The notes beneath the pieces were generated by a model. The model searched no databases, had not been told where the DNA came from, and saw nothing but the letters and a program-made list of their open reading frames with translations. Below are positions 1 through 64,000 of a stretch of DNA of 64,000 nt, piece by piece. Both the position numbers and the translations under genes were made by a program. The stretch is from contig BCJX01000020.1 in NCBI GenBank assembly GCA_001600415.1, positions 439,590 to 503,589 on the forward strand, read 5' to 3'. Source of the DNA: Pascua guehoae (Eukaryota > Basidiomycota > Tremellomycetes > Trichosporonales > Trichosporonaceae). Position 1 is the first letter of the stretch. Every line of letters begins with the position of its first letter.

Positions 1-32
1 CCCCCCCCCCTCCTTCCCCACCTAACACCCAG

Positions 33-299
33 GGCGACGGCGACCTGTACCAATGCACCGACCTCGTCCTCCTGTCCAACTACACGGTCCCCGAAAACGA
101 GACGTGCACGTCCGACGCCGCCGCCGCCTTCTCCGCGACCGCCTCGGGCGCCGCTGCCAGCGAGACGGGTAACTCGACCACCGACCCCTCGGCATCGCCC
201 TCGGCCTCGGCCCCCAGCAGCGGCGCGCAGGCACTCCGTGTCGGCGCCGGCGTGGCGGGTGTGCTGGGTGCCGTTGGCATGCTGGCGGTGCTTGTGTAG
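33..299 (+). CDS. C-terminal exon of a GPI-anchored Bim1/X325-like surface protein (partial)
   Basis: Last exon, entered through an acceptor at 31-32 behind a pyrimidine tract and ending at TAG 297-299; 89 codons are visible. The exon starts with a stretch containing LYQCTDLVLLSNYTVP and a later cysteine. It is followed by a Ser/Thr/Ala/Pro-rich segment with N-glycosylation sequons, then a hydrophobic C-terminal tail (VGAGVAGVLGAVGMLAVLV) of the kind cleaved on GPI attachment. The LYQC/YTVP pattern recalls the end of the fungal copper-binding Bim1-like (X325, LPMO-related) domain; this comes from memory of the family. Only the C-terminus lies in the window, so the copper-binding histidines cannot be checked. 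Any Ser/Thr-rich GPI-anchored wall protein is the alternative. Confidence 0.55.
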   Translation, partial: GDGDLYQCTDLVLLSNYTVPENETCTSDAAAAFSATASGAAASETGNSTTDPSASPSASAPSSGAQALRVGAGVAGVLGAVGMLAVLV

Positions 300-319
300 T
301 GCTGTAGTTTAGAGTATGT

Positions 320-780
320 TATGGCGTGGTAGTGTTGGTCCGAGGGGCTTGCTGTTTGTGGTCGTTGCTGTATGGTGGACGTTGCTGTTTGTGGTCTTTG
401 CTGTTTGTCTTTGCTAGCTTGTGGTTGTTGCTGCTTGTGGTTGTTCGTTGCTGCTTGTGGTCGTTGCTGCTTGTGGTCGTTGCTGCTTGTGGTCGTTGCT
501 GCTTGTGGTCGTTGCTGTTTGCTGGACGTTGCAAGTTTGTCCTCGTTGCAACTTTGTCGACGTAGTTCATCGCCGTTGCAATTGTTCAAGTAGTTTGTCG
601 TCGTTGCAGTTTGTCGTGGCAGTTTGTCGCCGTTTGCAGTGTGCTGGACTTTGCCAGTTTGCTGTACGTTTGCGAGTTTGTTGTCGTTGCAGTTCGTCGT
701 CCTGGTTCGTCGTAGCTTGTCGATGTTGCAGCGTCGACAGTCGATGTTGCAGGTTGTCGACGCTGCAGTATGCTATCAGC
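320..780. repeat. Degenerate GTCGTTGCTGCTTGTG-type tandem repeats
   Basis: Just 3' of the surface-protein gene, a unit of about 15 bp (TCGTTGCTGCTTGTGG) repeats almost perfectly from about 421 to 520. It then decays into GTCGTTGCAGTTTGTCG-like copies to about 780. The open frames seen here on both strands are low-complexity products of the repeat. No gene is supported. Confidence 0.7.
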
Positions 781-1705
781 GTCGCAGGGACGGCCGCCAT
801 CGCACCGCCCGCGAGGTAAACATTCAGACTCGTCCTAGCGACTGTCTGCACAGATGCTCGTCACCGCCGGGGCAATCCTCTGTGGTCGAGTAGCTGACCG
901 GCAACGTGCGGCAGTGCTCCAACTCATAATTCCAGTCGCGTTGATGCGCGCCTACCTCTGCAGGGGAACGGTGCAACCCCGCACCACTCGACAACGACCA
1001 CGTTTGGCGGCCCTGGCCCAAAAACCGGTACTCTACCAGTCGCATTCTCCAACGCGCGACACGCCAGGCTTGCTCGCGACGCGTATCTGGGTAAACAACT
1101 TTGAGAGCAGCTGACAGTAATGTGTCCCTTCAGGCCCAGGAGATGTTGGCGATCGAGCACGGGCTATCTCTTGCCCCGCACTTGCACCGGGGCCACGACG
1201 TTTGCATACCTTTGGACAACGGGGCACCGATGTGCCGACCGTCGCCAGAGCACAGATGCACGGAGACGCTTGCTGTGTCAGGTTTCTTCCTGGCACGGTT
1301 CTAGTACTCGGTTCTAGAATGACTCGGTTCTAGCGGGCCGGTCGAGTTCCGCGACTTGCCGCGACGTCTTGTCAAATACAAACTCACCTCTGGGCACAAC
1401 GATTACGACCACCACACGACCACGGCCACCACGGCCACCATGACCATAACCACCACCACAAACACCACCACCACCACCACGAGGAGCCCGAACTGACGGC
1501 CATGGAGTTCAACACTTCGCTCTTGCACCCACTGCAGCTTGTCGACCACAATGTTGGCCACACTGGTACTCTAGCCAGCATATTATACACACCTCGCCCC
1601 ACCTCCCAGCGCCCCCTACTCTTGAGAATCTACGATCGCTTTTACATCTGCAAACAACTACAGTCTACTCATAATGTGGCGTCTTTTGTGTGATAGGACG
1701 CCGAC
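781..1705. other. Intergenic stretch with no recognisable gene
   Basis: About 0.9 kb between the repeat tract and the 3' end of GND1. It contains a CCA/CAC-rich microsatellite at about 1,409-1,480. No conserved protein, tRNA or spliced model could be assembled on either strand. Confidence 0.6.
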
Positions 1706-3637
1706 TTAAGCGTTGTACGTCGACGACGAGACGTCGCCAGAGTTGGCGGTCCACTTGACGTGAATGTCCTCGCCAGCCTTCATGTGGTCGTTCTCCTTGC
1801 CGGGCATGACACGGAAGGTGTGGGCACCAAAGTAGTCGCGCTGGGCCTGGATAATGTTGGCCGGGACGACGGCGGTGCGGTAGCCGTCAAAGAACGAGAG
1901 GGCAGTGCCGTGGGCGGGGATGGGGATACCCCACAGCGAGGCCTGGGCGTTGACGCGGCGCCAGCCAGCCTGGGCCTTTTCGAGGGCAGTCTGGAAGAAG
2001 GGCGCAAAGAGGAGCGACTCGAGGTCGGGGTTCTTGCGGTACGCGGCGGTAATGTCCTTGAGGAAGACCGACTTGATAATGCAGCCACCACGCCACATGG
2101 CAGCAATACCGGCGTTGTTGAGCGTCCAGCCGTTCTCCTTGGCCGCCTCGCGCATGAGCATAAAGCCCTGGGCGTACGAGATAATCTTGGACGCGTACAG
2201 GGCCTGCTCGAGGTCGTCGATAAACTGCTGCTTGTCGCCCTGGAAGGGCTCAATCGTGGGGCCAGCAAGCTCCTTGGACGCGCGGACACGCTCAGACTTG
2301 AGCGACGAGAGGCAGCGCGCAAAGACGGCCTCGCCGATAAGGGTGACGGGGGTGCCGCGGTCGAGCGCGTCAATGGCAGTCCACTTGCCGGTACCCTTCT
2401 GGCCAGCAGCGTCGAGAATCTTGTCGACAATGGGCTCGCCGTCCGTGTCCTTGAACTTGAGAATGTCGCGAGTAATCTCAATCAGGAACGACGAGAGGAC
2501 ACCCTCCTGCCACTTGGTGAAGATGTCGGCAATCTCGTCAACGTTCAGGCCGAGACCGCGGCGGAGAATGTCGTACGCCTCGGCGATGAGCTGCATGTCT
2601 CCGTACTCGATACCGTTGTGCACCATCTTGACGTAGTGGCCCGAGCCCTCCTGGCCGACCCAGTCGCAGCAAGGCTCGCCCTCGACCTGCGCAGCAGTCT
2701 TCTGGAAGATCTCCTTGATGGCAGGCCAGGCGTCCTCGTTACCACCGGGCATGAGCGAGGGGCCGTAACGGGCACCCTCCTCACCACCAGAGACACCAGA
2801 GCCGACAAAGAGAATGCCCTTCTCGGTGAGCTCCTTGCAGCGGCGCGTCGTGTCCGGGTAGTGCGAGTTGCCGCCGTCAATGATAATGTCGCCCTTCTCC
2901 ATGTAGGGAAGGAGCTGGCCGATAAAGTCGTCGACGGCCTGGCCGGCCTTGACGAGGAGGATGACACGGCGGGGGCGCTTGAGCTTCTCGCACAGCTCCT
3001 TGACCGAGTGGGCGCCAATAATGTTGGTGCCTACAGCGTTAGTGGATCCGGCTATAAAGACGAGCAAGAGCCCCGCTCTTGTGGCTGTCTCGACTCACCC
3101 TTGGCCTCGTGCTCAAGGAAGCGGTCAACCTTGGAGGTGGTACTGAAGAAAACGTCAGCGTCCGGGCTACGTGGGCCGCCGCAGCGGCACCGAGCAACTC
3201 ACCGGTTGTAGGCGCAGACCTTGAACCCCTTGTCGTTCATGTTGAGGATAAGGTTCTGGCCCTGTTGGTGGAGAAGGATGGCATCGGGATGGTGTCAAGT
3301 GCAAAGGAAAGTCGCAATGGAAGAGCAAGGAAAAAAACGAGGTCAGCCACGCCTTCCTCGCCTCGAGTGTGAGCAAACTTACCATGACGGCCAGACCAAT
3401 AAGACCAACATCGGCGCTGGAGGGAGCGTCAGCACTGCTTTCTTGGTGAATAGCGCGTGTTGTTTGGTAGTGACATTGTGTTCCGAGGAAGGTGTGGGTT
3501 GGAGCAAGGCGCTGGCGGTATGGAGACGGGGGTGGGAAAGTGTGCGGCACCGAGGCCATCGACGTTGTCGAGCGACGTGTGTGTGGTGTGCTGAGGGGCC
3601 ACAGAGGAGAGGGGACTTACAGCTCGGACGAAGACAT
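1706..3637 (-). CDS. GND1: 6-phosphogluconate dehydrogenase, decarboxylating
   Basis: Oxidises 6-phosphogluconate to ribulose-5-phosphate, CO2 and NADPH in the cytosolic oxidative pentose phosphate pathway. Model: complement of 1706-3030, 3099-3142, 3203-3261, 3383-3416 and 3621-3637, giving 492 aa, the normal family length. The four introns cluster in the first 170 codons. The protein opens MSSSELADVGLIGLAVMGQN, which holds the NADP-binding GLAVMG loop. The substrate and catalytic signatures IIDGGNSHYPDT, GVSGGEEGARYGPS and KMVHNGIEYGDMQL (catalytic Lys and Glu) follow. The start was chosen because the conserved N-terminus begins there and every intron is canonical. Upstream on the coding strand lie a (CCA)n run directly before the ATG, a (CT)n run and a C-rich tract. 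Very secure identification. Confidence 0.97.
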
Positions 3638-5188
3638 TTTGGTGATGGTGGTGGTGGTGGTGGTAGAGAGTGTAGTGGAGAGGAGAGATGGAGAGATGGA
3701 GAGAGAGAGATGAGCAAAGGGAAGGCGAGTTAAAGAGGACTGGGAGGGGAATGGCTGAAGGCTGAGAAAGCCGGCCGAACCCAAGGGAAAAGGCTCGGTG
3801 AACGTGTGGTAGGTGGGTGGGTGGGTGGGTGGGTGGGTGGCCGGAGGCAGGGAAGGAAGGAAGGACCAAGGACCTGGGGTGGGGCAATCCAGGGCACAGA
3901 CGACAGACCAGACCAGACAGGCTCTGTACCAAAACCGCAATGACTGAGGACTGGGTACGTAGGCACCCCCATGATGCCATGCCATGCCATTATTGCCATC
4001 CATCCATGAACCGGGGGGGATTTCCGGCTGGCTCAGGTAGAGGCGGCCTAGTGCGGCAACGAGCGAGGTGTGCGGCACGAAGCGGCATTGGCACAGACTC
4101 ATTGGCTGCAGCCCGGGCGGGGGTGCATGGCCTTTGCTTTGCCTTGAGCGGCTGAATCGGTCCTGACTGGTCAGTCCCGGCACATGGTGGCGTTTGGGTC
4201 TGTCAGTCTACGTGGCGCGTGAGTCGCGCACTCTGGGGTGGGGCAGCCCGCCAGCCCACAGCCACGAGTGACAGGCCAGGTGGGTCTGTCATTTCAGGGT
4301 CCCCCATCGGCAGTTGCTCTGTCCCCCAGAGCGGACTCGATGCTGGATACGCTACGAGGAGAGATTACTCGACAAAAGCGGACCTTAAGGTCCGCTCCGG
4401 CACGTAATGAGTTCTCGCCCTTCCTAATCAATCCCACTGCAATCTCATCAAAAGCAAGATGCTGACGTGATGACTTTACTGGGACGCGATTCAGCAACAT
4501 ACAAGCCCGCGCAGCAGATGATCAGACACTTGTTGTCACACGCGCGTCACAGACAGCTAGCATTCAGGTCCATGGCCCTTGTTCATAGCAAGCTGCAGAG
4601 CTGGCAAGCTGGCTGTTGGTGTTGCAATACAGTCAGAGGACAATAAGCCAGCGATCAATTACCGCTCTCCAAGTCGCAGATTTCGCACGTGAGGGACGTG
4701 CATGCATTCATCAGTGTCCAGCAGAAGGCAGGGACTCCAGATCGCTCACTCTCTATCTTTGTTGACCCGCCGTGGGCCGGACAGGACGACACCGCGTCTC
4801 GACCCGTCGGACCGGACCTCCGAGGGGACGGTTGGGAGTCGTTCCCTTCGGCTCTCACGGGCCGTGGGACCGGAACCCTAGCAAACTGGCCAAACTGGCT
4901 CCACGTGCTGCACGTCTTCCATTCATTCTCTGGAGTGGATGACCATTCACGTGGTCATATTCTCCCACGATTGTTGGAAACCGGAGGGCGGAAATGTGTA
5001 TGACGCCTATGACGTTCAAGCGGAATGTCAAGATGCTGGCCAAAGATGCAGACGAGGTGTGTCACCAAAGCACGGGTCTAAGCACATCTCTGACCTACGC
5101 CAGCTCGGTCAACTGTCAGCAGACACCCACCCCATTCATCAAGTCTGGTTCACACTCAACCCCATCCCGCCTATCTATCATCTTCAAC
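3638..5188. promoter_or_regulatory. Shared upstream region between GND1 and the G6P epimerase
   Basis: 1.55 kb between two divergent genes. It contains a (GGT)n run at about 3,645-3,664, a (GA)n run at about 3,690-3,712 and a (GGTG)n tract at about 3,810-3,840, all GND1-proximal. The rest, towards the epimerase, shows no ORF with a recognisable product. Presumed to hold both promoters; no specific factor site is claimed. Confidence 0.5.
3810..3841 (+). repeat. (GGTG)n microsatellite with G-quadruplex potential
   Basis: Seven consecutive GGTG/GGGT units give more than four G3 runs separated by single T residues, on the strand opposite the GND1 coding strand. It sits about 175 bp upstream of the GND1 start codon. 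Confidence 0.75.
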
Positions 5189-6408
5189 ATGCCCGTCGAA
5201 CAGAACGACAAGACCATCGTCCTCACCCACTCCAACGTCCGTATCGTGTGCTGAGCACTGGTGACCAAAGCTGACTCGTACCATAGGGCTCGACCGTGGA
5301 GATCTAGTGCGCTCGGCCCAACATTCCAAGACGATGGCTGCTAACACACAGCCTCTACGGCGCGACCATTACGTCGTGGAAGGTCAACGGCAAGGAGAAC
5401 CTCTTCGTCTCAAAGGCGTCCAAGCTGGACGGCTCTGCTGCCGTGAGTCGACACTTGTGGTGCGCTGCGTATCACCCACCCCTCTGACGAACGCAGATCC
5501 GTGGTGGCATCCCCGTTGTTTTCGTGAGTGACGTGCCTGGCGGGTATGGTAGGGGATGTGCTTGCTCACGCTCTAGCCCATCTTTGGTCCCCCTCCCGAG
5601 TCGCCTCCCGAGTATGCTGCCCTCAAGCAGCACGGCTTTGCGCGCAACCAGAAGTGGGAGCTCGACCGTATCCTGCTTGACCGCCCGGAGGGCGTAGCAA
5701 TCCGCCTGAAGGCGCCGCCGCCCCCGGAGTCGTTTGGCCACAAGTACACGCTCACGTACGCCGTGACGCTGGCCGCACACCAGCTCGTCGTCGACGTCCA
5801 CGTCTGCAACACGGGCTCGGAGGACTTCAAGTTCCAGACCCTCCTCCACTCGTACCTCGCCGTCCCCGACGTGACCAAGATTAAGATCTCGGGCATCCCT
5901 GCTGGAGTCACCTACAAGGACAAGGCCGCCGGTGGCATCAATGCCCAGTCTCCTGGTGGCGACCTCGTCATTGACAAGGAGACGGACCGGTACGTCCTTG
6001 TCGCTTGTGTATTGCTCGGCTGACAAACTCAGTGTGTACGCCAAGGTCCCCGGCCGCAAGATTCATATCGATGACGGTGCTGGTGCTGGCTACGATGTCC
6101 GCTTCAACGGCTTTGAGGAGTATGTCGCAGCACAACCACGTGCCGGTACCTTGCCAGAACAGAGCTGACTCTCCAGTGTCGTCATCTGGAACCCCGGAGA
6201 GGCATCTGCGAGCAAGATGGCTGACATGGAAGATGGTGGCTGGGTGAGTTGGTACTGCGTCATCTTGAGCGCGCCGATTACAGGGCAGAGGCGATAGCTG
6301 ACAGCTCAGCGCCGCTATGTCTGCGTCGAGCCCGGATATGTTAGCGAGTTCAAGTCTATCAAGCCTGGAGAGCTGTTTATCGGCCAGCAGGTCATCACTC
6401 TGGTGTGA
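5189..6408 (+). CDS. Glucose-6-phosphate 1-epimerase (aldose 1-epimerase family)
   Basis: Interconverts the alpha and beta anomers of glucose-6-phosphate (yeast YMR099c type), cytosolic. Exons 5189-5245, 5287-5306, 5352-5442, 5497-5523, 5577-5989, 6033-6119, 6177-6243 and 6310-6408 give 286 aa, typical of the family. Landmarks: YGATITSWK with the N-terminal beta strand, IRGGIPVVFP and FGPPP near the sugar-phosphate site, KQHGFARN (active-site His/Arg motif), LLHSYLAV (second conserved His), and C-terminal VVIWNPG with VCVEPGYV. The donor of intron 1 (GTGTGC at 5246) is the weakest call, and the first two exons could shift by a few codons. It lies head-to-head with GND1, which acts on the same pathway. 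Confidence 0.92.
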
Positions 6409-8449
6409 CTACCTCGTGGCCGTCTCTAAGATTGTACCGAAATTGGCAAAAGGTAATCAATGAGGGCGTGGCAACTCCGTAACCGTGTAACTGCAATGAA
6501 GTTTCCAATGGCATGGGTGTGGTGTCAGCGGCATGTGTGGTGCAGCATACTCTTTGCCCCTTGCCTGACTATCAATAGGGCAACTGGGTACCAGCTCTGT
6601 CTTACGTGCTATTTTCCTCATTGCCCTCAACGTCGGTCTGACATTGAAGTGACAATGACTTCACGCAACCTCGCATACCCATTGATCCTCGAGGGCCGAC
6701 AGCCTAGTATAGGTGGGCGCGGAAGGTCCTGAGACTGTCGCTCGGAGCAAGGTTGGATGTCGGGTTGCGCTTTTCGGGTCACGGTGATACAAAACGTGGC
6801 CGCCCACATTTCTGGCTGAATGACATGACCTGTTCTATCTTTGATACTCACGTCCTTCAGAAGCACAACGAGTGCACCACAGCTCAATGGAACAATCTCA
6901 TGTCTTTCCGGACGCATGTGTGTTTTGAACCCAGTGCTTGTTGCCCAAGAAGTTGTCGAACCCAGAACTGTTGCCAAACGCTCCCACTATCAAGTCGCTG
7001 CTGTTTCAAGCAGTGTGGGACAGAGAATGAGACGGGTGCTAAGTGAGTTGTAGACTCCCCCATCTTGCCGGGAGAGCTTCTCTGGACCAGAAGAGTGATC
7101 TAGAATGGATTCCGAATGAACACATGGGGAGAAGCGTCCATCCTGCATTGAGCTTCCTAGCTACGCTTTGTGAGCAATACGTACTGACTCCTTGGTGAAC
7201 AATAAGTGCTGACTCCCTGGTGAAGGCTAACGTCCGTGGCTTCATCGGCCTCTTCGTGGCGCATTTTTCAGAGTTTCGGTGCCAAGTTTCTGTGGCAGTT
7301 TCTTGACGTCTAGAGCTATCTGAAAGCTTGAGGCGAGTACCAGATCGTGCTTGCCATTGTAGGACCCCCTTGTACCTGCAACTAGTTTTGGGAGGTCCGT
7401 AATGTGTCCAAATTCACGCAACAGCCTGTCAAGCTCCGACATTTGACAAATATTTTCTTCACGGTTTGTGGGGCTAGGAAGAAAATAAACTGGATGTCAA
7501 ACGTCACGACAAACAGTCACAGGATAACACGGAGAACGTCTCTAGCCTCTGACACCAAACAAAGTATGACCCTCAGGCTGACATCTGCCATAGGGGCTGG
7601 CTATGCCGTCACAGACATCAATCCGGTCTGCAAAGGGGGGCAAAACAATACGGTGCTTTCCGCACATTCAGAAAGCGAGTAATGGTCCTGGAACGTTCTT
7701 TGACGCGTTGTTCCTACCCATACTTGCTACACACCGGGCATCCAGACTGAACTTCTGAACTGTTTCCCCCCATCTCAGTCTTCGCAAACACAACTGGGTC
7801 CAAATAAAGCCCCCCACCCCCCACCCCTTTCGCTGGCTAGAGTTTAAAACGGTCTGCAGAGGTCACAACTTGCATTAGTTGGAATGTATACTGTATGGGA
7901 CTGAGAATGAGCAGTTGTGCTGTCCACCTTCACCGGGGCTGGGCTGGCCTTAAACTTCAAACCTGAAGCAGAGGCGACATACAGTGCTGCTTGGTGTGGT
8001 GCCTCTCGCCCTGCCACCTGCCACACAACGGGCTTTCCAACCCTGAAACATAAACATGAGGAACAGTTTGTTCAGTATCCGAAAGCACCTACCCAAGCAA
8101 CGTTGCTAACCTTTGCTGTTTGTATCTCCCCCAAGATTATATGGCAACAAGACGTATACAGTCTCTGCGTATGGAATGAATGCATCTCAGAACCTGGGCT
8201 CGTGTCCAAAAGCGAGGTTGAGGGTCACCACTGTTCAAGGAGAAGCTTCCAGCACCGTCCCATTTTCGGGAAATTTGGTTCCGCTCACGTGGAGGGGGGT
8301 GAGTGACGACAGTGTCCATGCATCCACCGCTGCACCGAACCTGCCGACGACATCCAACTGGCAGTGGTGACTTTGAACTCGACAACAACTTCTTCGTCTC
8401 CATTCTTTTTTCCTCTCCAAACCACATTCCTACCCAAAAACCCATCACG
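6409..8449. other. Two-kilobase region with no gene seen
   Basis: Between the epimerase stop and the SBA1 start, no ORF or spliced model resembles a known protein, and no tRNA cloverleaf was noticed. A run CCCCCCACCCCCCACCCC lies at about 7,810-7,827 (G-quadruplex potential on the minus strand). A lineage-specific gene or ncRNA cannot be excluded. Confidence 0.5.
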
Positions 8450-9781
8450 ATGTCTGCCCCCAAGATCCTTCACCCCGAGGTCATGTACGCCGAGCGCTCG
8501 TCGGCTACCGAGCCTGAGAAGGTGAGCGTGAACACTTACCAACCGTGACCGTCCTCCTGGACAGCTTGTTGGATGCACAACAGCTCAGCTGTTCTGAGAG
8601 GGGACAGAGAACGCGACGTGATGATGTGGACCGTCGGAGGCGCATTATTGTCCTGTCCGTCATGGTGAAGCGTGTCTTTGGACAGTGACACATCATGCGC
8701 TCATGGCGACTCGACAACGTTCTCTTTCTGACCCCGACCGATCCGCCGCCTACCAACGTCTGCTGACATTCAAAGAACATCATCTACCTCACGTTCAATG
8801 TTCCCGACATCCAGGGCGAGCCCAAGCTCGACATTGAGCCCAAGTCGATTTCTTTCGCGGCCAAGTCTGGCGAGTGAGTTGGACCGACACCAAAATTCGG
8901 CGACATGACAATGTCTTGCCGGATGTTTCAGTTGCTAACAGGCTACAGCGAGAGCAAGGGCATCCCGGTCAAGGAGTGGGAGGCCAAGATTGAGCTTTGG
9001 GGCGAGATCATCCCCGAGGTGCGTTTTTGGACGGATGACAACCCCTTGTCATTACCTCTTGTCTGTGCGCTAACCCTGGCCAGGACACCAGGAAGTTCCT
9101 CACGCCTCGCTCGTTGATGCTCATCTTGCGCAAGAAGGAGCTCAACGCTGAATACTGGACTCGCCTCACGAAGGAGAAGCCCAACCGCAACTACATCAAG
9201 ACCGACTTCTCCAAGGTGAGCAGTCGCGGGACCTAGCCCGATGGGGCAGGTACGACGCACCTACGGCGGCGAATGCGCTTGCATACTCTAACACTCGCAG
9301 TGGGTCGACGAGGACGAGCAGGACGAGAACGAGGAGCAGTGAGTTATTGCCATTGAAAAACGACTATTGTCGTCAGAGCAAAATATTGACTCAACAGGCC
9401 CGAGGGTGGTTTCGACATGTCGCAGCTCGCCGGCATGGGCGGTATGCCCGGTATGGAGGGCATGGGTGGCATGGGCGGCATGCCAGGTATGCCTGGTATG
9501 GGTGGCATGCCTGGTATGGGCGGCATGGGTGGCGGCATGCCCGGTATGCCCGGCATGGGTGGTGCCGGTGGCATGGACTTTGTGAGTCGCGACGCTTCAT
9601 ATTGAGACGGACACACACTGACCAACAGGCCAAGTTGATGGAGCAGATGGGCGGTGCCGGTGGCATGCCCGGTATGCCCGGCCTCGACGACGACGAGGGC
9701 GATGACAGCGCCGAGGCGGGCGCGGCGGGTGCCAAGAAGGACGCCCCCGTCGAGGACGTGAAGGTTGAGGAGGTCGAGTAA
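8450..9781 (+). CDS. SBA1: Hsp90 co-chaperone p23 (CS domain)
   Basis: Binds ATP-state Hsp90 and slows its ATPase during client maturation. Exons 8450-8521, 8776-8873, 8949-9018, 9084-9215, 9301-9338, 9398-9581 and 9629-9781 give 248 aa. Residues ~1-115 form the CS fold (HPEVMYAERS, NIIYLTFNVPDI, then FLTPRSLMLILRKKE and the conserved EYWTRLTKEKP, equivalent to the p23 WPRLTKEK signature). An acidic linker (WVDEDEQDENEEQ) follows, then about 60 residues of GGMPGM repeats and an acidic tail ending VKVEEVE. The Gly-Met-Pro tail matches fission-yeast Wos2-type p23 and would serve client binding. The first intron is long (254 nt) for this gene-dense arm. Confidence 0.93.
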
Positions 9782-10176
9782 GCTGCCGTCTGCGAACCTG
9801 CATGTCATGGTGGGGGTTCTGTAGCTTTGCGGGAGTGTCGCCGAGCAGTAACGTAGCCAAAAATGCATCATCAGATACAATAAATGGTTCTGTCGTGGGC
9901 AGAAGTGGGCGTTTGTTTTTGGTGTCATGGCAAGTTGCACGGCCCAGCGCGCACATTTGCATGGTGCAGTAACCCTGCTGCTTCAATTTGCCCATGTGTG
10001 GGTCGTTTCTCGTGTTTCCCGCCAGCCGGCCAGGCCATCATGTCGTCATCGACATTGAGCCCAAAACACCTATTTCGAGAGCCCACTCCCCAACTCCATC
10101 CCCCCGATCCCTCCCCTTCTCTGTCGTCTACTCACTCTTTCCCCCCACATACCTCCCGCTCCAGCGCAGGACGACA
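9782..10176. other. Intergenic, SBA1 3' side and ABC ATPase promoter
   Basis: 395 bp with no coding evidence. A CT-rich leader (about 10,095-10,165) precedes the ATG of the ABC ATPase. An AATAAA-like element (acaataaatgg, about 9,879) could serve SBA1 polyadenylation. Confidence 0.4.
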
Positions 10177-11613
10177 ATGACCCCTCTCCTCGAAGTGCGC
10201 GACCTCACTCTGCGCCGCGACGACGGCACGGGCTCGGCTATCTTCCATGTAGGTTTAGTTGTGTGTGGCTGCAGAGGCCCGTGGGCTCCATCGCGGGCTT
10301 GGCGCAATCCCTCTAGCCGCGGGGCCTGTGCCTACAGGGCACTAGTCTGGACTCGTACTGACGCCCAGGACCTGAGCCTCGAGGTTCACGATGGCGAAGT
10401 CCTCGTCTGCCGTGGAGAGAGTGGATGCGGGTGAGTAACGGGCACGGGTCTGTTGTGGGCATTTGGTGTTCGCGTCGCGTACAAGGAGTGCAGCTTGTTT
10501 AGCGTGCAATGCGTACCATGCTCGCCGCCTTTGTGCATTGATATCCTGGCAGTTGTGTCTGGCTTGTGAGGCGTGCATTCTTGGATCATACGCCTTATCA
10601 TGGCATTTGCTGCATCGCAGGCTCCGACAGCGGACAACGACTGACAGCAGGAAAACAACGCTGCTGAAATGCATCGCCGAGCTCACCGTGTTCCAGAAAG
10701 GCGAGATCCTTCTCAGAGGCCGGTACGTCTATCCCCTCTCACGATCCTCACGACTGATAAATGCTACGAGACGAGATCCGGCACACCGCCGCCCCTTCAC
10801 TTACACTGCAGCCCGGCTCAATCCTACGGCATCCCCTACTACCGCACACGTGTCCAATACGTCCCTCAGCGCCCATCACTGCTTCCGGGGACACCGCTCC
10901 AGTTTCTAACCCAGCTCCGCACCCTTGCGGCGCGCAAGACGCGGACAGCAGAACTCGAAGCGGAGGGCAAGGGCGATGAGATCCGCGATCCGCTCGACCT
11001 TGCTGCCGAATGGGGTGTCGAACGCCATCTCTGGATGCGCGACTGGTCAACACTCTCTGGTGGAGAGGGGCAGAGGATCGCACTCGCCGTGGCCATCGGG
11101 CTGGGTGGAGCCGATGTGATTCTTCTCGATGGTGCGTAGGCGTTCAGGCAGGCAAAGTAGGAGGGCCGAGCTCTGCAACTGTGGCAAGGGTGTAGGAGGC
11201 CGCAAAATGGCCTTCAACAACGCAACCTTCCACTCTGCATGAGCCACGCACCTCTGGGCCTGGCAGGAAACGGCCAGCGGGCCAAGCAGCTAGTGATTGC
11301 AAGAGTGCTGATCGACCAGAACCAACCTCGGCGCTCGACGCAGAGTGCGCAAACGCCGTGGAACGCACGCTCATCTCCATGCTCCCACCGGCCCCGATTG
11401 GTGCACCACCCGAAGTGCGTACTGTGGGCATACATCTCCATGGGCCGCTGATTCACTGTGTTGTGAACGTGATCCCGGCCACTGACACAGCAGAGCACCA
11501 AGATCCCCCGCTTGGACAAGGGCCTGAAAGCGCTCCTGTGGATTACCCACTCTGATGAACAGGCAGAGCGTGTGGGCACGCGCACGCTCAACCTCTCTAG
11601 GTTTCGGGGGTGA
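10177..11613 (+). CDS. Small soluble ABC-transporter-type ATPase (single nucleotide-binding domain)
   Basis: Exons 10177-10248, 10369-10430, 10651-10722, 10812-11131, 11320-11414 and 11491-11613 give 247 aa, just one nucleotide-binding domain. Visible motifs in order: N-terminal LLEVRDLTLRR, Walker A GESGCGKT (split by an intron after the GC-G), Q-loop VQYVPQRPSLLPG, signature LSGGEGQRIALA, Walker B VILLDEPTSALDAE (split after the Asp) and the switch histidine ITHSDE. All catalytic elements are present and no membrane segment is encoded. It therefore resembles bacterial FetA/YbbL-type or plant STAR1-type subunits, which pair with a separate permease, rather than usual fungal full transporters. 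The permease partner is not in the window. The last intron acceptor could be 11490 or 11493 (one codon difference). Confidence 0.85.
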
Positions 11614-11839
11614 GCGTCGTTCTAGTGCCATTTGTGGCCAAGTGGATTGCTTGTGTTGGTCAATGACCTTGTCGCCTTGCCCGAATCTATACAGTATGCA
11701 TGAATGTGATGCGGCGCACCCAACAGAGCGCGCAGCAGCAGCCCCAGCGTCGCGATTGTAGCACGGTAGGTGCCCCGCCTCGTCTTCCCACCCCTCGCAT
11801 TGCGCGCTGCGGCCCGCGATGAATGAACGCCGTGCCCGA

Positions 11840-13177
11840 CTAGTTACCGCCCTTGCGCATCTTCTTGCGCTCACCCGCCGGCCCGTCCTCTGCTTTCCGC
11901 TTGGCCCCAGCAGCCAATGCGGGCTCGTCCGCAGTGACCTCTTCTCCATCCTTGATCGCTTTGCGAGCCTTGCGCGCATCACGCTTTTGCTTTTCTTGTT
12001 CCTTGTGGTACTTCTTGAGCTCTCGCTGAGTCATAGTACTCGTGTCCACCTCTGGAACGGCGGGGGCAGCGGCCTTTACTGGAGAGCGTTTGGAGTTTGC
12101 GGGGGCCGACTTGGTGGCCTTGTTTGGTCGCGATGCGGCGGCCTTGACGGCCACAGGGGGGTCGGGAAGGTCTGGGGAGAGCGAAGGCACGCGTGCCACG
12201 GTCGTCGTGGTGATGGCAGGAGGATTGGACGGGTCGGCAAGTAGTGAACCCGAGAGCGAGAGCATGTTGTTCGACACCTGCAGTCTGAAAGCGTCAGCGG
12301 GTCGGACCAAATGCGGAGGCACGGCATGGCAGCGAGACACCTACCCAATAACAGTGAAACCAACACGCTCGCCTCCAGCGCCGAGGACCTTTCCAGTCCC
12401 CTTCTCCTTCCACCGGCCGACCTCGTGCACGGCACTCCCGACGAGGCCGTCATGCTCATCCTCCTCATCGCTCGAAAAGTCCTCCTCCTCCTCGGGTGCG
12501 TCGGTGTGCTCAAATTCGAACGTGTCCAGCGGAATGTGCTGAAGGGGGATCGAGACGTTGAACGTCTTTGCGAACAGGAGCGAAAGGTGCGACGGGGACG
12601 ACAGAGAGTGCGTGCCGTCTGCGAGCAGTGTCAGCGTCTCGCCTGACCATGGTTTGGCCGCAGCCTCCACTCACACAACACCTGTCCAACCTTGGGCGCC
12701 CACACAATCGAGTCGAACGTGATCTCGCAGATGCCGAACGGGCATTCGTTGATAATCTTGACCGTGTCGTCGGCAAACTCGTGATTCCAATGCGCGAGCA
12801 GCACGCCACCCATCTGGGGGATGTACCTGCAGGTCAGTCACTGACAGTGCGCGTATTCCAGCCATGTCCAAACCCTCGCGCTCGCGGCGAACACTACACC
12901 ACACTGCCAACATGCACACTCACCTCATGAGCATCCCGTCGAGCGTCTCACGCACGCCCTCGCGCCAGTCGGCCGAAAACTTTGGTGGTACGCTCAAGCG
13001 CATCCTCTGTACGCGGTGCTCAAAGGGGCCATCGACATCCTTGGCCGACTTGGACTTGGACTTGTGCGACGACTTGGATTTCTTGTGCTCCTTGGTCTTT
13101 CCGTCTTTGCCATGCTTTGACTTGTGCTTGTGCTCCTTGTGCTTGGAAGAGCTCGCCCGGGCATTGGCGAGCGACAT
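11840..13177 (-). CDS. RPA43: RNA polymerase I subunit RPA43
   Basis: Stalk subunit of the rDNA-transcribing polymerase; acts in the nucleolus and contacts Rrn3. Complement of 11840-12284, 12345-12618, 12675-12826 and 12924-13177 gives 374 aa. Residues ~10-50 are Lys/His/Ser-rich. The SHS2-like N-terminal domain follows (RMRLSVPPKFSADWREGVRE, LDGMLMRYIPQMGGVLLAHW), with IINECPFGICEITFD and IVWAPKVGQVL. Then comes the OB-fold part (HLSLLFAKTFNVSIPLQHIP), an acidic loop, the closing strand KVLGAGGERVGFTVIGLQV, and a basic C-terminal tail (KRKAED, ERKKMRKGG) typical of nucleolar proteins. Each intron phase joins cleanly. The start MSLANARASS was preferred over an upstream in-frame ATG because the lysine-rich leader begins there. 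Confidence 0.93.
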
Positions 13178-13562
13178 GGTTGGCGGTGCGGGTTTGGTGT
13201 AAAGTGGTGGTGGGTGGTGGATGGTGCAAGTCAAGTGATCAAGATTCGAAGTTGCAGCCCCGGAAAAAGTTGCAAACTTCCCAATTCAGGCACCGCCCAG
13301 CCAGCCGCATACCATGTGCGCTGCAATCGACAATCAAAGTGCAGCCGTAGTCTACCCATGCCATCCTATGCTGCATAGCTCCAGTGCTCCTCTCCCACAA
13401 CCACCATTCTCTCTCTCTCTCTTCTTGTGCTATACAATGCATAGTGGTGGGCGTATCGAGCTTTCTACTAGCTCGATCATGCAAAACGACGACGCCCAAA
13501 TGATGGCCAGAGCGGTGCGCAGACGACGGTTCTCAATTTCTCAACTTCTCGGTGGGTCGGTT
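13178..13562. other. Intergenic between bS16m stop and RPA43 start
   Basis: 385 bp containing a (CT)n tract at about 13,410-13,426. Probably the RPA43 promoter plus the bS16m 3' UTR. No other feature was found. Confidence 0.4.
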
Positions 13563-14132
13563 CTATGCCGATGGCGCGGGCTTGTCTGAGACTGCGCTCG
13601 TCTCGACTGTGTTCGTCTCGACTGCGTCTGTCTTGACTGCGTTCGCAGGGGTAGGCCAGCTCTCCGGAAGATCATAAACAGGAGGAGGCGACCAAGGGTG
13701 CTGCCACTTGTGCGGAGTGGTGAGCACACCTCCCTGTTCGCGGTCAGCAACACATCATGTTTCCAGACGCGTCACGGGCCCCTAACCGCAATCGCAGCTG
13801 TGGCACCCCGAGCCATCTGTTGATCCACGTACCCTCTCGAGCAGCTTGACGACCGAACGCGTGGGCTGCGCACCAACGCTGAGCCAGTAGTTTATCCTGT
13901 CGACGTTCCACTCGACGCGCTTCTCCTTCTGGACAACGTGCTTTTCGGGACCAAACACATTTGCCGAAGGCGGCATGGGGCCGTACGATGCTGGGATACG
14001 CGGGATGGGGTCGTACTCGCCGAGCTTTTCAATAGGGCGAGCATCGCGACGCTTGGCAGCGTTGATGGCGACAATGTGGTACAGCGGCGTGTGACGCTGG
14101 CCGTGACGGGCGAGGCGGATGCGGACGACCAT
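13563..14132 (-). CDS. MRPS16: Mitochondrial small ribosomal subunit protein bS16m
   Basis: Complement of 13563-13733 and 13833-14132, one 99-nt intron, 156 aa. The N-terminal ~90 residues are the conserved S16 fold: MVVRIRLARHGQRHTPLYHI, VAINAAKRRDARPIEKLGEYDP, then YWLSVGAQPTRSVVKLLER. A fungal-type extension (GGVLTTPHKWQHPWSP) follows, and a last 30 residues built from near-repeats of (T/A)VET(N/S)(T/A)V. The start ATG was chosen at the conserved MVVRIRLARHG; an upstream in-frame extension exists, and a classical mitochondrial presequence is not evident. It is divergent from CAND1. Confidence 0.93.
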
Positions 14133-14678
14133 GGCGACAGCGGGCGGAGTGTGAGAGAAATCGAAGCGAGACGCGAGAGGGTGGGCACGAGGTTGCCGCC
14201 AGTTGGGAGGGAGATGATGATCAGGCAAGAACTGTGCTGCTCGTTGTTGTTGCTGTGTTGCAGCGTGAAGGCCGACTTTTCTCACCTAGTCTGGCTTGCA
14301 AGTGGTGGTGTCGCGAACCGCAACCAGTTCCAAGATGGCACAGTTATCAATTATTTAATGCCTAGATACACGTCATAAATCACTGTCCTTTTGGCCACGT
14401 GGGATTGTGACCTCCACCGGGCAAAGGTCGCGCTTCTGTTGCGCGCCTCGCGCGCCCCTTTGGTCACCATCGTCACCACACTGCCTCACCGCCGCCTGCC
14501 TAGACGACTCGCGTCAGCTGTGCTGTGTACATCCTTCCCTGCTTGCCATCACCACCATCATCATCCTTTCATTCAACCTCTTTCTACCCACTCTCTCTCT
14601 CTCTCTCTCTGTCATCTCCTCCCATAACCTCTTCGGCTGGCGCCTCCGTTGATCGCTCCACAGAGCGCCACGGTCACA
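14133..14678. promoter_or_regulatory. Bidirectional promoter region of MRPS16 and CAND1
   Basis: 546 bp between two divergent start codons. A perfect (CT)n pyrimidine tract lies at about 14,590-14,610, some 70-90 bp before the CAND1 ATG, as is common in fungal promoters. No other structure is claimed. Confidence 0.5.
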
Positions 14679-17600
14679 ATGTCCAGGCAATCTCTCAACA
14701 CCATGGTCCCGTCCCTCTCGGACAAGGTACGTCCCTGGTCACCGCTGCGTGCGTGCAAGCAAAGACTATGCTGACGCGTCTTCCTTCATTAGTTCAAGTC
14801 GTCGGACTCGGACATTCGGTTAGATTACAATCCCCTGAAAGCACATTGCAAGTACTGACCTCGCCCCACAGCGTCATGGCCCTCATCGACCTTGACAAGG
14901 AGCTCACTCGCATCATGACCGGCGGGGTCCAGCTCACTGCCCCTCGTCCACGCGGGGCGGACCGGACGCTCGAAGTGTATGCCGATGAGGTTTCAGAAAA
15001 GGTCCTCACTGGACTCGTACTTGGACTCCTTGCCGACCCCAATGCCGAAGTGAAGAGTGCTGCTGTCAAATGGTGCGTGTGAGATACTCGCGGAGCGCTG
15101 ACTGTTCAGTCTTGCGAGCATGTCCAAGAAGGCGCGCCCAGACTTCCTTCGCCAAATTGTGGTCACTATTACTGAGCGTATTGGGGAGCCTGGCCAGAAG
15201 GTTGACGAGGAGAACCGTGACATCTCATGTCTTGGTGAGTTGAAATACCAGCGTGGCTGTATTGCTGACTGGCAGCACTCAAGTCGGTTGTGGCCGAGAT
15301 GACGACCGACGTTCCCAACCTCGCAGACATTGCGGCTGTCATTCTTGAGCGTATCCATCGGAACGTCAGCCCTGTGAGTGATCTGGAGGCCATGCGAGAG
15401 GGCCCTTCTAACCAGCAGGCGAATGCCAATGGCCAACTCGCGTCCGAGCTCTTCCAGATTCTTACAGACGTTTACAATCGCTTCCCCATTGTCTTCGCTG
15501 AGAGTGCCAAGCTCCAGGATGCCTCTGTATCCAACTTCCGAGTTGTCCTCTCTCAACCCAGTCTGTCCATTCGCAAGCGGGCTGTCCCCGCTCTCGCCGC
15601 ATTCATCTCTGTTTGCCCCAACCAGTTCAAGAAGCTCCAGGAGGACATGTCCAAGGGCTTTGCCAAGGGTGGCGATTCGGCCAAGGCATGGGTCACTGCA
15701 GTGTCGGGTCTCGCTAAGACCCCCGCTGCGGCTGATGTAGGGGCTCTCATCTCTAGTGGGGGCCTTGTCAAGGAGATCCTGAAGCAGACCAAAGACCTGG
15801 ACGACGCCGACGCCGTTGAAGGCGCCTTATCTGTAAGCCACTGCCGTCGACGTGGTACTAACGCGATGCAGGCCCTTGAGACTCTTGCTCTTCGCTGCCC
15901 TACGGAGATGGCACCCCTTGTCGGCACCGTCACAGGTGCCGCCCTGGAGTTGATCAAGTATGATCCTGTGCGTAGAGTGGACACAGAAACCTGTGACATT
16001 CCAGAGCAGTAGCTGATGATGGCAGAACTACGTGGAGTTTACCGACGACGAGGACGACGAGGATGTCGACATGGATGAAGACGAGGACGACGATGATGAA
16101 TTTGACAACGATGCGTGCGTACCCCTTCTCTGCTCCATCTTGATCTCCTCGCTGATTGCACAGCTACTCTGACGACGATGACGAGTCGTGGAAGATTCGC
16201 CGCTCTGCTGCCAAACTCATTGCTGCTCTGATCAGCACGCGCATTGATCTTCTCGTGGACTTCTACAAGACTGCCGCGCCGGTCCTCGTCACTCGCTTCA
16301 GCGAGCGTGAGGAGAGTGTTCGGCTGGAGGTGCTCGCTGCGTTTGAGGCGCTGTTAAAGCAAACCGCAATCGCCCGGGCCGCAGACCTGGCTGCGTCGGG
16401 GAGGAACAAACGCAAGAGGGGCGACCAAGAAGACATGGATCAGGACGGTGACGACAGGTGAGCTCAACACGCTGCGGGTCCTCGTGCTGATCGATTCCAG
16501 CTCTATTACGTATCTGCACGAAATGCGTCCTCAGCTCGTCAAGGCCATTTTGAAGCAGGCGGCGGCCAAGACGATCAATACGCGCCAGGAGAGCTTTGTT
16601 CTTCTCCGCCAGATTGTCGAAGCTCTCGACGGTGGGCTGGAGAGCGAGGCGGATGCCATCTGTACCGCTTCGTATGGTGCTCTGCGTTCCTCGGACAGCT
16701 CTTCTCCGTCCCTTACTATCGCCGTTCTGTCCTTCCTCACGCCATTCTTCACCCATCATGTGGCTCGGACATACGCGTCGCACATCGCCGACCTTACCCA
16801 AGTCGTCGTTCGCTGCATGCGTGACAAGCTTCAGCGTGTCAACTTTGAGGCATTTGAGACCGCGTCGGCTCTCGCTCAGGCCATTCGCCCCAACAACCGC
16901 GGCGCCAATTCTCCTCTGCGTTCTGGGTTCGACGAACCGGTGCGGGAGATCTTCAAGGTGACTACCAGTGTCCTCGGTGACTCGTCTGTCGACGGCGACA
17001 TTCGTGAAAAGGCCCTTACAACCCTCGGGGATGTGCTCGTCCACGAGGGCGATGTTGTTGGAAAGGAACTGCCGGTCGCTCTCGACCTCATCAGTGCTCG
17101 ACTTGGCAGCGAGAACACTGCTGCTACTGCCGTCGATGTCATTGGCCGTGTGGCTGAATCGACTCTGTGCAGCGGCCCAGCATTCGACGCATGGCTCCTC
17201 CGTGTTCTGTCCCAGGTGGTAATTGCTATCCGCCGCAACAAGCGATCCACCACCAAGACTGCCGAGTTCACTACCCTGAAGAGCATTCTCATTCGCGTGG
17301 GAAACGCACTTTCCACCGATATTGCCTCGGGCATGATTGTCGAGCTCAAGGGCTATGTTAGTACTCCTGCCGCTCTCCAGGTCCTCTCCTTGGTTCTCGC
17401 CAACCAGCCGGCCTGCCGCCCTCAAGTCGACCAGCATGTCTTACCCGAGGTATTCAATGCCATCAAGACATTGAGTAATGCGACATTCATTGATGCCCTC
17501 ACCGACTTCTTTGGCACGTATGTCGATGGCGACATCGACTGCGCCCTCCGGCTTGTGCCTACTCTCATTAACAATGTGGTCAAAACCAACACCCTTCACG

Positions 17601-19192
17601 ATGCCGCCCATGGAGGCACCTTGGCGTACACTACAACTGCGCGCTCAATTGGCGCTGTCGTGCTCCACAGTCAACGTAATTTGAGCGGCGTGCTTTCCGC
17701 ATTTGAGCGCGTCATCAAGGTTCGTGCCCAGGCGTTGCCGATTTTGCTAACAATGTGCAGTCCAAGAAGGCTTCCGAGGCTGAGACGTACCTGGCGCTCA
17801 TGAGCATTGGAGAGATTGGCCGCTTCGCGTAAGTTGCTGCGCCTGTCCAGGTGTGCTTGTAACTAACACGTGCTCAGGAATTTGTCACCAAACACTGGCC
17901 TTTTCCAGAACGTCTTTGACTTCTTCGCGAGTGACAGCGAGGAGGTGCGCAGCGCAGCGTCGTTTGCTGCCGGTGAGTGCTTTGTTGAGCTCTTGAGATT
18001 CCTGTTTCTGACCAGTCAGGCAACATGGCCGTCGGTGCTCCACAGGAATACCTCCCGATCCTCGTCAAGAAGATTGAAGCAGCCAAGGACGAGTCCAACC
18101 GGCTTCTCTTGCTCTACTCGCTCAAGGAGGTCATCCTCCACTCGTCCACGGGCCAGCTCGAATTGTTTACCGACATCCTGTGGCGGCCGCTGTTCGGTGA
18201 CGGCGTTGCATCGACCACAACGGCGGCCATTGGCGATGACGGCGTCCGCAACGTTAAGGCGGCGTGCATTGGGAAACTTACCATTGCCGCCCCTGCGCGT
18301 TTCCTTCCTCAGCTTCAGGTATGCCGCACTGTGCCTCTCAGTGGCAGATGCTGACTGTTGCACAGGAGATGCTGTCTTCCACTCCTCAGCAGCGTGCTCT
18401 TGTTGCCGCTGCCATCCGCTACACTTTTATCGATGCGTCGTCGTCGTACACGGAACTCATTGCGCCGATCGTCGGCGACTTCCTTTCACTGATGAAGGAT
18501 GACAACCTCGTTGTTCGCCGCCTTGCTGTTGCGTCCCTTAATGCTGCAGCTCAGAACAAGCCTCAGCTTATTTTCGACAAGCTCCCTACCCTGCAGCCGT
18601 ACCTCTACAAGGAGACTGAAATTAAGAAGGAGCTGCAGCGCGAGGTCCAGATGGGCCCTTGGAAGGGTGAGTCAAAAGATACAGAGTACAACGCTAATAA
18701 TACAGTGATTGAGGATGATGGTCTGGAGAACCGCAAGACGGCGTACGAGACAATGTACACGCTTCTTGCGACATGTTTCAGCAAGCTCGACCTCCCAGCA
18801 TTCACTGAGCGTGTCATGGCCGCCTTGCGCGACGTCAACGAGATCAAGAGCCTCGGACTCATGCTGCTTCATCGCCTTGCGCAGCTCTCGCCCGCGGCCG
18901 TAATCCCCCGCCTTGACGAGACCGTGGAACCTCTCAAGGTCATCATGAAGGATCTGGAGGTCAAGGAGGACACGATCAAGCAAGATCTGGAGCGCAAGGG
19001 TGAGAGACGCAAAGAGCCGCAAAAGCTGGTGTCAAGACTAACAGCTCAGAGGAGATGCAGCGCTCGACGCTGCGTACCGTCGTGCCGTTGTACGGAATGA
19101 GCACGCAGGCTCAGGCGCCGGCATTCCATGCCTTGGTTGTGAGCCTGCTGAGGATGGAGCAGTGGAAGGAGTACCGCGACTACCATGCGTAA
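14679..19192 (+). CDS. CAND1: Cullin-associated NEDD8-dissociated protein 1 (TIP120)
   Basis: Exchange factor that binds un-neddylated cullin-RING ligases and swaps substrate-receptor modules. Sixteen exons: 14679-14726, 14793-14818, 14872-15072, 15110-15234, 15276-15373, 15419-15832, 15872-15967, 16026-16114, 16164-16457, 16501-17719, 17761-17828, 17878-17972, 18020-18318, 18366-18666, 18706-18999 and 19050-19192. They give 1,269 aa, close to animal CAND1 (~1,230). HEAT repeats run throughout. The diagnostic acidic insert [20 protein letters not shown] leads into [19 protein letters not shown] and a [19 protein letters not shown] repeat. The C-terminal part holds [21 protein letters not shown] and [14 protein letters not shown] (TIP120 region). 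Two introns (15374-15418 and 15833-15871) are multiples of three and stop-free. Stop at 19190; a weak GTAAGC donor overlaps it. Confidence 0.95.
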
Positions 19193-19626
19193 GCGGGATT
19201 CTGTGTAGAAGTCATTGGAGTGTGCATAGAATTGGGACGAGATGCGGAACGGCACCGTGCACGTATTGTCGACTGGCACGCATGCAATTTTTATGGATTC
19301 AACTGACGCTCTATCTGATTGTCGCTATCGTGAAGACTGCATGAGAGGGGCTGACGGAGGGCAGCTATCCACACCTTGGTGCAGGAGACTGCAACGCGTA
19401 TGTCGGGTGCTCACTTTTACCCCCAGTGCCTCTGTCAGCAAGATGTCATGGAATGTGCGGAATGGTTGCGCATCGTAAGGGGCATTTCTGGCCAATATCA
19501 GCAACGTGTCAGTAATATTCAGTCTAGCGCACACATACCATCCCACATGGTTTCTTTTGTTACACGCGGTGGCACTGCATACACTACACAACGAGAACGC
19601 GAACTGGACAACAAGCATTAAACAAA
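19193..19626. other. Convergent 3' region of CAND1 and the PLD-like gene
   Basis: 434 bp with no coding or RNA feature detected; presumed shared terminator and 3' UTR space for two convergent genes. Confidence 0.4.
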
Positions 19627-22591
19627 CTAGAATCCGCCTTCGCCGCGTACACGCTGGATCGCGCCCTTTACACCCTGAAGGCTCTTGAGGGGGCCATGAG
19701 GGAGGGGTTTCTGACTCGACAACTCCTGGTTACTCGAGTCGCGCCATATGCCATCCGGATTAATGCGGCCAAAGAGTTTGGTGTTCTGGTTGGCGTCAAG
19801 AGCGGCACGCCACTGAGCGCAGATGTCGGGCGAGTCGACGAGGATGTTGATTTCTTGCGAGTGGTACCACGACTGCGAGTCTGGGATAATGTCAACGTCT
19901 GGCCGTGGTACAGTGCCGGGCGCGTCTGGGCATGGGTCGACATGTAAACATACCCTTCAGAGTCAGCTTCAATCGACTACATGGAATGTCTGAATTGACT
20001 CACTTGGTTGCCATTTCCCTGGATGGCAATCTGATCATCGACGACTGGAGATATCAGTATCGACCCAGCCCCCACCCCTCTCCAAGCCTGAGACGTACTC
20101 ATAATCTTGACATGGCAGTTGCGGCTCTCGTCCTTTGCGTTGATGGGCCTCACCTGGTCCTTGCCCGTGTACCAATACATGCGGAGGAGATCCTTTTCGG
20201 CCTCGGCCAGTTGCTTGTACATGTAGTCGGCAATCATCTCATTCGTTCCACCTTGGTACGGGAGGAGTTCCCCCTGCAAGTGTCAGCCTCGACATCGCGT
20301 TCGCTTTTCCCCCTCCTGCGGTGTATGACTTGCCTCGTCGTTGAAACCAAGATCGGCGTATATCTCCACTAGTATACCGCGCTTGACAGCCTCAATCGCG
20401 GCGGCGACAATGGGCTTTGCGTTAAAAGTCGGCGTTTGACTGCGAGGGTTAGCATCCCATCACTGTTGCTACACTCACATAAAGACGCTTTTTCTGGCAA
20501 ACTTGAAGCCGGCAAGCCATGCCACGTCCTGCGGGACATACGTGTCGCCATGCCCAGGGACTGGAGCGTCAATACAAGACCGTTGGTCTCGTCGTCAGTT
20601 TCGACTTACGGCCACGGGGAGAGCGGTTGACCATCGCCATGGGGACGGGGTCGTGCGGCCGAAGGAGTACCACGGGGCTAAACGGTATTGCCGGTGGGGA
20701 GTGATCCGTTGCGCTCACGGGTGTACCGGTATCTGGGGAGCATCAGTATTGATGTGTTCGCCAGATTGACAGCGCCACTCACTTAGATGTTTGCTGACAG
20801 TCTGTGGATCAATCAGGCCACTGTTAAGGCGCTCAGCCTCTTCTGTCAGGCTGTCGTCCCAGTGCCGCTCGCCGGCGTATGGGTCGGCTGGCACAGGCTT
20901 GGGATCGGTGACGGCACTGGTCGCAGCACCCGGACTATCACCACTGAAGGCAGCACCCACAGTCGTATTGTGAGGAGCTACAGAGGCGCCCTCTGCTCCC
21001 GGGAGGCCAGTGGGGTCCCGCTGACTGCCGGTGCCCGTGAAAGCGTCTTGGGCACTCACTTCGACACTGGTGGGCGTTGAACCGAGCACAGGGATACCCG
21101 AGCGGTATAGTTCGCCCGTCTTCACACGGGGACCCGAGTTGGCCCGAGGTACACTCTCGCCTGGGGCCACATCAGCTTGCTTGGCCATGGGCGATTGTGA
21201 TGCGCTAGCCTGTTTGCGGGGCCTGTGTAGGGTCGGTTCGCCCCACCCATACAGGTCTTTGCTGCCTTGCGCGGGATACTGGGGCGACGATTTGAGGAGT
21301 GGAAGGGGAGGCTCCATAATGGTCCACCACGAAAGCAGGGCCATGTCGTAAAAGCCCTGCACAATGGGTCCCTCAATCTGCACCATCATCTCGACGTTGA
21401 CGCGATCCTGGATGTTGTTCGAGTTCAGAATCGCGACCCTACGATCGATGACCATGTACTTTGAGTGGAACGTGCCGACGGGAGGCAAGTGGTAGTTGAG
21501 TACCTGCAGCTGGACACCGGGGATCTCATCAGGTGCAGGTAGCTTGACCTTTGCGCCCGTGTAGACCTTGGGCTGTACGAGCTGGTGAGGGGACATGACC
21601 TGTTTCGGTGTGCCCCGGTCGTACATGAGCTTTACGACGACGGGCGGCCCCCCACGCGCCACTGCGCGGCGGGACAGCTCTCGGAGCGCGTCGCAGACCA
21701 GCGCAGCAGCGCCCGACGCCTCCCAGTAGTTGGTCGCCAGAAAGACCTCGTGCTGCGCGTCCACAATCAGGTTTGCGTGGTGCTGCATAATGTCGGGAAT
21801 TACAGAGATGACAGTCGCAGGCACAACGCCGGTTCCAGCCATAAGTGTCGGTGAGACCATGCCGTTGAGGGCGTTTTTGTCCAGTGTCCGCAGTGCGTGG
21901 CCGTAGATCTAGGTCGTGAGCGATTGAGACAAAGATTACGGCTGATGCTCACGTTGAGGAAGAGCTCGCTAGGCTCCACACCACCCCAGTTGCCACACTT
22001 GCGGACCTCGGCGAGTTCCTGTTCGTCCAGGGGCTTCATGGGGCCAGTGAGGTCGTCTGTGGCGTGGTCGTACGCATGCTCGTCGTCGTCCCTGCCAAGG
22101 CGGCGAGCGTGGCTCCTCTCGTCGTCTCTGGCTTCGACGCTCTCGTGGCCCCCATCGGCATCCCTCTTCAGGCCGAGCTTGCTCATCAACCCCCGAAGCC
22201 CCTTTTCCCCCTTACTCGCGCCCTGGATCGATTCTGCGCCATGCTCGCCCCTGTTGGATGCGTGCGGTTGGTTGCCAAACAACTTCTCCGCGATCGCACG
22301 GACAGGTGTGCCAGGGGGCGCCTCCCCGTATGCGGCCGTCACAGTGTAGTCTGGAGAGGTGAGGTACTTGAACAGCTCTGGCGAGATAAAGGATGTCTGT
22401 GCGCTATTGGCGATACCACTCTCGTCATTGCGGCGGCCTTGTCCCTGCTGAACCGAAGGAACCGAAGTGGTTTGCACGGGTGAAGTAGTAGCTGGCAGCG
22501 TGTCTGATGTCCTTGTGCCACCCTCGGCGAGCCCTTGCTGGGTGGTACTGGCCTGCGTAGGCTGGGTAGACTGAATGGTGTTTGTAGCCAT
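19627..22591 (-). CDS. Phospholipase D-family protein with two HKD motifs
   Basis: Hydrolase or phosphatidyltransferase of the PLD superfamily; exact substrate unknown. Complement of 19627-19872, 20004-20044, 20099-20273, 20334-20439, 20479-20560, 20610-20732, 20783-21908 and 21953-22591 gives 845 aa. Residues 1-215 are Gln/Thr/Ser-rich, then charged. The first catalytic block has LFLATNYWEAS-like text and HSKYMVIDRRVAILNSNN (HxKxxxxD complete). A ~170-residue low-complexity linker follows. The second block has ADLGFNDE, YWYTGKDQVRPINAK and HVKIMIVDDQIAIQGNGNQ (HxKxxxxD complete, split by an intron). Both active-site halves are intact. The intron 20274-20333 uses a GCAAGT donor. Several upstream in-frame starts exist; the chosen ATG has a purine/CC Kozak context. 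Confidence 0.88.
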
Positions 22592-23064
22592 GGTGACTTT
22601 GGTGAAGAGCGGGCAATGGATCGAGAGAGCGTCGTTGACCTCGCACTTCTTATGAACGTCGCGATGGGAACCTCGTGAAGGAACCTCACAAGTCGTCATG
22701 GGGCCAAAGCTGGCTGCGCACCGGATGAGTGCCTGCACGACGACGTCATTGCAGGAAATAGCCACATCATCTTTTCTTGGACAGCAGTTACTCCGCCTGT
22801 TCTGTGCCTGGCAGCTTCTTGCAGGGGGAAGTGTCTCCCTCCATGCCTGCCTCGCTGCGGGCTGCGCACAAGAATGAATGGCGGTGGTCGGAATCACGGT
22901 ATGACATCTATGTTTACACCCATCCAACCTCTGACGTCCAACACCACGCGTTTAAGCCACGACGTCCACAAGACTATTATTATTATCTTGCTGATTGTGC
23001 AACCGCGCAAGCTATAAGTCTACTTTCCGTACAAGGGCATTTCGCTTGTCACGCATGGTCGACC
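22592..23064. other. Intergenic between the PLD-like gene start and the regulator stop
   Basis: 473 bp holding the PLD-like promoter. A TAT-rich stretch (tattattattatct, about 22,974-22,988) is the only composition change. No gene seen. Confidence 0.4.
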
Positions 23065-25388
23065 TCATTCCTGAGGAGGGGACGGTTCGAACGGCGACGG
23101 ACTGCGGCTAGGCTCCTGGCTCTCCACATTTTCCAGAAGGATATTCGCCTGTTGCTCCTCTCGCAGTCGTGCGTACTGGACAGTCAGTGTCTGTTCCAGT
23201 GGAGGCGCTTGCAAACAGACCATGGAAAGGAACTCGGACACGTAAGTCGGTCCGTCCGTGTTGTCGTGGCACAGGTCGAGAATACCGCATGCAACAAAGT
23301 ACAAGACCTTTGCACGCTTCCAGTCAGCACATGACCAAACTCAAAGGCTCACCAATGAGTCGCCGTTGGCAGCGAGGCTTTCGCTCGACATACTTTTGTC
23401 AGCAACAGCTCAGATGAATGCACTCACGATTCCAGCATGTCAACCAGATGCCTCTGCGTCGATGCGGTACGCTCGACATCTCCGCCCTCACCCAAGGCCG
23501 TTGCGTATTGATGTATGGCAACCCTAGCGAGAGCTTGGGTCACCAGGCAATTTGCTTTGCATATAGCAAATGCGTCGCTCCCCACTCGCCCGTCACCGCC
23601 CTGCCTCTGGCCACCAGAGCTCGAAGGAGGAACTTTGCGTAAATGCGGAGATTCCATTTGCAGAGGTTCGGGAAGGTCGGCAAGTATTCGGTCAAGGACG
23701 GCTTCAAAGTCATCAGGCGGATAAGTGTACGGTTGCGAAGGCGGGAGTCCGAGTATTGACTGTGTTGAGTTGATCGAAGTTCGAGCTCGAAGCGCTGTCA
23801 AGATGGCTCCGAGAAGGCTGAAGATTCGTGACACGTGATAGAAGCCACTCAGAATTGAGGTGGTGCCGGGTGGTTGAGCAAATGCTCCAGCTTTTGTTAT
23901 AAAGTCGTCGTCAACCGGGAGCGGGAGAGGGACTGCAACATCGGCTTCCGCGATCTGCATTGGTGCCGAGGTCAACGCAGCGATGGTACGGTCAGAGCCG
24001 TCTGGAAGGAGAGTGAGCGACACATGGTCCGCTTCGCTGAACTCACACAGTAACCAAAAAATGCGACGCCGCACCTGCCGCTCGATGCAGTCCAGTTCGA
24101 CCAGGTCAGATCGCTCGTCGTGGAAGTTTAGTGCCAGGGCAAGGCGGATGGCACTTGCCAGAATCACGTTTGCGACATTCGTCTGACCAAGCGATCCGGT
24201 ATAGATGTGCTGGCAACTGAGATCTTAGTTCAAGACGACCCAATGAACGCGTACTAGAGAGTTCTGTCGCACACTGTCAGCTACTACTGCAAGATATTCC
24301 CGGTAGAACGCAGGGCTCACGCTATGTCTTGCGAGGACACCTCACGAAGGTTTCGGTTCCGCAAGGAGCGCGATAACGAAAAGCACCGCTGGTGAAGGCG
24401 GCGTAGCTCAGTAGCCGGAAGGAAAGAGAGTGCGGATCGCGGCAGCTGGGCAATAGAGTACGCGACTGGAACGTCAGGTTTGCAACGTTGCCCACTTACG
24501 CAGGGCGAACAGGTATGCCCGCCATGTGCAGCTCCTTTCGTCTTCTCGAGACACCAGCTTTTGCAAGAATGACGGCCAATGCATGATTGGCATCAATGGG
24601 CTTTCGTCAGCCGTCATTCTCATCACTAAGACGTACTAGAGGTAGGCGTGGTACCCTTGAAGGATGCGCATGGCCATGGTCCAAGGCATAACGTCCTCCA
24701 CGCGAGCCCGCTTTGGCGAACCGGGTCGACGATCCAGCGCTGCTGTCGAGGTACCAGGTAGGTTCTGGTGTTATTCACCAAGCTGTAAGCTTTCTCGTTT
24801 GACGTACCTTGTCCATCGTAGAGGGTGCTTGGGCTATTCTGACGTGCCCCTCGGATATCGAGCTCGTTCCAGTCCATTGGGGACTAGGGTCCTCCATGAT
24901 GGATGCGTTGGATCCAAACTCGACGCGACTAAGAGGGAGCCAGGACCAGTCGACATCAGTCTCCATGGCGCTGAGAGGCGGCGCCGAGCCAGGCGTCGAG
25001 CCTGTTTGAACAGTGGGATTCGGAACAATGCCCTCAGCATACTGCAATGACGAAGATGGGCCGTACGGAGCGTACCCCTGGGCAGCAGTCGACGAGGCCG
25101 CCAACTTTGGAGTGTGTCCACCATCGTTTGTGGGGGTGGGCTGTTTTGCATAGCTGTAGTTCTGGTCAGTAAGTGGTTACATGCTGCATGTGTGCCATGT
25201 ATGCCATATACCAACCGACTTGTCGGCCCAGGTTTCCTCCTCTTGTGAGTATACTCGCAGGGGAGGTTGAGTGAGTCGCATCCTTGACATTGCGCCATGC
25301 TTGGGTCCTTGACGCACTTGACCTTCCTGAGACGACAGAGGTCGCAAGACGTCGGGCGCTTCCTGGGCCTGTCATCTGTGGGAGGCAT
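23065..25388 (-). CDS. Zn(II)2Cys6 fungal transcription factor with MHR domain
   Basis: Ten exons, complement of 23065-23316, 23353-23392, 23428-24001, 24047-24209, 24255-24273, 24321-24465, 24500-24600, 24637-24764, 24808-25153 and 25216-25388, giving 646 aa. The N-terminal binuclear cluster is complete: C15, C18, C25 (CDLCRLRKVKC), an 8-residue loop, then C34, C37, C44 (CQGCDSLNLPC), followed by basic THKRRKPGP. A putative second nuclear signal is PGSPKRARVED. The fungal_trans/MHR domain begins LYPLMPIMHWPSF, with SLGQTNVANVILASAIRLAL and RQVRRRIFWLLYGSDRT. The 45-nt intron at 24002-24046 is needed to restore the conserved FWLLYGSD. It is divergent from an MFS transporter, so local control of that gene is a reasonable inference. 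Target metabolites unknown. Confidence 0.9.
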
Positions 25389-26084
25389 GTTGATGCACAG
25401 TCAACTGCGCGCGCGGGGGTTGGGTGATGCCGTCGGCGCCGGTCGGTCGCTCGGTCGGTCTCGGATTGTGCAGGGAGTTGTCGAGGATGGCGAGGAGATG
25501 GGCCATTGTCGGTCCATCTTCGGTCATGTTGATTGACTGGTGGGGCCGGACCTGCCTGATGCCCAGTGGCCAGTGGCCAGTGGACCGTGTGATGATTGCC
25601 ACTCTACAATGAGTGCACGTGACGTCAGGCACCAAACTCGTTTGCACGTGACACCATTGCTTGATGGCATGATGGATGACGCGTGCGTGGTAAGTACAGT
25701 GGTATTGGTATCGACGGCGATAGCCGATGTGCCCCACATGGCAGACCCATGACCTCGCATGCCTCGCACCCATTGCACAGCAAAACGCACCACATGTGTC
25801 TCTGTCTCTCTCCCTCGCTGTCTCTGTCTCTATCTCTAGAGGCACACCGTGATATCGATACCCCCCCCAGCTTTGCGCCTCGACGCCGCGTCAGCGACTC
25901 TTGCAACCCATGCAGCACTAAACTTCACCTGTGCAGCGATCCATTCATGAGACACGTTCTTCGACCAACTAATCAAACAATCAATCCAGGCCGCTACAGC
26001 ACCATCCCACTAGCCTAGCCCGCTCACCATTTCTGCCCAGATTTCGAACAATCCTGCACAAAGCCCATCTCGGCCCCGTGGACA
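25389..26084. promoter_or_regulatory. Divergent promoter of the zinc-cluster regulator and MFS transporter, with CGG clusters
   Basis: 696 bp between two start codons. A run of CGG triplets lies at about 25,430-25,466 (five or more copies, some spaced by one base), and C6 zinc clusters typically bind CGG half-sites. A triple CAGTGGC repeat lies at about 25,562-25,582 and a (TCTCTG)n tract at about 25,798-25,842. Autoregulation is an inference. Confidence 0.45.
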
Positions 26085-28324
26085 ATGCCCTCGGCCGGCA
26101 CCGCGTCTGCGTCCAACGATGCGTCTGCACCCACCGGCGCTGTTGACGATGCAACTCCTACCAGCGGCTCTAGCGACTCACTGCCATGGTGGCGACGGCC
26201 AAGCCCGCTCTTTGTGCTCGTCTTCGCTTTCGGCCTGACGATGAACCTCGGCATGACTCTGTCGTCGCGTCCTGAAATGCTGATCAACCTTGCGTGTATC
26301 GCACGCTTTCCGAGCAATAGTACCGCAGGGGCGGGTGAGTTGTGCCTCACCAAGTGGCTGCGAGAAAGGCTGACTTCCTCCTAGAGCTTCCATTCGTCCC
26401 CGACCCGTGCTCGGACACCCAGGGCTCGGGGGACGCCCCACCTCCGCTGCAGTGTACCGTCCTACCACCCCAAGACCCTTCCTGGGGATACGACCAAACC
26501 ACCCTGGTTACCACTAACGCGCCGCTCCCTGTGCACACTCGGGGGAGCATTTTCAACGCCCCGCGACCACTCCCCGGGGTGGACCCCAAGACCTGTCGGC
26601 GTGATGTCGGCGTGCAGAAGCTTACTGCGCAAATCCAGATGTGGTGCAAGCTTATCGGTGGCCTGCTCTCGGTCATGACGACAGGCTACTGGGCCAGCCT
26701 ATCGGATCGCTTTGGTCGAAGGCGCATTATGGCCATTTGCCTGCTCGGCCTTCTGCTCAACGACGCATCATTCATGGTAGCCGTGCGGTGGCCACAACTC
26801 GTGACCTACACGGGGGGTTACATTTTGTTACTTGGACCCATGTGTGAAGGCCTCCTCGGCAGCTTGGCGGCAATGGGCGCTGCTCTATCCGCTTATGTTG
26901 CCGACTCGTCACCTGTCGGCAGCCTCCTTGCGTATTTCGCTTCCATAACGGGATGCCTTATGGGAGGCATGACCGTTGGTCCCATTCTGGGCGCCTATGT
27001 GATACACAAGACGAACGACGTGTGAGTCCCGCTCCAGAAGAAAGTAGACGTTGCTGATGTCTCTTCAGTCTCATGCCGTTCAAGATTGCGTTGGTCGCAC
27101 ATACAGTATTTGTCTTGGTGTTACTGTTCATCTTTCCAGAGTCGCTCTCGACGGAAGCTCGTGACCACCTCGCGAAGAAGGCAGCAGCAGCTCACCAGGA
27201 GGCTATGGCACTCGATGAGCTTGAGCGCGCATGGGAGGACGAGGAGGACGACTACCCTACCACCTACAGAAACCTTCCCATTGTTGCGCGCATTGTGCGG
27301 TCACGCACGACACGGCGCATCCTTGGACGAACGCGCAGATCTATCCGCCGGCTCCTCACTCCCATCGAGCCTTTGCGTATATTTCTGCCAGGGCCGCGAG
27401 ACCCTGACCATCCTGGCCGTGGCAAAGACTGGAATCTGTCGATTCTGGCCACGGCACTTCTCGCCATCAGCATAACTGCAGTAAGTTCGCCAGGTCAGCG
27501 AACCCGCAACTATAAGCTGATCAACGTCCTAGGGTTTGACAGAGCCGAAGATCCAGTACGCAATATACGCGTTTGGTTGGGATACGGCCTCAGTAGGGCC
27601 ATTCCTCTCGTTCAATGCTGCTTGTCGCTTCGTCGTTCTCATCGTTCTTGTGCCAGGTAAGCTGTACCATCTAATGCTTTGATGTGGCGAGGACAAACCG
27701 CTAATCACTCCAGTCGTTACACACTACCTCAAGCCGTATTACGTCAAACACGAGATTGCGTCAGAAATCAATAGAGCTCGTCAACATGTCGCGGACGAAG
27801 GGGCGGCGACCGAGGTGTCGCCTCTTCTTCCGCCGCGGAGTTTCTCGGGAGACACGATCACCCGTGACAGCGTCCCATCCAGTCTTTCGGGTGAAGAGAC
27901 CGACACATTAGCAGGAAACGGCGCAAAGAGCACCATCGCTTTCGACCACGCCCTTTTGGTCTGCACACTCATCATGGAAGTCGTTGGCTACGCCGCAATC
28001 AGTGCCAATGTCAAAGCCAGCCAAACGCTCTTTGTTGTTGTGCACGCAGCGCTCGCGCTGGCATCCCCCGCGCCATCGTGCGCCAATTCATTGGCACTCG
28101 AGTTGGGTCCAAAGGATATGGCCTCCGGACGACTGTTTGGAGCGATCGGCATTCTCGATGCTCTTAGCGGGGCTCTCCTCTCCCCGGTGATCTTCAACAC
28201 TCTCTTTTCGGCTACTGTCGGCATATACCCCCCGGCCATCTTCATACTCGCCACAATCTGCTTCATGATTGCGTTCTTGGCGGTGGCTTTTGTGCGCCTG
28301 CCCACATCTGCGGGCCCACGCTGA
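26085..28324 (+). CDS. Major facilitator superfamily transporter
   Basis: Exons 26085-26334, 26385-27021, 27069-27480, 27533-27656 and 27714-28324 give 677 aa. An N-terminal cytosolic tail (~35 aa) precedes TM1 (PLFVLVFAFGLTMNLGMTL). A large Pro/Asp-rich extracytosolic loop of about 100 residues follows, then TM2 and the MFS motif A SDRFGRRRIM. Further helices are ICLLGLLLNDASFMVAV, YILLLGPMCEGLLGSLAAMG and FASITGCLMGGMTVGPILGAY. A charged central loop of ~110 residues separates the halves. The C-terminal helices include LVCTLIMEVVGYAAI and IFILATICFMIAFLAVAFV. The motif and layout suit a proton-coupled drug or metabolite antiporter, but the substrate cannot be read. It is paired head-to-head with the zinc-cluster gene. 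Confidence 0.9.
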
Positions 28325-28503
28325 AGAAGCCGTGACTTCACGCCAATGTATCTCCATTGCCATCATTTAGTATATCATGCCAGCGCGATCCGGCAACTGC
28401 ATCATCGCCAGCTTCACTCATTCATGAACAATTCCCTAGCGCCTTGTACCCTCCATAATCCGACGACGGGTCGCACAATGTACCGTCTGTCTAGGTGGGC
28501 TCC

Positions 28504-28947
28504 TGTCAAGACCCGTCGCGTCGGCGAGGGGTCACGTGATCTGGGTATGTGTGGCTGAGGTAGCGTCGGCTGTCCTCGCAAGTCGCCCACGGCGTCCATC
28601 TCGTAGTACTGGTAACGTCGTTACCATGACAGAGGAATACTACTTCGTTACCATACCCTTGTACGCAACGAAGTCCTTATATATGTAGGGCCACGTTGCG
28701 GCCCTCGGCGTTGTTCAGATTGCTCTCCGGGCCGTCGGCCTTTCCCTTAGCCGGGCCTGTGTCTCGGATGAGATGGAGGGCAGACTGGGCCGGTGGTGCC
28801 GCCACCGGTCTGGCTCATCGGTCGAGCGGTGTGGGTTATTAGGTAATGGGGTCCCTTGTGGGTCCCATGTGGCTTCGGGTCACGTGGGAGGGTTTCCACG
28901 TGGCTCTCTGGTCATGTGGTTGTCCTGGCACGGGCCGCGTCATGACA
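28504..28947 (-). repeat. Solo LTR of the element-3 Ty3 family, 5-bp target duplication
   Basis: 444 bp with TGTCA...TGACA inverted ends, flanked by GCTCC at 28,499-28,503 and 28,948-28,952. By eye it aligns along its full length with the LTR at 53,595-54,039, with scattered, mostly transition differences. Read on the minus strand (the orientation of element 3) it contains a TATATAAGG-type TATA box at about 28,676-28,686. No internal element sequence lies beside it, so it is a solo LTR left by LTR-LTR recombination. Confidence 0.92.
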
Positions 28948-28952
28948 GCTCC

Positions 28953-29661
28953 GTCCACACCACCAAAAACCTCGTTGCCACAATCCCAACCAGCGAGCTC
29001 GACTTCACTTTCTCAACAACTATGCATGCTTGAAAGCTGAAATGTGGCATTTTTGATAGCTACATGCACAGGCTATCAGAAGATCAAGTTACTTCCCCAT
29101 ACACATCAATTGTGTTATGACTATGACTAGTCATACCCACCAAGTACATACATTATTCAATACACCTTGTAGTACAATTAGCAATGACCTCAAGTCATTG
29201 CCCAGGGCGCTTCATCAAAGAGTTGTCACGAACTGTATCATGGAACACACCTCCATCCCTACTGAATCCCTTTCAGACTTAGTGAATCCCCTTCGGTTCG
29301 TGACGTCACTCATGCCTGAGTCAACCTCAGGGCGACGCCCCGACACAAGTACCCACGGCAATCCCTGGACATCCCCAGAGAATTGTTCTTTTTGTTTCTT
29401 TTCCCTTCTAGTACCTCTACTAGTCACTCTGCACCCTTGCCACCCTCAATCCACCTCCTACGAACCCCTAGGACCCTCTGAGTGCGACAAGAGGCCTACA
29501 TGACTCGTCAGCATCGCTTCGCACTCTCTGTGGAGCAAACTCTGTACCGAACTTCTTTTGGTATCCCCGAACCTCACTTCGGTCTACTCGCAGCTGAATC
29601 AGGTCATAACAGCCAGAACAATTCTCTCACAAGTCGCTACAAGTCGTAATCCTTGCAATCC
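28953..29661. other. AT-richer stretch with no recognised feature
   Basis: About 0.7 kb right of the solo LTR, noticeably less GC-rich than the gene arm. It may be the untranslated leader of a decayed retroelement, because a Gag-like frame begins at 29,662. No LTR ends were found. Confidence 0.35.
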
Positions 29662-30047
29662 ATGTCGCGCGCCCCGTCCAACAACGCCGCCAAGCTCAAT
29701 CACATCCTCCAGCACCTGGAGAACTTGGCAGATAACGTTAATTGCCTTGACAAGCGCATCCGACCTCTGGAATCGTTACCAGATGAAGTTTCGCGACTCC
29801 GAAACCACGTTCGGAGCGTCTGGACTCAAGTCCAGCTGCGCGCCACCTCCGCGCCCCCGCCCCGGGATACGTCACTTCTGGACCTTGAGGATCCACCGAT
29901 CCACCCTTCAGCACCCCCATAGACCTTACGACTGTCCCGGAGATGGAGGACAACCTGCTCCCCTTTATGGTGAGCGATACACAAGACGGCAATGATGAGG
30001 AATCGGATGAATCATCGGAGTTGGAGATAGGCTCCTTCGAAGAGTGA
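29662..30047 (+). pseudogene. Gag-like coiled-coil fragment, one frameshift
   Basis: An ATG at 29,662 opens MSRAPSNNAAKLNHILQHLE and continues with a heptad-rich segment (LADNVNCLDKRIRPLE, DEVSRLRNHVRSVW), typical in style of the N-terminus of Ty3 Gag proteins. The frame ends at TAG 29,920. A one-base shift restores an acidic continuation (LTTVPEMEDNLLPF, ESDESSELEIGSFEE) to a TGA at 30,045. No capsid or zinc knuckle follows, because the reversed family-1 LTR begins at 30,226. Identity as Gag is an inference from style and context. Confidence 0.4.
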
Positions 30048-30225
30048 GAATTTGGTGCAGTCCGACCGAAAGGTAGAACGGACGTACCGTTGTCACCTTC
30101 GCGACCACTGAGAGCCCCTTCTCTCCGACCCCTGCGGCCCGAAATCATTCCGGTCGCAACTGACCCTCATCTCCATCAACATACTCTGGCCCTTGGCTGT
30201 GGCCCACGCTGCATCAAGGAGCTGG

Positions 30226-31994
30226 TGTGGCAGTTTTTCCCTACTGACGAGACTGGGCTGTTGCTCTGAGAGGTACTCGGCCTCCTACCTGCTGTCCTGC
30301 CTGGCTTACCTACTAGTCCCCACAGGGCCCCAACACTGACTATGTCGGGCCCCTTTACCTTTCGTGTCGATATCATGGGTTCAAGCCCCACAGGCGGTTT
30401 TCGCTGGCCATCCTTGGGCCCCTTTTTGCATCCCAATACAGATCGACGGCGGGCCCCATGCGCAGCGCTGGAGGCTGCGTGCCTGCCTCTGTTGCCTTTC
30501 TGCGTCAAGTACAGTCGGACCCCTCGTCCCTCGCCGCTAACCGATAGCGGGCTCCATGCACTGTACTCGCCGACTAGAGTCAGGCTCCATGCCCCTCGCT
30601 GTTGACCAACAACGGGCTCCACACGCGGCAGTCGCCAACTCACGTCGGACCCCTCGTCCCTCGCCGCTAACCGATAGCGGGCTCCGTGCACTGTACTTGC
30701 TGACTAGAGTCAGGCTCCATGATCCTCGCCGATGATCAATAGCGGGCTCCGTGTGCTGTACTCGCCGACTAGAGTCGGGCTCCATGATCCTCGCCGCTAA
30801 CCGATAGCGGGCTCCGTGCACTGTACTCGCCGACTAGAGTCGGGCTCCATGATCCTCGCCGTTGACCCACAACGGGCTCCATACGCGGCGGTCGCCGACT
30901 CACGTCGGACCCCTNNNNNNNNNNNNNNNNNNNNNNNNNNNNNNNNNNNNNNNNNNNNNNNNNNNNNNNNNNNNNNNNNNNNNNTCGGACCCCTCGTCCC
31001 TCGCCGCTAACCGATAGCGGGCTCCATGCGCTGTACTCGCCGACTAGAGTCAGGCTCCATGATCCTCGCCGCTGATCGATAGTGGGCTCCGTGCGCTGTA
31101 CTCGCTGACTCACGTCGGACCCCTCGCCCCTCGCCGCTAACCGATAGCAGGCTCCGTTAGCTGTACTTGCTGACTAGAGTCGGGCTCCATGATCCTCGCC
31201 GCTGATCAATAGCGGGCTCCGTGCACTGTACTTGCCGACTAGAGTTGGGCTCCATGATCCTCACCACTAACCGATAACAGGCTCCAAGGGAATGATGCAT
31301 GAATGACATGAAACTCCGATGTCGCTTCTAGTTATTGCTATGGACAGCCTAGTGAACCTGAACTTCGATGCTAGGAGATTAGCAGAGAGGGCGAGAAATT
31401 ACCACCACAGTTCACAAGCGCCCCGGTGGGTCGGCCCTCTGACCCTGGCCATCTCTTTTGCCTCTTAATGCTCTCCTTTATGAGGGATCGAGCATCCCAG
31501 GGCCTAGTAAGGCCTTACACTTACTTGGCACGTCGTTACTGCAGCATCCAGTCCTCGCCCCCTTTCTTTCTCAACCAGCCCCTCCTCAGATCAAGTTCAC
31601 TCTTCACTCCCCACAGTCAAAACTTAACTGCTTAAACAGTAACTAGCCCACCCTTTACCCTCAGAACCCACATAAGGCCGTCTCTTCAGGCTAAGTAGCC
31701 TGGTGATTATGCACCCCCTCCTCCAGGATCCATACAGCAAGCCGACTCTTTTCAAACCACTTCGCCCCTTTGATGACCACGCTAGATGAATCAGCCCCTT
31801 ATCCAGGCCATGCCGCTCCCGATGTCTGTGCTAGACTAGTTAACCCTTGTCCAGGCCGTTTCCCAGTGCCCATGCTAGACTGGACCATCCATGCTAGAGT
31901 GAATCTGCTCCCGGTGTCCCTGCTAGATTAGAACATCCACGCTTAGGCCAACCTGCTCCCGGTGTCCGTGTTAAGTCGGACCATCCACACTAGA
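30226..31994 (-). mobile_element. Reversed 3' fragment of a family-1 Ty3 element
   Basis: This segment is the inverted copy of the right end of element 1. The LTR (30,226-31,409, ends TGTGG/CCACA, including a 70-N gap at 30,915-30,984) is followed by the pre-LTR region with the degenerate 48-bp tandem repeats (31,410-31,994). It stops exactly where the TGTCACGA terminus of the element-2 LTR begins at 31,995, so element 2 appears to have inserted into it. The coding part of this copy is not in the window. Confidence 0.75.
30505..31290 (-). repeat. Hairpin-array satellite inside a family-1 LTR (reversed copy)
   Basis: Tandem units of about 65 bp, each made of two ~33-bp halves beginning (on the minus strand) GGAGCCCG followed by a short perfect inverted repeat. 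An assembly gap of 70 N interrupts the array at 30,915-30,984. Same repeat as at 48,555-49,470. Confidence 0.85.
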
Positions 31995-32545
31995 TGTCAC
32001 GAGCCGAACGGTGGAGGCTTGGGAACCTAACACAAACCCACCACCGTGACTCCGTCTCAACCTGGAAGACGGCATCGGACTCACGGAGTTGACGACCTAA
32101 AGGAAGGCATCGGGGCCAGGGGATTGCTGCGACACGCACGCGGAGGGGACGCGGAGAGACGGAAGGATGGAGCAGAGACGGAGGTGGCGCCGCGGAGGTG
32201 TCGGAGAGGGCAAATGCCGAGGCAACTGGTTGTCGAGACTAGACTTGTAGTTGCATGGCTTGGAGATACAAACTACGGATGGCGCTGAACTAAGTACCCT
32301 AGCGAGCGTACGAGCAGGAGCTGCACGGGGGATACGGATTTAGGCCTAGTCTACAAGCGTGGCACCCTGGGTCGGCGATAGAGCCTCTAGTAGTAGCGCC
32401 GACATGCACGGGCGACAGTACGGCGTGTGTGCCTCACGAGGCATCATGAAGCGTGTACTGTGTGCTGTCAAGACAACGTGCATGATTTCTTGTCGCTTGT
32501 TGTCTCGAGTGGCAAACCAAACTGTGCAGGTGGAGGTCGTGACGT
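31995..32545 (-). repeat. Outer portion of element 2's 3' LTR, split by element 1
   Basis: Begins TGTCACGA on the plus strand and ends at ACGT directly before the element-1 LTR. The remaining 66 bp of the same LTR resume after the second ACGT at 49,741 and end TCGTGACA at 49,810, giving perfect 8-bp inverted termini for a reconstructed LTR of about 617 bp. Confidence 0.75.
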
Positions 32546-33154
32546 TGTGGTGGTAATTTCTCGCCCTCTCTGCTTATCTCCTAGCGTCGAAGTTTAGGTT
32601 CACTAGGCTATCCATAGTAATAACTAGAAGCGACATCGGAGTTCATGTCGTTCATGCATCATTCCCTTGGAGCACAACTCTAGTCGGCGAGTACAGCGCA
32701 CGGAGCCCGCTAGTGGCTAGCGGCAAGAGACGAGGGGTCCTACGTGAGTCGGCAACCGCCACGTATGGAGCCCGTTGTTGGTCAACGGTGAGGAGCAAGG
32801 AGCCCGACTCTGGTCGGCTAGTATGACGCATGGAGCCCGCTGTCGGCTAGCGGCTAGGGGCGAGGGGCCTGACTTACTCGACGCCGAAGTGCAACAGAGA
32901 CAGGCACGCAGCCTCTAGCGCTGCCCACGGGGCCCGCCGTCGATCTGTATCGGGGTGCATAGGGGTCCGAGATCAGCCAGCGAAAGCCGCCTGTGGGGCC
33001 CGTCCCCTATCGGCGCTAAAGGTAAAGGGGCCCAACATAGCCAGTGTTGGGGCCCTGTGGAGATTAATAGGTAAGCCAGGTAAGACAGCGGGTAAGAGGC
33101 CGAGTACCTCCCAGAGCAACAGCCCAGTCCTGTCGGTAGGGAAAAACTGCCACA
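32546..33154 (+). repeat. 5' LTR of element 1
   Basis: 609 bp, TGTGGTGGTAATTTCTC to AAAACTGCCACA. Homology with the 3' LTR begins exactly at TGTGG, which sets the boundary. It contains a shorter hairpin array (about 32,670-32,860) than the 3' LTR, so copy number differs between the two LTRs. Confidence 0.85.
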
Positions 33155-33158
33155 AATT

Positions 33159-33176
33159 TGGAGCCCATTATGGGGC
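33159..33176 (+). other. Putative primer-binding site of element 1
   Basis: Four bases after the LTR end lies TGGAGCCCATTATGGGG, starting with the TGG expected to pair with a tRNA CCA end. The cognate tRNA was not identified. Confidence 0.5.
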
Positions 33177-33447
33177 GACGCTCTGGGAAAGAAAGGTTCG
33201 TTTCAGGGGTAGAGGGGATGGAGATTGGGGTCTTGCTACCCTACCTTCCAAATTTCGTGGCAACTGTACTGGGATTGGAAATTGCGAGTCTTGTGGCCAA
33301 TAGTCGACCCTGAGTCGGAGCCCACTGGTCATTGGTACAAGACTGGGGTCTGAGAAGGAGGTGAAGAAGGAGCGCCCGCTTCTTCCCTTTTCGACACACC
33401 ACCACTATCCACCCAGTAAACTAACCAAGAACCAATCCGAGAACACT

Positions 33448-35739
33448 ATGTCATCCGACTCTATTAAGGACAACGCTGTTCGCGACGCGCCGACTTCTGC
33501 ACCTCTGGAGAAGGACGCTCTGCCGCATTGGTTTATGGTTGCAACTGCCATCGGGCAGGATAAGGTAAGTGGTGAGAAGGGGAAAGAGAAGGAGAGGGGT
33601 GAGGATGAGAAAGAGAAAGGGGCTGAAGGTGAAGGTCGGCAGGGGTCCGACATGGGTCATGATGGGATGACCCGGAATGAATCCAAGCTGGGGATTTATC
33701 ACGAAGAGGGAGGAAATAAAAACATCCCCCTAAAAACGGGTTTAGAGGAGCAGCCGCCCCTAAGCCGCGGTGCGCATGCTGCAGTACATGATACTGGCGC
33801 AACCGCAAAAGATGGGAAAAGGCTTGAGCCTCCTGTAGAAGACCGGTCCCACATATATGTGGTGTCTTCCAGTGGCCCTCCCCACCCCAGCCAGAGGGCC
33901 GCTGTACAGTCAGACCAGGAGGGAGAGTGGTACTTGAGTGAAGGACCGTGACCTGCCGAACGCGGTGCAGCAGCCGCTCAGTGGGACCAGTACAGGGAAC
34001 CAGAAGTATTGGCGGAGTCCAAGAGTAGTGGGTCTCGGAACCTCCGAAAAGACGGGTCACCATATGGGACCTGGGAAGAGAGACTCGCCACTGAGCGAAG
34101 GGAGAAGAAGGAGAAGGATGCTCTGGACCCATGGTGGGGGCCGCGGAGACTATACTACGAGAGTCGCCTACCAACCAGGGGAGTTGACTTTGCGAAGATT
34201 GATGCCCTGGCAAAAGGGGATGGAGAATCGAGCAGCAGTGGTGAAGAGGACGTGATAAAAAGGGGTCATAAGGGCAGCATGCCTAATCCTGGGGGTCACA
34301 AGGCGCAAATGTGGGATTGTGACGGAGCCACGCTATCTGACCACTTAAAGTGGTTCAATGACGCTGCTGAATATGCCTGCTTGAGTGATGGGGAGAAGTT
34401 TGATCAGTACCCAAAATACGTGGTGATTGATAAGAGAAACAAGTTCCAGGCCGTGGTGCGAGCAGCCAAGGTGTACACATGGGCACAACTGGAAAAGGAG
34501 CTGAAGGATCGTTATTACGACCCGACGAAGGCTCCGGCCACGGCTAAAGACTTGGAAGAAATGGCCACGCGAAAGGCTAGTAAGGAGGTACGGGATTATC
34601 TGGACATCATCAAATACACGGAGGAGTTTGCACTGGTGGCGGAGCAGTACAGTCGGAGCCCGGAGTATGCCGCTAAAGTGGTGGACCGGTGCTACTATTG
34701 TAGTTTCTCGGAGTCCGTGATGAGATCCCTTCTAATGGCTCATGAAAGCCAATGGAGGATGGAACATCAATGGAATGGGAAGAGTGTGCCCCGGTGGGAA
34801 TGGATGGAAAAGGCACTGAGAGAGCATTACTCCCCTGAGAATGAGATTGCTCAGTTGCGTGCGGATAGTGAAGGGGTGAGACAGAACCGAAGGCTGATGG
34901 CCCAACGGGGAGAGGAGAGCCTCGCCCGCTACCGTGCCAAGGTGGAAGGAGAACGGTTTCTGCAGATTGGAGACGGGGGTAGAATCTTGTTGACTGACGG
35001 TGTGAACGGCTCTCGGCGGGGTGGAAAGGCCATAGGGGTAGATGAGCTGGTTAAGAGCATGACTAAATTGAAGATAGAGCATGCATCGGCCAGCAGGCCT
35101 AAACACAAAGAAGTAGAGCAACTTTATCATGCACGATGGTTGGAGCTCAATCGAGCTCTACCAGAGGCAGGCAAAGCTTGGCCGGAATCGCTCAAGGACA
35201 AGACAATGGATGCCCATCGGGCCCATGAGGCTAAAACGGCGGCTTGGGAGGCGTATGCAAGAGGGGGACCTGGCAGTCAAGCTTATGTGGAAGCTTATAC
35301 CATGGCTGCCATGGTGTCGCCGGAGGCAGCACGAGATTTAGTAGTGCCTGATGTTAGTAAGGCATATCCCTACTCTAAGAATCCGTTGCCAGGGCAGAGT
35401 TTCAGGCCGCCTCGGGCTCCGATGGCTAATCGACCCTGGGTCCCACGGGGCGTGCCCCCAATCATGCCGACACGTCTCGCTCCTCCGGTGGCGAGAGGTT
35501 TCGGAATGACAGTACGACCACCGTTTTTGAAGCCTGCTTTGAAGGCCGAGTCGATGGAGTTGGAGGCACTCTCGGTGGAGGAGCCTGCTCTTGGTCCTCA
35601 AGTCGCTGGGGTTAACCCACGACAGTACATGTGTTTCTGGTGTAGCGAGTTGGACCATTTCCTCATGGATTGTCCTTGGTTGAAGGCATCGATCAAGGTG
35701 GGGTATGTAAAGTATGGCCGAGCCATGTGGGGACAATGA
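33448..35739 (+). pseudogene. Element 1 Gag with CCHC zinc knuckle (one in-frame TGA)
   Basis: The frame from ATG 33,448 reads through a basic and acidic leader to TGA 33,949, then on to TGA 35,737 without a shift. The capsid-like part includes MWDCDGATLSDHLKWFNDAAEY and a conserved-looking DYLDIIKYTEEFALVA helix. The zinc knuckle is CFWCSELDHFLMDC (CX2CX4HX4C, complete) about 30 residues before the end. The stop at 33,949 could be avoided by a 417-nt in-frame intron (GTAAGT at 33,565, acceptor CTCAG at 33,981), so the Gag leader may be spliced rather than broken. The TGA at 35,737 is followed in frame by a continuation (SNPIVWAHDGTLVKWHP) of the kind that normally follows this knuckle, so it is likely a mutated sense codon. 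Confidence 0.8.
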
Positions 35740-36903
35740 AGTAATCCGATAGTGTGGGCTCATGATGGGACCTTAGTGAAGTGGCATCCCGTTCATGGGT
35801 CGCGAAAGGCAACTGTAGATGAACAGGTAGAGAAGGCTCGACGGGCTGCTGTAGCCGAGGCTGCGAACGCTGAGTATTATCAAGACGTGCATGCTCAAGG
35901 ATGGGATGACACAGATGATGAAGATTACCAAGGGGCTGAAGGCCGAGGAGAACCCGCAGGTTGTTACCTGGATGAGGAATCGGACCCCGAAGGTGAGGAT
36001 TGGATGGACGAGGACGAGTACTCTGAGTTTGAAGGAGCAGCAGTGCTGGTCGAGCTGGAAGGGGAGGTCGAGGACGTGGAAATAGGGTCTGCTAGGGCTT
36101 ACCTTGAAGAGCTACTGTTGGATCTGGCCGAAGAAGCCAAGCCCAGTAGGGCAGAGCGCCAGCACGCGTTGCAGGCATTCCTGGTGGAAAGGATTAGGGC
36201 CAGTGAAGTCGAAATGGCAGCAGCGGAGAAGAGAGCGACTGGGATTAGCGGGAATAGACTAAGCCCTTACGAACAGGGGTCTAAAAAGGTGACCTTTGTT
36301 GCTCCACCTCCGACTGTAAAAGCAGGAAATGGGGGTGGGGACCGGCGAGGCCCAGTCACACAGGGGGCGGACCCCAAGTTGGGTGGTCGTCAGATGTTAA
36401 CGAGTGACGGGAGGCCGGGATTGGTTAGCCTCACAGTGCCAGGCAAAGCTGGTACAAAAGTGACCCAGAGCCGTGGTGGCACGGAGGCACGTAAGGAAGC
36501 CAAGCCTCAGCCTCTTAATGTAAAGGAAACGAAGAAAGGGGATGAAAAGGTAGACCATGGTCGGGGAAAGTACTCCACAGTCAACAACAGCTTGACTCAA
36601 GGAGTAGATCGAGAGAAGGTGTGTGAGCGTTTGCTCCAGTCGTCGGCTGGGCATGGGATGGTGTTGACTCTGGCGGAACTGGTGACTCTGTCTCCCTATT
36701 TTGCGCGCTTCCTGGCTCAATCTTTAAAAAGGACAGCGGAACAGACCGCCCATTGTGGGGAAAATGCCGAAGCAGCTGCGGTGGGACTCACGGGGTGTAG
36801 CCAAAGTCTAGAGTGGGACGAAGAGGAAGTAGAAGGAGAAGTACGATCATACTGGGAGCCGCCGCTGTTAGAGGTAGGGGAAGTGGAAGAAAAAGGAGAG
36901 TGA
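35740..36903 (+). pseudogene. Element 1 acidic Gag-protease linker
   Basis: 388 codons in the same frame as Gag, between TGA 35,737 and TGA 36,901. It opens with SNPIVWAHDGTLVKWHP, then is rich in Glu/Asp (YLDEESDPEGEDWMDEDEYS) and Lys/Gly. No catalytic motif. It resembles the variable spacer seen between the zinc knuckle and protease in basidiomycete Ty3 polyproteins. Confidence 0.6.
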
Positions 36904-38031
36904 GAAAAAGGGACGTTCGTGCCTGCCGTCTACTCTAGCAAAGGAAGGATGGGGATGAGTAGGTTGCCACTAGCAGTGCGGACTGCACTGTTGCCATGTA
37001 GGTTGAATGGGGTGGAATGTCGGGCGATGGTTGATGATGGATCCATGCTCAACCTCGTACCCCGAGGAGTGTTTGAGCAGCTCCGAGTCGGACTCTGCAG
37101 CGACATTCGCTTCCGTGTGTCGGGTATTCATGATACGGGTGGAGTCGGGCTGGCGGGCCACTTCACAGCCGAAGTAGAATTTGGTGGTTTGACTACACGT
37201 CATTTCTTTTGGGTAAACGACGCGATGAAGGAGGAGAAAATCTACTTGGGTATGCCATTCATCCTAGCGAATCGAGTAGAGTTCTTCTGGCATGGCCCCA
37301 ACTGAATCATGCATCAACAGACTATGCAAGGGACCTCAGAGTATGCTATGTTCCCGAGCGAGGGACCTGAAATCACAAGGTACAGCAAATCACCCAGCTT
37401 GCAAGCGGAGCGGGGGCGATATGCGTCGGATTTAGCCAACTACGAGGCCGAGCTAGAGTACCTTGGGGCCGCTAGTTACGTCAGTGAGGCTGCCAGCTGT
37501 GACTACTCCGAAGAGGAAGAGGAGGAGTATGAAGTGGCAGGATTGGATGTTGTGGAGGTAGAATTTGAGGATGCACCGGAGGAAGGGGAAGAAACACCGC
37601 GACCGCGCCCGGAGCCCGGACGGGGGACAGAAAGTGATGAGGAAGAAGCATTATGGCGTGCGGCTGAAAAGCTCGGGGAAGAGCTCATGTCCCAAGCCTC
37701 CGCCCAGGTGTGGGATGGGCAGGATATTAATCGAGTCCAGCTAGAGGACATGACCAGCAGGGGATGTCAAGTATTGGAAATTGATATGGGGGCTGAGGAA
37801 GCCACCTATGAGGTAGCGGGAGCTTATAAGCCGGTAGCGAAGAAGCAACACCCCGTGGCTACCACTATGCCTGAGGAGGCAAAGCCCATTCTGAAAGAGC
37901 CCGAGGACATGTGGGCGGACCTGCCAGAAGTAAGCATTGACTACACTAGGCGGGAGGACATACCAGGGGGTGTTCGCCTCACTAAAGAGCGGCAGGAAGG
38001 CCTGTTTGACAGCGATTATGAGGGTTTTTGA
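36904..38031 (+). pseudogene. Element 1 retropepsin-like protease and acidic tail
   Basis: Still in the Gag frame. LNGVECRAMVDDGSMLNLVP carries a DDGS active-site triad in the context of retroviral-type aspartic proteases, followed by LGMPFILANRVEF. One in-frame TGA (37,303) precedes a 240-codon acidic extension ending at TGA 38,029. That stop abuts a GGGTTTT heptamer (38,022-38,028) at the junction with the RT frame. Confidence 0.7.
38022..38031 (+). promoter_or_regulatory. Candidate -1 ribosomal frameshift site (G GGT TTT then TGA)
   Basis: In the protease frame the codons are GAG GGT TTT TGA. The heptamer fits X XXY YYZ, and slipping back one base enters TTG ACT GAG GAG, the open frame that leads into RT. 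A downstream pseudoknot was not modelled; a simple one-base indel is the alternative. Confidence 0.45.
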
Positions 38032-41000
38032 CTGAGGAGGAAAAGTGTATGATGGTCGTCGTCCTCCTCAGAAATGAGACGGCATTGGCATGGATGGAAG
38101 ACGAGAAGGGTGGGTTCCTAGAAGAGTACATACCACCGCACAAAATACCGGTGGTTGAACATGAGCCCTGGCGCGATCGGAATCTCTGTTTGCCTATAAC
38201 AACATGAGCAAAAGTAATAGCCTTCCTAAAAGAAAAGTTAAGGAATGGACTTTATGAGCGTTCACAGTCAAGCTACAGATCGGGCTACTTCGCAGTGGAA
38301 AAGAAGGACGGGAGAATCAGAATTGTTCATGACTTGCAGAAACTTAACTCCATCACTATACGAGATGCGGGGGTGCTGCCTTTGATGGATGAGATGACAG
38401 AAAACTTGGCGGGTAGTCAGATATACACCAGCCTAGACGCCTTTGCAGGGTATGACCAGTTGGCCTTGCACCAGGACTCTAGAGACTTGACCACGTTCGA
38501 GAGTCCTATTGGTACCCTTAGGCTGCGGCGCATCCCTCAAGGGTGGACCAATGCGGTGGCGGCCTACCAAAGGGTGATGACATTCATATTTGCGGAACTA
38601 ATACCCGAGGAGGTGTGTGTCTACGTCGACGACGTTACCTTGAAGGGGTCCAAATCGCTATTCCAAGACGCTACAGGGGGTCCGGGGAAACTTCCCGGTA
38701 AGGACATACGGAAATTCGTTCACAAACATGCTATGGGCCTAAACCGCGTATTGCATCGCATGAAAAGGTTCGGTGGAACGTTTTCAGGGGCAAAGATTCA
38801 TTTAGGGGTGCCAGAGGTTAAAATGGTCGGGTACATGATCTCTGCAAAGGGTCGCCGTCTCACTAAAAGCGCGATAGCAAAGCTATTGAAGTGGCCTCCT
38901 TGTGCTACTCCCACCGATGCGCGCAAGTTCTTGGGTCTGGTGGGGCCCGGTCGCAGTTGGGTTAAAGGATATGGGCAGATTGCGCGGCCCATTGTCCAGT
39001 TAACCAGGCAACTACTTGCCAAAGAATTCAAGTGGACAGCAGTCCATCAAAGGGCTATGGATGAGATCAAGCGGCGCGTAGCCGCGAGTGACTGGATTAC
39101 GCCAATAGACTATGATCGTGCAGATGAATACCTGCCCATAGTCGCTATTGATGCCAATACTACGGGATGCGGAGTGGAGTTAGCTCAGATGGGTCTGGAC
39201 GGCAAGAGACACCCAGCGAGGTTCTACAGTCTGTACTATAACGCTACTCAACAAGGATATAGCCAGCCTAAGCTCGAGCTGTTTGGTATTTACGTGGGAC
39301 TGCGCGCGGTACGTTACCACATCCACAATACTCAGTTCATTCTGGAATCCGACTGTATATCCATTAAACAGATGATAAACTCCCCTTTTCTGCCCAACGG
39401 CCCTGAAGCCAGGTGGTGTTGGTACATTAAGCTTCACGACTTCATCTTTAAGCACGTCCCTGGAGAGCGTCACCGGGTTCCGGATAGCTTGTCGCGGCGT
39501 CCGAGAGCGGAAGATGATAGTGATGATACGGACCCCGAGGAGTGGCTGGACCAAAACTGTGGTGCTGGGGACGCCGAGACTGTGAACCCTGACGTTGATG
39601 ATGTTCCGTTCCAGGAGGCCTTGTATGAGAACAATGAGGACTGGTTGGCTATAGGACAATTCTTGGAAGGAAAAGGATGGCCTGAGCGCCTGTTGCGCCC
39701 AAGGGTCCGGAAACTCAGGGCTTTGGCCAAATATTGCCACCTTGAACAAGGCCGTATATGGAGGCGCAAGGGATACTGCCTACCTACAGAGGTTGTCGTG
39801 GATAAGGCGCGTCAAAATGAAATCCTTAGGATGAGCCATGAAGAAGCGGGTCATTACGGTGGAAAGAGTATGTACCTGAAAGTCACTGAACGGTTCTATT
39901 GGCGAGGGCTGAGCGAAGATTGTAGGCAGTGGCGCAAGTCATGCCCCGACTGTCAAGCGCGAGACTATAGGTTCTATGAGAACCCGTGAATGAGCATACA
40001 TATACCAACCATATTTGGGAAGGTCAACATCGACTGTGTCACGATGGGGGCAGATAATAGGGAAGAAGCCGGTGGTACTAAATACATAGTACTGGCTCGG
40101 GATGACCTGACGGGCTGGGTAGAAGGTAGAGTCGTGCCAGACTTGAAAGCCGAGACGATAGCAAGATTCTTCTTTGAGGACGTAATTACACGATACGGGC
40201 TCATAGGACAAGTCAGTATGGACCAGGGATCGGAGTTCAGAGGCGAGTTTGAGAGCCTCCTCCGTAGTTGGGGAATTCACTACATCTGAACCTCCCCTTA
40301 TCACCCGCAAGGGAACGGAGCGATTGAACGAGGCAATGGGCCAGTAAAGGAACTATTGTTCAAGCTGGCTCGCACGCGGACTCCAGATTGGCGAAGGTTG
40401 TTGCCGCTGGTTTTATGGGCAGATCGTACCACATCCAAACGGACAACTGGATACACCCCTCACTTCCTACTGTATGGGATGGAAAGCGTACTGCCCATAG
40501 ATGCCAAGTTTGAGACTTACATGACCACCCATTGGCTGGATGGCATGACCACGGCACAGCTGTTAGAGGCGCGCCTGAATCAGATAGAGAGGAAGCCAGA
40601 AGATGTTGCTCAGGCGGCCACTCTTTCGCGAAAGGCGAGGCAAGACGGTATTCGGAAACACAATGAGGACTTCAAGCGGCAACAGAAAGACCGGGTGTTT
40701 AGAAAGAATGACTTGGTCCTGGTTCGCAATTCTAGACAGGACCAATCTCACCAAGCAAAGCGTGAGGATCGATATCTGGGCCCATATAGGATCTTGACCT
40801 TCCACCAGAAAGGGGCAGTAAGCCTGGCAGAGTTGGATGGAACACCAATCCTAGACAAAGGATTGGCACATGTGGGCCATAACAGATTGCGCAAATATTA
40901 CTCACAGAAGGTAATGACTGCCGACGTGGAACAAGGGCGGAGCCCGGAGAGAGAAGTGATTGACATGCAGGGCCCGGTAAGGTCGGTAGCCAGACCTACA

Positions 41001-41042
41001 ATTGGTCTGGGGGATTCTAGCCAGTTGCCAATGCATGATTAA
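38032..41042 (+). pseudogene. Element 1 reverse transcriptase, RNase H and integrase (three in-frame TGAs)
   Basis: A single frame runs from the frameshift site to TAA 41,040, broken only by TGA at 38,205, 39,987 and 40,287. RT: ERSQSSYRSGYFAVEKKDG, RIVHDLQKLNSITIRDAG and the catalytic VYVDDVTLKG. RNase H: AIDANTTGCGVEL and KLELFGIYVGLRAVRYH. Integrase: zinc HHCC (HEEAGH...CPDC), then catalytic Asp in VNIDCVTMG, Asp in MDQGSEFRGEF and Glu in GAIERGNGPVKE. No chromodomain is seen at the C-terminus, unlike elements 2 and 3. Catalytic residues are all kept. The stop at 38,205 sits where related RTs have Arg, and 40,287 (GIHYI stop TSPYHPQ) where they have Lys/Arg. Confidence 0.88.
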
Positions 41043-41172
41043 GCTTTAGTCCATTACCAATAACTTGGTTGTGGAGCCCGAGGTCGGCTCCATAAACGTC
41101 TGGGGGAGAAGGAAGTGAAGGATAAAAGGAAAGAGAGACGGATGGGCAAGAGAGAAAAACTCACGACGCAAG

Positions 41173-42227
41173 ATGATCACAACCAGTGAATGGCCAAACC
41201 AGAACCCGGACATGTCGGCCTTGTCGATCCAGTCGCCGCCAGTTACCCCATCCCAGTCGCAGACGGGAGAGCAGGGCCATGCAAGTACCACGTTGAACGA
41301 GGACACGACGTTCCAGCTCATGGGTGAAGTCACCTCTGCGGTAGTGGCCTCGGACTCCATCCACATGAACATGGACATGGACACGGAGGTCAGTGAGGGT
41401 ATGGACTAGGAGTGTAGAAATCCAAAACTCACCTCTATGGGCAGGCCACCCCTTCCGTCATGTCGCCCCCAAGCCTCGCAAGCGTAGTGGAAGCGCTGTC
41501 GCCCCAAATGGACTATGGTCCCAACGACCATGTGCCGATTGTCGAGGTGGACCAGTTCTTTACAAAGAAAACGGATGCCACGGTGACTTGCGCATTTTGT
41601 GGTTCGACCCATGACTCTGCTAGGTTCCCATCTTCATCCAACCGGTACCTGTGCGTAATCGTATGCTGGATCGAGGTCCAGTGGGGGCAGGATAACTTTC
41701 ACTACTCTGTTGACCCCTACGGGCCTTTCTGGTTCAACACGGGCAACATCCGCGAGCCCATCTACCGCTTCGAGGGAGAGCTGCCCATCATTGCATGGCT
41801 GCGGTTTGAGCGTCACATGTGAGCCAACTGGTACGAATGTCTGGACAACAAGCCCAACTATCTCATCAGGTACGGGACCCAGCTCTTCACCGTGATGGGT
41901 TCCCGAGACTTCCAGTATGTGCGTGTACTCCTCAAGAAGGGAGAATCATCCCACAACGCAGTGGCGACCAGGACGCTGGAGGACCAGAAGAGGATGGCGA
42001 TGACCTTGCTCCTCTCGGGGTGGAACATCACTCACCATACCCATCGGATCCCGCATCCCTCGGTGGGCCAAGGGAAGCACACGAAACTTCGTTACGATGA
42101 GTGTCCGGCTCGGCCAGTGCCCACGTGGCGCACCGACAATCACGCGGGCCCGACATATGGTGGTGCGGGTAGGAGGCAAGGGAAGAATCAAGCCTTTAGG
42201 CTGAGTAGGAAGAATGGAGGGTGGTAG
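41173..42227 (+). pseudogene. Element 1 spliced sense ORF after pol, unknown function (one in-frame TGA)
   Basis: Two exons, 41173-41388 and 41445-42227, the intron having GTCAGT and GGGCAG ends. The joined frame encodes about 332 residues with one TGA at 41,820 and ends at TAG. The N-terminal 90 residues are Ser/Thr/Pro/Met-rich. The middle holds TVTCAFCGSTHDSARFP (a CXXC-X3-H arrangement that might bind zinc), followed by aromatic-rich text (VCWIEVQWGQDNFHYSVDPY). The C-terminus is basic and Gly-rich. No known family was recognised; an env-like or nucleocapsid role is conceivable but unsupported. The frame is conserved across the stop, so it was coding until recently. Confidence 0.6.
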
Positions 42228-42432
42228 ACGGCAGGAGGTCGAAAAGAGAGAATGTACAGTACAGTACCATGACAGGGAAATGAATTGGGTGCGGAAACAA
42301 ATGGGCCGGAGTCCGCGAGCGTAATGCTATTTGGGAAAACGGAGTGCGGGGGAGAAACCTAATTACATTTCGGGTATTGCTACTAACTTGACAACTGGGT
42401 ATAAGAGAGACTATGGATACAATATGAATGGA

Positions 42433-43938
42433 TTAGGGGTTGGCCGCTGCGGCTGCTGCTGCAATTAGAGCCGCCTGACGAGCGTCCTTGCATTGACGAC
42501 GAGCAGTGATGCGAGGACAGACTTTCTCAAGCCAGCACTTCACCTTCTCCAAGCCACCATCGTACTTGCTGTGAGGGGCAGCATCGGAGTCGTTGTCACT
42601 GCTGTCCCCGTCGCTACTATCATACTTCTCGAAAGGCTTAGTGACAGGCAAAAACCAGGAACCAAGACGCAGAGAGAGGATATCGTTGGCGTCTGGCCAA
42701 AATGGGCAACCACTGTCGTAACCGAGGAGGACTTTGTCCTTGCTGTCGCTGTCGTCTGCGGAGGGCTCGGCGACAAGGGCCGGACAGTACGAAAAGGGAG
42801 GGGCACCAAACTGGTACATGGTGTGCGAGGTCTGACCAGGAAGGAGGAATGCAGCAGGTGCGCCCGGGATCCAAGGCGGGTAGCGGGCCACTTTGGCCCA
42901 GACGAGGAGGGGTTCCGGAAGAAAAGGGGGAGGGATGGGATATGTCTCCCAATGAAGAATGGAGACGCGGACAGTGGGGAGGGCTGCCTGCGCGAAATCG
43001 AGGTGCTTTAACACAAACTCGCAGAACTTGGCCCGATCTGCGGAGTTGTCAGGTGGTTGGCGCCGAGTGACAAAGTGTGACAACTGAGCAGAAATCTCGG
43101 CGATTACTGCGCGCTTGTGCTGCAGAAAGGTAGGGGTGAACGAGCATGCTCCGGGGGGACACTGTCCACAAGCGTTAGGGAGGAGCTCGGCGGAAAAGGG
43201 GCAGCAGTACTGCAAAAGTTTGCACCACGCGCAACGGCGACGACCGTAGATAATCTCCCAATCGCGAGAGGGGAAACGTTCCTGGAAGGGTCAGTGGACA
43301 CCAAAGGCAGGCAAGAAAAGGGGGGGAGAGGAGCAAGTCAGCTTACCTTGATGTCGAGAGAGATCTGGGGCGCCGAGAGCGCTTTGTCCTCCTTGACACG
43401 TGCAGGGAGCCCCTTGCGTCGGCGGCTGGAACCCGGAGTCAACTTGTCACGGGACCCGGAGGCGGAAGGGGTCACCTCCTCTTCCTCGTCATCCTCCTCC
43501 TCCTCGTCTACTTCCTCCATGGCAAAATCCTCCTCTTCGTCTTCCTCTTCCTTGTCCTCTTCTCCATCGTCCTTGACAAGGAATGGGGATTTGGGGTCTG
43601 AAAGAATCAGCAGAAGAAGCGGAGGGGAACGGTAGAGGGTCGCAAGAAAGACAGCTTGACTTACCAATAAAGTCTTTGAGGAACTTGGACCGTTTACGAG
43701 AGGGCGAAGCCATCAGATTGGAGACAGCTTTACGGTGGTCGGGATTCATGCGTGTGATAGTCTGGGCATGGTCAGGGACCCAAAACAGTGAGGTTAGTGT
43801 TGGGGAGCACACAACGTACCGCAAGAAGCTTTTTCGACTCTTTGAGTTTGGCCTTTTTAACATCTGCGCGAGGACTGAGCTGCGAGTGTGTGAAGCCTTC
43901 TGCTTCCCCTTGTCCTTCTTGGTCGATTTGGGCGCCAT
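42433..43938 (-). CDS. Element 1 antisense spliced gene A, cysteine-cluster protein
   Basis: Complement of 42433-43281, 43347-43597 and 43665-43938; intact, 457 aa. An optional intron in the first exon (donor GTTGTG) would also be in frame. The N-terminus is basic (MAPKSTKKDKGKQKASHTRS). Residues ~100-140 are strongly acidic (EEDKEEEDEEEDF). A cysteine block follows: C192, C195, C202 (CX2CX6C) then C213, C216, C221 (CX2CX4C), closing CSF. After that come a predicted helical segment, a Pro-rich middle and an acidic/Ala tail. Coding is antisense to gag-pol of the host element and lies between pol and the 3' LTR. The clusters resemble C6 zinc clusters in spacing but lack the usual Lys/Arg loop, so DNA binding is uncertain. 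Function unknown. Confidence 0.72.
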
Positions 43939-45638
43939 TGTGGAAGAAGTGATGAAGAAAGGAGGGTGTGTAAAAGAGGAGGAGCGAAATGGACCAGAGG
44001 GGAGAAGAAGAGGAGGGGCGAGTGGGAAAGATGGGGGTGGGAGCTTGGTTGGGGGAGAATGGGATGAAGTAGGGGCGAGTGGGAGAGGGGCTTTTAATAC
44101 GTTGAGGAAACGGGGAGGGAGCGAGAGTGAGCTGTAAGATGGAGTGCGAGTGGGGTAGGGGGAATAATAGTGGGAAGTGGTGTGATAAGGTGTGAGTGGT
44201 GAATGGAGCCCGTGCGAGTTAGGGGCAAGTTGACAAACATAGTGGAGCTGGCCGCACGAGGAACAAGGTGGAAAGGGGGTGTGATGAGAGGTGAATGGCG
44301 CATGTTGACAAGAGTGGTGGCGCTGGCCGCACGAGGAACAAGGTGGAGAGGGGGCGTGATGAGGTGTGAATGGCGCGTGTTGACAAGCGTGGTGGAGCTG
44401 GCCGTATGAGGAATAAGGCGGAGGGAGGGGGCGTAATGAGGCGTGAATGGCGCGTGTTGACAAGCGTGGTGGAACTGACCGCATGAGGAATAAGGTGGAG
44501 AGGGTGTGATGAGGCGTGAGTGACGAATGGAGCCCGTGCGAAGCTAAGGGAGAAGCAATAAACATGATGGAACGAGCCGTGCAAGGAATAAAGCGAAGGA
44601 GGCATGATGAGGCGTAAGTGATGATTGGAGTCCGTGCGAGGCTAGGGATGGGTTGATAAATGTGATGGGACGAGCTGTGCGAGGAATAAAGCAGAGGAGT
44701 TGTGATGGGAGGTGTGATGATGGGGTCTGTGTGATGATGGGGTCTGTGTGAGGTTAAGAAAAAGGGGACGGATAGGGTGGAGCAAGTTGCGAGAAGGACA
44801 GGAACGGAGAGCATGGTAGTACAGCGTGCTTGGCAAGTGGGGTCCGTGTGAGACCAAACTGGGGTGACAAATAAGGTATGAGATAGGCCGCGAGAAGGAC
44901 AAGAACGGAGAGCATGGTAGTACAGCGTGCATGGCAAGCGGGGTCCGTGTGAGACCATACTGGGGTGACAAATAAGGTATGGGATAGGCCGAGAGAAGGA
45001 CAAGAACAGCGGAGCATGGTAGTAAGGCGTGCATGGCAAGTGGGGTCCGTGTGTGGCCGAAGTGGAGTGACAAATAAGGTATGGGACAGGTTGCAAGAGG
45101 GACAGGAGTGGAGAAGCAGGGGTAGTAGGGCGTGCACGGGAGTTAGGTCTGTGTAAGATGGTGACAAGTTGGGAAGGCCGAGCTGTAAGAAGGATAGGGG
45201 CAGAGAACTTTGGTGAAAGGGTGCACAAGGAACAGGGTCTTGGCGTTACGCATGAGGTTAGCTGCAAAAAGGGGATGGAAAAGGAGTATAGTGAGGGTGA
45301 TGCAAGTGTGTGGGACGGAGCCCGTGTGAGACTAGGGTTGGGGGAAGCCAGACCATGGATGGACGAGCTGTGGAGGGTAGAGGGTTGAAGGACAAGGGCG
45401 AAGCATGAGCAACAAATGGGGTCCAAGTGTAGTTGTATGAACTTCGGGTGGAATGGAGTTGTTGAATGCTACGGAGTATAGGCCAGGAGTGGGACATGCT
45501 GAGAGGCTGAACAAATGCATTGACAACACAAGCGGGACGGGGAGCTACAGGATGGTGGCTATGCTACACTGCGGGACCCGAGGTGCCGGAACCCTGGGCT
45601 TTGGAGGCGGCCTCACGACGGGCCTTCTCGTCCTCTTC
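43939..45638. repeat. Tandem-repeat spacer between antisense genes A and B
   Basis: From about 44,165 to 44,640 a ~76-bp unit repeats (anchor GTTGACAAG at about 44,303, 44,379 and 44,456). From about 44,780 to 45,140 a ~104-bp unit repeats (anchor TGACAAATAAGGTATG, three copies). The plus strand is purine-rich throughout. The long minus-strand open frame across this stretch is a by-product of stop-poor repeats. It may act as promoter space for gene A. Confidence 0.7.
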
Positions 45639-47221
45639 TTAGATGCGTTTTTCCTCCTTTGCCTCGTCGTAGACGCGCAGCATAAACTTGGCCTCGGAGG
45701 CAGACTTGTACTTGCGGGTGTGGCGAGCTGCCTGTGCACGGCTGTCCATGAACTTCCCATTGGGCTCGGGAGTAGGAGCAGGGAGGTCTGCCACCACAGC
45801 ATCGTGAGAATAATGGGAGCCTTGAGTAAGGGTCTTGGTGTTACGCATGAGTTCGAGGGCCAAAGGGAGGCGAAGGTCTGCCTGGACCTTGGGAGAAAGG
45901 GAGATAGCCTCCTGGAGTGGAACCAAGGAAGCTTGGTGAGCACGAGGAAGGATGGACAGAGGACCGGGGTGGAAAGTGCAGGGGACCTTGCCCTTTTTAC
46001 AGGGCGTGCACGAGTCTTCCGGGTTCTTGACGTTGCCCCAGCAGGTAATGCCCAAGTTCCGGCAGTGGGCACAGGCCGCAGTCGGGGGCAGGACAGCATG
46101 CATGGGAAATTCCTTAGCCCAATTGACCTATCAGTTAGTAAAAGGGGCGACGGAAGGATGGGGGGAAAAGGCTCACGTCTGCAAAGCGGACCTGCATCTT
46201 GTCGCTCCCGTAAGAGGTCCACGCGCAGAGTTTCTCATGGTCGGCAGGGGACAAATCCTCCTGTGTATGGAATGGGTCCTCTTTCTCTTCCTCCTCAGAC
46301 TCTTCGGACTCCGAAGGGAGCCGAGGGGAAGGGGTACGGAGGTTCACGTCGACCGGCCGGATGCGGCGTTGGTTGGGGGTGACGACGGTAGGGGCCGGGA
46401 ACGGGCTGTTGGGCACAACGTCAAAGCGATCAATCCAGGCTAAGAAGGCAGCCGGGTCAATGGAGTGGAGAAAATGGTTGAAGGCCTAGGAGTTAGAGTG
46501 ACCGGAATGGTACAGGCAAAAGGTGTGAAGGTTGAGACTTACTCGGTGGCAGGCGTAGTGCTCTTTTCGGAGTTTGACGTAATGGCAAAGGAGCCAAGCC
46601 GCCAGTATCTTGCCTGAGGCTGTGGAATCGGTAGAGGAGCAAGGCCCAAGGACTCGATCCCAAAGACGGCAAAAAGTCGCGACAGAAGGTCTGGAAGGAA
46701 CAGATGAAAGAGGGGCGTGGTGAGCAAGGGGAGAGAAGGGAAAGAGTAGGAAAGACTCACTCCTCGATGTCATCCTTGCCGTTGTCGGCGAATAGGCCCT
46801 GGAAGAGCGGGAAGGAAAGGACCTGTGTCCAGAAAAGACTCCAAGAAACCAGAGCGGCAGAGCGCACACGCGTAACCGGATGGTAAATGTGAACAAAAGG
46901 GTTCTTCACAGGGTCCTGTACAAGCTAGGGGGGGGGAGGGGATTAGTGACTGGAGAAGGGTGGTGACCGGAGTCCGCTCACCTTGGTCTTGAGATCCTGC
47001 ACGATTTCCACCAGAGCCTCGACCACGGCATCATCATCTGTGGTTGCCACCGCTTTAAAGTCGATGCCGCGGAGGGCATCTTCGAGTGGCTTGGTGCGAG
47101 CCATGACGGTCTTGAGGTCGGGGGCGGGGTGAGTCGGGAGGATATCCGCCTTGATCTGAGTAAGGACCGAGCGATCCGTGTAGCCGTAAATGGTAGAGAG
47201 GGAAAGGGGGTTGGCAGCCAT
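45639..47221 (-). CDS. Element 1 antisense spliced gene B, paired CX2CX6C protein
   Basis: Complement of 45639-46127, 46177-46485, 46543-46690, 46761-46924 and 46982-47221; all five exons join in frame, 449 aa, no stops. The N-terminal half is helical (MAANPLSLSTIYGYTDRSVL, VTRVRSAALVSWSLFWTQ, KILAAWLLCHYVKLRKEHYA). An acidic Ser/Glu stretch (ESEESEEEEKEDPF) follows. The C-terminal part has a full binuclear-cluster spacing: C306, C309, C316 (CAHCRNLGITC), 10 residues, C327, C330, C337 (CTPCKKGKVPC), then TFHPG and a helical tail rich in Lys/Arg. The pattern matches Zn(II)2Cys6 clusters, but the cluster is C-terminal, unlike ordinary fungal regulators. Antisense to element-1 pol. Function unknown; a regulator or nucleic-acid-binding role is inference. 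Confidence 0.75.
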
Positions 47222-47709
47222 GGTGATCGAGAAAGCGTGGTTCTGAAGGGAGAGGCGACTAATGAAAAGGGGGTGAGAAAAGGGGATGGTAGTGGGATGG
47301 AATTGAGGAGGGAAGGAGGCAATGGTGGGGTCTGCTTATAAGCCGAAAGGAAAGGGGTGGGAACAGGTTAGTTGGTAGTGTGATAGAAACGTGGGACGAG
47401 TACACGGAAGGGCGAGGGTGACAAACAATGCGTGCATACCGAGAAGCTAGCTTGTGATGATACTGGAAAGAAAGTGACGGGGCTTGAGAAGCAGGGTGAA
47501 GTCAGTGCGAGGGTAGGGTGGAGGTTTCGGGTAGTCGCCTTGGCTCGCGAGCGGGGGGGGGTGGAGAATGAATCGAGGAGGGCGTGGGTGTGATCGAGGT
47601 GGGGTGTAAACCTTGAGAGGGGAGGTGTGATGAGGAGGTGAGAAAGACATGAGTGAGTGGAAAAGTGTGTGATGGAGGCAAGAAGAGGCGTCGAGTGGCT
47701 TGAGTGGCG
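47222..47709. other. Gene B upstream region
   Basis: About 490 bp, purine-rich on the plus strand (so pyrimidine-rich on the coding strand of gene B, as in its neighbours' promoters). No further ORF with support. Confidence 0.4.
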
Positions 47710-48065
47710 GGGCCTGAGCGAGGATGGGCCGATCTAGCTTGGACCCCGGGGGCAGATTGAGCCGAGCGAGGATGGGCCAATCTAGCTTGGACCCCGGGAG
47801 CAGATTGAGCTGAGCAAGAATGGGTCGATCTAGCTTGGACCCCGGGAGCAGATTGAGCTGAGCAAGGATGGGCCGATCTAGCTTGGACCCCGGGAGCAGC
47901 TTGAATCAAGCGTGGATGGTCCAATCTAACACGGACACCAGGAACAGATTGACCCAAGCATGTATAATTCAATCTAGCGCAGACAGCAGAAGTAGAATGG
48001 CCTGGACAAGGATTAACTAGTCCAGCACGGACACCTGGAGTGGAATGGCCTGGGTAGAGGCTGAC
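47710..48065. repeat. 48-bp tandem array before the element 1 3' LTR
   Basis: About seven units of 48 bp with core GATCTAGCTTGGACCCCGGG. Copies are near identical on the left and progressively diverged towards 48,060. A reversed, diverged version lies at about 31,820-31,994 in the family-1 fragment. Confidence 0.85.
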
Positions 48066-48447
48066 TCGTCTAAGTGAGGTCGTTGGAGGTGGAATGGTTT
48101 GGGGGAGTCGGCTTGCCTGTGTGGATCTCGAATAAAGGAGGTGCATGATTGCCGGGTGAACTGGCATCAGGCGTGACGGGTTTTGTGCGGATTCCGAGGG
48201 TAAAAAGTGGACTAGCTACTACTGTTAAGCGGTCAAGTTCGGACTGTGGAGAGTGAAGGGTGAACTTGTTCGGGGAGGGCTGGTTGAGGAAGAGGGAGGG
48301 CGAGGACTGAGTACTGCAGTAACGATGTGCCCAGTAAGTGTAAGGCCTTACTAGGCCCTGGGGTGCTCGATCCCTCGTAAACGAGAACATTAAGAGGTAA
48401 AGAGATCACCAGGGTCGGAGGGCCGACCCACTGGGGCGCTTGTGAAC

Positions 48448-49740
48448 TGTGGTGGTAATTTCTCGCCCTCTCTGCTTATCTGCTAGCGTCGAAGTTTAGG
48501 TTCACTAGGCTATCCATAGTAATAACTAGAAGCGACATCGGAGTTCATGTTGTTCATGCATCATTCCCTTGGAGCCCGACTCTAGTCGGCGAGTACAGTG
48601 CACGGAGCCCGCTAGTGGCTAGCGGCGAGGGGCGAGGGGTCCGACGTGAGTCGGCAACCGCCGTGTGCGGAGCCCGCTGTCGATCAGCGGCGAGGATCAT
48701 GGAGCCCGACTCTAGTCGGCGAGTACAGCNNNNNNNNNNNNNNNNNNNNNNNNNNNNNNNNNNNNNNNNNNNNNNNNNNNNNNNNNNNNNNNNNNNNNNN
48801 NNNNNNNNNNNNNNNNNNNNNNNNNNNNNNNNNNNNNNNNNNNNNNNNNNNNNNNNNNNNNNNNNNNNNNNNNNNNNNNNNNNNNNNNNNNNNNNNNNNN
48901 NNNNNNNNNNNNNNNNNNNNNNNNNNNNNNNNNNNNNNNNNNNNNNNNNNNNNNNNNNNNNNNNNNNNNNNNNNNNNNNNNNNNNNNNNNNNNNNNNNNN
49001 NNNNNNNNNNNNNNNNNNNNNNNNNNNNNNNNNNNNNNNNNNNNNNNNNNNNNNNNNNNNNNNNNNNNNNNNNNNNNNNNNNNNNNNNNNNNNNNNNNNN
49101 NNNNNNNNNNNNNNNNNNNNNNNNNNNNNNNNNNNNNNNNNNNNNNNNNNNNNNNNNNNNNNNNNNNNNNNNNNNNNNNNNNNNNNNNNNNNNNNNNNNN
49201 NNNNTCGGCAACCGCCGCGTGCGGAGCCCGCTGTCGATCAGCGGCGAGGATCATGGAGCCTGACTCTAGTCGGCGAGTACAGCGCATGGAGCCCGCTATT
49301 GGTTAGCGGCGAGGGACGAGGGGTCCGACGTGAGTCGGCAACCGCCGCGTATGGAGCCCATTGTTGGTCAACGGCGAGGAGCAAGGAGCCCGACTCTGGT
49401 CGGCAAGTATGACGCACGGAGCCCGCTGTCGGCTAGCGGCTAGGGGTGAGGGGCCCGACTTACTCGATGCCGAAGTGCAACAGAGACAGGCACGCAGCCT
49501 CTAGCACTGCCCACGGGGCCCGCCGTCGATCTGTATCGGGGTGCATAGGGGTCCGAGATCGGCCAGCGAAAGCCGCTTGTGGGGCCCGTCCCCTATCGGT
49601 GCTAAAGGTAAAGGGGCCCAACATAGCCAGTGTTGGGGCCCTGTGGAGATTAATAGGTAAGCCAGGTAAGACAGTGGGTAAGAGGCCGAGTACCTCCCAG
49701 AGCAACAGCCCAGTCCTGTCGGTAGGGAAAAACTGCCACA
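48448..49740 (+). repeat. 3' LTR of element 1 with assembly gap
   Basis: TGTGGTGGTAATTTCTC to AACTGCCACA. Contains a hairpin array (48,555-49,470) interrupted by 475 N (48,730-49,204). Its right end is followed by ACGT, the duplicated target, then by the remainder of the element-2 LTR. Confidence 0.85.
48555..49470 (+). repeat. Hairpin-array satellite in the element 1 LTR
   Basis: Units of ~65 bp alternate two hairpins, one with a 5-bp stem CCGAC/GTCGG and one with a 6-bp stem of the CCGCTA/TAGCGG type, each preceded by GGAGC or GGGGT. At least twelve hairpins are visible outside the gap. Confidence 0.88.
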
Positions 49741-52700
49741 ACGTCACGTGATTGTCGGTCATGTGATTTCGACACCGCGTAGAAACGACTAAGTCGTCCA
49801 GATCGTGACACTGCCCCCCTGACAGAGGGGCCGAAGTCCCGACGGGCCTCGTTTATCGATATCGACAGCGTCGACAGGATCGGGCGAGGTAAGTCGTTTC
49901 GTTGGATCGGTTTGCCGGGTTTCGTTTGTTCAGTGACGCTTGCGCCGTCGCTTTGGAGCGGGAACAGGGGGAAAGAAATGCTCCGGGTTGTCCTTGTTGG
50001 CCTTGTAGAACTCACGGAATGCTCCCACATTCTTGATCGCGTGGTAGGGTTCCCATGAGTCTTCGTAGTCGGGAAAGCCATGCCAATGGATAAGGTACCA
50101 ATACTTATCCTCCTCGTTCTCTTCATCATGCTGAGAGTCGAGGACCTTGTCGACATACCATTCGGGTTCGCCGTCAACATGGATCGGGGGCTCAGGTTCC
50201 TGACGCTGGCCGGGCAAGGGCGGTTTGGCTGGGCGGAACAACTGCACGTGGAAGACAGAGTGCAGCCGTTGCAGCTCGGGAGGAAGATCGATCACCCACA
50301 CCAATGGTGACTTGGTCGGGGCGAGGATCTTGTAGGGGCCGAGGGCGACGCGGTCAAGCTTGAACAGTGGTCGGAGTGACGTGATGTTCTTGCNCTTGAG
50401 GTAGACGAGGTCGCCCTCCTTGTAGGGTGGAGCTGGTTTAACCTTNCGGTTATAGAACTCCGAGTGACGTGCTTGCGCTGCCTTGATGTTCTCCTTGAGG
50501 GTCTCGCGGAGAGTTGCAATCTCATCGAGGCGGCGTTGCGCAGCCGGAACGTTGGCCAGACGGACCGGGGTCGTGGGGTCCACGGGGTTGAAACCGTGGA
50601 GGGTGAAGAACGGGGAGACCTTGGTTGACGATTGGATAGTGTTATTGTAGGCAAACGCGGCAATCGGCAAGAGGCACTTCCAGTCCGTGTACGTCGCGTT
50701 GACGTGGTGCCGCAGATAGTGGATGATAATCTGAATGAGACGCTCAGTTTGCCCATCGGTCTGCGGGTGCCAGGCCGTGGACAAGGCGGACTTGGTGCCG
50801 AGTGCATCAAAGAAGGCACGGGTGTAACGTGACGCATTGAGGGGGCCCCGGTCGGAGACGATATCCAGAGGCATGCCATAGACAGAGAAGACATGCTTGA
50901 TCGTCAGTTCGACCAGGTCTTCTGCGGTGAAGCCCTTTTCCTTGAACGGGGCGAAAACTGCAAACTTGGTAAGGCGACAGATCCAGAACATGATTGAATC
51001 GTTGCCGTCTTCGTCGGGTGGCAGTTTNGTCAGTGCGTCCATGGCAAGAGAACTCATGGGACGCAAAGGAATGGGGAGNGGTTGCAGAGGTCCAAATTGC
51101 CGCTGGCGCCAAGGCTTGTTCCANTTACAGGTGTGACAGCCGGCGCAATAGGCATCGATGAACTTGCGCATCGCGGGGAAGTAGAAGTAACGGCTGACGG
51201 CGGCAAGAGTTTTTGCACTACCGGGGTGGCCAGCCGTGGGAACGTTATGAGCCTGGTAGACGATGTCNAGTTTAAGTTGATGGTCGTCAGGCATGAACAG
51301 GAGGTTGGAAAAGAAGAGAAGCTCGTCGTGCACTGAGAAAAACTCGAGATCATCGTCGGCCAGGTCGTCCGGAGGAGACTCCTCAGGGTGCTGCAGAGCA
51401 TGGATCAGCTGCTGACAGCGTTCGTCNTTGTCTTGGGCTCTGCGCAGCCGCTCGACAATGTCGGAATGAGGAGGGTAGTNGTCAGGGTTGTCTTCGTCGG
51501 CGTCTTCCTGTTCAGGGGGTACAGGGGGATCGTCGACGTTCTCCGGTTCCGACTCGACCTCGGGGATGGGTTCAAGGTCAAGCTCTGGTTCCTGGGGGAT
51601 GCTCGCGGCCTCTTTTCTGGTGCCGCTTCGGGTGCGAGCCATGGTAGCGACAGCAGGGGGAGGGGTTTCGGCTCGATCGGGGTCAAAGAACAACCGGGGT
51701 TCAGCTTCCTTTGCTTTCGTGCCAGGCTGAAGGTCATGCCGGCGCGAGAGAGCATCGGGCTTCACCATCTGCAAACCCTTCTTCCACTTGATGGAGAAGT
51801 CAAAGGGCATGAGCAGTTCGATGTACTGGTTTTGACGCCGATTCCATGATCTCTCGGTGAGGAAGTACTCAAGGTTGTGGTGGTTGGTGAACACTTGAGT
51901 ATCGTGAGCGTACGCAAGGTAGTGGCGCCACTGCTTGAAGGCTTCGATGATGGCAAGCATCTCCTTGTCGTGCGTCTTGTAGTTGAGCTGAGAGGGAGTG
52001 AGCTTTCGGGAAAAGAATGCAATGGGAAGGAGGTGGCCGTCGTCGTCGCGCTGGGAAAGGACAGCAGCGATGGCGAAGTCAGATGCATCAGCTTCGATGA
52101 ACAGCTGGCGCAGGGGGTCGAACATCCTCAACACTGGGGCGACAGTGAAACAGTGTTTGAGGAAGTCAAAGGCTTTCTGCTCTTCTTCGGTCCAATGCCA
52201 AGCGCGCCCTTGCTGCGTGAGGCGGTGCAGCGAGAGTATGATCTTAGCGTAGTTGTGGATGAACCATCGATAGAAGTTGCAGAAGCCAAGGAAGGAGCGG
52301 ACGTGTCGGATCGTGGTTGGAACGGGCCAGTCGAGGATGGCAGCGACTTTTGTCGGGCGTCATGCCAAGCTCGCCATGGCCCACGATAAATCCGAGGAAG
52401 CGTGTCCGNTCGGTGAAGAACTCGCACTTCTCAGCCTTTGCGTAGAGACAGTGCGTGCGGAGCTGCTCGAGGACCTCTTTGGTGTCTTTGATGTTGTCCT
52501 CGCGCNAGTCGGAGTGGACCAGGATGTCGTCTAGGTATCCGACGGTACACCTGTCCAGGAGCTCACTGCCGATAGCCTCATTGATGAGGTTCTGGAACGA
52601 GGCAGGAGCGTTGGTCAGTCCAAATGGCATGACGAGGTACTCGAATTGCCCTCTGGACGTGACGAAGGCGGTCTTCCACTCGTCGTCTGGTCAGATGCGT

Positions 52701-53594
52701 ACAAGGTAGTACGCTGAACGCAGGTCGATCTTGGTGAAGACCTTGCCGGCACGGAGTCTGTCAAGGACGTCGTCCATGCGAGGGATGGGGTATTGCCATT
52801 TGATGATGTGCTCATTCATCTGGTGATAGTGGATGATGGGCCGAACGCCGACATCGTCATCCTTCTTGCTGACAAAGAAGAGGGGAGCCGTGGTAGGGGA
52901 CTTGGAGGGACGGATGTACCCCTTGGCAAGCAATTGATCGAAGTAGTCTTCAGCAATTGCTGCCTTGCGGCTGGCGAAACGGTAAGCTTTGCGCTTACCC
53001 GGGAACTTGCTCTCGTCCTTGAGGTCGATCGCATGGTCGTAGTTGGTGTGTGCCGGAAGGCGATTGCTGTTGGTCTTCGAAAACATGTCGAGGTAGTCGT
53101 GGAACTCGACGGGCATGACCTTGGCAATCTCGTCGCGATCCGGCACAAAGGTGGAGAGTGGGTCATCGTAGTCATCGGGATCGGGGTCGGTCAACTCGGC
53201 GCTAGCGCACTCGAGGTCCAGACCAGAATCGAGAGACGTGACTAGACCCGTGGAGGAGTAGGCGAACGGTTGGGCAGGAACAGCATCATCCTCATGTTGG
53301 AGCAGAAGGAAGGAGGCTGCTGAATGTGGGTACCACATCAGCATCTCAACCTCCTCTGGTTCCTCAGAGTTGAGTTTGCTCCCGTCGTCGGCTAACTCCG
53401 ACATGGCGGCAGCACGTGGCGTGGGTTCCATAGTCGTGGCCACGGCCGCAAAAGCGGGCGGAGGGGAAACGAGCGATAGCAGAGGAGCAATGCCATCACT
53501 CAGGAAGCACGGGAGTAGTTGTTGCATAAAGGCTTCAACTACTTGCTTCGGGACAGGGGTATTGGGCTTGTCACACTTCGTGAACTTGACTTTG
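49741..53594 (-). mobile_element. Element 2: chromodomain Ty3 element, 5' truncated in this window
   Basis: Reads right to left. The 3' LTR remainder is 49,741-49,810, preceded on the coding strand by a polypurine tract (AGGGGGGCAG at 49,811-49,820), with pol above it. At 53,594 it is cut by the LTR of element 3, so gag and the 5' LTR are absent here. Ten isolated N characters lie within pol only. Confidence 0.8.
49930..53527 (-). pseudogene. Element 2 pol: RT, RNase H, integrase, chromodomain
   Basis: RT begins with PVEFHDYLDMFSKT and NRLPAHTNYDHAIDLKD, then KDDDVGVRPIIHYHQMNEH. It is interrupted by TGA at 52,691 in [19 protein letters not shown], where relatives have Arg/Lys, and continues in the same frame through [11 protein letters not shown] and catalytic [11 protein letters not shown]. 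One extra A near 52,350 shifts the frame inside GMTPDK. The following 734-codon frame is open: RNase H (EADASDFAIAAVLSQ), integrase zinc domain, catalytic Asp (LAMDAL), Asp (VSDRGP) and Glu (DGQTERLIQ), and a C-terminal chromodomain (DKYWYLIHWHGFPDYEDSWEP) with a basic tail. The chromodomain would target heterochromatin marks. Two lesions only, so decay is recent. Confidence 0.9.
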
Positions 53595-54039
53595 TGTCAA
53601 GACCCGTTGCGTCGGCAATGGGTCACGTGATCTGGGTATGTGTGTCTGAGGTAGCGTCGGCTGTCCTCGCAAGTCGCCCACGGCGTCCGCCTCGCAGTAC
53701 TGGTAACGTCATTACCACGACAGAGGAATACTACTTCATTGCCATACCTCCGTACGCAACGAAGTCCTTATATATGTAGGGCCGTGTCGCGGCCCTCGGC
53801 GTTGTTCGGATCGCGTCCCGGGCCGTCGGCCTCTCTCCTAGCCAGGCCCGTGTCTCGGACGAGACGGAGGGCGGACTGGGCCGGTGGCGCCGCCACCGGT
53901 CCAGCTCGTCGGTCGAGCGGTGTGACTTATTAGGTAATGGAGATCCGTGTGGGTTCCACGTGGCTCTGGGTCACGTGGGGACAGTTTCCACGTGGCTCTC
54001 TAGTCACGTGGTTGTCCTGGCGCAGGTCGCGTCATGACA
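53595..54039 (-). repeat. 3' LTR of element 3
   Basis: 445 bp, TGTCA...TGACA. On the minus strand it is immediately preceded by a purine tract (AAGGGGGGGAA, 54,040-54,050), the normal position for plus-strand priming. It is homologous along its length to the solo LTR at 28,504-28,947. The outer flank is CTTTG (53,590-53,594); the matching duplicate would lie beyond the window. Confidence 0.88.
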
Positions 54040-55206
54040 TTCCCCCCCTTCAAGCGTGGCGCGTCCCCGTGCCACTGTCGGCTTCGCTTTGTGCGGCGTC
54101 GTCAATGGGTTGCCTTGGTGTCGGTAGCGGTTGTCAGGTGCCTCCGTGACGGTGCGCATCGGGCGCGTCGCGCGCGGGCCCCCCCTGACAGGGCCTCTTC
54201 GTCCTTGCGTCTCCGGGGGCTGTCCTTTTGCGCCGATCAGGTGCCTAGACCGCTCGTCGCCAGTTGGTCGCAGTCCGTGGAGACGATGACGGTCTTCGCG
54301 GGCTCCGACGATCGACAACGCGCCGTTGGGGCGCCCCCGGGTGAGTATGCCGGCTCCTGTCGCTCCACCGATCGACGCCCCCGACGCTTCCTGTCTGACC
54401 CAATGTAGCATGGGTTGGTTGCTAACCTCCTCGTAGCAGGCCTTGGCCACCGTCGCACGTCGTCCTGTGCGGTGGGGTCCCCAGTCCCGCCTGCTGGGGG
54501 TCTGGCCCTAGGCCGGCGTCGTTTACACTACTATGCTCGACGTCCGGTATGGCCGGGTCAAGGTCATTGGGTGCGCTCGACGTGAGACGGCTGCTGCTCG
54601 CTTGCTGCGCCATCCTCGCACTCTGGGGGGCATTGCTGTGGTCGCCTTCGGCCTGTTGGGCGGTGGTCCCGCTGTTCCTTTCCGATGTAGCCGGTCCCGA
54701 TTGGCGGGGAACTGTGCTGCCGTTGCATCTGCGCCCTGCGGCGAACGGGCCGCGCTTGGCCTGGCACGGTTTCGTGCTCCTGCCCAGTGCCGTCGCAGGG
54801 CTCCCCTGCCCGCCATGCCACGCGTCGCAGACACCCGTGGGTGTCGCCTCCCGTGCTCCCCCGTCCTTCTTTGGTCGGGGACTATGCGTCCGCACAGGGA
54901 TTTTCGGCGATGTCGAGCATGACGTTGCTGCGTTTCGTCGTCGCCATGTTACTAGTTGTTGTGCTATCCGCAGTGATGGTGATCCAAGCGGGCCGCCTTC
55001 AGTGTCCCGTCGTGTAGTGTGAGTTGTGCGCGTACGTGGTGTGTCAGGGGTGCCTTTGGGTACACAGGTTCCATGTAGAGGGTGGCTTGGCATGGGAAGC
55101 CCGTCGTCCGAGGAAGGTCACATAAGTATGGGGGTGTCGAGCCAGCACCTTCCTTTTCCCCACCTTCCTTTTCTTTTTCGTGGCTTCACTGACCACTGAC
55201 CCTCCC
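54040..55206. other. Element 3 region between the 3' LTR and the antisense gene
   Basis: 1.17 kb starting with the polypurine tract. No conserved ORF. The last 60 bp before the antisense gene are CT-rich (ccttccttttccccacc) with an upstream ATAAGTAT, which suits a fungal promoter for that gene. Confidence 0.45.
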
Positions 55207-57132
55207 ATGCCGCTGGACACCACAGACTACGACGAGGTCGACGTCCTCGAGGTTGTCGACTGCGCGGTCGCGAACGAGCCCACCAACGAGGACTACCGCA
55301 ACAATTTTGTCTTCGAGTTTGATGATTCGGTCGTGGCGCGGGCTCGGCGTAAGGTCATGGGCGACGGTGTGTGGCGGCGGAATGGCCGTTGCTACTTCCT
55401 GCGGCAGGACGGTCTGTGGCTGCGCTGGCTCCCGGGCGAGGACAACCGTCGCGCCACGTTGATGGTCGTGGAGAGCAGTCTGGCCCTCGAGCAGGGGACA
55501 GAACATCATGCGGTTAGTGTTTCTGGAGCTCCCATTCCGCTGTCCCTTCTGCTGATCCTTTTCGTATAGCAGCTCGCCGCACTCGCCGAGCGTCTGGGGC
55601 CCGACGGCACCGAGAAGTGGGGGCACGCCACCGGTTACTTTGAGGACAACATGCCCGCTCGTCTCGACTGGCGGTGCCGCGTGTGCCACGAGGAGGACTA
55701 CCCGTGTGTCTTCCTGTTGCATGAGGGTCGGGGCGTGCCCGTCGGCCTCCCCGAGGACCAGGTCGCGTGGATGTAAGTAGCCCCCCCTTCAGGTCTGTGT
55801 TTCCCCTGCTGAAACCGTGGTAGCTGCATGTGTTGCTTTGCGCGTAAGCAGGGCTGTTCGCTCCTCATCCAGGCTGGTGTGGTGCGCAAGGGCGTCCTCC
55901 GTGGGCCACCCGACGTTGTCCGGGCAGCCGCCCAACACCTGCGCCTTGCGCGCTCCCGCCTCGATCAGGCCGTGGGTTCGTTCCCCCTGGCCCAGCGTGT
56001 GAGCATGAACCTCACCACCCACGAGTGTCGGCTGCTGCGTGGGCTCGACGACATGGTCAAGCCCCTCCATGATCTGTACAAGGTGGGTCTTGGCACGCCT
56101 AATTTTAATTCACGGCATGCCTAACCAAAATGTTCGGCTTGGCATGCTGGGCATTTCGCGTCACGTGACCCCATGTCATGTGTCCGTTGTGTGTCAGTCC
56201 TGATGCTGCAGATCTTGGAGCAGGCCCAGTACAAGGGGAAGGGCAAGGCCAAAGCTCCGTCGCCGGACCCCGGGCAGGAGGGGCTGGACGTCCCCGTCGG
56301 CACTGGCGCCAGTTATCGTCCCGACCTCTCAACCGCCGAGCCGGAGCGCCCCGAGAGGCCCCCTGACGACGAGCCGCCTGAGCCCAAGTACCGCCCCAAC
56401 CGCGCCGTGCCTCGCGGCGTCAACGCGTCCTGGAAACGTGTTGGGAACAAGCCGGGCCGGCCTAAGAAGGCGCGCGGCCCCCAGCAGGAGCGCAAAGCGT
56501 GGGGGTGGCTGGGCAAGCCTACCGCCGCCCAGCTCATCTGGGACCACTGCCCCGACGGCCTTCCCAAATGGCAACACCCCGCCCTGGCCCCTGCCAGCAC
56601 CGATGTCAAGATGGCCGAGGACCCCCTCGACCGGCTGCTGCCGCTCCTCGCCCCGAGCGTGCACACCGCGCAGCCTCTGCAGCTGCCGGTGCTCAAGACA
56701 CCCCGCGGCCAGGTCATCGGCCACAAGGATGTCGACGCAGTCGTCGACACCTTCGAGGAGCGTGGCATCGGCCCCGACAAGTCCCCGTTGGTCCGCGAGC
56801 TGCTCGACACCCCGTCTGGCGTCGCGACCGTGTCGGTGGCTGAGCGCGACGTCTGTCGCTGCATGCTGCGCGGCATTGAGGAGGCAGAAGCGGCGGCGGT
56901 GCAGCGGAGCCGTGATGCGTCGCCGACTCTGCAGGCGCAGACCCGGCGTGAGCTGCAGGAGGCCCGCGCCCGTGTCGCTGAGCTTGAGCTGGAGCTCGCT
57001 GGCGGTCCTCACCGTGCGGCGACGCCTCCTGCGGGCGGTCCCCGCACGCCCCAGGCCACGCCTCGTGGTGGCGGCCATGCCGGTGCCGTCGGCGGCGGCC
57101 ACGCCGGGGCTGCCGGGGGCGGTGGCGTGTGA
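55207..57132 (+). CDS. Element 3 antisense spliced gene C, paired CX2CX6C protein with AT-hook
   Basis: Exons 55207-55512, 55570-55772, 55824-56082 and 56212-57132 join without stops, 562 aa. Residues ~28-100 form a compact domain (VFEFDDSVVARARRKVMG, RCYFLRQDGLWLRWLPGE). The cysteine block is C138, C141, C148 (CRVCHEEDYPC), a 22-residue linker, and C171, C174, C181 (CMCCFARKQGC); the second half exists only after splicing. Then come a helical region, an AT-hook-like PGRPKKARG at about 337-345, a coiled coil (RRELQEARARVAELELELA) and a Gly/Ala-rich tail. It lies antisense to element-3 pol, between pol and the 3' LTR, the same position as genes A and B in element 1. Cluster spacing suggests zinc binding; function is unknown. 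An ATG 27 bp downstream of the open-frame start was used as the initiator. Confidence 0.78.
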
Positions 57133-57240
57133 CATGCACGTCGGTCGTTTCCTGCGCGGCCGCGCTTCCTTTACTGTCCCTTTGTAATCCAGTGTCTGCT
57201 TCCCGTGTGTGTATTACGTTTCATGCATGTGTCCACCTGC

Positions 57241-59694
57241 TCAGTCTTGCCGTGGTTTCTTGTACTTGTCTTTGAACACTTTGAGGTGCGCCACGCCTGC
57301 TTCCGGTACCCAGGAGTTGTGGCTGTCATCGTAACCCAGCCATTGGACCAGGTATTCCCGTTTGCGTTTCTTGTCATTGGCCCATCGTTCGTCGATGATG
57401 TCCTCGACCTCGTACTCTGCGTCCGGGGCAGTGTGGGCCCTGTGCTGTTGTCTGACGGGCCTGTCGGGGAACTTGTCGTCGTTCGCTTTCGTGAGCAACG
57501 ACACGTGGAACGTGGGGTGGATCCTCATCCATTTAGGTAATGCTAGCCTGTGCGCGGTGTCTGACAAGGCTTCCTCGACCGTGAACAGCCCCAAGTGTTT
57601 GTAGTCCATTTTCTTGGATGGCCGTAATGTGCTGATGTTCTTCGCGTTCAGGTAGACGAGGTCGCCGGTCGCGATCGTGGGCTCTCGGTGAGTTTTGTCA
57701 TATTGCGCCTTGTACGCCGCTTGTGCTTCGGCGATGTTTGCAGGCAGTAGGTCTGTGATGGACAGCATGTGGTTCGCCCATTCGACGGCCGTAGGCTTGC
57801 GGCCTGTCTGCAGTCGTGCTGGTTCCAGGAACGTGCGATGTGGCACACGGCCGCAGTAGGCTTCGAACGGTGTCATCTTGGTGGACGTGTGTGTCGTGCT
57901 ATTGTAGCAGAACTTGGCTTGCGGGAGTAGGTCCGCCCAGTCGTCTTGCTCGTAGTTGGAGAATACGCGTAGGTACTGTTCCAGCCACTGGTTCACGATT
58001 TCCATTTGTCTGTTCGTCTGCGGGTGGTATGCCGTGGAGTAGTGGTGGTCCACTGACATCACCCCCGCCAGGGACTGCCAGAATCGGGAGACGAACAGTA
58101 CCCCTCTGTCGGACACGATCGTGTCTGGGAGGCCGAACCTGGGGTATGCGTGGGTGAAAAACAGTCACGTGAACTCAGGGGCGTCGGCCTTGGTGGTTGT
58201 GGGGATAAAAATCGACATCTTAGTGAGGCGGTCGACGATGACGAGGATCGCGTCGTAACCGTTGGACGGCGGTAACGCTACGATGTGATCCATTGAGATG
58301 TCCGCCCATGCATGGTTCGGGATGGGCAGCGGTTTGAGGAGGCTGGTCTTGCACTGGCGCTTTATCTTGGTGAGTTGGCACTCCTTGCAGCCATCGACAT
58401 AGTCGCACACTGCTGAGCGGAAACCGGGCCACCAGAACGAGCGGGCCATGTTCTGTATCTTTCGCTTGCGGCCCGGGTGTCCTGCGGCCCCTGAGTCGTG
58501 CTGGTTGGACAGTCCTAGCGTGCGGTATTTCTCCGGCAAGAACATTGGTGTGAGGGGTGTGGTTTGGTTGTCCGACTCCGTCATTGTCGTCCCTTTTACG
58601 ACCCGCCGTGGTGTACCCTTGGCATCTAGTGCCACTTGGCCTGTTTTCAAGAGTCGGGCGCCCTCCAGGGACTCCGGGAAGGCTTCTCGGATCATTTCGT
58701 CGAACCTCGTGACCACAATGGCTGCCACCAACTGGGCTCTTGTCAAGAGCGGGCGGTAGTTGTGGCCGTTGAGTTCTGGGGACAGCATTGTCGAGTCTGT
58801 GTCGTTGGGTCTGAAGTCTGGCCTGCGGGATAGCGCGTCCAGCTTAGCCGACTTCTTCCCTGGTCGGTACGTGATGACAAAATTGAAGCCTGCCATGTAC
58901 TCGCCCCAGCGCGCTTGTCGACATGTGAGCTGTTTTGTCGTAAGGAAGAACTCGAGGCTGCGGTGGTCGGAGTACACCTGTACCTCTACGTCGCAGCCCT
59001 CGAGGTAGTGACGCCATTCTTCGAATGCGTAGACGATGGCGAGGAACTCTTTGTCGTGCACGGGGTAGTTGAGCTCAGCCGGCGTCATTCCTCTAGACAG
59101 GAACGCTACTGGTCGTAGGACGCCCTCACTGTCGTACTGGGAGAGAATCGCCACGATGGCGTAATCCGATGCGTCGGTCTCTACAACTGTTTGGTCTTTG
59201 GGGTCGTAGTGTCGTAGGCTAGGTGCCTCCATGACTTGCCGTTTTAAGGCCTCGAACGCCTCCTGGCATGCGGGTGTCCATGCGAACATCGTGTCCTTTC
59301 TCGTGAGGCCGTGTAGTGGCCTGGCGATTTTGGCGAACTTCTCGATGAATCGTCTGTAGAAGTTGATGAATCCTACGAACGACTGAGTGTCCTTGAGGTT
59401 CCGTGGGGCTGGCCAGTTCGTGACTGCGATGACTTTGCCCAGGTCCATGTCTACTCCTTCTGGCGAGATGACGTAACCCAGAAACTCGACCTTGTCGGCA
59501 TGAAACATGCATTTATCGTGTTTGGCGTATAGTTGGTGGGTGCGTAGTCTCCGTAGTACTTCTTGGACATGTCGTCGGTGTGTCCCTAAGTCGTTGGAGT
59601 AGATGAGGATGTTGTCTAGGTAGATGATGATGTAGACGTCGAGGATGTCACGGAAGAGGTGGTTCATGAGGTGTTGGAAAGATGCCGGCGCGTT
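57241..59694 (-). pseudogene. Element 3 pol: RT (N-terminally cut), RNase H, integrase, chromodomain
   Basis: The frame enters at NAPASFQHLMNHLF, where the copia element begins. RT catalytic motif: IIIYLDNILIYSND, where the usual Y-X-D-D reads YLDN, so the second Asp is replaced. RNase H: VETDASDYAIVAILSQ. Integrase: HHCC, DHIVAL, VSDRGVLF and a Glu in RQMEIVNQWL. TGA at 58,165 interrupts APEFT-stop-LFFTHAYPRFGLPDT, a place where relatives usually carry a basic residue, and the same frame continues. C-terminal chromodomain: EYEVEDIIDERW with YLVQWLGYDDSHNSWVPE. The 5' half of this element lies beyond the copia insertion, outside the window. Confidence 0.88.
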
Positions 59695-59940
59695 GGGAAC
59701 TTCCCGAATCGATTATCAAACATGCCCGACCCGCCTGATTAAACGACTTATTTGATTGTTTTTCGATCGAAACTTCGATTCACCCTCATAGGACTTCTTT
59801 GCAAACTCGAAATTTGCCACCCAGATTCCCACCCAACCGTTTATCGCACATACCTATTCTTCAACATTACTTGAGCAATCCACACCTGCTCTTTCCGATA
59901 GAACGATCAAATCCGACGTACAATCAACCAATCGCTCACA

Positions 59941-60444
59941 ATGGCCGAAAACGACACTTCAATTTCGAAAATCGAAAAACTCAAGGGGTCTGAGGACTAC
60001 CCAGACTGGCAGTCGCTGTAGGCGCTCTACTGCTTGGGAAAGGCGTTCTCAACTTCGTTAAAACCGAAAATATTGACACCTCCAAGGCCAAGGACGTTTC
60101 TAATCGCGATTTGGCGTTTTCGATCATCATTCAAACGCTCTCCCCCACAGTTAGGGGTAACTTAAGCCCTAAATCGCGAAACTACCTCGATGCAAACCCC
60201 AAGGCCCTCTGGGACGAAATTAAGACGCGCTACAGTGCATCCTCTGGGGCTAGACAGGCTGCGCTCCTTCAAAACATGTGGACAACTCCAATTTCGGAAG
60301 GAGAAGACCCTCTTCCTCATATTGGGCGCATTAGCCTTGCTCATTCACAGCTTAATGCTGCAGGCGAAAATCTGAGTGACTCAATGCTTGCCTTTGCGCT
60401 TGCAATTTGCTCTTCCTGAGTCCTACAACGTTCTTAAATAGTCC
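59941..60444 (+). pseudogene. Copia Gag N-terminal region, two frameshifts and one TAG
   Basis: MAENDTSISKIEKLKGSEDY opens a typical copia Gag (DUF4219/UBN2 style) with YPDWQSL. The frame shifts near 60,018-60,030, continues as GVLNFVKTENIDTSKAKD and DANPKALWDEIKTRYS, shifts again near 60,405 within ALPESYNVLK, and meets TAG 60,439 before joining the long pol frame. Non-functional as it stands. Confidence 0.75.
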
Positions 60445-63400
60445 ATGTGGCTCAAGACACCCCTGGACTCGAATTCGGTTATTACTGCGATTGAGGCCGA
60501 AGTTACTAGGCGCAAGACCGATTCAGCATCGTCTACAGCGCTTTTCGCATCGAATAAGGGCAAAAACAACTTTAATCGATCGCCAAACAACCAGAACAGC
60601 AACAACAACAACAGCAACCGCTCAAACAACCAGTATAAGCGCGATCCCAATGCCTACTGTGAGGAACACCAGATCTATGGTCACTCTACAAAGGATTGCG
60701 CATTTTGCCAGCGAAAGGAAAAGAACAAACAAGGCCAGGGTTCCGCCAATATGGCCTCAAACGAAACGAATCGAAACGATCGATCGGACGCAATGCTGGC
60801 CTCTGTCGATTCTGCATATGCGTTTAACGCTGCGATTTCGGCCGGTATTCCCTCGAATTCGTTCATTATCGACTCTGGAGCTACCCACCACATGGTCCAT
60901 GACATAAGGCTCCTTAACAACATTCGAATTAGGCCGAAAATCGATATTTGTTTTGGGGATGGCTCCATTCTGCAAGCTACCCTTGAAGGCGACCTCAAGA
61001 TCCAAGGCATAACGTTCTACAATGTCCTCTATGTCCCTGGACTCAAGCACAACCTCATTTCGGTCGCTTCTTCCCCTGGCAACTGGCTTTTCGATTCGAA
61101 ACTCGCTCAACTTGTCAATAACAAGTCCAACACAGTTACTCTAACTGCGATAAACGAAAACGGCCTCTTCGCTCTGGCAAGTGTTGCTCAAACGTCTATA
61201 AATCCAGCAGCTGACCATCTGGCAGCTTGGCATTTTCGCTTAGGTCACCTTAATGTCCAAGACATTGCTAGGTTAGGCCGTGCTGGTAGACTAGGCAGTA
61301 ACACTTCCATGAGCTCCAATGAATTGAAGAATTTCCAGTGCAAATTCAGCTTTCTGGGCAAAGGCAAACATCTGGCTACAACCTCTAACCCGACTTTGAG
61401 GGCTACAAGGCCTCTAGCAACGGTCCATATCGACTTATGGGGCCCAGCACGAACTCCCAGCATCTCAGGAGCGAAATACATGGCCACCTTCTATGACGAT
61501 CACTCTGGCAAGTTACATGTGGCCTTTCTCAAATCCAAGGACGCTCCATTCACTGCGATCGTTCACTATATCGCTAAAGTCGAAAAACAACTTGGAATTC
61601 AAGTTCTTAGACTTCGAACCGATCTAGGGGGCGAATTCAGCTCTAAACGACTCAAGGACATCACCAATCGCTTTGGAATCGAACATATCCAAATTCCTCC
61701 AGATGCGCACAGACAACAAGGACGAATTGAGCGCGCTCATCTTACTATCCTGAATGGAATCCGCACCGTTCTGGCCCAAACTGGACTTCCACCTCAATTC
61801 TGGGCTGAAGCGGCCAACTATATCATCTACACACGCAATTACAGCCCCTCTGGACTGCACAAGACTATTCCAGAAGATATCTGGCGAAAACAACAAGGCT
61901 CTACCGCCCAGTTCGAACACCTACAACTGTTTGGCACCTCTCTCTACTATAGGGACCATACCAACACCAACAAACTGGCACCTCGCTACAAGAAAGGCCT
62001 TCTTATGGGATATGTGGAAGAAACGCGCAACTATCGCATTCTGGACTTTGAAACGTCCAACAGCACGAAAATCATCATTTCTAGGGATGTGGTATTTCCT
62101 AAAGGCCGATTTGACCACACAGGCCGATTCAGCAGCCGAAACCACCCTAAGCACCCTCCCCACATCAAAGAAACACCCACTGGAACGATCGAAAATCGAA
62201 ACGAAAATCGAAACGAAAACCCAAATGTTCACAAGCCCAAATCTGACACTTTGGACACTTTCGATTTTGTTAATTCTCGATCACAGCCTTTCGATTCGAA
62301 TTGTGGTGATCGAACAAGCGTCCAAGGTCAATCTACACCTGAACTTTCACCTAGTGAAGACAATTCCCAAATCCGTCCAGCCGATCACGAGTTATTCGAT
62401 TTTTCGTCTCAAAACGACCAATCTCAACATCAAATCGAAACTTCTTCGATTCGATCCCCGATCGCAGGCCATCCACCACATTCAGATAGCGACGATTCTG
62501 AATATCCAACGACCTCCTCAATCGGCCCAGCCGTTCAAGAGATATCACCATTTCAAAACGAAACTTTCGATCGAAGTGCAATTGAGCCCCAAATGGAACG
62601 AATCGAAACTTTCGATTTCGATCACTCTCGATCACAGCGTTCTAGGTCGAATCCCCCGGATGTTTCAAGCCATCCAGGACCTTCTCAACGCGCTCTTTCA
62701 GATGGGGGGCTTAACGAAACCGTACGATCGACCGATCGAGAGTTATCGCATGATTCGTCCGCAACCCGTTCCAGTGGGAGACTTCGATCGATCCCAAGAA
62801 TCAACTACAACGAAGACGAAAGCGGAAACGAAAGCGATACTACATCCAAGGATCCCCTGGACATTATTTCCGACCTGGCCTTCGCTCTATCCTCAATTTC
62901 GATCGATACTCCAGCAACATATCAACAAGCCCGACACTCAATTGAGTGGGAGCAGTGGGAGAAAGCAATTGAGGCCGAACTTGCTAAAATGGCAAAGTAC
63001 AAGGTCTTTACAGTTGTTGAACGAAACAAACAACACACTGTCCCTGCTAAATGGGTGTTTACACGAAAACTCGACGGTCAAACAGGCAAACCAAACGAAT
63101 ACAAAGCCAGATGGGTCGCTAAAGGCTTCAGGCAAATCCCTGGGATCGAATACAATGAACTGTTCTCTGCAGTTACACACAAGGATTCAATTCAACTATT
63201 CCTGGCGATTGTCAACTATTTCGACCTCGAATGCGACCAAGTCGACATCAAAGCGGCCTTCCTAAACGGCGAACTTGAAGAAACAGTCTATGTCGAACCA
63301 CCAGAGGGCAGTAACATCCCAAACTCGAAAGTTCTGCTCTTAAACAAGTCGCTCTATGGCTTAAAGCAATCCCCAAGATGTTTCAATCGCAAACTCGACA

Positions 63401-64000
63401 CCTGGCTTCAATCGCAAGGCCTACAGCCTACAACTGGGGACTCCTGCCTCTACATTCGTCGCAAATCGAACTCGATTCTCATGCTATGAGTGCATGTAGA
63501 CGATCAACTTATCGCTTGCAAGGATCGAAACGTCTTAAACGACTTCAAACGCGATTTAAACGACACATTCGAGTGTTCAGACTCTGGAAATGCCAACTAC
63601 TTCCTTGGATTCAACATTATCCGAAATCGATCGAACAGAACACTCCAAATCAGCCAACACCACTACATAAACGCAATTTTGGAGAAGTTCAACATGTCTG
63701 AGTGCAATCCAGCCCAGACACCGCTACAACAGGGCTTCCAGGCCTTAGTTGCGACCGATACAGAGTTTGAAGCGGCCAAACACCTCCCTTATCCACAACT
63801 TGCTGGTTCCTGCCTATATCTCTCAACAATCTCTCGTTTGGACACATCCCATGCTGCAAACACGCTCTGCAGGTTCATTTCAAGTGGAGCAAGGCCCATT
63901 ACAATGCTGCAAAGCATTTACTTCGCTATCTCAAAGGAACGATCAATTACGCCCTCACTTTCACTGGAAACGATCGAGAAATCGAAGCAATCGATCGAAA
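60445..64000 (+). pseudogene. Copia Gag C-terminus, protease, integrase and reverse transcriptase (partial)
   Basis: A 1,014-codon open frame to TGA 63,487, then in-frame continuation. Order: zinc knuckle-like CEEHQIYGHSTKDC; protease FIIDSGATHHMV; GAG-pre-integrase WHFRLGHLN; integrase catalytic Asp in VHIDLWGP, Asp in LRTDLGGEFSS and Glu in GRIERAHLT; then RT with KARWVAKGFRQ, DIKAAFLNGELEE and SLYGLKQSPR. The TGA falls in NSILML-stop-VHVDDQLIAC, directly before the VDD catalytic motif. A one-base loss near 63,883 shifts the frame before WSKAHYNAAKHLLRYLKGT. In the zinc motif the expected CXXC reads CKFS, so one ligand is lost. RNase H lies beyond the window. Confidence 0.9.

Follow-up and report, generated by a model that had tools for sequence, protein, structure and literature searches.

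Two conserved antisense genes with predicted introns in a Ty3 retrotransposon lineage of Pascua guehoae

Results

The window analysed here, a 64,000-nucleotide stretch of Pascua guehoae contig BCJX01000020.1, contains a retrotransposon (element 1, Table 1) of a lineage in which two predicted multi-exon genes, B and then A, lie antisense between the sense frame ORF3 and the 3' LTR in at least three diverged families. Judged by their codon evolution, both genes have been kept under purifying selection, and their probable role is in self-regulation of the element. As an earlier note on this DNA had proposed, A (minus strand, 43938-42433) and B (minus strand, 47221-45636) are placed between pol/ORF3 and the 3' LTR, the six introns that it listed are all GT..AG, and their removal gives proteins of 457 and 449 amino acids. 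Its description of the two genes as intact did not survive comparison with other copies.

Table 1. Coordinates in the window of element 1 and of its genes, introns and repeats
Feature	Position	Strand	Remarks
Element 1	32546-49740	+	Ty3 element, TG..CA LTRs, 4-bp target duplication
5' LTR of element 1	32546-33154	+	609 bp, TG..CA
gag-protease frame	33952-38031	+	Pfam Retrotrans_gag, Asp_protease_2; 3 premature stops
pol (RT, RNase H, integrase)	38022-41042	+	Pfam RVT_1, RT_RNaseH, Integrase_H2C2; 3 premature stops
ORF3	41418-42227	+	conserved accessory frame; one premature stop
Gene A exons	43938-43820, 43761-43665, 43597-43347, 43281-42433	-	window copy: reading frame shifted in exon 1
Third intron of gene A	43762-43819	-	GT..AG, 58 nt in window, C10 and C12
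Gene A intron	43598-43664	-	GT..AG
Gene A intron	43282-43346	-	directly precedes Cys-cluster exon; GT..AG
A-B spacer	43939-45575		coding signal absent; tandem repeats with units of 75, 98 and 101 bp
Gene B exons	47221-46982, 46924-46761, 46690-46543, 46485-46177, 46127-45636	-	premature stop, window copy
Gene B intron 1	46925-46981	-	observed in family 1 only
Gene B intron 2	46691-46760	-	phase 2; follows CDS nt 404 in window and C3a
Gene B intron 3	46486-46542	-	phase 0, place conserved in family 2
Gene B intron 4	46128-46176	-	phase 0, place conserved in family 2
48-bp tandem array	47666-48049		between gene B and 3' LTR
3' LTR of element 1	48448-49740	+	run of N inside; 818 readable bases

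The host element

By sequence, element 1 is a Ty3 (Metaviridae) LTR retrotransposon: Pfam matches fall in the order gag, protease, RT, RNase H, integrase, and the best PDB sequence match of its pol is Ty3 Gag-Pol (7q5b, E 2.8e-38). Pfam found no chromodomain in the readable integrase end (40290-41039), where the integrase core also went undetected; family X, a Ty3 element in the same window, has a chromodomain. The target duplication of element 1 is ACGT, and empty sites exist, the joined flanks matching seven places of which four differ by nothing but the 4-bp duplication. The 3' LTR has more 65-bp units than the 5' LTR, and the alignable parts of the two are 92-95% identical.

The gag frame ends at an apparent -1 frameshift site, which the copies C26 and C6 also have. 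The earlier note counted seven gag-pol stops, one of which is this normal gag terminator, while the other six are premature, as is the single stop that it reported in ORF3. ORF3 is found at 13 loci of the genome, with dN/dS of 0.15-0.35 in five pairs of copies other than the window's; the window and C12 versions are 84% identical by tblastn, and this pair was left out of the dN/dS set.

Genes A and B in the window copy

Comparison with its relatives indicates that the window copy is a decaying member of the lineage, in which both A and B are damaged. Gene A, previously taken to be intact with two introns, carries a one-base indel in exon 1 relative to the C10 and C12 copies (for C12 gene A, intron sizes alone were used in the comparison of introns), and the openness of its 457-residue reading is a coincidence in which the third intron is read through. 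Gene B ends at a premature stop, beyond which the C16 copy continues for ~25 codons. Because A and B together have one stop and one indel in ~930 codons, against six premature stops in ~2350 codons of gag-pol (stops only; indels there were uncounted), the antisense genes are not clearly better preserved than gag-pol, and the contrast first drawn between stop-free A and B and a decayed gag-pol is not supported.

Open frames alone are unremarkable on the minus strand and thus weak evidence for a gene. A stop-free run of at least 285 codons appeared in 24 of 200 dinucleotide shuffles of this strand, and the longest run in the sequence itself (659 codons) lies mostly within the A-B spacer.

Three of the four B introns keep their position and phase between families, in agreement with the earlier argument that introns persist antisense to gag-pol. 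A pattern search of six family-2 and family-3 copies found all three in C3a, the last two in four more copies and one in C3b; the phases in Table 1 were taken from C3a, and other copies were placed by alignment. By inspection, family 2 also has an intron at a place equal to that of A intron 43282-43346, in phase 0.

Recurrence across the genome

Gene A is present at 12 places in the 33.6-Mb genome and gene B at 12 loci (the window and 11 further places). B adjoins A at 11 of the 12 A places, and order and strand are constant wherever both occur. ORF3 lies beside all 12 A loci, and A adjoins ORF3 at 12 of the 13 ORF3 loci, giving a recurrent layout of gag, pol and ORF3 in sense and A and B in antisense. 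Three diverged families carry this layout, with RT-RNase H regions 66-72% identical and A cores 34-44% identical. Searches of the genome with the genes gave 20 matches for B and 19 for A, all in loci of these elements. The proposal that the element carries its own antisense genes, shared with other copies, is upheld by this recurrence, which includes diverged families.

When scored from the RT side, A is present at 11 of 17 RT loci, in two cases across an inserted element; the remaining six RT-bearing copies have no detectable A, and five of these also lack ORF3. The 17 RT copies fall into eight zones on eight contigs, one island per contig, with two tiny fragments (C8 and C15) outside. Other Ty3 elements, such as the chromodomain-bearing family X, share these islands. 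Three repeats of the telomere motif TTAGGG gave no match, against 10 for the reversed control, and because the motif is absent, placement at contig ends is not readable as subtelomeric.

Selection on A and B

In the informative pairs, dN/dS of A and B is 0.13-0.25, similar to pol and far below 1; a value near 1 is what the earlier note had named as counting against its reading. For gene A the values are 0.14-0.25 (six pairs) and for gene B 0.13 and 0.17 (two diverged pairs), with upper bootstrap limits below 0.35 for both genes. Close B pairs were uninformative: the window and C16 gave 0.50 (limits 0.18-1.51), and C26 and C6a gave 0.44 (limits 0.16-1.49). For families 2-4, dN/dS was 0.16-0.57 over 36 pairs for A and 0.13-1.17 over 28 pairs for B, one of which exceeded 1. 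Comparisons with the C4 family, which are near saturation, gave 0.33-0.41 for A and 0.40-0.73 for B. The RT rows L045, C10r and C16r were excluded, each being a stretch that mixes different elements.

As a control, the A-B spacer gave dN/dS of 0.66-1.09 with no codon periodicity, and 0.46-0.74 on the opposite strand; in the spacer comparison between the window and C12, the alignment is poor (46% identity). A strong third-position excess marks the A and B frames and is missing from the spacer. Taken together, the dN/dS values, the codon periodicity, the conserved introns and the presence at 12 places indicate that A and B are more than chance frames and that purifying selection has kept them.

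Protein features and homology searches

A and B share the arrangement C-x2-C-x6-C-x10-C-x2-C-x(3-7)-C-[ST]-F, and hhalign aligns them over 49 columns (E 9e-4, with a probability of only 23%). The Zn2Cys6 pattern (PF00172) is C-x2-C-x6-C-x(5-12)-C-x2-C-x(6-8)-C. The spacing of B, C-x2-C-x6-C-x10-C-x2-C-x(6-7)-C, is like that of fungal Zn2Cys6 regulators and matches the pattern in eight of nine aligned copies, C3a having lost the third Cys; A, in contrast, fails it at the last spacing, which is 3-4. The Zn_clus profile (PF00172) scored 17.1 bits with the B exon and 15.2 bits with whole B, both below the Pfam gathering score of 21, and matched two of nine B members at E <= 0.5. Other domains of such regulators were not found.

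For the A members, Pfam gave nothing except TFIIA in one of eight (E 0.075), and it did not find TRP28 (PF04195) in A or B. The A protein has basic and acidic stretches. PDB sequence searches gave matches confined to a Lys/Ala/Glu part of family 2 for A, and LEU3/GATA at E 0.6-0.8 for B. The last exons of A and B gave poor structure models (mean pLDDT 53 and 48), with which a Foldseek search returned no match at E <= 0.001.

Searching a 5.8-billion-protein collection with B, A and an A alignment yielded no homologue at E <= 0.01 among the 7992-7996 candidates scored. These were the proteins with most words in common with the query, so that true homologues may have been displaced by matches to acidic low-complexity words; fungi may also be sparse in the collection, and absence elsewhere does not follow. 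No homologue was found in viral contigs searched with A and B or in bacterial and archaeal genomes searched with A.

Discussion

The earlier note had proposed that the element carries its own regulators or targeting proteins. In our judgement it is evenly balanced whether the antisense genes B and A of this ambisense Ty3 lineage encode nuclear Cys6 proteins that regulate their own element. Under such a scheme, A and B would already have been present in the common ancestor of the families; antisense transcription would have its promoter upstream of B, either within the 3' LTR or beside it, and the host would splice the transcripts. The Cys6 module of both proteins may bind metal, and the nucleus would be their site of action, with the DNA or chromatin of the element itself as the object. 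Their most probable effect there would be to tune sense transcription from the LTR, in the manner of HTLV-1 HBZ. Because the genomic RNA carries them in antisense, the introns would be retained through retrotransposition, making the lineage an example of intron persistence in a retroelement through opposite orientation.

It is conceivable that A, B or both instead serve in targeting or tethering, guiding the integration complex to heterochromatin. This would explain the confinement of the 17 RT copies to eight zones, Cys-module proteins could bind chromatin, and Pfam gave no chromodomain at the readable end of the integrase, where it also missed the core. However, the islands also hold other Ty3 elements, so confinement may reflect selection against insertions elsewhere, and we consider targeting unlikely. 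Viral accessory genes with an anti-silencing role exist, and A and B might likewise shield the element by counteracting host RNAi or DNA methylation. The copies differ largely by transitions, and the share of CpG<->TpG/CpA changes (56 of 139 and 70 of 197 differences) makes host modification plausible, but similarity to suppressors was not found and the sequence gives no pointer to such a role, which seems to us decidedly unlikely.

Cys-rich modules, in an element whose ORF3 is likewise a small conserved accessory frame, would also suit proteins of the particle with a structural or nucleic-acid chaperone role, akin to nucleocapsid. Antisense orientation and introns, though, mean expression separate from gag, and the Cys6 spacing differs from the CCHC knuckle; we regard this as improbable. 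A reading in which the antisense RNA does the work and its proteins are incidental has parallels in antisense LTR transcripts that can act as RNA (PMC10186651 and PMC7264820), yet it is disfavoured by the low dN/dS and by a third-position excess that is seen in the A and B frames and not in the spacer, and we think it very improbable. Just as little credence goes to A and B as recently captured host genes or a separate nested transposon: their introns and Cys clusters resemble host regulators, but the matches in the genome are all inside these elements, and A is found next to ORF3 in families whose RT is ~70% identical.

The reading of A and B as regulators of their own element can be set beside several known systems. 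The earlier note knew of no described fungal case with spliced cysteine-cluster genes. For antisense genes as such that would be too strong, since there is a fungal precedent in brtn of Boty/BcGypsy1, an element of Botrytis cinerea and Sclerotinia (Zhao et al. 2011, cited by PMC7264820), the only one that our literature search gave; a fungal Ty3 element with spliced antisense genes was not among the matches listed in the open-licence literature. Like A and B, brtn is an antisense gene between pol and the 3' LTR of a fungal Ty3 element. Boty, however, is an ascomycete element with one antisense gene, and its gag-pol includes a chromodomain (PMC4227169).

Plant LTR elements have for long been known to bear antisense accessory genes, to which no function has been assigned. 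Ty3 elements with such aORFs include maize Grande (GENE23), rice RIRE2 and Silene Retand (TRP28), and a regulatory role has been proposed for the GENE23 and TRP28 proteins (PMC7264820, PMC11963269). Retand, too, has tandem arrays in the region between pol and the 3' LTR. The present lineage differs from Grande and Retand in its fungal host, in its proteins (no TRP28 match) and in having two antisense genes, with three and four introns, in addition to a sense ORF3; the term 'intron' is absent from the main text of both papers. The two genes have introns conserved between families, and their codon evolution shows that they have been functional. Experiments are simpler in fungi than in maize or Silene, so the role of antisense accessory genes for a retrotransposon becomes directly testable.

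The antisense regulators HBZ of HTLV-1 and APH-2/3/4, with a promoter shown in the 3' LTR (PMC10186651), resemble A and B as spliced antisense genes at the 3' end of a retroelement, splicing being predicted and a regulatory role proposed in our case. They belong to infectious retroviruses and encode bZIP or other proteins, and we do not claim homology. Tentatively, and at somewhat less than even likelihood, the sense ORF3 and the two antisense genes, for related Cys6 nuclear factors, may make up a complete accessory set and form a self-regulatory circuit like that of Tax and HBZ, which would have arisen separately from retroviruses and from the plant elements with antisense aORFs.

Results

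Protein searches of the genome (33.6 Mb, 28 contigs; the window is C20:439590-503589) placed gene A at 12 loci and gene B at 11, and only the tail of a twelfth B was seen in the locus sequence at C4:525k. B lies upstream of A in the same direction at 11 of the 12 A loci, the exception being C10:16.4k, where the match to the window ends before B; on contig C16, B is present without A. ORF3 was found at 13 loci, including every A locus, and A adjoins it at 12. Two family-2 copies (C26:1-14k and C6:80-94k) were read through from gag to B and show the complete order; in the other copies the order comes from search coordinates or partial reading.

Reverse transcriptase (RT) copies of this Ty3 lineage number 17, a count that leaves out two very small fragments (C8 and C15). 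A lies directly downstream of RT in nine, and at C3:2739k and C4:544k it appears to lie beyond an inserted family-X element. The searches detected no A beside the other six RT copies; five of these also lack a detected ORF3, so their 3' part has probably been lost. The A-B locus on C12 has no RT of its own among the matches listed. The 17 copies occupy one zone per contig, shared with other Ty3 elements, and the two fragments fall outside. These retroelement islands may represent centromeres, or may sit at places where contigs break.

Coordinates of element 1 and related features (window positions, except the last row)
Feature	Coordinates	Strand	Remark
Element 1	32546-49740		17.2 kb by window positions, with a run of N in the 3' LTR counted in
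ORF3	41418-42227	sense	accessory frame with CxxC..H stretch
Gene A	42433-43938	minus	
Gene B	45636-47221	minus	
Family X element	49933-52359	minus	chromodomain Ty3 element
RT copies of the lineage (17)	C3 2739-2769k, C4 531-589k, C6 0-90k, C10 11-41k, C12 434-478k, C16 34-36k, C20 478k, C26 7-90k		zones by contig

On its sense side, element 1 encodes gag, protease, RT, RNase H and an integrase zinc-binding domain (Pfam), followed by ORF3; A and B form the antisense side. Both LTRs begin with TG and end with CA; the 5' LTR is 609 bp, and the 3' LTR, with extra 65-bp tandem units, has 818 readable bases around a run of N. The element sits within a family X element, flanked by a 4-bp ACGT duplication, and its joined flanks match seven places, four of which differ solely by the duplication. 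The family X parts (31995-32545 and 49741-53594) are separated at the GTGACGTCAC site, and copies of the lineage at C3:2742k and C4:547k seem in turn to be interrupted by family X. The LTR and 3' flank of element 1 recur just upstream (30427-31581) as a partial, inverted copy that contains 65-bp units. Near the window end are a Ty1/copia-type pol frame of 1015 aa (60442-63489) and another Ty3-type pol fragment (58165-59712).

Open frames are poor evidence of coding on the minus strand. From A through the stretch that precedes the 3' LTR, pyrimidines make up 0.55-0.71 of it, depending on the part, which makes stop codons rare; 24 of 200 dinucleotide shuffles reached 285 codons without a stop, and the longest stop-free stretch (659 codons) lies mostly within the A-B spacer, where codon periodicity is absent. 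For both genes the evolutionary evidence is strong. Members of diverged pairs differ mostly at third codon positions: 47/33/117 for A between the window and C12 (dN/dS 0.14, 0.08-0.21), 12/12/41 for B in the same pair (0.13, 0.06-0.26) and 17/15/50 for B between C26 and C3b (0.17, 0.08-0.29). Five further A pairs gave 0.15-0.25, two close B pairs were uninformative, and RT gave 0.14-0.25 in three pairs. The spacer control gave 0.66-1.09 on the gene strand, with counts flat by codon position, and 0.46-0.74 when read on the opposite strand. Read in the mirror frame, A and B also show low dN/dS (0.18-0.22) because the wobble position is common to both frames, but the mirror frame carries 2-11 stops per sequence.

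The three families share 66-72% identity in RT-RH, 38-55% in ORF3 and 34-44% in the A core. The B proteins of the window and of C3a, a family-2 copy, are 22% identical over 400 residues (E 1.7e-16, single comparison), and introns 2, 3 and 4 occupy the same alignment places in phases 2, 0 and 0 (after CDS nt 404/552/861 in the window vs 404/546/861 in C3a); these sites are also visible in the remaining aligned family-2 copies. Intron 1 of B was seen only in family 1. By inspection, 11 aligned copies agree on the position and phase (0) of the last A intron, directly ahead of the Cys exon; the remaining two A introns are not common between families.

The six introns proposed in the earlier note are all GT..AG and give the 457- and 449-aa products that it had stated. 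Its description of both genes as intact does not hold: alignment with other copies revealed a one-base indel in exon 1 of A and a third intron (43762-43819) that the earlier model lacked, so that the 457-aa reading leaves the true frame and continues across this intron, yet meets no stop, and B ends ~25 codons earlier than the C16 copy. Seven gag-pol stops are present as claimed, except that one of them terminates gag itself, where there is an apparent site of -1 frameshifting. This site (38022-38031), a five-T run between pol-frame and gag-frame stops, is common to the C26 and C6 copies. The window copy is decaying as a whole, on both strands. Among the window, C16 and C10 copies, transitions account for 120/139 and 156/197 differences, CpG<->TpG/CpA changes make up 36-40% of all differences, and all seven premature stops of the window copy, gag-pol and ORF3 together, are TGA, which suggests methylated-cytosine decay.

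A and B carry a similar module, C-x2-C-x6-C-x10-C-x2-C-x(3-7)-C-[ST]-F (profile comparison: 49 columns aligned, E 9e-4, probability 23%). In B, the spacing matches fungal Zn2Cys6 clusters, with a score under the Pfam cut-off. Besides the module, family-1 A has basic and acidic stretches; family-2 A has an N-terminal part rich in RGG and Pro/Ala, and a long C-terminal part made up of Lys/Ala/Glu. One would naturally suppose that both putative proteins bind nucleic acid or chromatin in the nucleus. ORF3 (dN/dS 0.15-0.35, five pairs) may include a further exon upstream, joined across a possible sense intron.

Discussion

As judged by sequence comparison, A and B are conserved, intron-bearing coding genes, antisense to the element that bears them. 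They would be transcribed from an antisense promoter upstream and spliced by the host, and their proteins would act in the nucleus on the LTR or the tandem arrays of the element itself; we consider these steps, taken jointly, an even call. Among other roles for the proteins, targeting has a small chance, silencing suppression a slightly smaller one, and a role in the particle is less probable again. That the product is antisense RNA only, set beside the third-position bias of both frames, seems very improbable, and we consider recent capture, or a nested element, just as improbable, given that A adjoins ORF3 at 12 of its 13 loci across diverged families.

The same kind of arrangement is found in known elements with antisense genes. 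For the plant Ty3 element Retand, tandem arrays are described and DNA binding is proposed (PMC11963269); brtn of Boty is cited as one fungal antisense case; and HBZ and the APH proteins are presented as spliced antisense regulators of deltaretroviruses (PMC10186651). Compared with these, the present lineage differs in its apparently unrelated proteins, its two genes, its conserved introns and its fungal host.
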